A stretch of 64,000 nucleotides of DNA from Lepidurus packardi (taxonomy: Eukaryota > Arthropoda > Branchiopoda > Notostraca > Triopsidae). This document shows positions 1 to 64,000 of the stretch, in pieces (the stretch's first letter is position 1; each line of letters opens with the position of its first letter). A model generated the notes under the pieces. That model saw only the letters and a list, made by a program, of their open reading frames with translations. It had not been told where the DNA came from and did no database searches. The stretch spans positions 55,508-119,507 of the forward strand of contig JAKZAN010000095.1 of the NCBI GenBank assembly GCA_023053545.1. The letters are read 5' to 3'. A program made the translations under genes and the position numbers.

Positions 1-943
1 TCATCTCGTACCCTTCGTGGCAAGACATGCACTTACCTTCCTCATCGCAGGCCCCACAGTGGGCAGGGCAGGCTTTTTTCTCCACACACTTGCCCATTTT
101 GTTCATCATATACCCTTTCTTGCAGGCTTCACAGTTTTCGCCAATGTCAGCATTGACGTCCGCACAAGTGGTACAGTTGCTGGGTCCACAAGCACAAGAT
201 CCACATTTCTCATCACACTTCTTGCAGACTTCTTTGTCTTTATAGGCAGTCTTCATGCACTTGTTGCATCCAGTCTCTGGATCGGCCAGGGAGTCGAGGC
301 ACTGCAGACAGTCAGAAGCGTTGAAAGGGCTGCAAAGTTTGCATGGAGCAGCACACTCGATCTTATCACACATGCCTGCTTTGTTCTTGATATATCCTGT
401 CATACACCACATGCAGTTATCGTTGACACTCGCGAAGGGGTCTCTGCAGCATTTACAGACGCTTGGCTGGTCATCATGGCAACTTTCACAGGTTTCAGGA
501 CATTGCAACTTGCACTTCCCGTCCTTGCCCATTTCATAGCCCTTCTTGCAAGTGGTACATTTGTCCTTGAGTTAGGCGTTAGTGTCAACGCAGCTAGTGC
601 AGTCAGTCGCGCTGGTAGAGCATGCACCACACTTATAGTCACATTTTTTACAGGTTGAGTCTTGATAATAGTAGCCGGTGTTACAAGCTTCACAGTTCTC
701 CGTTAAGATCGCATTAGAATCAGCGCAGGTTGTGCACTTGGCGGTCAACTCATCGCAGTACTTGCACTGAGGCGGACAAAGCTCACACTTGGAATCTTTG
801 AGGGTGTAGGTTTCGAGGCAGCCGATGACTTGGGGTTGAGCACATCGGGAATGAGGAGGACATTGGTACTCACAGGCATTGGAGCACACAGCGAGGATGA
901 GGAATAGGAAGAATAGGTGTTTAAAGACTAAGGATCGGGGCAT
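1..943 (-). CDS. Cysteine-rich furin-like repeat secreted/surface protein, 5' part only
   Basis: The start is the ATG at 941-943, followed by a hydrophobic signal peptide (about residues 6-23, Leu/Phe-rich). Then come repeats of about 45-50 residues with the CxxC...C..C...CxxC pattern of furin/growth-factor-receptor cysteine-rich modules, with recurring xCxTC and GYxxxxxxKC motifs. The frame stays free of TGA to base 1, so the 3' part lies outside the window; in-frame TAA/TAG codons are read as sense. It resembles the two large cysteine-rich membrane proteins at 45490-56714, so a C-terminal multi-pass membrane domain is expected outside the window but not seen. The role is unknown; a secreted or cell-surface location is inferred from the signal peptide. 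Confidence is high that it is coding, low on function. Confidence 0.8.
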
Positions 944-1479
944 GAGTAGGGGTATATCCGTTTTGATAGAATGGGTTGAGGATTAATGAGTGATAGTGTT
1001 TAAGTTGGATCTATAGTTTTTAAAGGAAGGCGGGGATAGGCTACATGATAGCCAAAGTAGACTTCGATTCCTGTTCTTTTAACTACAAAATTGATTGCGA
1101 ACTATTTATAAAAAAAGAACGAATGGACTGTCAGTTTTATCCATTTATTCTATTAGTGGGTGGGGGTTTCGAAGGATCGCGTTATTTTTTAGTGGTAGAC
1201 TCCTCATATTTTAACTCACTAAATAACACAATCGGAATATCTATACTGTGCCCTACAAATAGACCAAAACTACTCAAATTACACTAATAGTTGCTGTCTG
1301 TCTTGCACACGCAATAGAAATATACGAACTCTTTGAGCCTCATTCGTACGATTCGTACTCCCATAATAGTTCTATCCTCAAACTGCATCCAATCTCATTC
1401 AAGAATATGTTCTCAAAAGGCTAAATAACTTTCATGCAAAACCTTTACGGAAGATGTCTCCTACCTGTTCTAGTTCCCC
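944..1479. other. Intergenic region, no supported gene
   Basis: This lies between two minus-strand genes and holds the presumed promoter of the cysteine-rich gene. A plus-strand frame from 1045 stays open for more than 1 kb under the TGA-only code, but it runs antisense through the next gene and shows no protein-like features, so I do not call it. Confidence 0.5.
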
Positions 1480-2058
1480 TCAAACTACGCTTAAGTTCCT
1501 TGGGCTCTTCGCCTTAGCCGGAGTGATCTTGGTGGCTTCGTCCTTCACATTCTTCATTAAGTCCTTCAACATGTTCTGCACATCCTTTTGTTCGACTGCT
1601 TTGTTTGCAATATCAGTTACTGCATTCGTGGCTGCTTTCGTGGCTGCCTTCGTTGCAGCTTTTGTCGCTTCGGCTTCAGCAATCGTTGTAATCAGCTTGG
1701 CGCCACTCTGGACTAAGATAGTTGCTGGGTCTTCGGGAGTGCTCGACTGTTTCTATTCCTAGGAGGTAGCCACAGCTTCATAGGCTCCAGCCGATTTGGC
1801 TTTTGCAATCAAATTTTAAACAACGAAGAGAGGATTAAGAGTGCCTTCTTTGGCAACCTTCTTTGCAGTCTCATCGAGAGTATCAAGGATGATTTTGTCG
1901 TTGGTGATAGGTGCTTTGGGCTGAGTATTGACTTTAGCTTTGGGCTGAGGCTTCGTTGGGTTGAGGGCGCTGATGATTTTGTCAAGAGCAAAAGCCTGAG
2001 ACTCAGCAGAGAAAAAGAGAGCTGTAAGTAAAGCTAGAGTAAGGATCTTTGTTTTCAT
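1480..2058 (-). CDS. Small secreted Ala/Lys-rich protein
   Basis: 192 aa, start at ATG 2056-2058, stop TGA at 1480-1482. It begins with a clear signal peptide (MKTKILTLALLTALFFSAES). A Pro/Lys-rich stretch follows (about residues 32-50), then a helical region rich in Ala, Lys and Glu with the short tandem repeat ATKAATKAATKAATNA around residues 125-140. In-frame TAA/TAG codons fall in Glu/Lys-rich sequence (TSEEEK), where glutamate fits well. An upstream in-frame ATG at 2190 exists but would bury the signal peptide. Soluble secreted or vacuolar location is inferred. No family is recognised. Confidence 0.65.
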
Positions 2059-2250
2059 GAAGGTTGATGGGAGGGTGAGGGGTGAGATAGTTAAAACAAA
2101 GATAAGGTGCTTATCTATTGGGTATAAATCTGATTGTTTTTGAGAGTGGTTATTTGCTTTAAGCTTTACAGGAGGGTATGGGCTGAGCACTAACAGTTTT
2201 GATGATGAGAACCATATATTAGCAGCCCCCTTTGATTACAAACAATAAAC

Positions 2251-2655
2251 TCAAGTTTTCGACGGCTGCCTATTTAAATCTTAATCTAAACTGTTGTCTC
2301 CCTTAAAATATGAAGACAAGGGACTCATCGAAATATCATGGGGTTCGGCATCTCTTGGGGTCTCAAATGGAGTTGTTCCAATAGACTTAGGGTTGGGGGT
2401 TGCTGTTCTACTCATGAGATTGTCAGTGCATGAAGAGAGAGTAATGTTTAAATTTATCTGGCTACGAACATTTACTTTCATTTTCAAGTGGACGGGACCT
2501 GTGGAAAGATGGGACACTCGCGACGGGCGCAGTTTCCCTCTTCTGAGAGTTGTATATTTTAAAACATAGGGTGTTCTAACCAGACCTAGAACTACATTAT
2601 TCTATTTTGTATTTACATCAAAGTAGCTAAAATAGTTTTAATGACAAAGAAGCAT
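2251..2655 (-). CDS. Possible small hypothetical protein
   Basis: A 134-codon frame from ATG 2653-2655 to TGA 2251-2253. The last 55 codons read like protein (Ser/Thr/Pro-rich, with TATPNPKSIGTTPFETP), while the first half is AT-rich and looks more like a leader or intergenic DNA. It lies 72 bp downstream of the TBC gene's stop on the same strand, so it could instead be 3' untranslated sequence. No homology is recognised. Confidence 0.3.
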
Positions 2656-2727
2656 GGCATCTGGGAGTTTATTACCAGTGTTGCACAAGAAAAAATGTAG
2701 TCACTCTACTGGGTTAGTACGGTTCCC

Positions 2728-3924
2728 TCAAAATCTTAGATTCGAATACAGCTCGAGCCCACCTTTCTTGCGCTGCAGGGACAGACGCTCCACATTCCAC
2801 TTCAGGGGTCTCTTCACTCCTGCCTCCAGCACTCCCTTTTAGTCTGCGATACTCAAGAACGAACGGAAGTTGCTAACCATATACTCCACTGTCATGCTTT
2901 TGTCTATCTTCATCTTCCGCCACAGCAGATCAAGAGTGTGGAAGCAGACGTCCAACACAAAAGCCCAACCCAGTACTGACATCAGCAGCCAGATCTTACG
3001 GACAGTGTTGGGGCTGAACAGACGTGTGAAGAGTGATGCCAACCACTGCGTCGTAAGCACTGATGTGTCCAGGCCTGCAGCTTCTAGAGCTTTAGTTAGC
3101 TAAGGCGTATGCTGGGAGACTGCCCTTTGGATTTTGGCGTTATACTTTATAAGAATCTGCATGTTTTACTGCATCATTTCCAGGTAGCGAAGTTCTAGTA
3201 ACACGTAGCGTGTGAGTGCCATGGCATGAGTTTCGTCCTGAGTGTACTTCATGCAGAAGACTACCACCAGGTTCATGCCTTGGACGTAACGAGCGCCCTG
3301 GCTCCAGAGAATTTGTCTTAAAATATTTGCCATAACACGTCCTCGCGTAGGTGAGCCCTCAAAGGTGCGCTAAACATCCATTAAGAGTTCCTAGTCGTTG
3401 GCTAGTCTGGTTTCCGTGGTTTTCGTAACAGGTCGGCTGTTGGTAACAGTTCGTGCGTAGAGGCACTCCAACATACCGTGGATTCCGGAATTCTGACTAC
3501 GAACCTGCAGCTGAAACTCTGTGATGAGCTGTTTGTAAAGGCGCCAACCGATGGGCCAATGACTCTTGACCATCCTGATCATAATTACAATCGTTTGGAA
3601 ATCACAATATGCGAGGATACACTTCATAACTCGCTCGCTGTTCCGAATCGTTTTTCTTAATGCGTGAGAATATTTAGGGAACGCTAAACTACTCTGCGTC
3701 GAAGAGCTCTTCATGCTGTTGATGTGGGTTTTTTAGGTGCTCGGAACGGGTTTTGTCGGTGTAAAAATGTAAGAAGAGGCAAGAGGACGGTTCCCCGGTC
3801 TAGGGGGCTGGGATATTTTGTTTCTATGCTAGGAGGGGAGGGTAGGGCTAGGCCGAGGAATATTGCGAGTGTGAGTCCTGTCGGTGAGGGGGGCATCATA
3901 GGACGAGTACAAGGGAGAAGACAT
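2728..3924 (-). CDS. TBC-domain Rab GTPase-activating protein
   Basis: 398 aa with the start at 3924 (an in-frame ATG at 3984 is also possible) and stop TGA at 2728-2730. Residues about 1-70 are Pro/Ser/Thr-rich and unstructured. The rest is a TBC domain, which accelerates GTP hydrolysis by Rab proteins on membranes of the trafficking system. Both catalytic fingers are visible: the arginine finger in LLMDVERTFEG, where the Glu is a TAG codon, and the glutamine finger in ARYVQGMN. The later TBC box reads TTQWLASLFTRLF followed by VRKIWLLMSVLGW. Which Rab it acts on cannot be told. It is divergent from the CFAP97-like gene, with 415 bp between the starts. Family call is firm; the exact start is uncertain. 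Confidence 0.82.
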
Positions 3925-4339
3925 CCTGGAATGGTAGTCGTTTGGAGGGAAGCCATCGAAGCAAAGACTGGATATGAGGTTCATGGAGGGATAGAATTTG
4001 TTTGTGTTTTTATTTGGTAATTTGTATTTGATAATATTATTTGGGGTTTTAGTGCAATATTTTGGAACATATTCCAAAACGCCCATCGGCCAATGTCCCG
4101 ACAGCAGAACCGAAAGTAGCCAGGCGAAACAAGTCAGCAGGAATTTATCCATGAAATCCTAGAACCCAACCAACAAGAATCACGATATTTCAGAGTGGCT
4201 GTGTGCAGTTCTATCAGAGGATTCGACTCGTTCTCTGTCTACCACAGTTGTTAGAATTATTGAATACAGGGAGAACACTGATATGAGAATTCAATAGCCA
4301 GTTACTGCTCACCAATTATATTAAGTTAACACTCTAACA

Positions 4340-5161
4340 ATGAAGCCACAGTCAAAAAGCTACCTCATCTCCAGAACCATCCAGAACAGCAAAAAATACC
4401 TGGCAGAAAAGAATAAGCTCATTTCCTCGGCCAAACCCCCCACTTCAAAACAGCCCACTTCTTGCCACACTCCGCTTGCATAGGCCGAAAGACCCAAACA
4501 ACACGAAGCCAACAACCATACATTTTCTCTTGCACGGAAAAGATCAGGGCGCTATTAAAGCCACAATATCATTGGACTCAACGCCTCAGCTAGCATACCT
4601 CGTAGAAGTATTTTTACTCCTAAATAAACCCACGCTCAAGTCCGACCACCTCTGAACCTGAGTTCTACAAAGGCAGCATAGCGCATTCTGACTGGCTCCA
4701 CGCCCATCGTGCACCGACCAGACCGAACTTCGTTCTACCAACGGCAGACTATAAAGAATAGCGTGAGTTATAACAACCTGAGCGCAAGGTCACAACAGAC
4801 GAACAGCCGGTGCAGTTCCTCATGCTCTAATAAGAGAGATTTTGTGAATGGTCAGAATTAGTAGTAACGACGTGTAATGAAGGAGAATATTCGTCTGGCC
4901 TAAAGGCTTCTAATGGTACAGCCTGAGATATCTCGCAAAGAGCATGTGAAATTCCACACGGAACAGACTTAGTACCGAACTAAACTGTCGCGGTATGCCC
5001 AACCCAGGGAAGAGTCGTAGTTGAGGAAAAGCACAGCAAGCAGACTATCGAACCAGAATAGAAGTTACAAGAGCAAAGAGAACTTCAAAGTAGAACTGCA
5101 TATGCTGTTCCCACAAATCCATAGAAGAGATCGGCTGTCGAACAACCCTTACAGATCGTGA
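4340..5161 (+). CDS. CFAP97-like cilium-associated protein
   Basis: 273 aa, ATG 4340 to TGA 5159-5161, single exon. It contains ten or more in-frame TAA/TAG codons, so it is invisible under the standard code. It is Ser-, Lys- and Arg-rich and basic. Near residues 180-225 it has NEEERRVMKENIRLAERL, then QPEISRKEHVKFHTEQTEYR and LSRYAQP. This matches the spacing of the CFAP97/CFAP97D (hemingway) motif: a basic helix with ENxxLxxRL, then PxIxRxxH, then a tyrosine and a terminal SRY/TRY. That family is linked to ciliary and flagellar axonemes, which suits a ciliate. The assignment rests on a short motif recalled by eye. The Glu reading of TAA/TAG gives EEERR and AERLL, both helix-favouring. Confidence 0.65.
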
Positions 5162-5371
5162 TAAGAGGCACCCCATCCCTCATCCCTTCCCTTTTCATTT
5201 TGTTCTTTTAGTCTTATACACATACTCTCTTAAATGAGCGAGTGATACTCCAATCCCCTGAGATATCCTAGACATTCCCTCAGGTTCTGTTTCAATAATA
5301 TCATTACGACCAATACATTTAGTACTGACAAACCAATCAATATCCTACATTGTAGCCATCCCAACATTCGT

Positions 5372-7226
5372 ATGGAACTTTTGAAGACAGAGTTCTTCTC
5401 CAAGGAACTTCTACCCAAAAAAGGAGTTGGCAATACCTTCACATTTCAATTTCCTACTCTCACCTAGATGCCGATCAGCGAATTGCATCTCACACATTGT
5501 TCTTCCTGCAACTTTCCCTTGACTAATCCCCTGTAATGCCCCTTCTGCAAGCAGCCCTGTCCCCCTGCGTGGAAAAATACAGCTGACAAGTGTCTGTACC
5601 TCAACTAAAAACAATTGAGGGTGCCAATCGAAAAAATTAATCCAAATCCTTCTTTCATTGTCTGCATCGACACCAGTGGCAGCACTGGCTACACCTACGA
5701 ATGGCAAAATGGCACCGAGCTCTCAGGTGTTCTGTTGGAGCTTCGCAACGCCATCGGCGAGAAGCACTTCGCAGATCTGACTCGGCAACTCCCATAAGAC
5801 ATCATAATCAAGAACAAGCAGGAAATCATTAATTACTTGGAGTGGGGCGTTTCTGCAGCAGATATTATCAATAATCTGCGGCAGAACACGAACTTCCGCG
5901 CCAAAGACAGCAAGTCTAAGGGTCCGGATTATCTTTCCCGCAAACAGATCATAGAAATAGGTCTCGAACACTTCCTCGAGAGATTGGTTCTGTTGCACCC
6001 CTCCAGCCACGTATATGTTGTCTACTTCAACGCCCAGCTTATCCTCCCCACCACTGGATATATGGGTTTCGAAAAACTCCCTGTAGAGGACAAGGTGCCT
6101 GAGGACGTCTACGAAATGGGCAGGGCTTACAGCAAAGAGTTCATCCCTGACGAAATATGTCACGACGCCCTCAGGATACTCAACCATTTCGGTCGCCTCA
6201 ACCCTAATGGCCAGACTGCTCTCGGGCCTGCACTCACCTTCAGTTTAGGTCTCGCTTCTACTCTACCTAGCCGCACCGAGATGTAAAAAGCAACTTTTTA
6301 GATGTTTTATTTGTGGTTATCTAATGCAGTATCGTTATTACGGATGGCTAGTCAAACATTGGCTTCGGGTAGACTTGTTTCGGATGTAGCGAAGAGTACA
6401 CATCCAGATTCTACAAGGAACTGACTCTTACCAAGGCAGTGCCTTTTGCCACACGCATACACTTAATGCGCTTTGGAGATTAGCGCATTGGTTTTGAGAA
6501 CAAGCTCTCTCACGTGGTAGATCTAAGCCAGGGCATACCTTTCCAACTTGAGGTCGAGAACAAAAAATATGTGAAGAAGGTTGCTCTTGATAGCTACAAG
6601 AAAGAGTTCGAAATCCAACTGGACAGTTTGACCCATCTTATCTACGGAGTCCGAGTAGCGATCTCCACTAGCTGTCCTAACGTGCATGTAGAGGTATCGG
6701 ACGAGTATTTCTAGCAGTTCGCGAAGTACCACTCCAAAAACCATGTGGTGTTGCAACTAGGCGTGGTTCCCAAAAACAAGAAATTAGAAGTGGAGTTCAC
6801 GATGCAGTAGGAAGTGCAAGAACCTCTGATGTGTACTTTAACGATGGACGTAGAGTTCGTATACCAGGGTTGGCGCTACACGCTGGTGAACGACAGACTG
6901 TTGACAATCAGGTCTGGGTCAGAAGAAGAGGCGGAGAAAGAGATGATGAAATGTCTGGAGCATGAGTTCAAGATGTTGAGAATGAATCCCAAGGATCTGG
7001 ACAGTTTCAAGCAGATGCACAGTAAAATAACATACTTTAATCATGCCTATTTGGACTGCTCATAGAGACCATTTCGAGGAGAAGGGAACTGGTGGCAGAG
7101 GAAGACATGCAGGAGTTCGAGCAAGAGTTCACGAAGATGTTGGTCATAGAGCAGGATATCAGGAATCATGTAGATGAGGAGGAGTACTCCATAAAATACC
7201 GCAGGAGAGGCGAGGGCTATGACTGA
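5372..7226 (+). CDS. vWA (Sec23/24-type) protein with N-terminal CxxC pairs
   Basis: Inferred as join(5372..6282,6330..7021,7066..7226), 587 aa; introns of 47 and 44 nt are GT...AG and restore frame. Residues about 25-65 carry two CxxC pairs (HCSSCNFP and ECPFCKQPC), a likely zinc-binding knuckle. A von Willebrand A fold follows, with the metal site DTSGST (about residue 95) and GQTALGPAL, then VITDGESNIGFGE just after intron 1. The Glu in that last motif is a TAG codon. The C-terminal 50 residues are rich in Glu and Arg and end at TGA. The layout recalls Sec23/Sec24-type trunk domains of COPII coats and related vWA proteins of protists, but no gelsolin or helical Sec23 region was recognised, so the cellular role is open. 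It ends 125 bp from the convergent 7352-9605 gene. Confidence 0.75.
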
Positions 7227-7351
7227 TTTACTATTTCCTATCGGACTGAGTCTGTATATTATGGTCATACTCTTCATACTGATCACAATCGTCAATTAAC
7301 ATGAATAAACATAAGTTTCAGAGTTGGGTTGACACCTCCCTGGCCATAAAG

Positions 7352-9605
7352 TCATACCGTCAGATATTCGTCGATGTTCAGAGTGCTCCCGCTTTTGCTG
7401 ATCAGATTCCGAATCAGAGAGAGTTATGCAGGCTGCACGTCCAGACACAGCTTCATCAGTTCGTAGTCCATCCTATTCAGCAGGCACTTCTCCACCAGCC
7501 GTATGAGTAGTTTCTCACGCGATTTGATTGGTTCTTCCAGTATCCTCCTATACACTGTTGACAAACTATCGTTGAGGATATGGGAATTCAGGAATAAATC
7601 GAAGTTATCGGCGCTGCTCGCTGCTGAAGGACTGATGTTTAGCAGCTCAATCGCAGTGCAAATGTTGTCTTCGAAGAGGCACAAGTTCGCCACGTAAGGA
7701 AGTAAATACGAGGGCAGCGATTCAGGATATTCCACAAGTCTTTTTGCGCAAAGACGTAGATCTTTTTCCCAAACTGCTGACATCATGTCGTACTCTTCAC
7801 GATTGCAGTCGAGTGACTCGATCAAGGCTGTAACTCCGAAGTGCTAGTCACTATTGATCTTGAGCTGAGTCTTGGCTAAACCGATCAGAATGCATTTGGT
7901 CTAAAACAGACGGCACTTAGATAGTCTCAGTATGAACTCAGACTCAGTCATTGGCGGAATAACTTCATCCGCAAAGCTATAGTCGCTAAACGAAGTCAAG
8001 AACTAGAAAAGGTGGCGAGGACGAATGCCGTTGGATCTGAACACGTAGTTGTTTTCGTACTTGTCCAATGCCCGGGCCATCTTGTTCTTCTGGTCTTTCA
8101 GGAAGCTTGAGAGAAGCTGTCCTAGAGGCATTTCTCTGAGGAAGTAATTGAGATAGGAATGGATGGCACGGAGACTGGCGGCACGATCCCGCAAATCGAT
8201 AAATGGTTGCAACTTCGTCTCTGATTTTTCCAGCAGAGGTCCATATTCTCTGCACACACGGAGGAGGATATTGTCGCATACACCTTTAAGAGCCTCAGGC
8301 ATTCTGTCAAAGTTAGTAAACTTGACATCTTCTGGTTTCGCATTGAAGTCTATGAGCCTGTGGGCTATCTCTGCGGCTAGCTCCTGGACGTGCTCCATAT
8401 ATTTCTCGTAGTGCTTCAGAATACCAATGTCCGGGACGACCTCGTGTTTGATGGTTGAAATAAAATGGGAGGAGTAAAACTGGATCAGATACTTGAACAT
8501 GCGGTATCCGCTCTGCAGCCCTCCATCCATATCCTCGTCGTTGCAAAAATAAAATGCCTTATCCTTTGAGGACAGCGTTTTGAGTACGGAATCGAGATGC
8601 TGTTCGAAGTAGGGCTGGATGAAACCATTCCGAGAGAACAAATTCTTCAAGTTGGACAAGATACTATTGCGCCCGATGTCGCTATTTTCGACTTAATTGG
8701 TGCTAATAGTGGGTTGATTTCTGTTTTCTGAGAAGTCATACATAAGAACTTCAGTTAGGGTGGGGCTTCGTTGATCGGCCCAAAACAGCTTCGGAGTTAA
8801 TGCAGTTAGGCTGCCAGAAAGAGGCACCCGATGCAGTCTACCTTCGAACACAAGGCAAAGCATGTTGTTATTGTTATTGAATTCCACAACACCTACTGCC
8901 TCAATGCCATGCACCAGGACAACTTCGTAATCGCTATTCACATTAATACCTGTGCTGTGGTCGCCTATTGAAATGGCATTATTTTGGCGGGTCACGACCT
9001 GGATGCCTTTTTTGGTAACTACGAAATCGATGACGGCTTCGATCTTTTGCAGAACCTCGAGTCTTCTGAGATGTTTAGCTTCGAAGACACCCTGATCTCG
9101 ATGCTTGTACAGGACGTAGAGTACATCTGGTTCAGTCTTGCTGAATTCCACCTTGATTATGTTTTTGTAGCTTTTCAGAACAGAGAATTGGGTCAGTTAT
9201 GACTAGTTGGATAGGTAGAGAGTGCTATCTGCACGCGACAGAATGTAGAGATGTCCTTATGAGTTCTCTAGGAACTGGAAATTGTGGCCAGTTGTGAGCT
9301 CGAAGTCGTAGGGTTTCATGTTGATGGTTCCGTAGGGATACACTTTGCAGGGTTTAGTGCTAGAGGAGTCAATAACAAAGTGGGGGAGGACAATTGACTC
9401 ATGAGTTGCGTTGTTATCCTGTAAAGTGGTAGTTTGGGATTTGATGGAGACGGGTGTATGTGGATGATGCTAATGTGATTACTGTGTGTATGTCTGCGAT
9501 TAGCCTAGATTCGAGGGTAAAGATACTGATCCTGTTGGGTGCGAGGACGTAGTAGTGTTTGTTGGCGAGGAACCCGTGCCTGAACTCAGGGATGTCTACT
9601 TCCAT
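7352..9605 (-). CDS. 729-aa protein, possible beta-propeller plus alpha-solenoid
   Basis: Inferred as complement join(7352..9418,9483..9605) with one 64-nt GT...AG intron; stop TGA at 7352-7354. The first ~300 residues have short alternating beta-like strands with repeated turns (e.g. EGHLYILSRADSTLYLSN, HRVPLSGSLTALTP), as in a propeller. Residues ~320-729 look all-helical, with leucine-rich amphipathic segments. Propeller followed by solenoid is the plan of scaffold nucleoporins (Nup133/Nup155 type) and of some vesicle-tethering subunits, but I recognise no diagnostic motif. It is a same-strand neighbour 185 bp downstream of the giant ubiquitin gene. Confidence 0.65.
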
Positions 9606-9790
9606 TGTCTGGCCAATCCAAGTATAAACAATTACTAGGATGCTATTAATGGACTATTGGACAAATATGTTATTTCCTTTATTTAGCGATGTTTGTATTG
9701 ATGGGGAATATAGTGTCTGATAATCATATATGCGCCGATTTCGTATCTAAATTATTTGTTTGGATTTGGGTTCTAACTAACTAACTAACA

Positions 9791-12700
9791 TCATTCGAAC
9801 ACTAGTCTCACTGTCGGTGTGTTCTACAACACCTTTGTCTCCCCTTTACGACTAAACGTTATGATCAGGTCGATGTAGCTTTCGCCTTTCTCGCGTTCCA
9901 ACGCAACTTACACCTTTGACTCCAGCCATTTCTTCTTTTCTCCTTCATTACCTGCCTGCTACATCTTAGCACTCAAATACACTGGGATGCTACCCTTGAT
10001 CATGTCCTTGGGAACCAGTTTGTAGGTGCTTTCCAGATGTCCGAACACATCATTAAAAGTGGTGTCGCTCGTGCACTTGATCTCCCATCTATCCCAAATC
10101 GTGGTGCTGAGACCTTCGTGCAGCTTAATTTTCTCGGCCTCCCCTGGTTCAGACAACTGCAACACAGGGACTGCCAGATTTAGGAAGGCGTTACGCATTT
10201 TGTCTAGTTTAATATTCTTCAGATATTTGACAAGCTCTACAGTCTGGAGACCCGCAATCGCTGTTGTAGTGGTAGACAGTGCAGGCACAATCCTACCTGC
10301 TTTAATCTTGGTTGTGACCCAATCCATCAAGTCAAGCGAGTAGTTGGTACTTCTAAGATTAGCCATGGAGTAGATCAGATCAATATGGCCATTGGAGTCG
10401 TCGTCCTTTTCAAAGTCCTCTGCTGCGATTTGATTGCTATCCTTGCTGGCAAGAATGAGGATTCCTTGATGAATGGTTTTTTCGTCCTCATCAGGCTTTT
10501 CCTCCAAGACAGGCTGTTCTTCCACCGCGTCTTCTTCTTTCTTCTTATCCTGCTCCTTCATGATTTATTGGGCTTTCTTGTCTGAAGGCAAAAACTCGGG
10601 AATCTTTATCTTCGCAGCAATCGCACAAATGTTTTATTTCTCGGCTTCTGTTCTGAACTTCTCGGGATAGCTCACTCCGTAAATTTTGGCAATCATAACT
10701 GCGTAACTTGTCACGAACAGTCGCTGTAGAGGATCTTTCGCGTCAAACTCTCTAATAGGGGTAGGAGGACGCTTGGGAAGCTTCCAAAAAGGCTCCCCAT
10801 TCTTGGTCTTGGCGTCCAAAGGGTAGGTGTACAGGAGCTGCATGATATCGTTCCTGAAGTACCTATAAAACTTATTGATCGCCATGAAGATACAGTCATC
10901 AAAGTTATTGGGTCTCTTCTTAAGCATCTTCAAGGACTGTGTCAGGGTCTTGATATCAGACTGCTCGGGCTTGTAGTTTGAGTCAATAGTCTTCAATAAT
11001 CCCTTGGGCTTTAGCGAGAATTTGTGGCCAAACTTATCCTTTGCCCACTCTACGCAATGTAGTGTTTCTTCAGGGAACATCTTGAGTGTGCAGTGAGGAA
11101 TCTAACCATCCTCTGCTGGATCTTGCTTACTACCGTAGCTTTCGGTCAAGTATGGGAGGATCACCTGAACGTGTCCTTTGGGACCCAAAGTACCTGATTC
11201 GAGTAGAGCTACTTTATTGTCTACACACCTTTTGTCGACGTATCTTCTTGCTTGGACATTATCCAAAGCATTCGCAACGATTCTTAAAGATGTGAAGAAT
11301 ACGTCCGAGAATATCTCCTTGGTACCCTCATGCACCTTGTCAAGTCTGGCAGAAATATGTCCTTTCAACAGAGGGTTCATTTGGATTGCACTAGCTGCCG
11401 CAGTTGAAGACTTGGGCTTGCCGACATGCTTTTCTCTGAACAGGAACTGTCTATTGAGGTTTGAAACTTCAATATGATCGGGATCGGTGAGGGTGATCAT
11501 ACCCTTTTACCCGACTCCCAGATTCAACATCGCGAAGTTCTTCAAAAGCTCGCAACCAATGGCTCCAGCTCCTACCATGAACAGCCTACACGACTCAATC
11601 TCCTTCAATAATTGCTCTCCGACCACGATTTCTAACCCTCTTGATCTAGAAGTATTACTAATCTTGATCTTCTCTGTCTCAGTCTTCCAATCTCCAAGAC
11701 CTTCAGGAAGGTTCCTACAGATTTCTGTTACATCGCAATAAAACAGGCTCTTCACTGGCTTGTATTTTTGGGTAATAGCTTTGATGATTTCCTGAGCCAC
11801 AAATCCTCCCATGAATGCACAAAGTGGAGGGAAGCTTCCTGCACAGGTGAAACTGAACATCCGTACATACTTCTCGATCTTTTCAGTGATCTCGTCCTTA
11901 AAGAGGACCTTGTATTCTTCCAGTATGATCGTCGAGTCTTCATAATTCCAAGCAATCGGGACTCTATTCTTCTTTGTCTGGAAGATCTGGTAGGCCTGGA
12001 AACAATAGTGCAGCCACACAGACTCTTCCATCTTGACGAAGTCATAGGTGATCAGGTTGTCATCCATCGGGATCTTGTCCTTGGAAAATGCGAAAATATC
12101 AGCAACCGAAGGGAACTCCATCTGCACTGGCAATTTGATATTTTTAGCTGTCCCATTTCTCACATACTTCGTGAAGCCACGGGTATCCTCGATTCTGAAG
12201 CTGTTGCTGTTGATAGTCACAATCTTGTGGAGAGTAGTGTTGATGCTCTTTTCCTACTTCTACTTCTTCTCCTCAGTTATCTCTGTTTCCATTGCTTACA
12301 TGCCTTCAACTCCTTTTATGAACACCACTTCACCATCTTCATAGGGGTGCTTGGCTCCATCCAGCAGTGTCACCACTGCTTTTTATTCGTTACTGATGTG
12401 CTTGATCATTACTTCTGCTGGCTCCTCTCCATTTTTGTCCAAAACTTCAAACTTAGCGCCGAAATCATTCAGTAGTCTGGAATAGGGTCCTAGACAATCA
12501 GCCGACACAAGTTTGATGTCATTTTTACGGCAGTACTCATCGAGCTGAATAAGTTCTGGGTATGCAAGCTCAGTGGCGAAAACCACCTGATATCCCTTCA
12601 GCATATCGATATTAAACTTCCCAGTAGTCTTACCGATCTTGACATAGGTATTCAAGGCCTGTATTTTGTGGAGACAACAGTCGATTCTCGATTTTCCCAC

Positions 12701-15700
12701 ATCCTTTTCTTCAAAGAAGAATCCTCCTGACAAGTCTTAAAGAGCTACCAACTTTTCTTCGTGGATGGTAAGTTTGTTGCATCCGGAGAGAACAATATTT
12801 TTCACGACCTCTAAGGACATAGGACCCAGTCCGATCACGAACACTGAAGCCTTAGACTGCTTGTTCACAGCATCAATACCCATTGCCCCGATGTATCTGC
12901 TCCATCTATCTTTCACCTTTTCATCATCGATTGTCAACTCCTTCTCTGCATTCGTCAGGTTGTCATAGGTGACATCGACATTAGTCAAATCCTACTCTGC
13001 CTTGATGTCGATTTGTTGCTGCTTCTTTTTGTTCTTGGCAGGCGAGGCAGACTTTTTTACCATGTCTGCTAGACTAGGAGCGGGTAGTTTTTCGAGTTCT
13101 GTCTTAAGTTCGTTGTAGGCTTCCTGGAGCATTTCTCTGTAGCGCCCCTTATTTTTCTTAAACTCAGTACACCATGAAGAATTATGATCGTTGACTAAAC
13201 TGATATAGTTGGCGTCTCTTTTCTCGGCAAACTTGAGCCACTTTTCCGCCTCCTCGAGGATCTATTGCTTTTTCAGATAGAAGTGCCTGCGTATCACATT
13301 CTCGAATCCCACAGGAGGGTTCTTCATGTTGTCGATCATAGCGTACTTCATGTTGCAATATCGCACGATATTGGAATAGGCTTAATTCTTCTTCTCTCCT
13401 TATTCAGTACCTTGCTCATGCTCGAACCCTGGCTCGTTGAAGTAGACGTCATCACTCATAATGATTGCCTGGATTGACACGAGAACCTGGAGAAGGGTGG
13501 ATACTTTGGGATCCCAATTCTCACTGGCATTGCCCCTCCATGTTCCAAGCAAACTCAAACATACTTTTCCGCAGGCATAAAGATTGGGATTGAATCTGAC
13601 CTTACCGCTACCAGTCGTGGTGAGGTTTACTTTAGGAGGTGCATTGGGATAAGAATCCTCGAAATAGATATCAAACAGGAAAGCTCCATGACCGTAGGGT
13701 GTTCCATTGGCACCCATAATCATCGCCTGCATAAAGTCGACTCGTTACTTGTCGCACCTCACGAAAATTGAGTTAGTGTGTTCGATAGGCAGGGCAGTGG
13801 AGAGATCCGCTAATTCTTGAGCAAGACGAACCATCTTCGTATTCGAGTTAGGAGCCACATTGCCATAACTATGGTAATGATGTTTGAGCTTGCCATTTGT
13901 ATCTCTCAAACTGGCATAGTCGAAACGCAGATCCTTCAGGAGTTCCCGATACTTCTTGTCAAGAGGAGCATCTAGCAAGTGTTGTAGCTTTTTGTTATCA
14001 GCGTCCCCACCCAATTCGCTATTATAGTCCTCAACCGCTTCTTAGACAATCGTGAAGATTTCCTAAATTTCATGTGCGAGTTTTTCTGAGAGTTTGTTCT
14101 GAGTAGCGTTAGAAGCATTGGTAGTGCTGTTAGAATCATTTTGAGTGATGCAAGAGAGGAACACACTTGCAGTATGCTTTAAAGCTTTGAACAAAGAGAA
14201 GATCGATTCTGGTTGCTTGGGTTGGTATTGGATAGGGAGCTCAACAAGGGCAGGGGTCAGTTGATGGTGTCGACACATGACCTTGAGAAGTGAAAGCACT
14301 GCCTGGAACATTTTGGGTTCTTTGGAGATCTCAAGTAAAGTTCCTGCTCTGAGGGTAGACTCAATCAAAGGGAGCAAGCAGGAACATAAAACCTCATCGA
14401 GAAGTTTGGCTGGCACCTTCCAATTTACAGCATCCAAGAAGTTCTCGACTATGGAAAGAATGTTGATGATTTGTTCGTTAATGACCTTCCTGGCCTACGT
14501 GTGTTCCACGTTTGTCCACTTACTATTGCTGTGATTGTCTGTACCATACCCCACTCCTTTCTTCTTCTCGATCTTCTTGGTTACTTCCTCGTCCCCTTTC
14601 TTTGCAGAGGTCTAAAGCTTAGTTTCCTATTCCTTGAAGTCTTTGATATATTTTCTGGGTTCTTCCTTAGAGATCAACTGCAGTCTGCCGAGCACAGTGG
14701 CTACAAACTTGTTTTCCATTGACTGGTTGCGTAGGGCTGCACTTCTATCCACACGGAGGATGTCAGCCAGGATCTGGTATAGCTGTTTAATGGACTTGCT
14801 CTCCATTTCTTGCCACTTCTTGGGATCTTCACGGTCGGGTAGCCCGACCAAGATGTTGAAGAGTAGTTCGACAGTTTCTCTTTCACGCATGTACATGGAG
14901 AAGAAGTAAGGGAAAGAAGAGAATGACTTGAGCTCCTGGGTATACTGTATCCATTTCTTTGCACGATCTTGGTTCTTCCATTCGGATACATTCTTGTTCA
15001 CAACATCGATGAAAGTAGAAACGCCATCCTGTTTTTAGAAAAAGTTGAATATTCCCTGCTTGGGTAAGAAGTCCACAGGAGTCTGATTCTATTATTTCTT
15101 GCTACTGGCTCCAGACGACGAACCACCATGAACCTTAGCACTCTATTTCTTGTCTTAAACCTGGGTGATCTGTTTGCTATTGAAGATCTGGCTCACTCTT
15201 ATCTGCATGTTCAGAGGCATCGTCTCAGAGGTTGCCACATCCTTAATCACATCATTGTCAGTCAGCAGGACGTGCATTCTCGAAGTAAACAGTTGGATTT
15301 TATCGACAATCTCAGACTACAAGGGGTGGCCCAAAACCCGCATCAGTTTTTTAACTTCGGAAAGCTTGAGTTCTGTGGGCAGCAAGTATATCGGATAGCT
15401 GCTCAAGTACTGTACGCAGCTCGAAGTTGCTAGATAGTTTTTGGAAAACAATTGTAAGTAGTGTGCAGGGAGGGATTCGCTGACTTGACGCATCAGGGTT
15501 TGTTTCGGAGGGTTGATTTCCTTTGTGCCCAGACACTCTTGATTGGAATCAGACACAACTGCCCAGTATTACGTTGATGCCAATTTCCATTCTCCACTAA
15601 ACCCGATCAGTTTGACATTGTTGCTAGTCTTGATCTCCTCAGGAACCGTCATTTTAGACTTCGTTGCACTATGGAAGCTGAAGCTAACAATACTCCTTCG

Positions 15701-18700
15701 ACCATGCAGAAGGTTGATCTCTCCTCCAGGTTCGGCAAAATTATAGACGTACGAAGTTTCAGCAGACGAATTGTCTGACTCCACTATACTCAACATCGGA
15801 TTTTCTTTTTGATCGACAACCCGACCGATTTAGCCTGACGCTGATATCAAGAACATAAAGGAACTTGAGTCCCAGGCCGCCACCTTCTTGTTCGCGATGG
15901 AAGATGCTACTGTTTGTAATGGCGAGTTAGAATAAAGTCCCACGGTTACAGTTGCATCGCCTTGTTTGAAAGACGACACCATTAAAATGCGTCTGGACTG
16001 CTGCACTTTAGATGACACTCTATTAAAAGCAAACCAAGGGCAGTCCTGAGTCTGTTGGTACAGCAGTTGAAGGTACATGTCACCCTCCTCAACGTTCTTA
16101 AGACTCGAATTGATGAACTCTAATAGCTTATCTTTGTGCGTCTTATTTGTGAGAATCTGGCTGCTGTCAAGGGAATTCAACTTGCTGGAGCTACTTACAG
16201 CGAGATCTTGGCTGGCTGATGTGGGAATTTCGGCCATAGGAGCATTAAGGACATACTGTTTGGTGGTTTCATCATACGTCTGGAAGACTACAGGAACTGT
16301 ATCATATCCATTGAGGATGGGCAAGAAGATTTCTAAATAAAACTCATTCCAGTTTCTGACATTCAACGAACTGAGACTCTCCTTGAGGAGATCGGCGAGA
16401 AGAGCTTAGGATTTGGTGTTGAGAGTGCTGCTCAAAATGAAATCAACAAAGACTTTCCTGAGTTTGGGAGTCGAGAGCACTTGTTTGGCCTCGACCTTGA
16501 ATATGAGATTTCTGAGGAGGTCAATATTGAAATGGTTGACTTCGAACAAGTGCTTGATCTACTTAGCTTTGCAGATATCTGCAAGGAAATTCAAGTAATC
16601 GTGCAACTCTTCTTTCTAGACCTCATTCAGCTAGTTCTGCTGATGCATTAGTCTGGATGCGATCTCGAAGGCTTACTTGGGGATGTTCTTTTGGAGCATG
16701 AAATGAATAACATCCTCACTACCCAGTAACAAAGCACCTAGAACGGTCAGATAGTTCTTTTTATGTTCATGAGCCCATGCTTTTTCGATGAACTACTTCA
16801 CAACTCGAGGGTCTTCTGCAGCAAAAGGTGACTTGGCTAGCAGTAGTGATATGATAAATCTGACCATATCTTGTGATTAGCCATTCCCGAGGATGTTGAA
16901 GATATCATCCACAGTGTACTGGAGAAGGATAGTCTGGCTGCCCGAAGGATTGTGGAAGTTCAATGGCACTAAATTGAGGATCGTCGAGTATTCCTTCACG
17001 AAAGGGAAAATAGACTTATGTTTGAAGGTCTAAACCTTTGAGGTGTCTTTTTCACCAACCTCATTGCGACCACGGAAGAAACTAATCACGAAGTTATGAA
17101 GCTGCAATAGCCTAGTTTCAATAAATCTGTCGTTGCTTCCGATAATCTGTGATACCAGACTGGCACATGCTTGACTATTGCTCAGTGTGAGGTAGAGCTT
17201 GACGATCTCATCTCCTAGCTCACAATTTCGAGAGCTCACATTTTTCAGGAAGGTCTGGACTTGTTTCTGGTACTAGCTTCTCTCCATGATGCTGCAAATC
17301 TTACCCAGAGTCAATCGCAAACGACTTATCAAGTCCTCGTGATCCATCAACTCATTCAGGGATTTAGGATAACGAGCAAACAGACTAATTAGGTCTATTT
17401 CATTGTCAATGTCTTGATTTGGGAAGTGCCCTTTTTATTTGGAAGGAACAGAGCATCCTGAGACGGAGAGGAAGGAGACTGCAGATGTCATATTCTTTCC
17501 TGATTTCTGAGGAACTTGTAGCACATCACCCACTGTTTGGAGTGGAGGCCTCTTCATACTCAGCTTAATATACTTCACAGGTTGATCCCAAATCGGAGAC
17601 TAATTAAGAATAGATGCATTCTCGAGACAGGCGAGATTCAAAGCGAAAACCTTCGTGGAGAAGTTAGAGTAGAAGTCGTCAGGAATCAGTTGGAGTGTTC
17701 CGATGAAGGAGAGCTGAGTGCTAGTATAACCTCCGTAAAGGTTGACTTCTGCAGGGAACACAGAGTTCTTATCGTTTTCATCAGCCAAGACAAATCCAAT
17801 CACGATCTTAGAGACAGTGAGCAGGTCCTCGTCATACCTCAGTAAGATTTCTGCCTCTTCAGTGTAGTCTGAAGAATAAGGAATGGTGAGGGCCACTCCA
17901 GTTCGACTACCGGCGACATTGTCCAACCAGCTCATGTTGGTTCGGGTTCCGTTGTGGAGAATTAGTTAATTTGCGATTTCTTTGCTAACTAGTTTCTTCT
18001 GCTTAGCGATTGAGCTGGATTCCCGATTGATATTATCCAAGATGTACGCGAAGGCCTTCGAGCTGACCATGAGATGGGAGAACGTTTCCGCATCATTGAT
18101 CAAGGAGGAATACAGGTCTTTGAAACCTGCACTGATTTTGCAGAGATAGAGTAACTTGAAGTAGCTGGGGATCCAGTTACTGATATCTGATCGAAGTCTC
18201 TTATAAATCTACAAGATTCTATCCAGAGATCTCTTGACGGATTACACGTCCTGGGTAGCAGTCTTGACGATCAAAATATGAGTATTTTCGCATAGGGACT
18301 GGAATACTTGCAGGTTATGCCCTTTTGTAATCACAGCCGGAGTGTTCTGTTCTTGCTGATTGTCTATGGAACGGCAATTGTTGAGAATATACCATGTGAT
18401 GATATCTTCCAGATCGTCCACGACTGTGGTCTCAGCGTCGATGAAGAATAGCAGTTGATGAGCAATTCTTAAGAAATGGGTGAGTGGGGGTCCTTGGAGT
18501 TTTGCTCCTTCCAAACCTCCAACCATACATTGAGTCCTCAATACGTTTCCAAGGACTGAAACTATACGTTTCTGGAGTGTTGAATCGCGAACAAGGTCAG
18601 GTGCAACAATCTGATTAATGTTAGTAGTCTCGAGATCGAGAATCGAGCTAAAGCATGAAGTCGTGAGCAGGTTAGAAGCAGCGAGACAGGCTTCAGAGTT

Positions 18701-21700
18701 GAATTTAGAGGTATTGCGCAACAGCTCCTCAACACATTTCAGCAAGTAGTTAGCGAAGACAATCTGTGCCTGTTTCTGGTTTAGCATTTTGAGTTTCTTA
18801 AACTCAGTGGGGATTTGCTTAGGAACATACACTGAGCCGAGGAACAAGTCTAAGGAATTTATCAGGTCGCTTAAGGAATCAGCGCTAACTCCATACGTAT
18901 CAGCGAGTATATAGCAGTACTTCATCTCATCTTGCTTTCGAAGTTCGACTTTCTTTGATTTACTCTCAGTCCTTTTACTCCTTGCTAAGAGTATACCAAC
19001 AAGTTTTCTGCCTTCTTCAAGAACTTCGCCCTTGGGTGGCTCGGTAATACAACAAAGCTGTTCCACAGCAACTCTGAAGGTATCGAAGTCCTGTGTGATC
19101 CAGAACTAAAGACTCGCCATGATCTTATATTTATTGATGGCATTTGCAATCAGACTGCGTGCTGCCTCCACATTGCTCCTGACAAGCGAAGGCACGAGAA
19201 CGGAAACATCTACATCCGGGACCCCAGCCACGAGACTAACTAGTTCTTCCTCAAGCAGGTTTTCTACTGACCTCTCAATTAACAGCTGAATGATCTTAGA
19301 ATTCTTGGACTTGTGTATCTTGCAGTAGGAGATCACGTTCATGAGGAATTGTTTGTCGGTCGAGGATGTGAGAGCATAGACGAGAAGATCGTCATCCAGG
19401 GGAATGCCTCTGAAGAGAGAGAGGAGATGATGGGAGCTGTTGCAAATCATGAGGAGTGGGATTTGGAGTTATTTGCTCTGCTTGATCAACTTTCTCAAAA
19501 GAAGAGCTGCTCTCAGGCCGATCGGACCTTGCTCTTTAACTACGAGTTCATTGTAGATCCGAATAGCTAAGTCAACAGGAAGGACGACCTTTTCTAGGGT
19601 CTCATCGGATCTTGTCAGCTACTCAAACAATCTGGCCAATAGCGTGAGAGAATAGTCTCTGCAAGCCGTAGATCCTGTGTTCTTGGGACCCTTCTTCGAA
19701 ACACTGATCTCTTCGCAAACATCATAGATGAAGACCTATGTCTTAGTCTTGGTGGATGAGTACTTTTAGAAGATGGTGAAAGGACTGACTCTAACTGAAT
19801 GATAGAAATTGAGCTCAGCTCGTTTAACCTGGAACAATTCAGGGAACAAAGGTTCGGCTTCACCCGTGTACTTGCCAAATACTTCGGGGATTATCTCCGA
19901 TAGGACGGTATTTTCATTTTATCTGGCTTCGGATTGAGTAGGTAGAACAGTAAAGCTAACTTCGATTATCAGGTACCTGCAATTAATGGGTTCTGCTTAG
20001 TTGTTGTCGTCCAAGACTAGGCCCAAACAGTTGAGTCCTCTCGAAAGAGGGTCTTTGAACAGTTTTTTCATTTGATCTGAGTAAGCATTTTTGGTCAACT
20101 GAATCCAGGCACTGTCTTGGAAATATCCAGTATACTTAAGCTCCTGTTTGAACGAGCCAGAAGTTGAAGAGTCGGATTTGGCAGTGTATACCTTGACAAA
20201 CATCTTAGTTTTGACATCGCTCTTATCACAGGCCAGTAGAATTTTATGGACCTCGAAACAGTTGGTCATATCGATAATGTACTGACGCATGAACTTGGTC
20301 TTAATCATGGCGAATTTAGTCGCGATATGAGCATTCAAAAAATTCGAATCTTCCAGGAAGGTAGTCGTAGCGGAGTGGGCTGCTGCATTTTGTGCCTTAT
20401 CGGCACTTTGTTAGTTTGATGACAGTTGGGTCTGTACGCTGTAGTAGTTAGAGTAAAGTTCCTGGCTGTCATCTTGATTATGGATTTAATTCAGATACCT
20501 AGTGACTGTGTCAGTTAAGGCTCGACTCGACACCACTGAACAGCTTAGCAGGCTCAGGATCAGTCGGAGGCCATGGGGTGTAGGTGCAATCTCTCTTTTG
20601 GCGAGCTGATTCATTACTTTGTCAACTACATCATGTCCTTCAAACTTATGAGACCTGATGAGTTTCTTGATGATAAACTCAACCTTCTTATAGTTAGCAT
20701 CAGTAGCTGTCAAGACATGCTTCTGGATGAAAATCTGAGGATCGATTCTGTCTGCTACCGTCGACCAGCTCCTGGGGTCTCGGGAGATAATGTTGCTGAT
20801 CAAGTTGATGTCATATTCTTTAGTTTGTTTGTTTTCGATTTAGGTTGAGACTCCTTCATAGACATGGTCTCCTAGAATTGTTGACGTTGTGATATTGACA
20901 AGCTCCCAATTTCCGAGATCCTGTGGAAGCTCAAGCCAAGCAGAGGAGAAGCTAGTAGTATTTGCTTCAATACTCAGTCTGATGTCGAGAGGCACTCCAT
21001 TGGAGATATATCGGTTAGCACGATGGTTTGTCTCTTTCTCGTCCAGATCATCAAGGTTGTAAGGATCATTAATGATGCTCTCAACGACTGTGAAGTCGCT
21101 GATAGTTTCCTCGTGGTCCATTTTCATTCCCTTAATTCTGATCTCCTTGATTTCCTCAGTTACCAGAGACAAACAATTAGTAGCACCCTTTTTTATTGTC
21201 ATCTCTTCGTCAGGAAGATCAGAAAGAGTAGTACCTAAGGCGCCCACGAACCCAATCTCGAAGGGGGCATCCTTGTCTTCTTCAAAGTACAATGGCTCGA
21301 TTACCAGATACTTTCTCACACCTTGGATGCCACTCGCGTGAGGAGGGATCTTGACAGTAATCTTCTTTGAAGTCGATGGGAAACTGAAGTATTGTTTGAC
21401 TGGAGCCAGTTTATCAATATCGTCGGTGCAGTAGATGAAGCCTTCCTTAAGAGCATTGACGTTCTTGTGGTTCCCGATCCTCTCCATAACCACTGCTTAC
21501 ACGATCATCTTCTGTGAATGTAAGTGACGCAGAACAAGTCGATAGGGGTCATGCGTTAAGAAACATTTGTCTGAAGGGTATAGGATTGAGCAGACAGGGT
21601 AGTGGTTGGTGGAGCCTGGAGGCCTCGATTCCTCAACTAAGAGGGGCAGGAAGGGCGATGTTGTCTCATAATCAGGCCCCGCAATCTTCGGATAATCTAC

Positions 21701-24487
21701 GATCCCTATACCATCGATTCTGTCAAGCCTCTTTTTCTGAGTAAAGACACAATCGAACTTCACAGTAGTGCCGACGACAGAGATGCCTGTGTTTTGAACT
21801 TGTATTTTTTTGCTTCTTTTTCCTGCACACAGACCATTCTGGCCACTTCTGGTCAGCATCAAATCGAGCGGAGGTTGGTCGCTCGTTGCACTTTTGTAGA
21901 ACAGTATTTTCTGATTGGGCTTATAGATGTTCTCTTCTTGAAGAGTGAGTTCAAATGAATGTTGGAGCAAAGACGTATCAAAGGTGAGCTTGAACCTATT
22001 TTCTCCCAGACTTTAGACCAAGAGATTGGATTTGGCAGGTCCTTCGAGCTGGATATCAGTGTCCTCAAGGATTATCCAACCAAATTGGCACTCCTTCGCA
22101 CGGGACCTGGACGATGAGAAAATATTTTCGAGGCATTCGATGGGTTCCTGATGGATTTGAGTGATCTTCTCATGCAGGGACATCTTGGAGGTGTCGAGGT
22201 AGCCTTTGTTTTCGAGCTTAGACACGAAGATATTGTAGTATTGAGGGTTGGGGCCTAGAATTCTGATCCTGATTCTCTTCGAAAACACTCCGATCACAAG
22301 CACCGGTGCCAACACACAACCAGTTTCGAATATTTTAACTTATATAAGTTTCTCATTTGTCAGTGTTTCGCTTCGACGTTATTCATCTTCCACAGAAGAG
22401 ACGTTAAGGGAGTCATGCTACAGTTATCCCTTAGACACAGGCTTCGTCTACGCAGCAAGTACCGTGGTAGAAGGTGTATCTGTAGACTCAATTGATTCAG
22501 GCATGGCTGGAGCTGGGCTATCACACATTTCGCAAGTCCCCTTTTTGGTATTGATGAAGGTACACATTGGACATTGCCATTCCGCCATGACAGGGACCTG
22601 CGGGATAGGTTTGCTGGCTTTGGGGGATTCTGGCATGGAAAGCAGATAGTCGATAGCGGCATTAGTAGAAACGTTGTTCGTAGCAATCAGGGCTTTGCTG
22701 CATTTAGACTGTTCGAAGCCCATGAGCAAAAGATCTTCGAGGAGTTTGGGATCAGCAGCGATGCTGTTTTTCTTCTTTTTAGACTCTTTATCTTTAGAAG
22801 ACTCTGATTTCTTGAGCAACGGCTCCGCAGGTGATTTGGAAGGCGAACTGTTCTGTTTGATCGACAGCGGTTTGGGTGGGACGGGTTTTGGTCTTTTGGA
22901 GGAAGTCAGACAGTTTGCAAGAATCTTGTAGATCTGAGGCTACTGCACTGAACAACTGTTGCTGGGCTTTTTAAAGTTCTCCAAAGCCTCCTTGTATTTT
23001 TTGAGCTCTGACACCTTATTAAAGCCTTGGCTGATGGAGAATTCGCAAAGCAATTGGGGCAGAGCAGACTTGTAGGCATAAAGCCTCATCACTGAACCTT
23101 CAGATTCGATCAGCAGGAATTTCGGAGTACTCGCAATATTTCGGAATGCCGAGTTGTGCATTATCACTGCCTGGTTATTATGGCGTATGCTTTTGGGTAT
23201 GGAGACAGGAATATGCCTCGGAGGCTTGAAGAAAACATTCTCGATACCCCATCGGGAAAGGCAGTCGAATTCAGACCAAGCGCAAGCATCTACATCCTGT
23301 TCATCCAGATATGGCTTCACGAGCTCCGCCTTGGTTAGGAGCACTCTTAGGGCCTGTCTAAGCTGTTATTCTGATTGCAAAGGATGTGTATAACTTGATC
23401 CCCCGAGCTTCGCGCTCTGCACTTCATGGATCAGATTATTTGTGCGGGTGATGAGCAGGGCGAGATTTTAGGCCCAGTTAGCATTAGATGTCGAGATGTA
23501 ATAATACTTTGCCCTCGCGATTCTCATGACCTTTCCTATCGGATTGATGCTCAAGATCTTGAGGAGATTCTACAGCATGTCAATTTCAGTCTGAGAGAAA
23601 TACACTCTTAACTCATTGGGAGTGAAGTCCATGCAGGCATACTGATCGGGAGTGAATAGGTTGGTCTCAGGATCTCGGTGAATCACTCGGATTGTCTTGG
23701 ATGTCATTATGGCTAGACAGTCCTCGTTTAGCAGCTTTAGGCGAATACCATCTTCCATGCCTACTGCTCTGTCGATACTGCTCTCCTGCTCATCCACGAT
23801 CTCGAGAGAACGGTATTCTGGAATTGCAGCACTCGGGTTATAGTGGTTGGGGAACGGGTTTAGGCTAATTTGCTGGTGTTAGGGATCTGCGGGGAATGGG
23901 TTCAGAACCACAACGTTTCCTTTCTCCTTAATTCGAATGAAAGGGACCCATTCACCACCGTTCAGAGTTCGAGTCGGTTTCCTGCTGCTAGCTGGCACGA
24001 TTCCGTTGACCCAGCAGCTCCATGTGCCGATCTTTTACTTATTGTCTGCTTCGTCTCGGAACTCGATTCTAAAAGTGATTGTGCGGGGACTAGAAGAGGA
24101 TAGTTCGAAGGTCTATTCACGACGCCCAGTTTTGTTCTTAATACCAAAGGTAATCCCGTAGCAGCTCAGGGGGCAGTAGAACTCCCACAAGTGAACTCCC
24201 GACGAAAAAGATTTGGACAGTTCGACCTCGGCCAGACGGGCAGTTTTGGCGACGAGGATGAAGCCAGAAGGAGTAACTTCTGCCTGGTCTGGATCAGGGG
24301 CGAGGAATCGCAAGATATGAGGAGCGGTTAACGGAGTGGTCTGAGTGGAAACAAGAGGAAGGAATATAGGTATTTCTGAAACAAAGTCAGCAAGGAAGTA
24401 GGTGCGGAGCCTGGCTCCTTGTACTGCATAGTGTGCAGGGAGGAGAGGATCTGCGACGCTATGAGATGGGAGGGGCACTTATTGCAT
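9791..24487 (-). CDS. Giant BIRC6-type E2 fused to a complete ubiquitin-activating enzyme (E1)
   Basis: 4,898 aa from ATG 24485-24487 to TGA 9791-9793. I walked the same minus-strand frame through every gap between the long open segments and found no TGA and no need for an intron. Domains: SPRY-like (~30-210); UBA (~578-617, [12 protein letters not shown]); RanBP2-type zinc finger (~637-655, WQCPMC...CEMC); a long mixed beta/helical middle; BIRC6-type UBC (~3551-3700) with active-site Cys3643 in [16 protein letters not shown]6-like tail ends near [10 protein letters not shown] (~3809). The E1 follows from ~3855: inactive adenylation half, active ATP site [14 protein letters not shown] (~4304), [10 protein letters not shown], catalytic Cys4466 in [10 protein letters not shown], and a C-terminal ubiquitin-fold domain ending [12 protein letters not shown] and E1 each match human BIRC6 and UBA1 closely by eye. 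No BIR domain was seen. Inferred role: self-contained ubiquitin activation and conjugation. Confidence 0.9.
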
Positions 24488-24926
24488 GTGATGTAAGGTG
24501 TTCTTTGTTGATAGGGTATGTATAGGGTATTTATAAGATAGTTTTTGACACTAAGTATTGTGAAGAGTATCGTGCAAATCAAGAGAGTCGCGAACTAATC
24601 ACTGCGGTGCCTAACAAATAGAGATGGCTCGAAGGGATTATAATAGATTAAGCTCAGGAATTCTGAGGACTGCTATTTTTATAAAAGTATATCGTTGTTG
24701 GCCCTAGCACAGTCGTCGATTCAAGAATGGTCGACCTTACTTTATGCTGCTTAGACCCTTCTGCGCTGAAACATTTCGGAAGTATCTATCGATGCATATA
24801 CTAACATCCAAAATCATTAAAGTAGCATGAAATCCAACTAATCAGAACACAATGACAGCTCTAAGTCACTTCTGGTGAATTCTTTCGATTGGATCTTGAA
24901 CTAGAAAACACACATTGTTTCTATAC
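24488..24926. other. Intergenic region upstream of the E2-E1 gene
   Basis: This AT-rich stretch lies between the ArfGAP gene's stop and the start of the giant gene on the same strand. It presumably holds the giant gene's promoter and the ArfGAP 3' end. No RNA gene or clear motif was seen. Confidence 0.5.
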
Positions 24927-26387
24927 TCATTTGAATTAGTCGAAGTACTTGAATAGATTTTGTTGTGTGCTTGTTTTCCGTCTATCTGCCTAGACTTCTT
25001 CATCAGTCTTAAATGTGAAGTCGGCATGCATCTTGATTCCTTGCTGAGGGGTTCTCCCTCCTTGCCGAACCGTTGCAGCGTTATAGAATGGCTGTGCAGC
25101 AGTTCTGGTGTTGAACTGATTTGGCCACGCCCTGCTCCCTCCTCCCATTGTTGCGAATCCCATTATGTCCAGTGGGTTAGTATTATTACAATAAGTGTTG
25201 GCTCCAGGCTTTGGATTAGAGACGTTTTGACTTTAGCTTTCTTGTGTGTTTTTGGCTGGCCACAAAAAGTTCATACTGAAATCTTTAGTCGCTTTGGGAT
25301 TCCCTTGGTTGTTCGACACTTGTGTTTGGGGCCCTCTATTATCTGTGATCAGTCTATTAGGGATCGAAAACGCTGTCACCGCCTTCGAGGGATTGTGATT
25401 TTGTTAAGCATGCTGCTTTTGTTGACCCATCTGCTAAAAAGGAATCGACTCAAACATAAGTAGGTTGATTTCGTTCTTCGGGATGGCTATTAGAGGGGGA
25501 GCAGTACACTTGGCTGGCTGCGAAGAGTTCGGACGAGGCATGCTCTGAGGTCTTACTGTAGTAGAAAGTGCTACGTTCTTCTGGGGGCTGGTAGTCTGAG
25601 GGAATTCGGGGATCCATTGATGCTTTTTAGACGGGGTGTCCGGACGATTTGTCGTTATTTATTTGGGTTTCAGAGGTAACTGCATCTGAGGCTGGTTCTG
25701 ATTTAGGAACAAACCCTTTTTGAGGGCATAGGCAAGAGGGTCTTTTGCCTGATCTTCAGAAGGACAGTACTTACGTTGGAGGTATTTGTCTGCTGTAAAC
25801 TTTTTGAGCTCTTCCAGACTGCTATTGGGGTTCGGCTTCCTGTAAAATTACTTAGAACGATGCTAGTGAAAAAGTAAGAAAACTTCTGACGATTCCTTAT
25901 CAAACACGAACACGTTGACAGGACAAAAGTAAAAAAAACGAAGCAATTACTAGTTGGAGATTATACGGCATTCCCAATATGCGTTGGCTACCTCATTCCC
26001 GATTTCTAACAGAGTAAGCCAGTCTTTGTTCCAGACGTCCAGGCGTAGGGATTTGACTCTAGTGTTGCTTTGACCGAGTGCCCGATGGGCTCCCGAGCAG
26101 TTCATGCAGACAAGGACTCGATAATCCAGACTGGCCCCTAAAGTATTTCCAAAAACTCGTTATCAAGAGACTGGAGATCAACGGATGCGCGGGTAATATT
26201 CCCGCTTAGACTCCAAAGATGCATATATAGGGATGAATGGAGAGAGATTGGTATTTGAACTAGAGTTGGGAAAGTAGTGAGGATGAGTACATGTTGGATA
26301 CTGGCAGGTGCAGTCTGCGCACTTCTGGTTGGCCGGCCTCTGGCTGAGGGCGGTGACTAGTTTTTCCTGCTAGGGCTGGGAGAGCAT
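24927..26387 (-). CDS. ArfGAP-domain protein with Gln/Asn-rich tail
   Basis: It runs from ATG 26385-26387 to TGA 24927-24929. The N-terminus (LVTALSQRPANQKCADC) and, after a spliced stretch, VLVCMNCSGAHRALG followed by VKSLRLDVWNKDW form the ArfGAP zinc finger; both CxxC pairs and the conserved Arg of HRALG are present. Such proteins trigger GTP hydrolysis on Arf in vesicle budding. The tail (~320 residues) is rich in Gln, Asn, Pro and Ser, with LEELKKFTADKYLQRKYCP soon after the domain, as in SMAP/AGFG-type ArfGAPs. Splicing between about 26160 and 26310 is unresolved: the first CxxC exon and FGNTLGASLDYRVLV lie in different frames, separated by in-frame TGA. A further AT-rich in-frame stretch at about 25855-25985 may be an unspliced intron. 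Confidence 0.75.
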
Positions 26388-26798
26388 ATTGTTTATTGGC
26401 GAGGAATGGGGATATATTATGATAAGAATGAGGTATGCAAATGTTAAGATAGTTCTATAATGGGTGTTTGAGTTGTGTGAAAGGAATTGCGGGAACTAAG
26501 ATGCTGGGACTTCTGTCTGGGAAGTGAGTGATAACCCAGGTTTGGGGCCTGGACATTCCTATTGCTCAATGTTCGCCTGGTTGCTACCCAACATTTCAGG
26601 CCACATTTCCTACTTATAAATATTGAGGAGGCATTCCTCAGTAATAAACTGATATCCTTAAAATAAACATCGTCACCATGGATATTCATAGCCCACTCTC
26701 TCCATGATCCCTCCTTAAATATCAATGCATGCCATAATCCACAATTTGTCAATATAATAAAAATATTCACTCGAACAACATCAAACCCGACTCCCCAC
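26388..26798. other. Divergent promoter region, ArfGAP (-) / E2F (+)
   Basis: About 410 bp between two divergent starts. An antisense open frame overlaps the first E2F exon but lacks protein character. Nothing else is supported. Confidence 0.5.
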
Positions 26799-27960
26799 AT
26801 GAAGAAAGCCTCCACCTCCAAGAAGAGCAAAGAAGAACCCATTCGCATCAAGGAGGAGGACTCCAGTGCCAACGAGTCCTCGCCTGATGAGGGAGTTGAG
26901 GAAGAAGAAGAAGGTACCACTCCACCCCTATCCTATACCCTCCTGACTTATAATTGTGCGAAATGTTCAAAAATGCAAACATACTATAACTAGGTTTTAG
27001 TTATAACAGTCACTGGGAGCTTCTTAACCTCCTGAGGGTATGAACTATTTGTGTTGATTTAAGCTCGGCTGTCGTTGAGCCTCTCCAGAGAACTGCCTCG
27101 GATTCCGTTGCTCGGAGCTCGAGCACAACCCCAAGCTAAGTATAATAACAACGATAATCAAACACTGCGAACAAGTGATCTATGTTGCAGTCCGGCCGTA
27201 TTTTTGTTGACTCGCATAGAGTTGTACTAGCTCCATCTCGTACTTATCCGAGAACTACCCTTTCCGTTTGAATATACGTGCTTTTCGTGGGGGTTGCATT
27301 CATACTTCTGAGTATCTTTACGTAAATGTGTTAATATTCGATTCAGGCAAGGGTAAGACCAGACTCGACAATAGTCTCTCCGTTTTGACCAAGAAATTTG
27401 TGGAACTCATCAAGAAGAGTGATGCCAGCACGGTGGATCTGAACGAGGCTGTAAAACAGCTCAGCGTCCAGAAAAGACGCATCTACGACATCACCAACGT
27501 ACTCGAAGGCATCGGATACGTAGAAAAGACTCTGAAGAATAAAATTAAGTGGGTGGGATCCTCCGAAGACCCAGAGATGGAGAAGGACATCACTGACCTG
27601 CGCCAGAAACTGGACTAACTCACCATGGAGGAGAAGAAACTCGATAACTATATCGACTCCATGAAGAAGGCCATCACCTAGGAACTAGAAAATAACGAGG
27701 CCAGTGGCATGTACGCTTACCTGACCTATGACGATACACGAGAACTGGCTGCGCAGCTGGAAGAGCAGGGAGAAAAGGTCTTCTTAATCTCAGCTAAAAA
27801 AGGCACTAAGCTGGATTTCCTTATGCCCAAAGGTCCTGACAACTTCCCATGCGAATTGGTGCTAAACGTCGGCCCAGAGTCACCGAATATCGAGCTATTC
27901 ATGTGCGACAAGAGTGCCGATCCTGTGAAGATCGAGATTAAGCCCCAGCCTTCGCCATGA
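26799..27960 (+). CDS. E2F-family transcription factor
   Basis: Inferred as join(26799..26913,27347..27960), 242 aa, stop TGA 27958-27960. Exon 1 is a Lys/Glu-rich acidic lead. Exon 2 starts with the winged-helix DNA-binding domain: [18 protein letters not shown] and the hallmark [20 protein letters not shown]. The dimerisation helix ([16 protein letters not shown]) and the marked-box region ([13 protein letters not shown]...[14 protein letters not shown]) follow. E2F proteins bind DNA as heterodimers with DP and drive cell-cycle genes. No C-terminal transactivation or pocket-protein-binding tail follows: the protein stops 18 residues after the last strand. The TAG at 27679-27681 falls where other E2Fs have the Glu of T-E-D, a key hint for the code. 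The 433-nt intron is unusually long here. Confidence 0.9.
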
Positions 27961-28124
27961 ACACCCAACACTGCTGATGCTTGATGTGTATTTAGATAAA
28001 TATGTGTGCCCTCGGAATGGTTTGAAGAGCAAGGACTCGGACGAATCCTGTGGTTATGTTACATGAAGCAATTAACATTTCGTTTTGATTATAATCCAGC
28101 AATAGACCATACAATAATAACCCC

Positions 28125-28816
28125 ATGGCTCTCAGACGCATCTTCCGAACTTCGCCCCTCCTCAACGCCCCTAAGTCTCTGGCCCGAGGAGGCGGATGGG
28201 AACGGCCCGACGTCCCTCTCGCCAAAATCTACGAAGACCGTAGATATGTACGTCCATCCATAACCACCGATTCCTTTCACCATTCACTCACAGAATAAAA
28301 TCGAAGACATTGGCACAACCTGGATGGACAAGGTCCAGCCTGAGTACTTTATCTCAGATAATGAAATCCACGTCACCCGTGAAGGAGGTTACGCAGAAGT
28401 TCGACGTGGGTTCTTCTGGATTGGTTTTATTATCGCTACCGGATGCATAGTCACTAAGGCCCTCCTCCCTAATCGTGAGACAGCTCCGTATTCCCATCTG
28501 GTGGAGTAGAAGTTAGCTGATGAGACTGAGCTCAGACGCGAGAGACCCTACCATAAGAAAATAGCTAACAATCCTCTCGGCCTTGAAAGTGAGTTTCTTA
28601 ACAAAGCCTAACCTGGGCGTTTAACTTGGACATTTAGATTTGACTGCTGACCCCGACATGAACTACAAACTACTCAACATTGAACAAAAGGAGCTATATA
28701 ACATGTACCGCAATATCAACCGCGAATCTCAGGCCTACTTGGCTAAGAAGTACCAGGAAGCGAGGGCCGAAGTGCTGGCTGAAATCGCAAACCCCTCTTC
28801 CAGCAAACACCACTGA
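28125..28816 (+). CDS. Small single-span membrane protein, probably mitochondrial
   Basis: Inferred as join(28125..28247,28294..28588,28638..28816), 198 aa; introns of 46 and 49 nt keep frame and start GTACGT and GTGAGT. The N-terminus (MALRRIFRTSPLLNAPKSLA) is Arg-rich and lacks acids, like a mitochondrial presequence. One membrane segment (FFWIGFIIATGCIVTKALL) lies near residue 90, followed by a charged helical tail (MYRNINRESQAYLAKKYQEA). The size and layout fit an accessory subunit of a respiratory complex, but I recognise no specific one. It lies 164 bp downstream of E2F on the same strand. Confidence 0.75.
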
Positions 28817-29238
28817 AGAGTTGTCGTGTCACGGAGTGGCTCTAATGTTTGAAGGAGCTATTGGATAAGCATAGGACCGAACAAATCCTTAAAATCCTTT
28901 TTGAAGCATATGATTATGGTTTTGCGGGTGGAAGTTAATCGTAATAGCCTTAGCCACAGTGAGGGACTGGGTACTCGGTGAATTGCAACTGAATTGTGGA
29001 CAGCTAGTTGTTTGGATTGGACTTAGGATGATATTGAGCCTGGACATTACTGATTATCTATATCGGATAAGTGCAGTGAGTGGCTGCTGGTCCAGCCCAC
29101 CGATCCCAATAGCCCAGCCACAGTTTAGCGACGAGTCGGTTTCTGCTTTATTCGAAATCAGTAACATTCAAAAAATCATATAGCCTACATTTTTGCCCTC
29201 CTCGATAAAGAATTATTAAAAATAACACCCTGGGCACC
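28817..29238. other. Intergenic region, nothing supported
   Basis: No frame in this 420-bp stretch shows protein-like composition or signals. It presumably holds the 3' end of the membrane-protein gene and the promoter of the kinase-like gene. Confidence 0.45.
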
Positions 29239-31047
29239 ATGGGCAATGATTGTTCTCCTCTCTCTTTCTCCAACCCGCACTCCTTGATCTGCATGCTACC
29301 TGCTGCTCACTCCCACCCTCTCTACGGCACAGGCCACCAACTCCCCTTCCTCCACGACTATGCTAGTCTCTCTCAGCTCAACCGCACCGAACCGCCCAAT
29401 TATTTTATCTACAGATATTGCCCCACCTCCCAGACCGACCACGACCAGATCCTGCGCTAGACGCTGGGTCGTGTCTCCATGACTAATAACAACTACCTGA
29501 TGACAGCAGAGCACTACCGCAAGATCGTATCGGAAAACCTGTTGGGGTTCCGTACTGAGTAATTTTGGGTGGCCGTGCCGTACTTAGCATAGGTCTTAGA
29601 TTCATCGGTTTATTCCTAACTGCTAGGCAGAATCGCATCAAAAAGAAGAAACTCGAAAAGGCCTAGAGACGTGGAGTTCAGCGATCTAGCGCTGTTGAAG
29701 GTGGCTCTGGCAGTCACAGGAGGCTATGGCCAGCTGTTCGAAAGAAGTAACTATCAATACAAACACACACATACAGAACGGGATACAGTTTATGCGTATA
29801 TCGAGACTGAATAGTTTTTGCTTGCCCAACCAATAGTGCTGGCCAATTTGTATATTTCTGATGCTGTGTGCCTGTTTTGGGGCTGCCCACAGCTGTGTGG
29901 AGTGGGCCAGTTTGGCCCATCGTAGGTTTTTATTTGGAGTTGATAATAAGATATATAGTTTGGGTACTGTGTTGAACCCCCTGTGGCAGAGTTATGCAAA
30001 GATGTTCCATCTTAGCCATAATGTCTTCCATGAGACACCGTTTCAGAATAGATACAGATAATCCTGATATGGGTTTTCATCTAGACTATATACTTTTCAT
30101 CTCCCATTTTTAGTGGCGCTCCCGCTTCCCATTTTCGACTCTTACCTTGTTTCTTGCATAATATTTTTATCAACCTACTTCAATAATGACCTAAAGATCT
30201 TAGAGTACCGCCTTTCCACCCCTCCAACATCATCATTCATCCCAAGACTCGCCAATACAAACTACTGGACGTCCATTGGATTGCACAACGCCATCACTAT
30301 CTACAACCCTCCTCTCACCCACCCCCACTCTTCAACCACCCTGCCCACCTCTATCTTCCTCCTTCCCACTCCAGCCCCAATAACCACTTCAATCCTAAAC
30401 TGGAGCAGGAGTCTATCATCTTCTCTCTTGGCATCCTTCTACTCGAGATGGCCTCACTTGAGCCTTCCGGCGAAACCTTCTATGACCCCATCACCCATAA
30501 GATTTACGTAAGTGCAGTCCGTGACGTACTAAAATCTATTCGGACTCAATACTATCGGATCCATCACTTGATCCATTGGATGTTGTTCCCTCCAAAAGAT
30601 GACAGAGTTACAATTTAAACTGCGCACACCCGCACGGCCGACCTCCTTGCTTTCTTAGACCGCAATAACACCTAAGGCAAACTTGCCTCCTCTGAGCACA
30701 AAACTATGGAATCATTATCAGCTACAAGCTCATGGCGTCAATCCAACCTAGTCTCATAAGAAAAGATTGCCTCTCATGCTAAGCATTTAAACAAATTCAA
30801 CTTCACAGAAGGGAAGCTCGACTTCAATAAGCTATTGTGTGATAGTATGGCTGGGCATGAGGTCACAGCAATGTAGATCGAAGATAGGCCAGAAGCATCA
30901 AATCGTGGGGTTGCTAGACGAAGGACCAAGGAGAAGATATCAGTGAGCAACATCAAGAAACAGCACAACGAGGATCAAGGCATAGCACGGTATCGGAGAG
31001 GAGAGAAAGGGAGACGCCTGAGTACTCAGCCGATGGGGTTCCAATGA
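29239..31047 (+). CDS. Degenerate protein-kinase-like gene with a myristoylation-type N-terminus
   Basis: The start is ATG 29239 (MGNDCSPLSF): Gly2 and Cys5 fit N-myristoylation plus palmitoylation. The first open segment to about 29755 ends in NSKRPRDVEFSDLALLKVAL, which recalls the helical part of a kinase lobe. After about 450 bp with no clear frame, a second segment (about 30205 to TGA 31045-31047) has a kinase C-lobe pattern: HPSNIIIHPKTRQYKLLDV, AHLYLPPS in place of APE, and IIFSLGILLLEMASLEP. HRD and DFG are not intact (VPPFHP and DVH), so it is probably a pseudokinase. The tail is Lys/Arg-rich. The splice plan between the segments is not resolved, and they could be two genes; an alternative 68-nt intron at 29559-29626 would end the first at 29810. 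Confidence 0.45.
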
Positions 31048-31173
31048 GAGGTACCTTGATGGGATCTGTTAATCTAATTCCCGTAATAGGGATTCTTTTC
31101 TCAATGGCTTCTCAGATGTCACAAATATTAAATCATATTGTCTGTTGATAGAGTAGAATTAGATAAATTTGAG

Positions 31174-31627
31174 TCAACTATCTTCGGGACGCGAGACGAG
31201 TTCGGCATAGGCCAGGCTCAGTTTATATTTGACTCCTCTGACCACAGTGTTCAGAGTCACTGCGCTCCAGAACTCGTGAAACATGTGACTACACTCCATT
31301 AATATCCCATACGTTATTGTGGCTGCCTTACATGGGTTACAACTGCACAGTCGCACTGCAGTCATATACGTTTATGCTTTTCAGTCGCATGTTGAAGCTC
31401 AGGCTGCCCACACTGCCGTGCATCGACAGAAGGGAGCTGCTAATGGATTGCTAGACGAACTCCTATCTGAAAACCCTGCGGATGTCTTCGTTGCCGACCA
31501 GGTTGTATTTGAGTTTGAGGAGTAGGTAGAGACCATCATCCTGGGGTGAGTTCTTCCCTGATAGCTTGGGGAGTCTGTTGATGAGTTCCTAATGGGTGAG
31601 CCGAGTTGTAGAGGTGACTGGCTCCAT
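31174..31627 (-). CDS. Pop5-like subunit of RNase P / RNase MRP
   Basis: Inferred as complement join(31174..31288,31341..31627), 133 aa, with a 52-nt intron and stop TGA 31174-31176. The order of elements fits Pop5: an N-terminal strand (DGLYLLLKLKYNL), a helix with FREEFVEQSISSSLL, the HGSVGSLSFNMRLKSINVY strand pair, then ATVQF joined by the intron to HMFHEFWSAVTLNT. That last piece corresponds to the family's xVWxAL helix. Pop5 is a protein subunit of the ribonucleoproteins that mature tRNA 5' ends and process pre-rRNA. In-frame TAG codons give FREEFVEQ, where Glu fits an amphipathic helix. The call rests on pattern rather than strong identity. Confidence 0.65.
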
Positions 31628-31787
31628 TGTATACGATATGCAAAGTTTAGTGTAGAATCAGGTAAGATAAGAGTTTGGATATCGGGTGTGTCGGATGATC
31701 AAAGTATAAGATCTTTTGAATATACACACTCAACATAGATAAAAACTCATGCCTCTCTCCATATGATAAAAAAGTACATGCCGTTCC

Positions 31788-33711
31788 TCAAAGTTTCTTC
31801 TCTGGCTCCTCTTGCGGGTCTTTGAAGTCGTCTAATCCTACTCTAGGTCCTTAGGATGTTTTCTGGATGCGTTTTCGTGGTTCGCCTGCCCCCATCGCGC
31901 GGAACTGCGAGCCTGTATTAGAGTTGGTATCAGTTTCTCGCTGGCGCTTCAACATAAACTTCGATCCTTTGATGCTCTCGGGTGTCTTGACAGCGGTGTT
32001 AGACTCGTTGCTCGTCATGGACATGTTGGACAAGTACTGGGAATCGGTGCCTTTGTAGATGTTGGGTTTGGCGACATAGAAGGTGCCCACTGAGTCCTGC
32101 ATCTTGCTCATTTCTTTCTTTTTGTTATTGTTGCGCATCAGCATGTAGGGATTGCCCTCCTCTTCTGTGCTGTTCGGCGTCGTTGGGGCTTTCTCATTAT
32201 ACTCTTATTTGAGGAAGGCATGCTCTAGAATCTCTTCGGTCTTCAGCCGTTTTTCTGTAGAGACCTCCATCATCTTCATGATCAAATCCAACAACAGTGG
32301 ATCGACACTCTTGTAAACTTCCAAACCGAAGTTGAAGTTACAGGCTCTGTTTTCTGCTAGCACCACGCTATACTCCTTTCCTGGGAATGGCGAACACCCT
32401 GTAGCCAGAATGTGCGTGATGATTCCCAAAGAAAATACATCGCTTATCGGCTGCTGGCCATTCCGAGTCTTGCAGTTGATGATTTCAGGGGCAACATATC
32501 CAGGCGTACCACAGCGCACAAAGATGTACTCAAGCGCATCGGCCCAAGTAGCCAGCCCAAAATCTGCGATGACGATATCATTGGTGCCGACACTCCGGAA
32601 AATAAGATTTTCTGGTTTCAGATCCCTATGAATGAGTCTTTTGGCATGCATTTAGAGAAGTCCCTGGACGAGATTGACGAGGATCTCTTGGATTTCGTGT
32701 AGGCGGAAGCGACGATTCTGTAGCCATAGGAGTGGTGATGCTATAAAGAGGGTATTACATTAAGCTTTTCAAAGAGCTGTCCGCCCTAGAGATGCTCGAT
32801 TGCCAGATAGTAGGAGTTGTCGGTTTCGAAGACTTCGTATAGCTTCATGAGACAGCGATGGTCGAGAGCCCGCATCACTCTGATTTCGTTGATGAGGGAC
32901 TCCTTTCCCTTGAGCTCAACGGTTAGGGCTTCTTTGGCGAATGCCTTGACTGCTATTTTTTTATGATCCTCTAGTCTTTAAGCAAGGTACACCTATAAAT
33001 AACAAGAGAAATGTTTCGTATTGTGAAGGACAGCATTTAAAGGAAGAAAAAAACATATTGCTCGCGTGCATAATGTCTAAAAAGTAGGGATCGGAAATTT
33101 AGGAATTGATTGTTTCCTTCTCATCCTCTATCGGATAATAAAAAAAGGAAAAGGAGTTTTGCTTTTATTGATATGGTAGGGGACTTTGGCGAGCAATCTC
33201 CAGAAAGATGATAGTTATGATGATGATGTGTCTAATATCGGTTTACTGTTGCTGAGTTGCCCTTCCCGATTTTCTTATACGGCTGGTACAGCTGGTGGAA
33301 CCCTCGTTGGTTCATACGCTTTGCCAGCTGCTATCGCCACTCCAACAGTTGTCTCTGTTAGCTTCGGTTGTAGAACTCAATACATCCGTCAGTCGCATGC
33401 TTCTCGAACTTCAGCCCGTAAGCTTCACCCAGTTTGTTTTCATTCGCTGGTTTAGGGTCTCTTAGTAGCGTGAACTTGCAATCGAAGTCGATATTAAGGC
33501 GGAAAACAGTGATGGGAGTTGGTTCAGAAGGCGGGGAGTTAGGGGTTATGGAGGGTTCAGCCTCGATGAGAATGTATTATTCTGTGAGGGTGAGGGTAAG
33601 GGGTCGAGTGTGTTGGGAATCCCAGTAGAAGATAGAGGAGCAGAGTTGGTTATCAGGGAGCCCCTTTTCGGAGCGTTCGAAGAAGGGCGGTAGTTCGCAT
33701 TCCATACTCAT
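31788..33711 (-). CDS. PH-like domain plus CAMK-type serine/threonine kinase
   Basis: Inferred as complement join(31788..32717,32759..32992,33247..33711), 542 aa; introns of 254 and 41 nt are all phase 0. Residues 1-130 look like a PH domain ending in a typical helix (LLEWREQLAKRM). The kinase domain follows: Gly loop IGKGNSATV, then VYLAERLED after intron 1, IAVKAFAK, αC Glu in LINEIRVM, LEGGQLFEKL, HRD in LIHRDLKPEN, DFG in IADFGLA, and GTPGYVAPEI. All catalytic residues are intact. The ~130-residue tail is basic and rich in Ser and Asn. PH-CAMK kinases are a known ciliate family. TAA/TAG in VYLAE and LEGGQLF occupy positions that are commonly Glu in this kinase group. Confidence 0.9.
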
Positions 33712-34053
33712 TGAGACGAATGTAGTGTTTTTTAGTAATGGTTGGGGAACAAAAAGAGTTGGATTTGTAAAATACTATGTATTATTTAACTACATATACA
33801 AGGCCTGGAATAGAAGAGGCATTCCATATTTGTAAATAACATATGCGGTCTGGTTCGGTTTAGTCGTACTACCCACTGCCCAATATTCGCTATACCCTCA
33901 ATACACATACCATATAGATTAGACTGTTTTTTCGAAATTTCGTTTACCCTATAAACGAAGTTTCTCTGCGACAATCCACCGAATCAAACAGCAAGCGACT
34001 CTTAGCAAATACGTGAGTAAGCACCAAGGTATACAGCATTGCAGGAGAGCCTA
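33712..34053. other. Intergenic region, nothing supported
   Basis: AT-rich and without a coherent frame. It is the presumed promoter of the PH-kinase gene and 3' flank of the coiled-coil gene. Confidence 0.45.
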
Positions 34054-34646
34054 TCATTGATCTGAACCGATGCCTCCGTTTTTGGCCTTCAATAGAGTCG
34101 ATATCATGCTCTTGATCTGGGGTTTTTAGAAGAGTGAGAATTTGCTGTTGCTAGGGTTGCTATTAATACAGCTACTATGTCCGTAGTTCATTGTGTTCTC
34201 GTTCTCTGCTTCTCGGCGGGTTTTCATTCTGCTGGTGCTACCCTTTTTCGATATTGAAGAAATCCTTTCGGTCTCTTGTTGCGTGACATCCTGACTTGGT
34301 CTGCGGAAGGAAAGATCTCTTTGCAAGGTGGGCACAGGGAGTGTGATTCGACTAGAGGCCTGGCTGGGCTGTGATGGAATAGAGGTATTGTTATAGCTTT
34401 GGTCAACCCTATGAAGGACCAGTTCTTATATTTTGGTAATGAAGTTGTCCTGTAGAGTAGAGTTATTGGAGTGATGCTTACTTGATGTGTGTCTTGACGG
34501 GATAGCATGTCTACGGTCTGTATGAGCCTGTGGTTAATTTTAGTGAGGTCGTTCTCTCTACGTTTGGACTCATAGAGCTGACGTTCTAGATCCCTGATCC
34601 TAGTGATTAGCTACTGGTTAGAGCATTCTTCGAGAAGTCTGGACAT
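34054..34646 (-). CDS. Coiled-coil protein of unknown function
   Basis: Inferred as complement join(34054..34449,34482..34646), 186 aa, with a 32-nt GTAAGC...TACAG intron, the shortest accepted here. Residues ~1-65 form a heptad-like helix (MSRLLEECSNQELITRIRDL, ERQLYESKRRENDL). The rest is Ser/Gln/Arg-rich and low in structure (SQPSQASSRITLPVP). It ends at TGA 34054-34056. The organisation resembles small cytoskeletal or basal-body coiled-coil proteins, but no family is recognised. Confidence 0.65.
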
Positions 34647-34861
34647 TGCTGAGTACAGAAGGGGCGAAGGAGAAGCAAACAAGTGATGTGTTTAGTTTTT
34701 AATGGGGAGTTATTCGTTATTTTATGATTAAAGTCTGGAGTATTTTTAGTATTGGGAGGCAACAGTCCAACTAACATGTTTCAATACAGGCGAAAAACTC
34801 CACAAAAGGCATTAAAATTAAGCAGAATATAAACTGCATTAGATCACATGTAATCATGGCC

Positions 34862-36873
34862 TCATGAGCTCTTCACTCCTCTCAGCCTTACAGTCTTCGG
34901 TAGCTTGAACCCTCGCAATTGCATCACTTTCATTCCGCCTCCATTCGTGCTATTCTTCGGATCAAGTGCTAATGTCGGCGCCTGATTAGGGTTCGACATA
35001 CTTGCTTTTACAGGAACACGCCCGCCTATTCTCTGAATAGGGGTGCTACTCCGCTGCCTCCGTCCCACTCCCTTCAAGATTCTGCCTCCCTGTTTATGGT
35101 TGCTAGTGTCAAATACCCCCTCGCGTTCGAACTTCTCCTTCAAGGTCTCGCGAAGAGGTGCACTAACGGATACGATTGTGGGTGTCACCCTTTTGTAGGC
35201 CGATGGTTTTATAATAGTTGGATCCTATTTAGCCGGTTCTTTTTTAAACCTGTCAACAGTCTTGACTAGCTGAAAAGCGATATCCTTCCGAACAGAGTTC
35301 AGGTCTTTGAGAGGGCATGTCGGGAGACGAGAGAAAGAGTTGCGATCGAACAAATCCAGAATTGACACCACAAGACACTTTCCCACGTTCTGATATATTT
35401 CTGGAGTAAAGTAGGGATTCTTGTCTCCATAGATTGCAGAGCGAGGGTTGTCATAGTCATCGGGAACGATACCTTGCTTGTCCAGCTTTCGATGCGGATT
35501 GGTAATGGGTGAGAGGTCATTCAAATAAGCTGTAGTGTGGTATCCGCACTCCAAGGTATAGGAATGGAGGATTCCGAATTGTTTGAACATGACGACTCTA
35601 CCGCAACCTTCCTTGGTAAGATCTTCGTTGCGGTCCTTGGAGTTCATCTGCTTCTTCGAGAAGTTAGAACTTTAATACTCGAATGATACACAATTCAGTG
35701 CTAAAAGCCGTGGATAGAGTTGGGCTTCCACTTGTTACTCCAGTGAATCGAGGGCGTTGCCGTAAATGAAGTTTCCCTTACGACCGGCATGCGAATGTAA
35801 ATCCATGTAGAAGAATAGTCTGTCTTCTTTTGAGAGATATTACACCAATTTTCTCACAGCGTAGGGACTAGGCTCCTTGCTCAGGACTGGTTCCAGGTAA
35901 AGCCTGTTGAGGTTTTGTCCGAAGATGTCAGTACGGTAGTGACCGTGGAAAACTCCGTCGGGGTTGAGCATGGGTACAAGCATGAACACGAAGTACTTCC
36001 TCAAAAGCTCAGCTCGCGCGTCCTTTGACAGAAGGAAGAGAATGAGCCCATTTATGGCATGGCTACTCGGAGTTTCCCCGGGATGTACGCGTGCAGTAAA
36101 CAGAACCACCTTTTTCGACGATCTAAAAGCAGGTGGCCTTAAGCCTCCAGGATGTTGCCCACAGTTAGGAAAGAGCCCATCAGCTATTCTGCTTTCCTTA
36201 ATGAGTTCTTTGCCTTGCTGACTACTGATCGTGACGAGATTGATATTTCTGTTCTGCGGAGACTTGACGAATACTTCAGTGTGGAAGTATAGCTCCCTAG
36301 AGTTGCGGTACTGCCTATCTAGGACTTTAAGAAAATTTTCGGCGTCCTCATACGAATGTGGGTAGGTAAATGCAAAGACGGCTTCGGTCTTCTCGAACTT
36401 GAAGTCAAATTGGAGTTCCGTTTCTTGCTGATCTCGGCTCTAAGGGAATAGTGCAATTATAAAGGGGGGACGGGTTGTTATCTGTTGGCGATAGTTGTTT
36501 TTACGATGACAAGACAATTAGGCACTCGTCTCCATTGCGTTTCGTTCTTGTACCGAAATACTGCTCTATAGTGATCCGAAAACTTTGAAACAGCACTCAG
36601 CATGTGCAGCCTCCGAATCGTGAGCCGCATTAGACTCTGTACCGGAACCCCAGACACCGCGAAGTGGAACCAACTCTTTGAAGAGGATTCATACTGGGTG
36701 CCTGCGCAGTCGTTAGCGGGAGTGAGGGCAAGCGAGTTGTAGGACAAGTACTCGACTTTTTGAAGATTACCGCTGTCAAAGTCGCTAGTAAGAGTGATTT
36801 CGGCAGGAGGGTCGAAGAGCTGGGCTTTGAAAGTATTATGGTGTGGACTTTTAGAAGTAACGAGCTTGATCAT
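34862..36873 (-). CDS. CCP5/AGBL5-like cytosolic carboxypeptidase (tubulin deglutamylase type)
   Basis: Inferred as complement join(34862..36439,36505..36873), 648 aa, 65-nt intron, stop TGA 34862-34864. The N-terminal beta domain has SDFDSGNLQKVEYLS, typical of the family, and WFHFAVSG. The M14 zinc site is complete: HxxE in ARVHPGETPSS, the third ligand in MDLHSHAGRKGNF, and the catalytic Glu in SYTLECGYHT. GHYRTDIFGQNLNRLYL supplies substrate-binding Asn/Arg. CCP5-type enzymes remove glutamates, including the branch-point glutamate, from tubulin tails, a modification important in cilia. The tail after residue ~530 is basic and unstructured. Alignment to AGBL5 runs through FEYESSNFSKKQM. 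Confidence 0.9.
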
Positions 36874-37154
36874 TGATTTGATCTTAGTGAAACAAACCCA
36901 GAAACATAATACAAAAAGTTCGTAATGCTATGATACTTGGTTAATAGCAACGTTGTAAGTCTTTACTCTGTGGTTATGCGATTTCACATACATATGGAAT
37001 GCCCAACTATCCATATCTATTGAGGTTCTTCTCAGAAAAACCATAATGTGTCAGCCGCACCAGATGCCATCTATTACTATCTCTTATCCAGAATACGAAT
37101 CTTCAGAATCTTTACTGAAACAAAGGACCGATGAAAACTAACGAATCAATTTAC

Positions 37155-38933
37155 TCAGAACTCAGCATTTCCTGGCACTCTGGGGAATGGCACCACATCC
37201 CTAATGTTCTCGATCCCTGTACACATCATCACCAAACGCTCGAAGCCCAGGCCGAAGCCTCCATGAGGTACTGTACCATACCTTCTCAGGTCAAGGTACC
37301 ACCAATACTTATCCTTTTCCAAGCCTACACTCTCGATCTTTTGCTCCAGAACGTCGAGTCTTTCTTCTCTTTGTGAACCGCCCACAATTTCTCCGATCTA
37401 AAGTCATAGTTAATAGAATGAGGTTGAATAAAAAGATGTAATTACCTCAGGAGCCAAGACATCGAAAGAAGCCACAGTCTTGTCGTCCTCGTTTAGACGC
37501 ATGTAGAAAGCCTTAATGTCCTTAGGGTAGTTGTAAAGGATGGTGGGCTTGAAGAACACCTTGTCGCAAAGATATTTCTCGTGCTCAGAGGCCAGGTCGA
37601 CTCCCCACTTAAGTTCGTTTTAGAATTTGATGCCATTGTTCTTAATAGCGTCCTCCAGGATGGTAATAGCCTGAGTGTAGGAAGCACGAGCGAAGGGTCC
37701 TGCCACGATTCCTTGCAGATATTCGACCAAACCCTTCTTCACCTTGTCGGCCAGGAATTTAAGATCCTCAATGTTATTCGCAAGTACGAATTCAATGCAG
37801 TACTTGATGTAGGCCTCAGCGCATTCCATAACATCAAACATATCGGCGAAGGCTAGCTCAGGCTCAATCATCCAGAACTCAGAAATATGTCTAGTAGTAT
37901 GGGAGACTTCTGCGCGGAATGTGGGTCCGAAGGTGTAGACGTTCGAGAGGGCACAGCAATAGTTCTCAACAGCAAGTTGTCCCGAGACAGTGAGATTAGC
38001 AGGCTTCTTGAAGAATTCCTTGGTGTAGTCGATCTTGCCATTGACTTGAGGAATATCTTTTATGTTTCCTGATTCGGGCAGGATAGTGGTGACCTGGAAC
38101 ATAGCGCCAGCACCCTCGCAGTCGGAGGTGGTGATGAGCGGTGTTTTAACATAGAGGAAGCCGTTGTTCTGGAAGAAAAGATGCGTAGCGTAAGCCAAAC
38201 TGTTTTTGACTCGGGACATGCAGCCCATAAGTTGAGTTCTGGGTCTGAGATGGGCGATTTCTCTGAGATACTCAGGCTTGAAGTACTTTCCACCGAGAGG
38301 ATACTTATCATCGTCACAGCGACCAAGAATCTTCACAACTTCATTGGCATGACCAGCGACACTGATTTCGACTGCCTGACCCTTTCCTTGGGACTTGATC
38401 AACTTGCCCTTGACTCTGAGGGAGTATGACTTCTTGATCTTCTTAAGTTCTTCAAAGTGTTCAGCATCTTTAGTGATGACAATCTGGAGAGGAATGGGGC
38501 TGCTTCCATCCACAAGTTCGACGAACAGAAGAGTGTCTGCTGCTTGGAGACGGGCAGAGTGAGCCCAGCCAGCCACAACGATATCCTTGTCAAGGTATTT
38601 AGCGGCATTAATGTGGACCTATTCGATGCGAATGATTTCTCCCACAAGGAACTGCGGTTTGCGGCGGTTGAGATACTCGGAAGGAACCTCAAACTTGGTA
38701 GAGGGATTCAGGCGAGATTCGATGCCCTCGGTTTTGAGGGTAGGGACTACGCCTTTGGCACTCTAGGTGATAGTATTTTTGGCATATCGCATGTTGAAAA
38801 TTGTGGAGTGTTCATCTTGAGTGTGGGTGGCAGCATTTTGACCATGAGGAGCCTGGGGCTTTTTAGGCTGAGTCTGCTTGGGGGCATGCTTGATAGCATA
38901 GCGAGTGTTGAAAAGAGTGGCTTGTTCTTACAT
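37155..38933 (-). CDS. Asparaginyl-tRNA synthetase, cytosolic type
   Basis: Inferred as complement join(37155..37397,37446..38933), 576 aa, 48-nt intron. It charges tRNA-Asn. Residues ~110-210 are the OB-fold anticodon domain ([20 protein letters not shown]). The class II core has motif 2 ([20 protein letters not shown]) and motif 3 ([20 protein letters not shown]), then the usual ending [10 protein letters not shown] directly followed by TGA, which fixes TGA as a stop. [19 protein letters not shown] has TAA where E. coli has Glu. Residues 1-105 are an extension with copies of a TLF/TIFxxRY motif ([16 protein letters not shown] and [14 protein letters not shown]), shared with the small gene 428 bp upstream. 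Codon 2 is TAA where that gene has GAA. Confidence 0.93.
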
Positions 38934-39361
38934 TGTTGGGATATGATGTGTTCTGTGTCTGTTTTATAATGTGCTGAATATGATTATGAGGTTGTTTGGA
39001 TATTAAAACACTTGGATATTCTTTTATGTGGGGTGGGAAGCGTCATACACTGTATGAGAATTAAGTGCTTCAGTCCAATACTAAATCAGACATATTCTGG
39101 ACTATTAACTTGAAGTAAGGAAATTTCTTTTCAGCTCCCTCTCTCGCCCTATCCATCTATATCAAAAGTATCAGAATTTCTTTATTGAAGACGACCAGCG
39201 CAATCAATATCAACCTATCATTCTACATGGATACAAAAAACTAAGAGAACTGACAACCAAATCCTTAAGCAAAAATATTGACGCTGTGCGGTTATCTATT
39301 ATCCACTGCATACAGACTAATAACACGCCGCTTGTCTTTCTCTCCATGCATGCGCTAGCAC
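38934..39361. other. Intergenic region upstream of the AsnRS gene
   Basis: AT-rich, with no coherent frame. It separates two genes with related N-termini and so may include material from the duplication that produced them. Confidence 0.4.
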
Positions 39362-39568
39362 TCAGTGGATAGCGTATCTGTATCTGCTCAGAGTGGCCAC
39401 CTCGTCGTGGCATACCTCAGCGATCGCAGCCTTGGCATGGGAGGAGACGGCGTACCTGTACTTGAAGAGAGTGTGGGTCTCGTCGTGGGTTGAGGTTTCA
39501 GAAGAATCATGATGATGTTCGTGTTTGGGTTCGTATCTGGCCTTGAAGAGAGTGGTTTGTTCTTCCAT
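39362..39568 (-). CDS. Small protein with three TLFxxRY repeats
   Basis: 68 aa, ATG 39566-39568 to TGA 39362-39364, no in-frame TAA/TAG. It is made almost entirely of the motif (D/E)E..TLF..RY: MEEQTTLFKARYEPKH, then DETHTLFKYRYAVSS, then DEVATLSRYRYAIH. The first copy is nearly identical to the start of the neighbouring AsnRS. His- and Asp-rich linkers separate the copies. The shared motif suggests a local duplication, either of a free small protein into the synthetase or the reverse. Function is unknown; a binding peptide is a guess. Confidence 0.7.
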   Translation of the reverse strand: MEEQTTLFKARYEPKHEHHHDSSETSTHDETHTLFKYRYAVSSHAKAAIAEVCHDEVATLSRYRYAIH

Positions 39569-39783
39569 GGGAGACGGGATAGAGGATTGTATGGGGTATA
39601 AAATTAATAGATTATGAGAATCTTACAAAGAAAATGAAGGGTATTGTTGAATAGCGTGCTGACATTGGAACAGTAAGTGTGAGCCTAAAATAATCCTGAA
39701 CGGGGGAAGTGTGGGACGATAGTATGAGACACACATAAGATAGTTTAAAGGTATTTCATAATAAAAGATATCCCAACTCAAGG

Positions 39784-41895
39784 ATGCAGGAAGAATCATC
39801 AGAGGGTTCCAGCTGCCCTAATTAGCAAGATGATGATGATGATGATCTTTTCTTCTAGGATGACTAGGATAATGCTGACCCTGAAGCACGCAGACTCGCC
39901 ATCCTCAAGTCTCTCCAGCCGAATCTCTTCAATGACCCCGATGACAACAGCTGCTAGTCCCAGTCCCAATACTCGGCCCCCGACAACACCCAGAACCAAA
40001 CAAACAACTAGTTCTACCTCAACGACAAAAACGAGTTACTGGAGCACGCCAACAAGATAGTTGACCAGAAGAAATAAGGTCGTCGCCAATAAATAAAATC
40101 CCTGACCGAAAATACGACTAATAGACTCAATGATGTCAAGCTGTTTCACCTCTGCAAGGCTCTACGTAATATCATCATGATGATGCGCACATATCATCCT
40201 CATAATAACAAGGACCGGGTTCTTTCCAAACTCCCATTAAGATGTCTACAGGAAATCAAAAGGTGTAAGGGTGCGCCTTTTAGCAGGAGGTCGGATCTAC
40301 TTATCTCCATCGCTAAAGAACATCGAGTATTTTCACGGGCTGATCTAATGGGTCTTTGCGATTCCCTGGACATCCACTTCCGATTCCTTGGGTTAGTAGA
40401 GCTTACAGACTTCAAAATAAAAAAAGATATTAAGTTAATCAACACTGGCAAGAACAAAAAAGTTAAACGCAAGAAGTCAAAGGGTTCGGGTCCCGACGAT
40501 GAGGACGAACATACTAATTCCAGGTCACATAATGTTCCTTTGAGCAAGAAGAACTCGAAGGCAATAAAGAAACTCCTGCCTCTCGAGATGATCCACGAGG
40601 ATCCTACTGAACCACTCATGAAGTCCGCAAAAGCTGAAAGACCCCTAAGGGCGACAGTAATACCAAAGGTAGCATCTTCAGAGAGTGGAGAGCCAGACTA
40701 TGTGGATCTTTTAGATTTTGCTAACCCCAGGGCTAAGAAAACAGGAGCAGCTCCCCCTTCTTTGCGAAAGTCGGTACCAGGGCAAAAAGCCTATACACAG
40801 ACAACCTTTTTCAGGAACCCTGAGAACGAAAACCTAACCTGGCTTGACATCTATGACGATTCCCATCAGAAATGGAGAATTTTCAACACTCTTAGCTTCA
40901 CGATCTACGATGAGGAATCACTTAAGAAAGAAATGAACTAGTTAGATTGTGTTTTTGTGTACTCTATCGAACCTATGCGGCCTGCATCTTGGGCCTAGCC
41001 ACTTTTTTAGATGTTATCACCTTAAGTGTTCTAGCTAGAGGATCAAAGCAATCGCTTTACCAACTAAATCTATGCACTAAAGAAGAAGCGAGGTTTTCTA
41101 CGCCTTAAAAGGACATTTGCAGAATTCTGTGAGTTGTTCCAGTTCCGATGTTCGGATCAGTACCTATCCAAGATACAGGTGGAGGCCAGAAAAGCACATG
41201 AAGATTTGACTAGAGACATCCACTACAAACAGTTCCCCAAGAACAACAGCTAGATGTTGGTGTCTGACTATTTCATCACTGAGCTGACTATTGGCAAGTT
41301 CTCAGCCATCAGCAGAGACGCCAAACCTCTTCCTGGCATGTATTTCGAGGAGCGCCCAGTTTATCTACGCAAAAACATCCAGCCTCTTCATTCTATATAT
41401 GGTTGGGTTGACATAGGCCGCAAGATTAAAGCTGGCGAGAAACCTTACCGCGTGACTCGTGGTGAGCGTCGCAAAGATAAAGAAGTTAACCTGTATGAAT
41501 ACAGCCAGACAGAGTCGTTCCGCATTGAAATTGATCAGGATGGCCACTTTATGAGGAACGAGTTCAATAACTTGTATGTTCCTGCTGTGTTCTCCCTTCC
41601 CGAAGGTACGCTGCTGCTGGAGACAGGGGTGAACGTGAACTACGTGTGTCGGAAAAATTAAATCCCCTACGCCTAGGTAGTGCAAGGTTTTTCGAGCATG
41701 GGTATTCCGAACAAGATCGGGACACTGATATACTCGCGGGACAAGGAGAAGGTGTGGAAGTTGTATGAAGAGCGCCGGGCGTATCTTGAGAGCAAGAAGG
41801 AGGAAGGCGCGAAGTAGAAGCTGGTGGAGACGTGGAAGAAGTTGTTCAAGAGTATAAAGGTAGTGGACAAGTTCAGACAGATGAGAGTGAACTGA
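39784..41895 (+). CDS. 703-aa hypothetical protein with acidic N-terminus
   Basis: ATG 39784 to TGA 41893-41895, single exon, with many in-frame TAA/TAG read as Glu. The N-terminus is acidic, with six Asp codons from a GAT run at about 39828-39845 (NEQDDDDDDLFFEDDEDN). A helical region (HLCKALRNIIMMMRTYH) and a basic linker (KNKKVKRKKSKG) follow. The C-terminal ~300 residues look folded (RPVYLRKNIQPLHSIYGWVD, VPAVFSLPEGTLLLETG) and end in a charged helix. I recognise no family. Continuous good codon usage and coherent sequence across the TAA/TAG codons make it a firm gene. Confidence 0.75.
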
Positions 41896-42282
41896 TGCGT
41901 CTCTGATATATTATCTTGAAGTGTTTGTGACTTATTACTTTTTCCGAATGAGCATAACTAACAGGAAATGGAAACTTCGAGAAAGGTCGTACCTATTTTA
42001 ATAAATACACTTAGGCATCGTGAGTGTTCCACTTATTAAAGTGTATGCCATTTTGAATGGGTCTTTTTAGCGCCATCCTATTCATCATGACTCTTTTATT
42101 CCTTTTATTCAAATAATTCAAATACTGCTAAAATCTTCAATTTAAAAAAATCCATATCCTCCCACATTGATTCCCTTGTTCGTAATCAATAAAAAATACA
42201 TTCAAACCTCGCCACACCCTCCGACCCTCGAGCACTACTTAATCCAATACCCCACCTCATCACATCCTACACCCACACACTC
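41896..42282. other. Intergenic region, nothing supported
   Basis: About 390 bp of AT-rich sequence between two plus-strand genes. No RNA gene or coherent frame was seen. Confidence 0.45.
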
Positions 42283-42690
42283 ATGACAAGATTCGAAAAG
42301 AAAAGAATGGGAGCATTGTTCGGATAAAATATCGCTCATCTCCACAATAAACCCTCTTCTAAGCCTAACTCCTTCAAGGATGTCCTCTCAGCCCTATAAT
42401 CTAACACTTCAGTCTCCAAACCCAGCTCCGACACAGAAATTAAAAACAAAGCAGTCCTGTTCAGAGACTACAACTATCTGGACATGGAAGTCAGGAGAGG
42501 CAACCAGGTAGAGCACCGAACATTCGCCTGTTTCCGAGACGACCTGTGCTTCAATGAAGCACCTCTGACGCACAACCTGCTGCTGGACAACGACTACGAA
42601 AGTGATGACTAACAGGTGCGTCACGAGAAGAAGAAGATGATCGGCTTCATAAAGGAAGTAATCCAACAGAAGAAACATAGCAAAGTCTGA
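42283..42690 (+). CDS. Small hypothetical protein, C-terminus uncertain
   Basis: 135 aa as read from ATG 42283 to TGA 42688-42690. Charged and largely helical (VLFRDYNYLDMEVRRGNQVE, HNLLLDNDYESDDEQ). A second ATG at 42307 is possible. Just after, in the +1 frame, lies coherent sequence (LNNLLEDRNLFGLLDCEVGK) that a short intron starting at GTAATC (about 42657) would join, so the true C-terminus may extend to about 42780 or beyond. No family is recognised. Confidence 0.55.
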
Positions 42691-43405
42691 ATAACCTCTT
42701 GGAGGACAGGAACTTGTTTGGTCTGCTGGACTGCGAAGTTGGAAAAGGCGTGGAGACTCTCTACCCTTTGGCCTTGTTTTAATTTATTTTCTACATTGCA
42801 CCCTCTTATAATTGGCATTACTCCATTTCTCGATCAATTACAAGCTCAGAGTTCTTCCTCCCTAGCAGAATGCGTGAGCAGCCCAGAATCCTAGTATGAT
42901 TGAACGACCAAAGTCATGCGTGAGCAGATAGTATGTGCATCTCGCGACTGGGTTTCAATATATGCTAAATCAAATCAAATATTGGCGGGCTATGTTCCCT
43001 AGAAGGCTGGGAAATAATGACTAGCTTGAATATTGGTTGATTCTTCCCGGCTCCTGAATCTTTCTTAAGGTAGTTGGAAGGAAATAAGGAAGTCCGTATA
43101 GATCATCTGGTCTTGGATTTATGAATGGGATATTTGTATAATGATTTTCGGGAATGGCATAAAGATAAATCTAGGGCGGCAGAATCGATGATCCTACATC
43201 CTACGGGAGTAGAATACCGTGTTTCGGAAGTAGTTAAATGTAACAATCGATGTGGGACAACATTAGGACTCCTCTCATGATACTCACAGCTATAAGCTTT
43301 TCCACTTTAAGATAAACACGATATTTCATGGTCGACACCTAAAGTAATACTCTGCTCACTCCTAAATCAAAAACAATACTATCTTTTTATATAGTCTCTG
43401 ATTAG
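42691..43405. other. Intergenic region with possible 3' exon of the preceding gene
   Basis: The first ~100 bp may be coding. The remainder shows a 12-bp direct repeat (ATGCGTGAGCAG) about 45 bp apart near 42869 and 42914, and one match to an E2F-like core (TTGGCGGG) at 42982-42989. No further gene is supported. Confidence 0.35.
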
Positions 43406-45331
43406 ATGATAACCAATCCTACCCCCCAGCCTTCCCCCTCTCTCGTCCCTCTAAATAACAACCCTACCCTTTCTATCGATCAGTACAAAGCAAGGTGGTT
43501 CTCCTTCCGCGAAATCCTCAATGAGAAAACACCTCACGATAAGAATGCTGACTACAAATACTTCATAACCGTGCGATGTCCTGAAGAGGCTGATAGATTG
43601 GCCCGTCTCATGCCCGACGGCAGGATCCGCCCATTTATGAACCGTGGTAAGGGCGATTTCAAGTTTTCATACGACCCTGAAAAGAAGGAGCTGGGCGTGA
43701 TTTGTCCTCGTAGCAAGTTCAACAAGGAGAAGCTAGTTACGACATTCATGACGGATCTCTACAACATTTGGCAGAGCACCCTCTACCAAGCTGAAAGGGC
43801 TGAATCTTTCAAGAACTCATTCAAGAACATCTAGATTCTCAACTATGATCCAATCAGCATCGACTTCTCGATCGTATTTCCCGAGTGGAACAATCTCAAA
43901 GTGTACTTTCGACATTCGGAACTCGAGTTCAATACAGGACTACCTTTCCTTGAGCGTATCGATCGTTCCACAGAACCACGAATCTCCTATGCCTTCACTC
44001 GTGATGATAATGAATTCTACCGTAACCCCCGTCTCAGCTTCCTCGACGAATTCTCAGTTGTTAACAAACTGGAAGTCATACTCGAAAAACTGAGAGAAAC
44101 CTTTACTATCGGACTGACTCTACACAACATGCACTTCGGTACCCGCATAACCGAGAAGTTTGACAATCCAAAGGAAGTTCATTTAGTCTTTACTAAGCCT
44201 CGTCAGCGCTTCTACGCCAAGACATGCGAACATAGCCTGATCAGTTTCAGCCGCCACAACAAGTTTAAGGTCAGCATCGAATACGATATGCAGCTGTACG
44301 GAGATCAGCCCAATCTTGTTCTGCATGTTGTCCTATATCTGTAGAGCCTAGTCAAAGACCAGAAGGACGCTACCCTCATTCCTCCCGTCCCCACTCTTCA
44401 GAAATAAGTTTCTAAAGAAAGCACGAAGGAAAAAGGTAGCAAGGATGGAAACAGTAAAGATAACATTGCTGCAAAATAAGCGGCAACTGTGGTCCCGAAA
44501 TAGTCGCCTCGAGTGCGAGTTTACGTTAAAATATATGACAACAAGGGGGAGTGCCCCGATCTGATCGGGAAATTTATCTAAAAATACAAAGCGAAGATTC
44601 CCTTGCTAGATGAAGCCAGTAAAGCTACCCAAGCAACACTTACCACTCAAACCCCACAGATCCCCCACATGAAGAATGTTCCAAAACTGTAATTCCCATA
44701 CCGATAACGAAAATCATTCGAAGATGTCATGTATGAGCTGGAGAATTTCTGCTTCGTTCATATGGATACTCAGCCCAAAGTCTATCGCAATACTAACCAC
44801 ATCATCACACTGGACAAGGGCGAGCGGGAAGAATCACTGGAGCTTGTCGAGGGAAAACGAAAGTTTATGTTAGTTATGGATTCGAACTCTACTATCTACT
44901 TACGTGGCATTAGCGTGGAGGAAGCCTATGCGACGAAGGCATAACGCTTTAAGCAGATTCTCACCAGCTACTTCAACAACGTATTCGAGGTATTTCCTTT
45001 GGGAATATAGTAGACTGCGAAACCTTTCGAGCTACTGAATAGCTATCTGCTAAACAACCACAAAGACTTGGAAGCAATACTTGAGAAGATAGCGAGCGAG
45101 ATTGCGGGGAGCAATGCGCGATACTGGAAGATTGGACTGAGGGAGATAAGAACCTTTTCTGACTTTTCCTTTACCCTGACTTCTTACGATCTATCTCAAC
45201 CGAAGTTGATGAAAAAAAACTCACTCCGGATTCAAAGCAACGGTTAGGAGCTACTAATAGATAACAGTAAAGGACAGCGGAAGAGTCTGACGATAAAACA
45301 GTTCCTAACGGAATGGAAGATCGACAAGTGA
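43406..45331 (+). CDS. 641-aa hypothetical protein
   Basis: ATG 43406 to TGA 45329-45331, single exon. A Pro/Ser-rich start is followed by three folded-looking blocks: residues ~20-150 (YKYFITVRCPEEADRLARLM), ~155-310 (RHSELEFNTGLPFLERIDRS and FSVVNKLEVILEKLRETF), and ~440-640 (KSFEDVMYELENFCFVHMDT, FKQILTSYFNNVFEVFPLGI). A Lys/Glu-rich linker (VSKESTKEKGSKDG) separates the last two. No motif is diagnostic of a known family. It converges on the large cysteine-rich gene with 158 bp between the stops. Confidence 0.75.
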
Positions 45332-45489
45332 GTTACATTGTATTGCCTTCAAAGAATAGTCCACCTCGCTTTTGACCAACATATTTTCAAAATAATATCA
45401 AATCCACATAAAAGTAATCATCTTAGGCGTAGAAAAACACATTTCTATCATTAGTTGACTATGGGCCAGAAACACAATCATTATTACAC

Positions 45490-48400
45490 TCAAGCAGGAG
45501 GAGCTCGCGGCGGGTCCACCAATTCCTTCGTTGTTCCGATGGCCTTGCCGTCTACCTCTACTGTCATTACTTCTGGCTCCCGTTTGGGTCTCTGCTGCCA
45601 CTTCGAAATGCACACCACCGAATATACTATGTCCAGAATAGCAATCGCGATCATCAGGCCATTTATCGGACCTTCACCCATTTTGCCGTTGTTAAGACCC
45701 AGTGTGAGGACCACCACGATCTCCAGAATTAGTGGCAATATTCTTACAAACTCTACTTTCAGAAGCTGGTTCAGTTTTTTCTTGAGCAGCAGCTCAGCAA
45801 GAGTTCTGCAAATCATAATAACAACGAGTGCACAAACAGCCTTGGGGTTGTTAATGGTATTGATAATGATGAGGCTTGCCAGCACAGCAAACACGAACTC
45901 CCCGATGTTCTCGAGCCGAGTGTACATGCCTATTGAGCTACATGACATCATGCAGATGGTCAGAATTGTAAAGACAACCAGAAGAATGGCTGCGAATGCG
46001 TTGCATGTATCAAAGGTACTCTGTGCCGAGGCGGGGACTTTACCCATGCGAGAGTTAAAAGTGAGTTCGGCGATGCAGAAGAAAATAATAGGGAACATCG
46101 ATGTCTTGGTCCAAAATTCGAGGAATCTGTATGCATACATTTTGCCTTTGTGGTTGGGCTGCATTTTGTTGCCAAGCTTGCAATAGATGGCGCCAATCAG
46201 CCCCAATGCCAAAGTTATGATTGTGAATATCACAGGCAAGACAGCATTACGGGCGAAGCTAGCGTCTAAAAACAGGTTGGGGATCCTGCCATCGGCGTAC
46301 TCAACATAGCCAGCAGGCACGAAGCTAGGAGGGTTTTCGCCGAAGTTGTACCAGATCAGCTTGTAGTTGTAGAGGTGGTTTATGAGTCCATTGGGAGCAA
46401 TCACGGTAACGACCATAAATGCGACCATCTGGAAGTGGAACATGATGTGGTTATGCTTGTAGCCCATCATGTAAATGGCGAAGGCAATTACCAAGAGTGC
46501 AGCCAGCAAGCCAACTACAGGCCCAACGTTCTTTGTCAATTAGGTCTGTTCAGGACCAGACGGCAAGACATCGTAATAAGCGAATTTATCGGGTTCTCCT
46601 GGTCTCTGAACCACCAAATAGGCTTATCTGAGAGTTTCGGAAGGATAGTTAGCACTAATTTCGACAACATTGTTTTCTAGAATCTTGAAGTCAGTTAGGG
46701 TAAGTGTTTGGGTATCAAGTCGTCTCTTGGTGCCTGGACTGCCAAAAGAAATATAAGCACTCACTAGCTTTAGCTGGTCAGGGTTTATGCTCTGCAGGAA
46801 CTTCACAATGAAGGTGAATGTTATCTTCTGCCATTTGATAATCTGCACTTCCATAACTTTGGGGACGCACAGTTTAGCTTTACTGTTATAGGTTTGATCT
46901 GGACTACAAGGAACACACTTTCCATTGGTACGTTGATAGTTGTCTTTACAGTAAGCACATTTAGTCAGGGGATCGAGCAGAGGATCTGAGCATGAGAAGC
47001 AGTCGGTTGAGTTACAGGCTGAACATCCTTCCCAGCAGTTGGAGCATTTACCAGTAGCGTTGTTATAGCCATCCTTGCACTGCTTGCATCCCAGAGTCAC
47101 ATTGGCATTGGGATCCGTACAGACAGTACAGTCGCTAGGCGTCGGTGCGCACCGAGTACATTGAGGATCGCATGTTTTGAGGGTGCAGTAAGTTCCATCA
47201 CCGATCAGACCCTCAGCACAGGAAGTACACACGGTTGAAACATCAGCGAAGGGATCAGCACACTCTTTGCACTGTTCAGCAGTCTAAATACAGACTTTAC
47301 ACTGTGGCGCACATGCTTGGCACATCATACCATCTCCAAAAAACCCTGCTTTGCAAGAAGTACACTTTTCATCGACATTAGCATTCTTGTTTGAACACTT
47401 CGTACAGTCATCAGGGGTAGTTCCACACTCTGCACAAAGACTACTACATTTAATTTTGATGCATATGCCCTTGTCATTAGCGGTATAGCCCAGTTTACAG
47501 GTCAGACAATTCGCAGAGACATTAGCGTTGACGTCTTTACACCCTAAGCATGTATTTGTACCCTTTTGGCAAGACGTACATTCTTCACCACACTCCGCAA
47601 CACAAGTAATTCCATCTCCTGTAAAACCTTTCTTGCAGCTTTTGCACTGAGTGCTAATGCTGGCATTCTCGTTGGCGCAGGTAACACAGTTCGTCGCCGT
47701 ACTCTCACATGTGCCACAAGGAGACTTGCAAGCCTCACACCTCACACCATTACCAAAGTATCCATCATTGCAGGTCATGCAGAAAGTTGTGATATTAGCG
47801 TTAGCATTGGTGCAAGATTTGCAGTCAGTTTAGTCGGCTGTGCAGGTAGCACATTGAGAGCTACAGTTAGTGGTTGTGCAAAGGGTACCATTACCAGTAT
47901 AGTTTGTCTGGCAAGTTTTGCATTTAGTAGATATTTCGGCCTTGACACTGAAGCAAGTAAGGCAATTATCTGGGGTTTTGTCGCAGGTGCCACATTGTGA
48001 TGCACATGCTTTGCACAATGTGCCATTCTTGTAGAAGCCATCCTTGCAAGTTTAGCACGAAGTCGAAGGGTCAGCATTTTCGTCAGCACAAATCACACAT
48101 TTATCTGCTTACCCCGAGCAAGTCTTACAGTTAGACCCACAGACAGTGCAGGTAACCCCATCCCCGAAATAGCCGTCGATGCAGGTGGCACATTTCAGAG
48201 TTTTGTTGGCATTGGGGTTAGCACATTCTGTACAATCATCGGCATTCTTGCCGCACTAGGTACATTGGGCACTACATTTCGTGCAGTTGTTACCATCTCC
48301 GAAGTATCCTTTTATGCACGAGTTACATCCATCAGTCTTTTCAGCGTTGGCATTGGCGCACTCAATACATTCAGAAGTGTTTTGACTAGCACAACTACCA

Positions 48401-50829
48401 CACTTGGGACTACAGGAAGTATTGTAGCAGGTTGTTCCATCGCCCTTAAAGCCCTCATTGCATTCTTTGCAGCCTGTGGTCACGTTGGCGTTGGCATTAG
48501 AACAGGTCAGGCACATAATGGCAGATTTATCGCAGGTAGAACAAGGATCTAGACACATCGTACAGGTCGACCCGTTTCCAAAAAAGCCACTGTTGCAAGA
48601 TCTACACCCATCAGTGGTGTTAGCATTGGCGTTTGTACAGCTCAGACAATTAGTTGCTTCACCATCGCAGCTAGCACATAGTTCACTACACTTTTAGCAG
48701 TTTTTGCCGTCTCCAAAGTATCCCCTTATGCAGCTCTCGCATTTAGTCCTTGGATCAGCTAGAAGACTAGGACATGTAAGACAGTCAGTCGCGTTGTCCC
48801 CGCAGGTGATACATTCCGGACTACACTTGGTACAAGTAGCTCCATTTCCGAAGTATCCACTTTTGCAGGTTGCGCATTTATCTTAGGTATTGGCATTGGG
48901 ATTCGCGCATGATAAGCAACTAGTAGCCGAACCTGTACAGGTCTTACATTGGCTGGCACAGACAGTACAAGTTACTCCATTTCCGAAGGTGCCTTCATTG
49001 CAAGTCGAACATTTAGTCGAGAAATTAGCGTTAGGCTCTTTGCAAGATAAACATTCAAAAGGATCATTTGTACAAGTAGCACAAGGACCCTTACAATTGG
49101 CATTAGCACACACCGTTCCATTTCCGATATACCCTTTATTGCATGCTAGGCATTGCGCAGACAGATCTGCGTTAGGGTCTTTGCAGCTCATACAGTTCAC
49201 AGGAGATTTGTAACAGGACTGACACTGGGCAGCACATGGCAAACAAGTGGCTAGTTCACCGTAGAACCCGATATTGCAGAGTGTGCATTTGGAACTTAGG
49301 TTAGAGTTAGGGTTTGAACAAGAGAGACAGTCCGAGGCACTATCAGAGCAAGTTTTACACTGGGTACTGCACTTTCCACAATTCGTACCGTTCCCGAAGT
49401 ACCCGGACTTGCAGGTGAGGCAATTGTTTTAAATCTAAGAGTAGGGGTTAGAGCAGGATGTACAGTCACGAGTAGCTTCTGAACACTCGGCGCATTGGTA
49501 GTTGCAATCAGTACGTGAACAAGTAGCGCCATCGCCAGTGTAGCCTGCGTTGCAATTAGCACAAAGATCAGTCCTATTCGCGTTCGGGTTGATACATGAG
49601 GTGCAGTTTGTGGAGGTTCCCTGACATGTTGCACATCTTTCGGCACATGCCGTGCAAGTCTGACCATTACCGAAATAACCTATTTTACAAGTAGTACACT
49701 TGCTGGAAAGATTTGAATTGGGATCAATGCAGCTTGTACAATCAGAGGGGCTACTAGAGGAGCAGGTACCACACTGAAGAGCACAAGCGGACTTTGTGCA
49801 AGCTTTTCCATCGCCTAAGTAACCAATATTACAGGTCGTACAAAGTGTACTAATGTTGGCGTTAGGGTTGATGCAGCTCAAGCAGTTGGTGCCTGTGTTG
49901 ACGCATGAGAGGCAAGGGGAGCTGCATTTGGTGCAGGAAACTGAAGAGCCGAAGTATCCGAAGTTACAGGTTGTACACAAACTTGACAAATTTGCATTTG
50001 GGTTGGAACAGCTGGTGCAACCTGAGGCGAGATTAGAGCAAGTACCACACTGAGCAGAACAAGGCTTGCATGTGAAACCATTTCCGAAATAGCCAGAATT
50101 GCACGAAAGGCACTTCGCTGCCAAATTGGCATTGGGATTCGAACAAGAAAGACAATTATCAGGCTTTCCCTCCTAACAAGCCCCGCACTGGCTACTGCAT
50201 TTTGAGTTTACGCACGAAATTCCATCACCGGAGAAGCCAGGCTTACAAGCTACACAGCCTTGATCAAGGTCGGAGTTGGCGTTGCTGCATGAAGTACAGT
50301 TTGAGGGAGATTTCGAGCAGGAAGAACACTGAGGACTGCACTTAGTGCACGTTGTTCCGTTTCCAAAATAACCAGTATTACATGAAAGGCACTTGGTGAG
50401 AAGATTTGCGTTTGAATTGGAGCAAGCAATACAGTTACTGTCAGTTCCTGCGCAACCGGCGCATTGATAGCTGCAGTCCACTTGCGAACAGGTGATACCG
50501 TCCCCCGAGAAGCCAGAGTTGCAGGAAGTGCAAAGAGTGCTCAGATTTGCATTGATATTGATACAGCTCAGGCAGTTCCTGAAAGAGCGAGAACAAGTAC
50601 CGCACTGCTAAGCACAGGGAGCACAAGAAGATCCGTTTCCAAAATAGCCTGTGAGGCAAGAAGTACAATTAGTCTTGTAGTCTGCAAAGGCATTGTTGCA
50701 GACCGCGCAGGTAGAGCCTGAACTACAGAGCTTGCATGTGGAAGGACACTGTGGGACCACAGAGGCGAGTAGGAGGGCAAGCAAAAGTAAGAGCGAGAGG
50801 TTTATTGGCAAAAGTCTATCCTTTTTCAT
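45490..50829 (-). CDS. Giant cysteine-rich multi-pass membrane protein
   Basis: 1,779 aa, ATG 50827-50829 to TGA 45490-45492, no intron; I checked every gap in the frame for TGA. It has a signal peptide (LSLLLLLALLLASVVP). About 1,350 residues of furin-like cysteine modules follow, each about 35-50 residues, with recurring GYFGNGTTC, CSxPNANL and CxSC motifs. The last ~350 residues carry several hydrophobic segments (LLAALLVIAFAIYMMGY, AVLPVIFTIITLALGLIGA, FAAILLVVFTILTICMM). The extracellular face is therefore probably a long Cys-rich stalk on a multi-pass base. It is homologous over the membrane part with the divergent gene at 52362-56714 (shared ASFARNAVLPV, HNHIMF, LEFWTKTSMFPI/LEFLVKTSMFPI). 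A second in-frame ATG lies at 50856. Function is unknown; receptor, adhesin or surface coat are options. Confidence 0.88.
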
Positions 50830-52361
50830 GTAGAATAAGTAAAAGGTAGCGAACAAAATTAGATTACAAACATGGTCAGACTAGGAGAATTAAAAGGGAT
50901 GCGACTACTTGATAGGAACAACCAGGGTTAAAATATGTAGTCTACAGACATAGGCCTCGATTAATGGGTAACAGACCGAAACAGGATAGGAGAATAACTA
51001 TCTGTGGGTGAAACTGTGGGAAAATAAAAAAGGCAGTCTAATGGAGGAGCTGGTTTGGGGGAAGGGAGTGCGGTGGGTGAGAGAAGATGGGTGCGGAGAC
51101 AGGAGAAGCCGAGAATCAGGGTAGGCGTCGGTGATATGGAGGCACAGGGGAGATAGAGTTTATGGAAGAAAAAGCCATTAGAAGATAGTGGAAAATATAG
51201 TTTGACACTTTTGGTGTAAAGTTCTATCTTTGGAATATCGGATAATATTCTGGATGCCATCCTACATATATATAATTCTGTTTCGTCCATATTCCTGATA
51301 AATGTAATTCGCCTATATATTATTCTATAGACGCATCTATATGCATCAAAATCATATAATACGACAGAAACATCCAGTGTTTCTCTGTTTACCGTTATCG
51401 ACCATCTTTCTCTGTCAAGTCTACATTTTAATACTCCTATCCAACAATATATATTGGCGTTACTATCATCATACTGAAATACTTGGTCCAAGGATTCAGC
51501 CGACCGTACTCATTGCCTCCAGTTACAATTACTTTCCAAGGTTTGTTTTTTGTTTTGTTTTTAAACAAAGGCGGCTGTGTCATGGCGTTTCCTGAAGGCC
51601 TCAGACAATTGAATGGTCTCATTCATGGAATATTGATTTAAGAGCCCCGAGAGCACTGCCTGTGTGTTCCCCGTCATTCTTTAAGATCTCGACAAGCCCA
51701 TTGAGTCTTGAACATTTGAGAGGATGCTTGTATTGACTGAAACGTTTGATAGCGATATCCCATTTGACTAAACCCCTTAATGAACGTTAGGTTTCAAAAA
51801 CACTCCAGATTGTTGTTCAAGTAGCCAGAAGAAAACTTTGACCCTCATACACGCTCTTCATGGGGTGTCGATGAGGAATGGATCTATATCGACTTTTAGG
51901 AATACCCAAGACATGAACAAAAGTAGCTAAGAAGTCTTTTATGGAAATAGCGTTTCAGGATATGAAGGAATTTCGTCCAAGAGATATCATTTCATTTTCC
52001 AAACCTCCCAAGTCTTAAAACGAGATACCCTGATACTTCACCATTATGAAGTAGATTCGGGAGCCAGTAGAGGAAGTATGCTGTTTGTATTTGGAGGCCT
52101 AACTGTATGGAGTGTATGGAGTGCCAGTAGTGCTGGGAATGGGCCAGTCGGCGGACTACAAAAGTATGGGCACTGGTTGATTTTCTGCGGGTAGCGATCC
52201 TGTGCAGACTTGATAGCTAAAACGAATAATACGACTATCAACATATCCACTGAATGGAATGCTATTGCATAAATTTCCTTTTAGTTGGACCCTTTAATAG
52301 CAAAACAAAAAGCATTATTTCGCATCATAATTATTTTTTAATCAACTATATCTTACCAGAG
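50830..52361. other. 1.5-kb region between two head-to-head surface-protein genes
   Basis: It should hold both promoters. A minus-strand 176-codon frame (50961-51491) has no stop of any kind but only a non-ATG start and a low-complexity end. A separate minus-strand fragment at 51560-51807 is listed as a possible broken gene. A plus-strand 61-codon frame at 51780-51965 reads coherently but is isolated. Nothing else is supported. Confidence 0.4.
51560..51807 (-). pseudogene. Possible broken gene fragment
   Basis: A protein-like stretch (RGLVKWDIAIKRFSQYKHPL, then SRLNGLVEILKNDGEHTGSA) ends in KSIFHE at TGA 51619-51621. The +1 frame continues at the same point as ETIQLSEAFRKRHDTAAFVE. Upstream the first frame is closed by TGA with no ATG. 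This fits a decayed gene or exons with unrecognised splice sites. No family is recognised. Confidence 0.3.
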
Positions 52362-55300
52362 ATGAATAAACACACAAAAATACTTGTCTTAGCCTTCGCC
52401 CTCGCGCTACTCTTCGTCGGCACCCTCGCTTGTCCTGAGTTTGCTGAGTGCGGAAACGATGGGCAACACATATCCTGCAAGAAAGGCTATGTCCTCATGG
52501 AATAGCAATGCTCGAAGTGCCCTGAAAACTGTGCTGAATGTACCAGCGTCGACTCAGAGATCACCTGCACAGTCTGTAAAGATGCTGTTGCCGATCCCTA
52601 GAGTGACTGTCAACCTGTTTCACAAACACCCACCCCTCCGATTTCTGAGGAACCTCCAACGACTCCCACTGAGCCTACAACCCCCACTACTCCTGAGGTT
52701 CCTTGTGATACAGTTTCGACTCCAACTATCCCCGAACAGCCCACAACCCCCACGGAGCCAACTACACCAACGACTCCCCAGGAACCCACTACCCCCACAA
52801 CCCCTCAGGAACCATCCACACCTAAACAGCCTGCAACTCCGACGGAACCAACAACACCTGAGTAGCCCATGACACCCACTACTCCTGAGGTTCCTTGTGA
52901 TGCAGTTTCGACCCCACCTACCCCCGAACAGCCCACAACTCCCACGTAGCCAACGACACCAACCACACCCGAACAGCCCACAACACCTGAGTAGCCCATG
53001 ACACCCACTACTCCCGAAATTCCTTGTGATACAGTTTCGACCCCACCTACCCTCGAACAGCCCACAACTCCAACCACTCCTACAACTCCCACGGAGCCGA
53101 CTAAACCAACTAAACCAACTACACCAACTAAACCAACTACACCAACTAAACCAACTACACCAACTAAACCAACTACACCGGACCAACCCACAACTCCTGA
53201 GGTCCCTTGTGAACCAACCATACCTCCTACCCCGCCTAGTGTTACTCCTCCAGCAACTTGTACTGAGGGATTCTATGGCGATGGAGTTGTCTGTCAACCC
53301 TGCGCTGTCCAGTGTAAGACCTGCAGCGATAGTGCCAACAACTGTCTTGAATGTGCTGATGAGAACGGTAATCTCGCAGCTGGATGTATCGGATGCCTCG
53401 ATGGTTTCTATGCGGGACAAGGATGTGAGCCTTGTGCTGAACAGTGCGCAACTTGTTATAACACAGCTGATTTCTGCGTGACCTGCGAAAATCAATACGC
53501 TGATGCTGCTACCAAGTGCACTAGCTGTCTCTCAGGCTATTTCGGGGACGGTAAGACTTGCGAACCCTGTTCCGAGAAGTGTATCAACTGTAAAGATAAT
53601 GCTGACACATGTACAGCATGCGTTGATATTAATGCCGATCTCTCGACTAACTGCGAAACATGTTTTGTAGGCTACATGATGGATGCCAGTGGAAAATGTG
53701 TTGTCCCACCCTGTGATGTTCAGTGCGCCGAGTGTGCACCAAATAACTCAACTCAATGTACTTCCTGCGTGGATCAGAATGCCGACCTTGCCGAAAACTG
53801 TCTGACTTGCATTGTAGGCTACGAAAAGGACGAAACTGGCAGCTGTGTACAGATTCCTTGTCAATCCCAATGTGGCACTTGCAGCCCCACTAACCCTTGC
53901 GACTGCAACACATGCTCTAATCCCAATGCCAACCTGACTGCTGAATGTTTGAGCTGCGTTGATGGATATTTTGGAAATGGAACTGTTTGCGAAGCTTGCG
54001 CTCCTCAATGTTTGACTTGTGTGGAGTTCCCTTACGCTTGTATGATTTGCAAAGACGAATTCTCAGATGTTGCTGCCAACTGCACCCAATGTCTTCCAGG
54101 CTACGAACTTCAAAACGATACCTGTATTAAGATCCCTTGTGCTCCTCAATGTAGCGACTGCGCCGAAACTCCAGAGGCCTGCATTGCCTGTTCGGATGTG
54201 TACGCAAACCTTACTGAAAATTGCACCGTCTGTAACGATGGCTATTTTGGATCTCCTTGCCAGGCTTGCGCCCTATCTTGCAAGACTTGTTCTGATGCTG
54301 CTGACGACTGTACTTCTTGCGTAAACGAATACGGAGATGTTTAGACTGACTGCACAACTTGTGTTGATGGTTACTTCGGTGACGGCATAACTTGCACTCC
54401 TTGTCTAGAGAACTGCTTAGCATGTTCTGACGCCTCAACTTGTACTGTTTGTGCTGACGAGTACGCCAACGCAACCATGAGCTGTGCTGAGTGCTTCGAA
54501 GGCTATGTTAAATCCGCAAATGGTGAATGTACCCCCATCCCCTGCGAGCCCCAATGCGGAAGCTGCTCTATTACGAATAGCTCTGAATGTCTCATTTGCG
54601 TCGACGTGAATGCCAATCTGACCGAAATGTGTATGAACTGCAATTAAGGCTACTTTGGAGACGGTGTGAGTTGCACAGCATGTGCTCCTCAGTGCAACTC
54701 TTGTTCAGGTTCAGCAGATAACTGCACAACCTGTGCTAATCCTGATGCATGCCTTGCCCAGGCTTGTGTGTCCTGTAACGACGGATTCTATGGTGATGGA
54801 ATCAGCTGCAACCCTTGTGCTGAACAGTGTTTAACCTGTCACGGTTCTGCCGACTCCTGTATCTCTTGCAAATACGAAAATGCCAATATCACTTAGATGT
54901 GTCAGACCTGTAACGATGGATTCTTCGGCGATGGAGTCAACTGTACTACTTGTTCTCCCCTATGCAAGACCTGTTCAGGTTCTGCGGAAAACTGTACCGA
55001 CTGCGCTGAAGCTACGGGAGATATTACTAACAGCTGCATCACGCCTACTTGTCCCGAATAGTGTGGAGGATGTTCAGTGTCTGAGCCAACTGTCTGCGCA
55101 TACTGCAACGATTTCCGTGCCAACATTTCTGATAACTGTCAGTCCTGCAAAATGGGTTATGAGAAGAATGAGACCACAGGTGTTTGCGAGAGAATCCCCT
55201 GCGGCGACCAATGCAACAAGTGCACCCTCGAGGACTCTTCAGTTTGTGTAACTTGCAAGGATGTCTTCGCCAATATTACTGAGAACTGTTAGAACTGCAA

Positions 55301-56714
55301 TGTTGGATACCAGAAGAATGATCAAGGTAAATGTGCTAAGATTGCTTGTAGTGAGCGATGCAACTCTTGCACTCTCGAGGACTGTACCGATTGTACCTCG
55401 TGCAAGAACCTTCATGCCAACCTTACCGATGAATGTATGAGCTGTCACGATGGATACTTCGGAGATGGTATTTCGTGTACTAAATGTTCTCGTGGCTGTG
55501 CAACCTGTACTGCCGATTAGTGCCTTACCTGCGCAAAAGATAACTTCGATCCTGCCACCGGCTGCAAGAGCTGCATGGACGGATATTTCATGAAAGCCGG
55601 AAAGTGTGAGCTTTGTAAGGCCAAGAGAAAACTTATGGCAATCAGTCTCGATCCTCAGAATGCCAAGGATATCGAATCCGACATGAGCGCTGTCAAACAG
55701 GGCCTTCCTTCAGTCATGAACCTTTTGGCTGTCGTTGTCGGCATCGCTTTCACTCTCTACATGTTGGGTTCTACTCACAATCACATCATGTTCTACTTCC
55801 AGACTCTGGCATTCCTTGTCTTCGGAATCAACTCTTCCACTGAATTGATCAACATCCTCTACAATTTCAGAGTCGTTTGGTACAATGTGAAGAACTTCAA
55901 TCTGGTTCCTTCCAGCTACACTGAGTTCGCTGAGGGACGATTCGCATCATTGTTCGGTGACGCCAGTTTCGCTCGAAATGCCGTTCTTCCCGTTGCTCTC
56001 ACCGTTGTGTCTCTGACTATCGGTCTGGTCAGTTTCCTCTACTTCAGAGCTTCAAACAAACTTGAGTCCAACAATAAAGTCAGAACCTACGGTTTCAGAA
56101 GTCTCGAGTTCCTGGTCAAAACATCTATGTTCCCCATCGTTCTCTTCTCGATCGCTGAATTAACATTCAACTTCCGTGAAGGCAGAGTCCCCACCTCCTC
56201 TTCAGTCACCTTCAGTCTTTGCAATGGCTTTGCTGCCCTCTTCCTTGCTATCTACTCTATGCTTACTGTTTCAATGATGTTCTGCAAGAACTTGAGTCTC
56301 TACAACAGATTCGAGAACCTTGGTGAGTTCATCTTTGACGTCCTCGTCAGCATCCTGATCGTCAACACCATCGGGACTTCTGCTATCACTCTGCCTCTTC
56401 TAACCTTAATTGTTGCCAGGGGAGCAGCTGAGTTGCTTCTGAAAAAGCTTTACGGCACAATGACAAAAGCTGAAACTCTCAGAGGATTCGCGATCGTCCT
56501 AGAGTGTGTGTTTATTGCCATGCTGGAGAAGAACACCGTGGCTTCCACCAACATGTTCGGTGCCTTTGTGGCTATGATCACTCTCGCGAACGTGGCTTAT
56601 TCATGCGTGCAGTTGACGAGCGAGAATAAAAGCGAGAAAGACGAAGTCAAGGCAGTGGAACCATCAAGCATCGCGTCCAACAGTCATCTGAAGAGCGAAG
56701 GGTCCTGCGCTTGA
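52362..56714 (+). CDS. Giant cysteine-rich multi-pass membrane protein with Thr/Pro stalk
   Basis: 1,450 aa, ATG 52362 to TGA 56712-56714, no intron. A signal peptide (LVLAFALALLFVGTLA) and a short Cys-rich piece lead into about 200 residues of Thr/Pro/Glu repeats (PTTPTEPTTPTTPE, PTKPTTPTKPTTP), a mucin-like stalk likely to be O-glycosylated. Furin-like cysteine modules follow (about residues 300-1090: CTSCLSGYFGDGKTC, NADLSTNCETC). The last ~330 residues are a multi-pass membrane domain (LLAVVVGIAFTLYMLGSTHN, ARNAVLPVALTVVSLTIGLV) homologous to that of the divergent gene at 45490-50829. Eight or more TAA/TAG codons lie in the cysteine region; NITEMCQTC (TAG) parallels NLTEMCMNC (GAA). Surface location is inferred. 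Confidence 0.88.
52650..53240 (+). repeat. Coding Thr/Pro tandem repeats with larger 129-bp duplication
   Basis: Short units of the PTTPTEPTTPTTPE and PTKPTTPTK type, overlain by a longer duplicated block. TGAGTAGCCCATGACACCCA and its flanks recur 129 bp apart (about 52854 and 52983), and the VPCD-containing piece occurs three times. In-frame TAG codons are copied with the block. Confidence 0.8.
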
Positions 56715-56943
56715 TTGATGAGCACCACGTTTTATCCTCCTTTTTTTGTAATTTGTTTTTAGAATTCTCGGTTTTGATAGGGATTGTGAGAACCCGAAAA
56801 AGTATAAGGGTTATAGATCATAATTTGAATTATAGCGAATAGAGGACGAGACACGAGTCAATATATTATGTGTTTAACTCGTAGTTGATTAGAAATATGT
56901 TGTGGAGGGAGTAACATGGTCTATCAGTCTAAATATGCACTCT

Positions 56944-59027
56944 TCATCTGCTCATATCAAAGTTATCCAGCATCCCCTAGGCTCCCAGCCGCATATAGCA
57001 ATACTTTATCTCCCATATCCTCTACATCTCTGTACGAGGGTTGCGGTCTAACTCATCCATCCAAAGTTTTGTCTCCTTGACGAGGTGAGCCAGGATGCCA
57101 TTATCAGCTTTAAGCACTTGACCACCTTCTTTGATCATGGACCAGAGTAGAATATGTGAGACAAGCTACTATGACTTCTCGGCGACCATCCACAGCATGA
57201 CCCGCAATGACTGCAGATTAAGGCGGTGTTTTAAGGAACAAGGGTAAATACCTAAAGTTACCAAAAACCAAGCATTCGCCTTTTTCACAAACTAAGTTCT
57301 GATCAAGCTATAGCAGTTCCGGAGCTTGGAGGTTTTAATGCTATTTCTTGGGACTGTCCCTTCCTGTTGAATTTGGACTCTAATTCTGGCATAGGCTGCC
57401 AGCAATGCCAGCACCAGTCCCGAAGCTAATTCCAGATATTTACTTAGATTTTCAGTAAATCTTCCGATTTTATTATGCTTGAGCAGGATCTCGTACAACT
57501 TCACTAATGTTTTAGGATTGCTTTATAAGAATTTCGTGAGGAAGCTGCAGAGTAAACCTATGCTCGATATAGGTATTTTGTCTCGTTCGATACCATCGAT
57601 CAGAAACTAGATAAACTCGTCATTCTGGATGAAGTACTGCTGTAAGGCTCCTATATGAACGCTAAACATGAGCGAGTTTAGGAGCTCAAGACAGTCCCAT
57701 TTGAGATCATAGACAAGCCTGCAGAGGATCTTGATTATTCCGTTACTTGGTGCTGAAGGCAGGAAGAAAATATCTTCCCTAATCTGGTTGGTTTGGTCTC
57801 CTGATATTGAAAAGTGGTCGAGCTCAGGAAAGTGGTCTATCACATGAATTATACGGCAGAGAAGTCTGAGGCTGTTGCGGGGGAAGTAATCATGCTAAGT
57901 CATTAACAGGAGTATTTTCTCAGCCTGAGGGAGAGCAGCTCTTCGGCAAGCGACAAGGATCTAGATAATGGAGTGAATATGGAAGGTGTCGTAGGCTTCT
58001 TTGAACAGGCGAGGCTCCGACACGAACCCACTGTCTACATTAGAAATAACAGAAAGGATGAGACAAACAAAGCAGAAGGAAGAGAAATGACTGAACAATA
58101 ATGTATACAGCATATAGAAAATAAGGGTGGTTTACTCTCAGCCATATCAAACACCTTGTCGACGAGTCGCGTAATGAAGAACTAGTTGTCTGCGATGACA
58201 TCGGTGATGTTTTTGGAAAGCTGTTTGACTGTAATTCGCAATTTGGTGCAAATCTGGTCCAGGAAATGTCCACATAGCCACTATATCCTCTTCAGAACGA
58301 CCAAGTTCTTGCGAAGTCGAAGGTCTGACTGTTTGGTTGAACTCAAGAACAAGGCCAATAGAGGAATAGCCTCCATCTTCTCAGCGTCAGTTCTTAGAGA
58401 ATTATACACTGACATAAATTCAGGGATGCAGTATGTCAGGTCGGGTACGCCTCGACTGTTGAACAACCCATGTATCGAGTAATTGAGATTGGTAAACTCT
58501 TTGAAACTTCGATCTTCGGAGACATTGAACAGTCTGAGAAGACTGCAGGTAATAAATACCACTTATTCTTCAGTCCAATTAATGGATGATACAGTCGAGA
58601 TGTCCAGCCCAAGCACTATCGCGTTGACCACTCGACTAACTCCTCGAGTGGGTTAGCTTCGGCCGCTTAAGGGAGAAAGTTGTGAAGGTGAAAGCGAAAG
58701 ACTCGATCGCAGAGTTTTTTCAAAGGTGCAGGGATCGATGAATATGATTTTAGCAGATGCGAGAACGCTGAGGATGAGATGCTTGAAACTAGAATAGAGT
58801 GGAGCGTATTCTTTGTTCCTAAGCAATCTGCGAAGCTCCATGCTACGATTGCGAAGGAACAGTATGAGTTAGTATTCGGGAGAGTGTTGGAGTTAGTTGA
58901 TGTCTTATTGGGCGCATAGGATTCGTTAGTGGATCTGGGAGACGAGTTCGAGTTCGACAGGATTGGCAGGAGGGTTAGGCTCTGGTTTTAGGGGCACCCG
59001 AAAATGAGGAAGTCTACGCTTTTGCAT
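56944..59027 (-). CDS. 643-aa all-helical protein, ARM/HEAT-like
   Basis: Inferred as complement join(56944..57210,57262..58034,58136..59027); introns of 51 and 101 nt restore frame exactly, stop TGA 56944-56946. After a basic, Pro-rich N-terminus (MQKRRLPHFRVPLKPEPNPP) the chain is a string of leucine-rich amphipathic helices (MEAIPLLALFLSSTKQSDL, WDCLELLNSLMFSVHIGAL, SSIGLLCSFLTKFLESNPK), as in armadillo/HEAT solenoids. The basic start could be compared with the importin-beta-binding region of importin alpha, but no clear ARM consensus or Trp/Asn NLS-binding array was seen, so I leave it unnamed. It is convergent with the surface-protein gene, 229 bp between stops. Confidence 0.72.
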
Positions 59028-59283
59028 TTATATTACCTTAATTGATTTTGGATTGAATATTCTACACCTTTCAAATTGCCATACATAAGCATCCGAGACA
59101 TAATCAGAACCCTAATACCATACAGTCCTCCCGCAATGGAACCTACAACAATTCTGCAATACGCCATTCTCTGTGTTTCTATGGTGACACAAACAATCTG
59201 TCTAACCTCTCCAACATATGTTTGCTGTCTGTTGTTTGTCGTGAAGCTATTATATTGCTTTAGTGCGAACACATTACTATCTA

Positions 59284-59723
59284 TCACTTAGGCATTGCGT
59301 GTTCGGGAACAGGGTTGATAACAGTCAGGTCGCTTTCGATGTAGTCCCTAGTCTCCTTTATCGACTGGTTGAATGCTCTATGGTTGTTGACCACCAACCA
59401 CACTCCTCCGATCAGTAGCAGTGCTATGGCAACATTGTCCCTGCGTATCAGTTTTATTAGGAGTAGTTGCGATTTGTTAACACTAGAGTTTACTTGACGA
59501 TTTCTGCTCTGATAGCGGGGGAGTGCTTGATGCCGTACTTGACGCCGTAGAGCTCTTCGGCGGTGTAGCCCTCATATAGGCGCTCCATTTCCCTTTTGTA
59601 GCGGAAGCCTTCGAGCTCACCAGGAAGTAAGGTGGGAGCTTGGGGTACAACGTCAGACTTGGTGGTGGCAGGAGCTTGCTGGGAGAAACGGGTGATAAGC
59701 GTGCGAGTGATTCTTGTCAACAT
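59284..59723 (-). CDS. Small single-span protein, probably mitochondrial
   Basis: Inferred as complement join(59284..59440,59494..59723), 128 aa, 53-nt intron, stop TGA 59284-59286. The N-terminus (MLTRITRTLITRFSQQAP) is an Arg/Ser/Thr amphipathic presequence. Then YEGYTAEELYGVKYGIKHSP, one membrane span after the intron (NVAIALLLIGGVWLVVNN), and a short tail ending PVPEHAMPK. It looks like a small inner-membrane or respiratory-chain assembly protein; no specific family is recognised. Confidence 0.7.
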
Positions 59724-60097
59724 GGAGGTTATTATGTTTTTTGGTGAGTATAGGTTGGTATAGGGTCCGATAAAGTGTATATTATGATTATAATGCTGAG
59801 TTTTGTGGAGTAACCCTGTTGCCTGTTTGTTTTTAAATGAGTATGATGGTGGGTGGATTTGGACGAACGGTGGTGGTATCGAGGCAGGAGTTTTTTGAGA
59901 AAGAAGATTTAGGAAAATGGGCACCTCCAAAAAAACAAAATCGAATTGGTAGGGTGTCTGAAACAGAAGTAACAGAGACCTATTTGGGATGCTCGTTTCT
60001 AATTGGCTAAACAATAATCCTTACATTAAAATAGCTACACGCAACATCTCTTTCATAGAACAGTAACTATCCCTCACTCGTCCACAGCCGGTTCTCT
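59724..60097. other. Divergent promoter region
   Basis: About 370 bp between the starts of the small membrane protein (-) and the hypothetical protein (+). A minus-strand frame continues upstream of the chosen start (to 60014) without a stop, but is AT-rich and lacks protein character. Confidence 0.45.
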
Positions 60098-60568
60098 ATG
60101 AACAAGCCCACCTTCCAGAACCCTACCCTCTTCAAGCAGATGATGGATACTGTTCTCATCGCCGACTACGACCCCGAGTCCTGCAGCTTGTCTCCTGAGA
60201 GATATAATCAACCCTAAACTAATGACATCACCCAAGCCAGCCAACACGACAAAGCAAACCTAAACAGAAGCATGCAAAAACTACGCAAACCCACCCGCAC
60301 CAAAACCCCTAGACCTTCGATCCAGCCTCCCCTTCTGAACGATCACTAGCTGAGTAGCCAAGAACAATCCGGCAACTCACTTCGCTCATGCCTCAAATCA
60401 GACAGTATGTTTAGAAGCTCATCGCTAAATGGTTCCTTCAAACGACAAAGGATGACCTTAAGATAGAGCCTGCTGGAGAAATCGTTTCACACTCCTAAGA
60501 TAAAATGGCGGGATCAGTTGGGAAAGGAATTAGTCCGAAACCTGGAGAACCTGAAAGCAAAGTACTGA
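60098..60568 (+). CDS. 156-aa basic hypothetical protein
   Basis: ATG 60098 to TGA 60566-60568, single exon with several in-frame TAA/TAG. Start MNKPTFQNPTLFKQMMDTVL; the middle is basic and Pro/Thr-rich (LRKPTRTKTPRPSIQ), then a Ser-rich stretch (SCLKSDSMFRSSSLNGSF), and the end is a helix (DQLGKELVRNLENLKAKY). It was hidden under the standard code. No family is recognised. Confidence 0.6.
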
Positions 60569-61267
60569 AGGGTTGGAGGGTCAACATATTCGGAAAGAAA
60601 TATAAACCGTTTTTTAGAGGCTCCAGAGATGCCCAAGCAGATAAATATTTTTTACTGAACTGACCCCGACCCCGAGAAAAAAAGCCTGACGCAGAATATC
60701 TAAACAAAGGAAGAAGGAAGGAATAAATGAATGGGACATTATCCTTAAAGAGGGGGAGTCGATTCGATGGTGAAGTTCACGAGTATTTATTTATGTGTAT
60801 GTAATATTAGTTTTGGCACTCGTCAGAAGGTATATGGGGTGGGTGCCAGTCTCAAATGGAAGACTCATCATATTCTGGGGGCCAACCCACCCACGGCACT
60901 CGGGATCGAGAGGACACCTGCAGGTGCGTGGTCCCTGGCACCCCCCGCCGGCGGAGGAGGAGCCTGCTGAGATTGGTGAAGCTGCAGAGCCGCTGGAACT
61001 CAGGTGTCTGAATGATTGTATGTGCATAGAATTGTTTGTTCGTAAATCGAGTTGATTGATTTGTACTATATTTTCTGGCTGGACACTAGGTGTTGGGTTA
61101 CGTTTGCAGCAAACTAAAACCCCTTGGTAACACAATCACTAAAAAATAACTTATCCCTATTCTCTCATAAACAGATATCGCAGACCCAGACTTAACATTA
61201 TCCATACCATACATCGGATACTGGCTACTTTTTCCTACTCCTATTCTCCCTCTTCCTTTTCGACTCT
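60569..61267. other. Intergenic region containing a GC-rich island
   Basis: Between two plus-strand genes. Bases about 60880-61020 are strikingly GC-rich (CACCCCCCGCCGGCGGAGGA) compared with the rest of the window. Open frames exist on both strands across the island, but none has a convincing start or domain. Confidence 0.45.
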
Positions 61268-62407
61268 ATGACCACCAACTCCACTTCCAAACTCATCACC
61301 TCCATTCTCAAGCAGATGGCTTCCAAGCCCGAAGCTTACGATCTCCCACATACTCTCGAAAATAAACTACACCGCCTACTCCATGCCCTCAAAACGTCAT
61401 CAAATACTCTGATCATCACTGGAGCAGGGACCAGCACTGCCAGCGGGATTCCTGACTACCGCTCCCCACCCGATACCAAACTCTAAGTAGGTCCCGGTCA
61501 ATACCATCGAGGAGCACAGCCAGGCTCAACCTTTAAGCCTGTAACATATGCGGTGCCAAGTTACGCACATCGGGCCATCACAAAACTGGTCGAACATAAT
61601 TACATCAGGCAAGTTGTGAGTCAGAATGTGGACAACCTGCATAGCAAAGCTTTGATGCCGTCTTCGCGATTGATAGAACCCCATGGAAACGTGTGTAAGG
61701 AGTACTGCTAAAAATGTGGGCTCCTGCACTACCGCAACTTCTACTGTCGCGAGAGGTTCAAAGAAAAGGTTGGGGATCACCACTTCAATGGGAGACACTG
61801 CAGAAAATGTGAGGGTAGACTCCTGGATAGTCTCGTGTTCTTTGGAGAGTCTTATCGTTAGGATATTTCTGAGCAGCTTAAAAATATAAAGGCAGACATG
61901 GTTTTAGCAGTCGGCACTTCCCTCACAATACCGAGTCTCCAGAGACTAATCAAGCGACTCAACGTAGAAACCCACGTCGTCAATCTGACTGAGACCTTTC
62001 TGTAGTCTAAATTGGTGGCTAATCACATTCATGCTCCAATCGACCTCGTATTCGGACGAATCTTATAGGATTTATGCATGGAGGTTGCCCCTTTCAAGAT
62101 CCAATACAAAGTCAAAAGTAGATCGGTAGCGAAAGGTTTGGAGATATATCTAACCGATTTCTAAGGTGTTGAAGTTGACTTGGTAAAAAGTGCCAGATAC
62201 GGATCCACACCTTTAGATGTGCAACCTTACGGTATTGGAGTGGGGAGCAATAACATGAATGAAGACGTGAGTCTGGAGCTCTACGGGTATCACCAAGAGA
62301 GCACGGTTACTATCAGCCGAGAAGAGCTAGAACAGCTGCGGAACAACCAAAAGCTAAATATTAATTTGTAGTGGGATCCCTAAAGACTAAGCTGGACAGT
62401 CTCATGA
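61268..62407 (+). CDS. Sirtuin (NAD-dependent protein deacylase)
   Basis: 379 aa, ATG 61268 to TGA 62405-62407, single exon. Sir2 motifs in order: NAD-binding TLIITGAGTSTASGIPDYRS (~residue 54), SQNVDNLH (QNxD), catalytic His in EPHGN, zinc ligands in CKEYCEKC and a second CRKC pair, FFGESYRED, and VGTSLTIPSL. These cover NAD and metal binding and the active site, so it should be active. TAG in CEKC and TAG/TAA elsewhere fit Glu. The ~120-residue C-terminal extension (VDLVKSARYGSTPLDVQPYG) is less usual and continues past several TAA/TAG. Subclass is unclear. Sirtuins remove acyl groups from histones and other proteins. Confidence 0.9.
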
Positions 62408-62545
62408 AGTGCCTGAACTGATGATTTCTATGGAATTTATAAAAAATAGCAGGATCTTTTAATAAATATAATGTACATTTATTTGAACAATAAGTAAGCC
62501 CATTGGAAATCAATGGGTTGGCTGTTCATCTTTATAGATTAGGCG

Positions 62546-63512
62546 TCACTTGCGGTACAGCCGGGCTGTGAAATCGATGCCTCGGTCTTCTTCTTACTCT
62601 AAGTATGAGTACGAGCCTTTCCGTCGCTTCCCTCCTTCATTCTACTCGTCCACCAAGTCCCTGGCATCGTAGAAGTCGCTGTCGGAACTGTTCGCGTTTC
62701 TGCGTTGCTTCCTGCGCTTCTCATTGTACTCAGAGTCATTATCATCCTCCCCTTCAGGATAGTCATTGCGCGGGTTGTCCTCGTCGTTGCTATCCTCGGA
62801 GTCGTAGCTGCTTCTCGACTTCTCCTCATCATCGAGCTCGATTCCCATATGGTGGCGTAGCTGCTCAGGACAGTCGTAGACCGGGAGAGAGGAACTGTAT
62901 TTGTCTGCTACGGACTATTCCATGCGCACCCTTTCGAGAATGTAGTAGTCGTTTGTATCTTGAGTGTCTCCTTCCTTCAAATGACTCAAGAATGGCTACT
63001 CGACCATTTGTTTGTTATTCAGTCTGAGTCCTTTGCTTTCCAGAGGCACAATCTTTACACACTTTAGTGACTACATTTTTTTATCTCGCAGTCCTTGAAT
63101 TATTTTCTACCGTAGATGCCGTTGTCTGTTTTCGCTGAGGTTCCTGGCCTTCGAAGAAAGGTCATCAGTATCACAGATAGGTTTGTCGATGTCAATTCTA
63201 CAGTCAAACACAAGGGTCAATATTTAAAGAGTACCTCTTCAGGAAAAGCTTCTGCGGCGCAAGTTACATGGCTTGAAGCTGCTTCATGATAGCATCGACA
63301 GTAGTCTACTTGGTGAGGTTGAGTCGTTTGCGGGGTTTGTCCTCGACCATAATTAAATCGAGCTGGCGATCATTGATGCTGCGCTTGAGAGTGAAGATCG
63401 GGACTTGTTCATGGTCTTCCTCTTGGTTTTGTGGAGGGTAGTCAGAGTAGGTTTGTTATGGTTGCTGTGGGCGGTCGATGATCTTGGGTTCTGGGGTGTT
63501 AACTGGCCTCAT
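62546..63512 (-). CDS. Iwr1-like RNA polymerase II nuclear-import factor
   Basis: Inferred as complement join(62546..63197,63235..63512), 309 aa, 37-nt intron, stop TGA 62546-62548. The N-terminal block VPIFTLKRSINDRQLDLIMV matches the basic Iwr1 start. The centre has DYYILERVRME. The diagnostic acidic box follows (SYDSEDSNDEDNPRNDYPEG), the Iwr1/SLC7A6OS signature of a D/E-rich segment with NDYP. A second acidic/Ser tail ends ARLYRK. Iwr1 binds assembled RNA polymerase II and carries it into the nucleus. TAA/TAG as Glu lengthens the acidic runs, as expected. The start lies 243 bp from the telomere repeats. Confidence 0.8.
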
Positions 63513-63754
63513 GTTGGTCACTGAGTATGTTTATCTATTTTAGTTTATGTCTAATTGAATAGTTGATTAGTAATAGTATAGAGGTGTAAACGCAAGATCT
63601 TTTGTATAAGTGAGCTTTCTCACATTTATAATCTTTTGATACCTTTAGGCAATTCCGCTTTTCACCAAAGAACATTTATCAATCTTTGGTTCGCCTGATA
63701 TCTATTATCTGAACATTCTGACCTTGACTCCATCTTGTGCTGAGGATGGCGTCA

Positions 63755-64000
63755 GGGGTTGGGGTTGGGGTTGGGGTTGGGGTTGGGGTTGGGGTTGGGG
63801 TTGGGGTTGGGGTTGGGGTTGGGGTTGGGGTTGGGGTTGGGGTTGGGGGGTTGGGGTTGGGGTTGGGGTTGGGGTTGGGGTTGGGGTTGGGGTTGGGGTT
63901 GGGGTTGGGGTTGGGGTTGGGGTTGGGGTTGGGGTTGGGGTTGGGGTTGGGGTTGGGGTTGGGGTTGGGGTTGGGGTTGGGGTTTGGGGTTGGGGTTGGG
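63755..64000 (+). repeat. Telomere, G4T2 repeats
   Basis: About 41 copies of GGGGTT run to the end of the window, the G-rich strand pointing outward as at a right-hand chromosome end. Two variants interrupt it: a run of six G at 63845-63850 and a T3 unit at 63983-63985. G4T2 is the telomere unit of oligohymenophorean ciliates such as Tetrahymena. Confidence 0.97.

Follow-up and report, generated by a model that had tools for sequence, protein, structure and literature searches.

A ciliate gene encoding a BIRC6-type E2 scaffold and a complete E1 in one reading frame

The jobs of E1 and E2 are normally split between separate proteins, which use overlapping sites and normally must separate for the cycle to turn. 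Among the closest described systems, animal BIRC6 (BRUCE, Apollon) is a giant chimeric E2/E3 with a dimeric, U-shaped scaffold, UBE2O is an E2/E3 hybrid with no E1 attached, and UBA6, an E1 for ubiquitin and FAT10, is a free protein. UBA6 and BIRC6 are partners in the solved UBA6-UbDha-BIRC6 trapped complexes 9qgw and 9qhi, but the pairing is not universal: a further solved complex, 9qgg, is titled dUBA1-UbDha-dBIRC6 (the "d" presumably standing for Drosophila), and in our tree the E1 of this complex belongs to the UBA1 clade. UBA6 has also been described as enriched with BIRC6 (in a passage of PMC10827748). In bacteria, CBASS Cap2 is an E1–E2 fusion, in which an E2-like part shares its chain with an E1 part (as stated in a passage of PMC12355090), and its target is a cGAS-like nucleotidyltransferase (PMC10449767). 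Among the literature matches listed, titles and abstract openings described no E1–E2 fusion from ciliates or other eukaryotes, and where passages of eukaryote-directed work spoke of such a fusion, bacterial Cap2 was meant; older surveys of the E1 and E2 families may mention one. The initial annotation of the present DNA knew of no described fusion of this kind, a statement that stands for the eukaryotic literature so covered and fails for bacteria.

Within the window, by which we mean the whole 64,000-nucleotide stretch analysed, a stop-to-stop reading frame of 4935 aa runs along the minus strand (24598..9791; translation table 30), and its sole TGA is the terminal codon. The complete coding frame from the first ATG to the TGA (9791-9793) spans 9791..24487 and encodes about 4898 aa, the start codon (24487) being merely the first ATG; residues of this protein, P0001, are numbered here from the stop-to-stop frame, i.e., 37 above the initial annotation. 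Under the standard code, the frame would contain 70 TAA/TAG codons. At these TAA/TAG codons, the residues of relatives favoured Glu in one alignment (A1; E 0.21/0.28, Q 0.13/0.14) and hardly did so in another (A2; E 0.21/0.24, Q 0.20/0.22), and the E2-E1 fusion is unaffected by either reading. Telomeric repeats cap the contig on either side, CCCCAA on the left and GGGGTT on the right. The window gene is a ciliate gene that joins a BIRC6-type scaffold with its UBC, a 55-residue linker, and a complete E1 in one frame.

All features of this protein lie on the minus strand. Its N-terminal part carries a UBA domain (residues 616-660; 22619..22753; Pfam UBA_7 8.9e-10, UBA 3e-5) and a possible RanBP2-type zinc finger (674-697; 22508..22579), which at 0.06 lies under the Pfam cut-off and whose C676, C679, C689, and C692 are invariant in a six-row alignment. 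A BIRC6-like scaffold through the UBC (2247-3841; 13076..17860) was matched against five non-animal-looking BIRC6-like proteins (hhalign, 1403 columns, E = 1.4e-96), while animal BIRC6 could be aligned over residues 3226-3841 (13076..14923; 594 columns, E = 7.2e-66), stopping close to BIRC6's own C-terminus. When the same six-row alignment was used in a PDB profile search, the best 60 of 260 matches included none N-terminal of profile position 3212. The UBC (E2) domain (3591-3745; 13364..13828; Pfam UQ_con 4.2e-20) holds the catalytic Cys3680 (Cys3643 of the initial annotation; 13559..13561), around which both animal BIRC6 and the fused protein have FNPNLY and GKVCLS. The earlier assignment of the UBC to the BIRC6 type was borne out by scores of up to 269 bits against BIRC6 in the PDB; the related UBC of UBE2O reached at most 132 bits and was rejected as the E2 of the fused protein on this ground. 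Unlike animal BIRC6, the window protein has a UBA domain and, in Pfam searches up to a maximum E of 10, no BIR (PF00653), which was also absent from the fused relatives listed; PF12356 was likewise unmatched by Pfam in P0001. Because it has no BIR, we name the protein "BIRC6-type" and not an inhibitor-of-apoptosis protein.

From the end of the BIRC6 homology to the start of the E1 homology runs the linker (3842-3896; 12911..13075), in which an alignment of relatives revealed a conserved motif, VDVTYD (3874-3879; 12962..12979). The E1 that follows, of apparent UBA6 type (3897-4935; 9794..12910), presents IAD, FCCH (4072-4155; 12134..12385; Pfam E1_FCCH 8.1e-13), a four-helix bundle (4181-4227; 11918..12058; E1_4HB 1.3e-7), AAD, SCCH (4509-4764; 10307..11074; 3.4e-62), and a ubiquitin-fold domain (UFD) in canonical E1 order, with the Pfam ThiF domain matched twice, an ATP loop GAGAIGCE (4343-4350; 11549..11572), and a catalytic Cys4503 (formerly Cys4466; 11090..11092) that aligns with C632 of human UBA1. 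The UFD (4835-4923; 9830..10096) is divergent and lies under the Pfam cut-off (0.0021), yet the predicted E1 model is confident in this region as elsewhere and can be aligned with solved E1s end to end, to the last residue, in keeping with the complete E1 first annotated; from the UBC to the end of the E1, the protein covers ~1350 residues. A relationship to bacterial Cap2 that would span E2 and E1 alike could be ruled out, as models of bacterial E1-E2 defence systems matched only the adenylation repeats of P0001 (4304-4456, best E = 2.7e-6; model PDLC00835 at 3916-3996, inside an adenylation repeat) and none of them matched its UBC. Nor is Cap2 known to have a giant scaffold.

We placed the E1 part by phylogeny, where a large tree of 179 rows (173 of 193 rows, kept for an E1 match of >850 residues, plus 6) served as the source of a hand-selected 34-row tree, and 30 of these rows with L034 and L035 made up an archaeal-rooted tree. 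In the 34-row tree, all 18 fused E1 parts fell into one clade (100/100) with UBA1 set apart (100/99), and in the archaeal-rooted tree the fused E1s joined UBA6 (98/100). The comparison against UBA1 and UBA6 thus favoured a UBA6-type E1 in the best trees, but rival rootings were not firmly rejected (p-AU 0.0505 and 0.0735), nor was a UBA6 clade without the fused E1s (p 0.10); these trees sample UBA1 thinly, with 6 or 7 rows, and their non-fused E1s are the ones of greatest similarity to the fused E1. PDB searches likewise returned UBA6 as the closest E1 by sequence, whereas fold comparison of the E1 model gave a tie between UBA1 and UBA6. At the N-terminal boundary, most fused E1s begin (W)SRY where UBA6 has YSRQ. 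The ciliate has a separate UBA1, and a grouping of it with the fused E1 was rejected (p-AU 0.0012), which rules out that the fused E1 is a duplicate of the ciliate's UBA1. On these sequences, the fused E1, tethered where UBA6 is free, appears to group with UBA6 and apart from the ciliate's own UBA1.

For the BIRC6 part, the 18 fused rows again formed one clade (100/100) when P0200 and P0073 were left out; with the long-branched, non-fused P0200 included, support for this clade was 50/3. The inner branches of the two half-trees are partly discordant, with P0020 and P0058 placed differently, and P0089 and P0195 are among the deepest fused rows. That the E1 parts form one clade and the BIRC6 parts form one clade is consistent with a single fusion event.

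Searching for E1 and UBC in one protein, as the initial annotation had proposed, we found at least 124 database proteins with both parts, in all 124 of which the UBC lies upstream of the E1. The peritrich genomes to which it had directed that search proved too narrow a range: where species names were shown in full, all fused relatives came from ciliates, namely Tetrahymena, Paramecium, Pseudocohnilembus, and Moneuplotes, a diversity by which the fusion extends far beyond peritrichs. Among the best 74 matches to the BIRC6 part, 73 also had an E1 ThiF domain, which was found in none of the 46 weaker matches listed (the search returned 108 further ones); the terminal E1 thus sets the fused protein apart from all 46 non-fused BIRC6-type proteins listed. 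The fused proteins include transcript-derived "complete" ORFs (P0009, P0011, and P0089), and on 26 selected contigs of 16-18.5 kb the fused gene takes up 96-99.5% of each, these single-gene contigs being gene-sized chromosomes or transcripts. In another organism, P0073 and P0077, on contigs of 24801 bases each, are predicted as two proteins with the break in the linker. The window's own assembly contains a second E1 (C87), truncated by the contig end, beyond which any fused part would lie; among the best candidates, which alone were scored, an assembly search did not find such an upstream part, and a search with residues 2301-3200 recovered the window's own gene alone.

We consider it probable that this fusion between a giant BIRC6-type E2/E3 and a UBA6-type E1, spread across the ciliates, works as a self-charging, one-chain ligase. 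What we infer for its activity, transfer in cis, substrates, and private charging would run as follows: the C-terminal E1 would adenylate ubiquitin using ATP and load it onto Cys4503, which would hand it to Cys3680 of the tethered UBC over a short, length-constrained linker, either within the same molecule or between the partners of a BIRC6-like dimer, after which the scaffold would present substrates to the ubiquitin-loaded UBC. The outcome would be a privately charged E1–E2/E3 alongside the ordinary UBA1 pool. More tentatively, the E1 may charge no E2 other than the BIRC6-type E2/E3 tethered to it, by way of a linker that is locked in length and bears a docking motif, and apart from the UBA1 pool, in a private one-molecule cascade that possibly arose by one fusion at or before the base of the ciliates, on a UBA6–BIRC6 axis far older than animals; we regard this fuller version as slightly less likely than not.

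The geometry of the junction bears on these readings. The distance from the E2 cysteine to the E1 start was 212-239 residues in the 103 of 124 fused proteins where the motif was found, and is 218 here; across the 101 rows with all landmarks, its standard deviation (5.2) is as tight as that from the ATP loop to the E1 cysteine within a folded domain (4.7), compared to 18.8 from the E1 start to the ATP loop. In the linker, V-D-V-T-Y is invariant in the six-row alignment, and V/I-D/N-V/M/T occurs in all 20 linkers listed. The tight spacing and the conserved motif suggest that geometry matters, and so speak against the strongest rival, that the fused E1 is a second general E1 charging many E2s in trans while the fusion merely sets amounts or place. 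A modelled E1 that is complete, UFD included, would suit that rival, as would the service of human UBA6 to UBE2Z as well (a passage of PMC12355090), but the ciliate already has its separate UBA1, and we judge it unlikely. Post-translational cleavage of a polyprotein into a functional E1 and a functional E2 is less probable still: the P0073/P0077 pair would fit it, but the linker is conserved in length and motif beyond the needs of a mere cut site, and P0001 had no significant match to any protease family (Pfam; Peptidase_C28, at 0.18, is noise level).

UFDs dock E2s, and mean pairwise identity in this domain is lower among fused E1s (0.353) than in UBA6 (0.505). This divergence cannot be read as clear evidence for a private E2, because FCCH is likewise less conserved than in UBA6 (0.398 versus 0.555). 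The lower conservation of both domains could instead point to a catalytically dead E1 with a scaffold role, which we find very improbable, as every catalytic residue checked is kept: R57, D504, R515, D576, C632, and H643 (numbered as in human UBA1) in all 118 aligned fused E1s and K528 in 117. Of the 124 fused relatives, 122 have the E2 cysteine and the remaining two are not aligned as far as that site, and these counts come from the alignment and not from motifs containing the cysteines; both annotated active sites are thus present and conserved across the fused relatives. Finally, the possibility that the fusion is spurious, produced by an overlooked TGA, a misjoined assembly, a chance frame, or a wrong code, has next to no probability, since nothing beyond the P0073/P0077 pair of another organism favours it and against it stand 124 others of the same order, alike in spacing in the 103 measured and including named genomes and transcript-derived ORFs, the telomeres at both contig ends, and a junction (12911-13075) where the coding frame is open while TGA interrupts both other minus-strand frames. 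Given the conserved spacing, a TGA hidden by a sequencing error near the junction, which the initial annotation had named as fatal to its claim of one polypeptide, is not credible, and the single chain stands.

A natural eukaryotic E1–E2 fusion shows that the overlap of sites can be reconciled, and the fused protein provides a system in which E1–E2 transfer could be studied in a single chain without further engineering. With Tetrahymena and Paramecium carrying the gene, knock-out and tagging are feasible at once. The presence of both parts in one chain upholds the Rosetta-stone link drawn earlier between BIRC6 and its E1, and the UBA6–BIRC6 partnership gains independent evolutionary evidence from outside animals.

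The fused protein of the window (P0001, 4935 residues) is encoded by a minus-strand frame, 24598..9791, which under the peritrich code holds a single TGA, at the frame's end; the initial annotation had put the start at 24487, and this position is indeed the first ATG of that frame. Pfam placed a UBA domain at residues 616-660 and the E2 domain (UQ_con) at residues 3591-3745 of P0001, both on the minus strand, and matched FCCH, 4HB, two ThiF domains and SCCH in the E1 part, while the UFD and a RanBP2 finger scored below the cut-off. The nearest PDB match of the E1 part was human UBA6 (625 bits, versus 569 bits for UBA1), and that of the UBC part was BIRC6 (269 bits; UBE2O reached up to 132 bits). 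In profile comparisons, P0001 matched 594 columns of the animal BIRC6 profile, reaching ~85 positions from its end, and 1403 columns against five BIRC6-like proteins. Because the BIRC6 match runs near to the profile end and E1 homology starts 55 residues further on, two complete ends are joined by a short linker.

This linker appears to be constrained. The E2 Cys and the E1 start were separated by 212-239 residues (median 218; SD 5.2 across 101 rows; 218 in P0001), a span that takes in the UBC end and hence bounds the linker rather than measuring it alone. The spread is comparable to that between the ATP loop and the E1 Cys, within a folded domain (SD 4.7), and the distance from E1 start to ATP loop is more variable (SD 18.8). 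A motif, V/I-D/N-V/M/T, recurred in 20/20 fused linkers inspected; of the 18 inspected far enough, 12 continue with x-Y. The E1 model begins at this motif, and its first 20 residues have a pLDDT of 76-77, higher than would be expected for a wholly loose tail. From the tight spacing, the recurring motif and this pLDDT, we infer that linker length and linker contact with the E1 matter.

A database search with P0001 3300-4930 matched 72 giant proteins, the named species being Tetrahymena utriculariae, T. malaccensis, four Paramecium species, Pseudocohnilembus persalinus and Moneuplotes crassus. Pooling this search with an E1-only query (best 120 of 2093 matches) and a BIRC6-part query (best 120 of 228) gave at least 124 proteins with both parts, with the UBC upstream in 124/124. 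Judged from these sequences, the E2–E1 fusion is ciliate-wide. Among the 120 BIRC6-part matches listed, an E1 ThiF domain was present in 73 of the 74 strongest and absent from all 46 weaker ones. The exception, P0073, ends within the linker, and P0077 begins there (contigs of 24801 bases each); this is the one strong case of E2 and E1 predicted as two proteins, the break lying just before a Met. Three transcript-derived ORFs named complete (P0009, P0011, P0089) contain both parts. In a hand-picked sample of 26 contigs, one fused gene fills 96-99.5% of each, as expected for gene-sized ciliate chromosomes or transcripts; either way, the fused gene is one unit.

The E1 parts of 18/18 fused rows formed one clade (100/100). 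The E1, described in the initial annotation as UBA1/UBA6-type, sided with UBA6 in the best trees: UBA1, including the ciliate's own, was a separate clade (100/99), and rooting with Thaumarchaeota E1 joined fused E1s and UBA6 at 98/100, using the adenylation domain only and with a very long outgroup branch. Grouping the fused E1s with ciliate UBA1 was rejected (p-AU 0.0012); a UBA6 clade excluding the fused E1s was not (p 0.10). The BIRC6 parts of 18/18 fused rows also formed one clade (100/100), with support dropping to 50/3 when the long-branched, non-fused P0200 is included. The trees are consistent with a single origin of the fused proteins and, at their best, with an E1 of the UBA6 kind, but rivals in the Thaumarchaeota-rooted analysis stand at p 0.0505 and 0.0735. 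Some inner branches differ between the two trees, which place P0020 and P0058 differently, so the trees do not establish strict co-inheritance of each copy. A UBA1-type E1 of 1098 codons also lies on NYVR01000102.1, labelled a Planctomycetota MAG contig, and is likely eukaryotic contamination.

The window's contig (~119.5-120 kb) has CCCCAA repeats at its start and GGGGTT repeats at its end, the pattern expected of a complete macronuclear chromosome. A 57.5-kb contig, C219, is telomeric at both ends and bears a separate UBA1; TAA and TAG are sense codons on both. The assembly also holds contigs of 12.9-14.0 Mb (C1-C3), with a UBA1 gene on C1 matched in four pieces, and seems to mix a ciliate with another organism. 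We read the ciliate as a putative companion of the owner of C1-C3. In the E1 tree, P0001 sits beside Tetrahymena and Pseudocohnilembus, with Paramecium further off. A second fused-type (UBA6-type) E1, at 7366-9948 of locus L015 (G000:C87:87000-96947), is its sister (100/100), the contig end removing its upstream part; just beyond this E1, at ~980-6082, lies a long repeat-rich stretch with several open frames on both strands. The genes around the fused gene are ordinary, with matches to TBC RabGAP (2731-4179, minus), carboxypeptidase M14 (34865-36688, minus), class II tRNA synthetase (37407-39161, minus), Rad4 BHD3 (39700-41892, plus) and Sir2 (61016-62404, plus).

In such a chain, the E1 domain would probably load ubiquitin and transfer it to the UBC of its own chain or of a dimer partner, with substrates probably brought by the BIRC6-like scaffold. 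The fused E1 may also serve other E2s. Its UFD shows lower conservation than that of UBA6, but the same holds for its FCCH. Published work has UBA6 and BIRC6 acting jointly on LC3 in human cells (PMC6863627) and finds UBA6 enriched together with BIRC6 (PMC10827748). A 2025 review (PMC12355090) confines UBA6 to chordates and echinoderms, and the E1–E2 fusion that it has in mind is bacterial Cap2. We also found UBA6-type E1s in sponge, coral, molluscs, Balamuthia and Pelomyxa. Among the literature matches listed, a scope outside which subscription papers and older surveys fall, none describes an E1–E2 fusion from a ciliate. Two fused proteins, P0089 and P0195, branch deeply, and a source other than ciliates for them could make the fusion older than ciliates.
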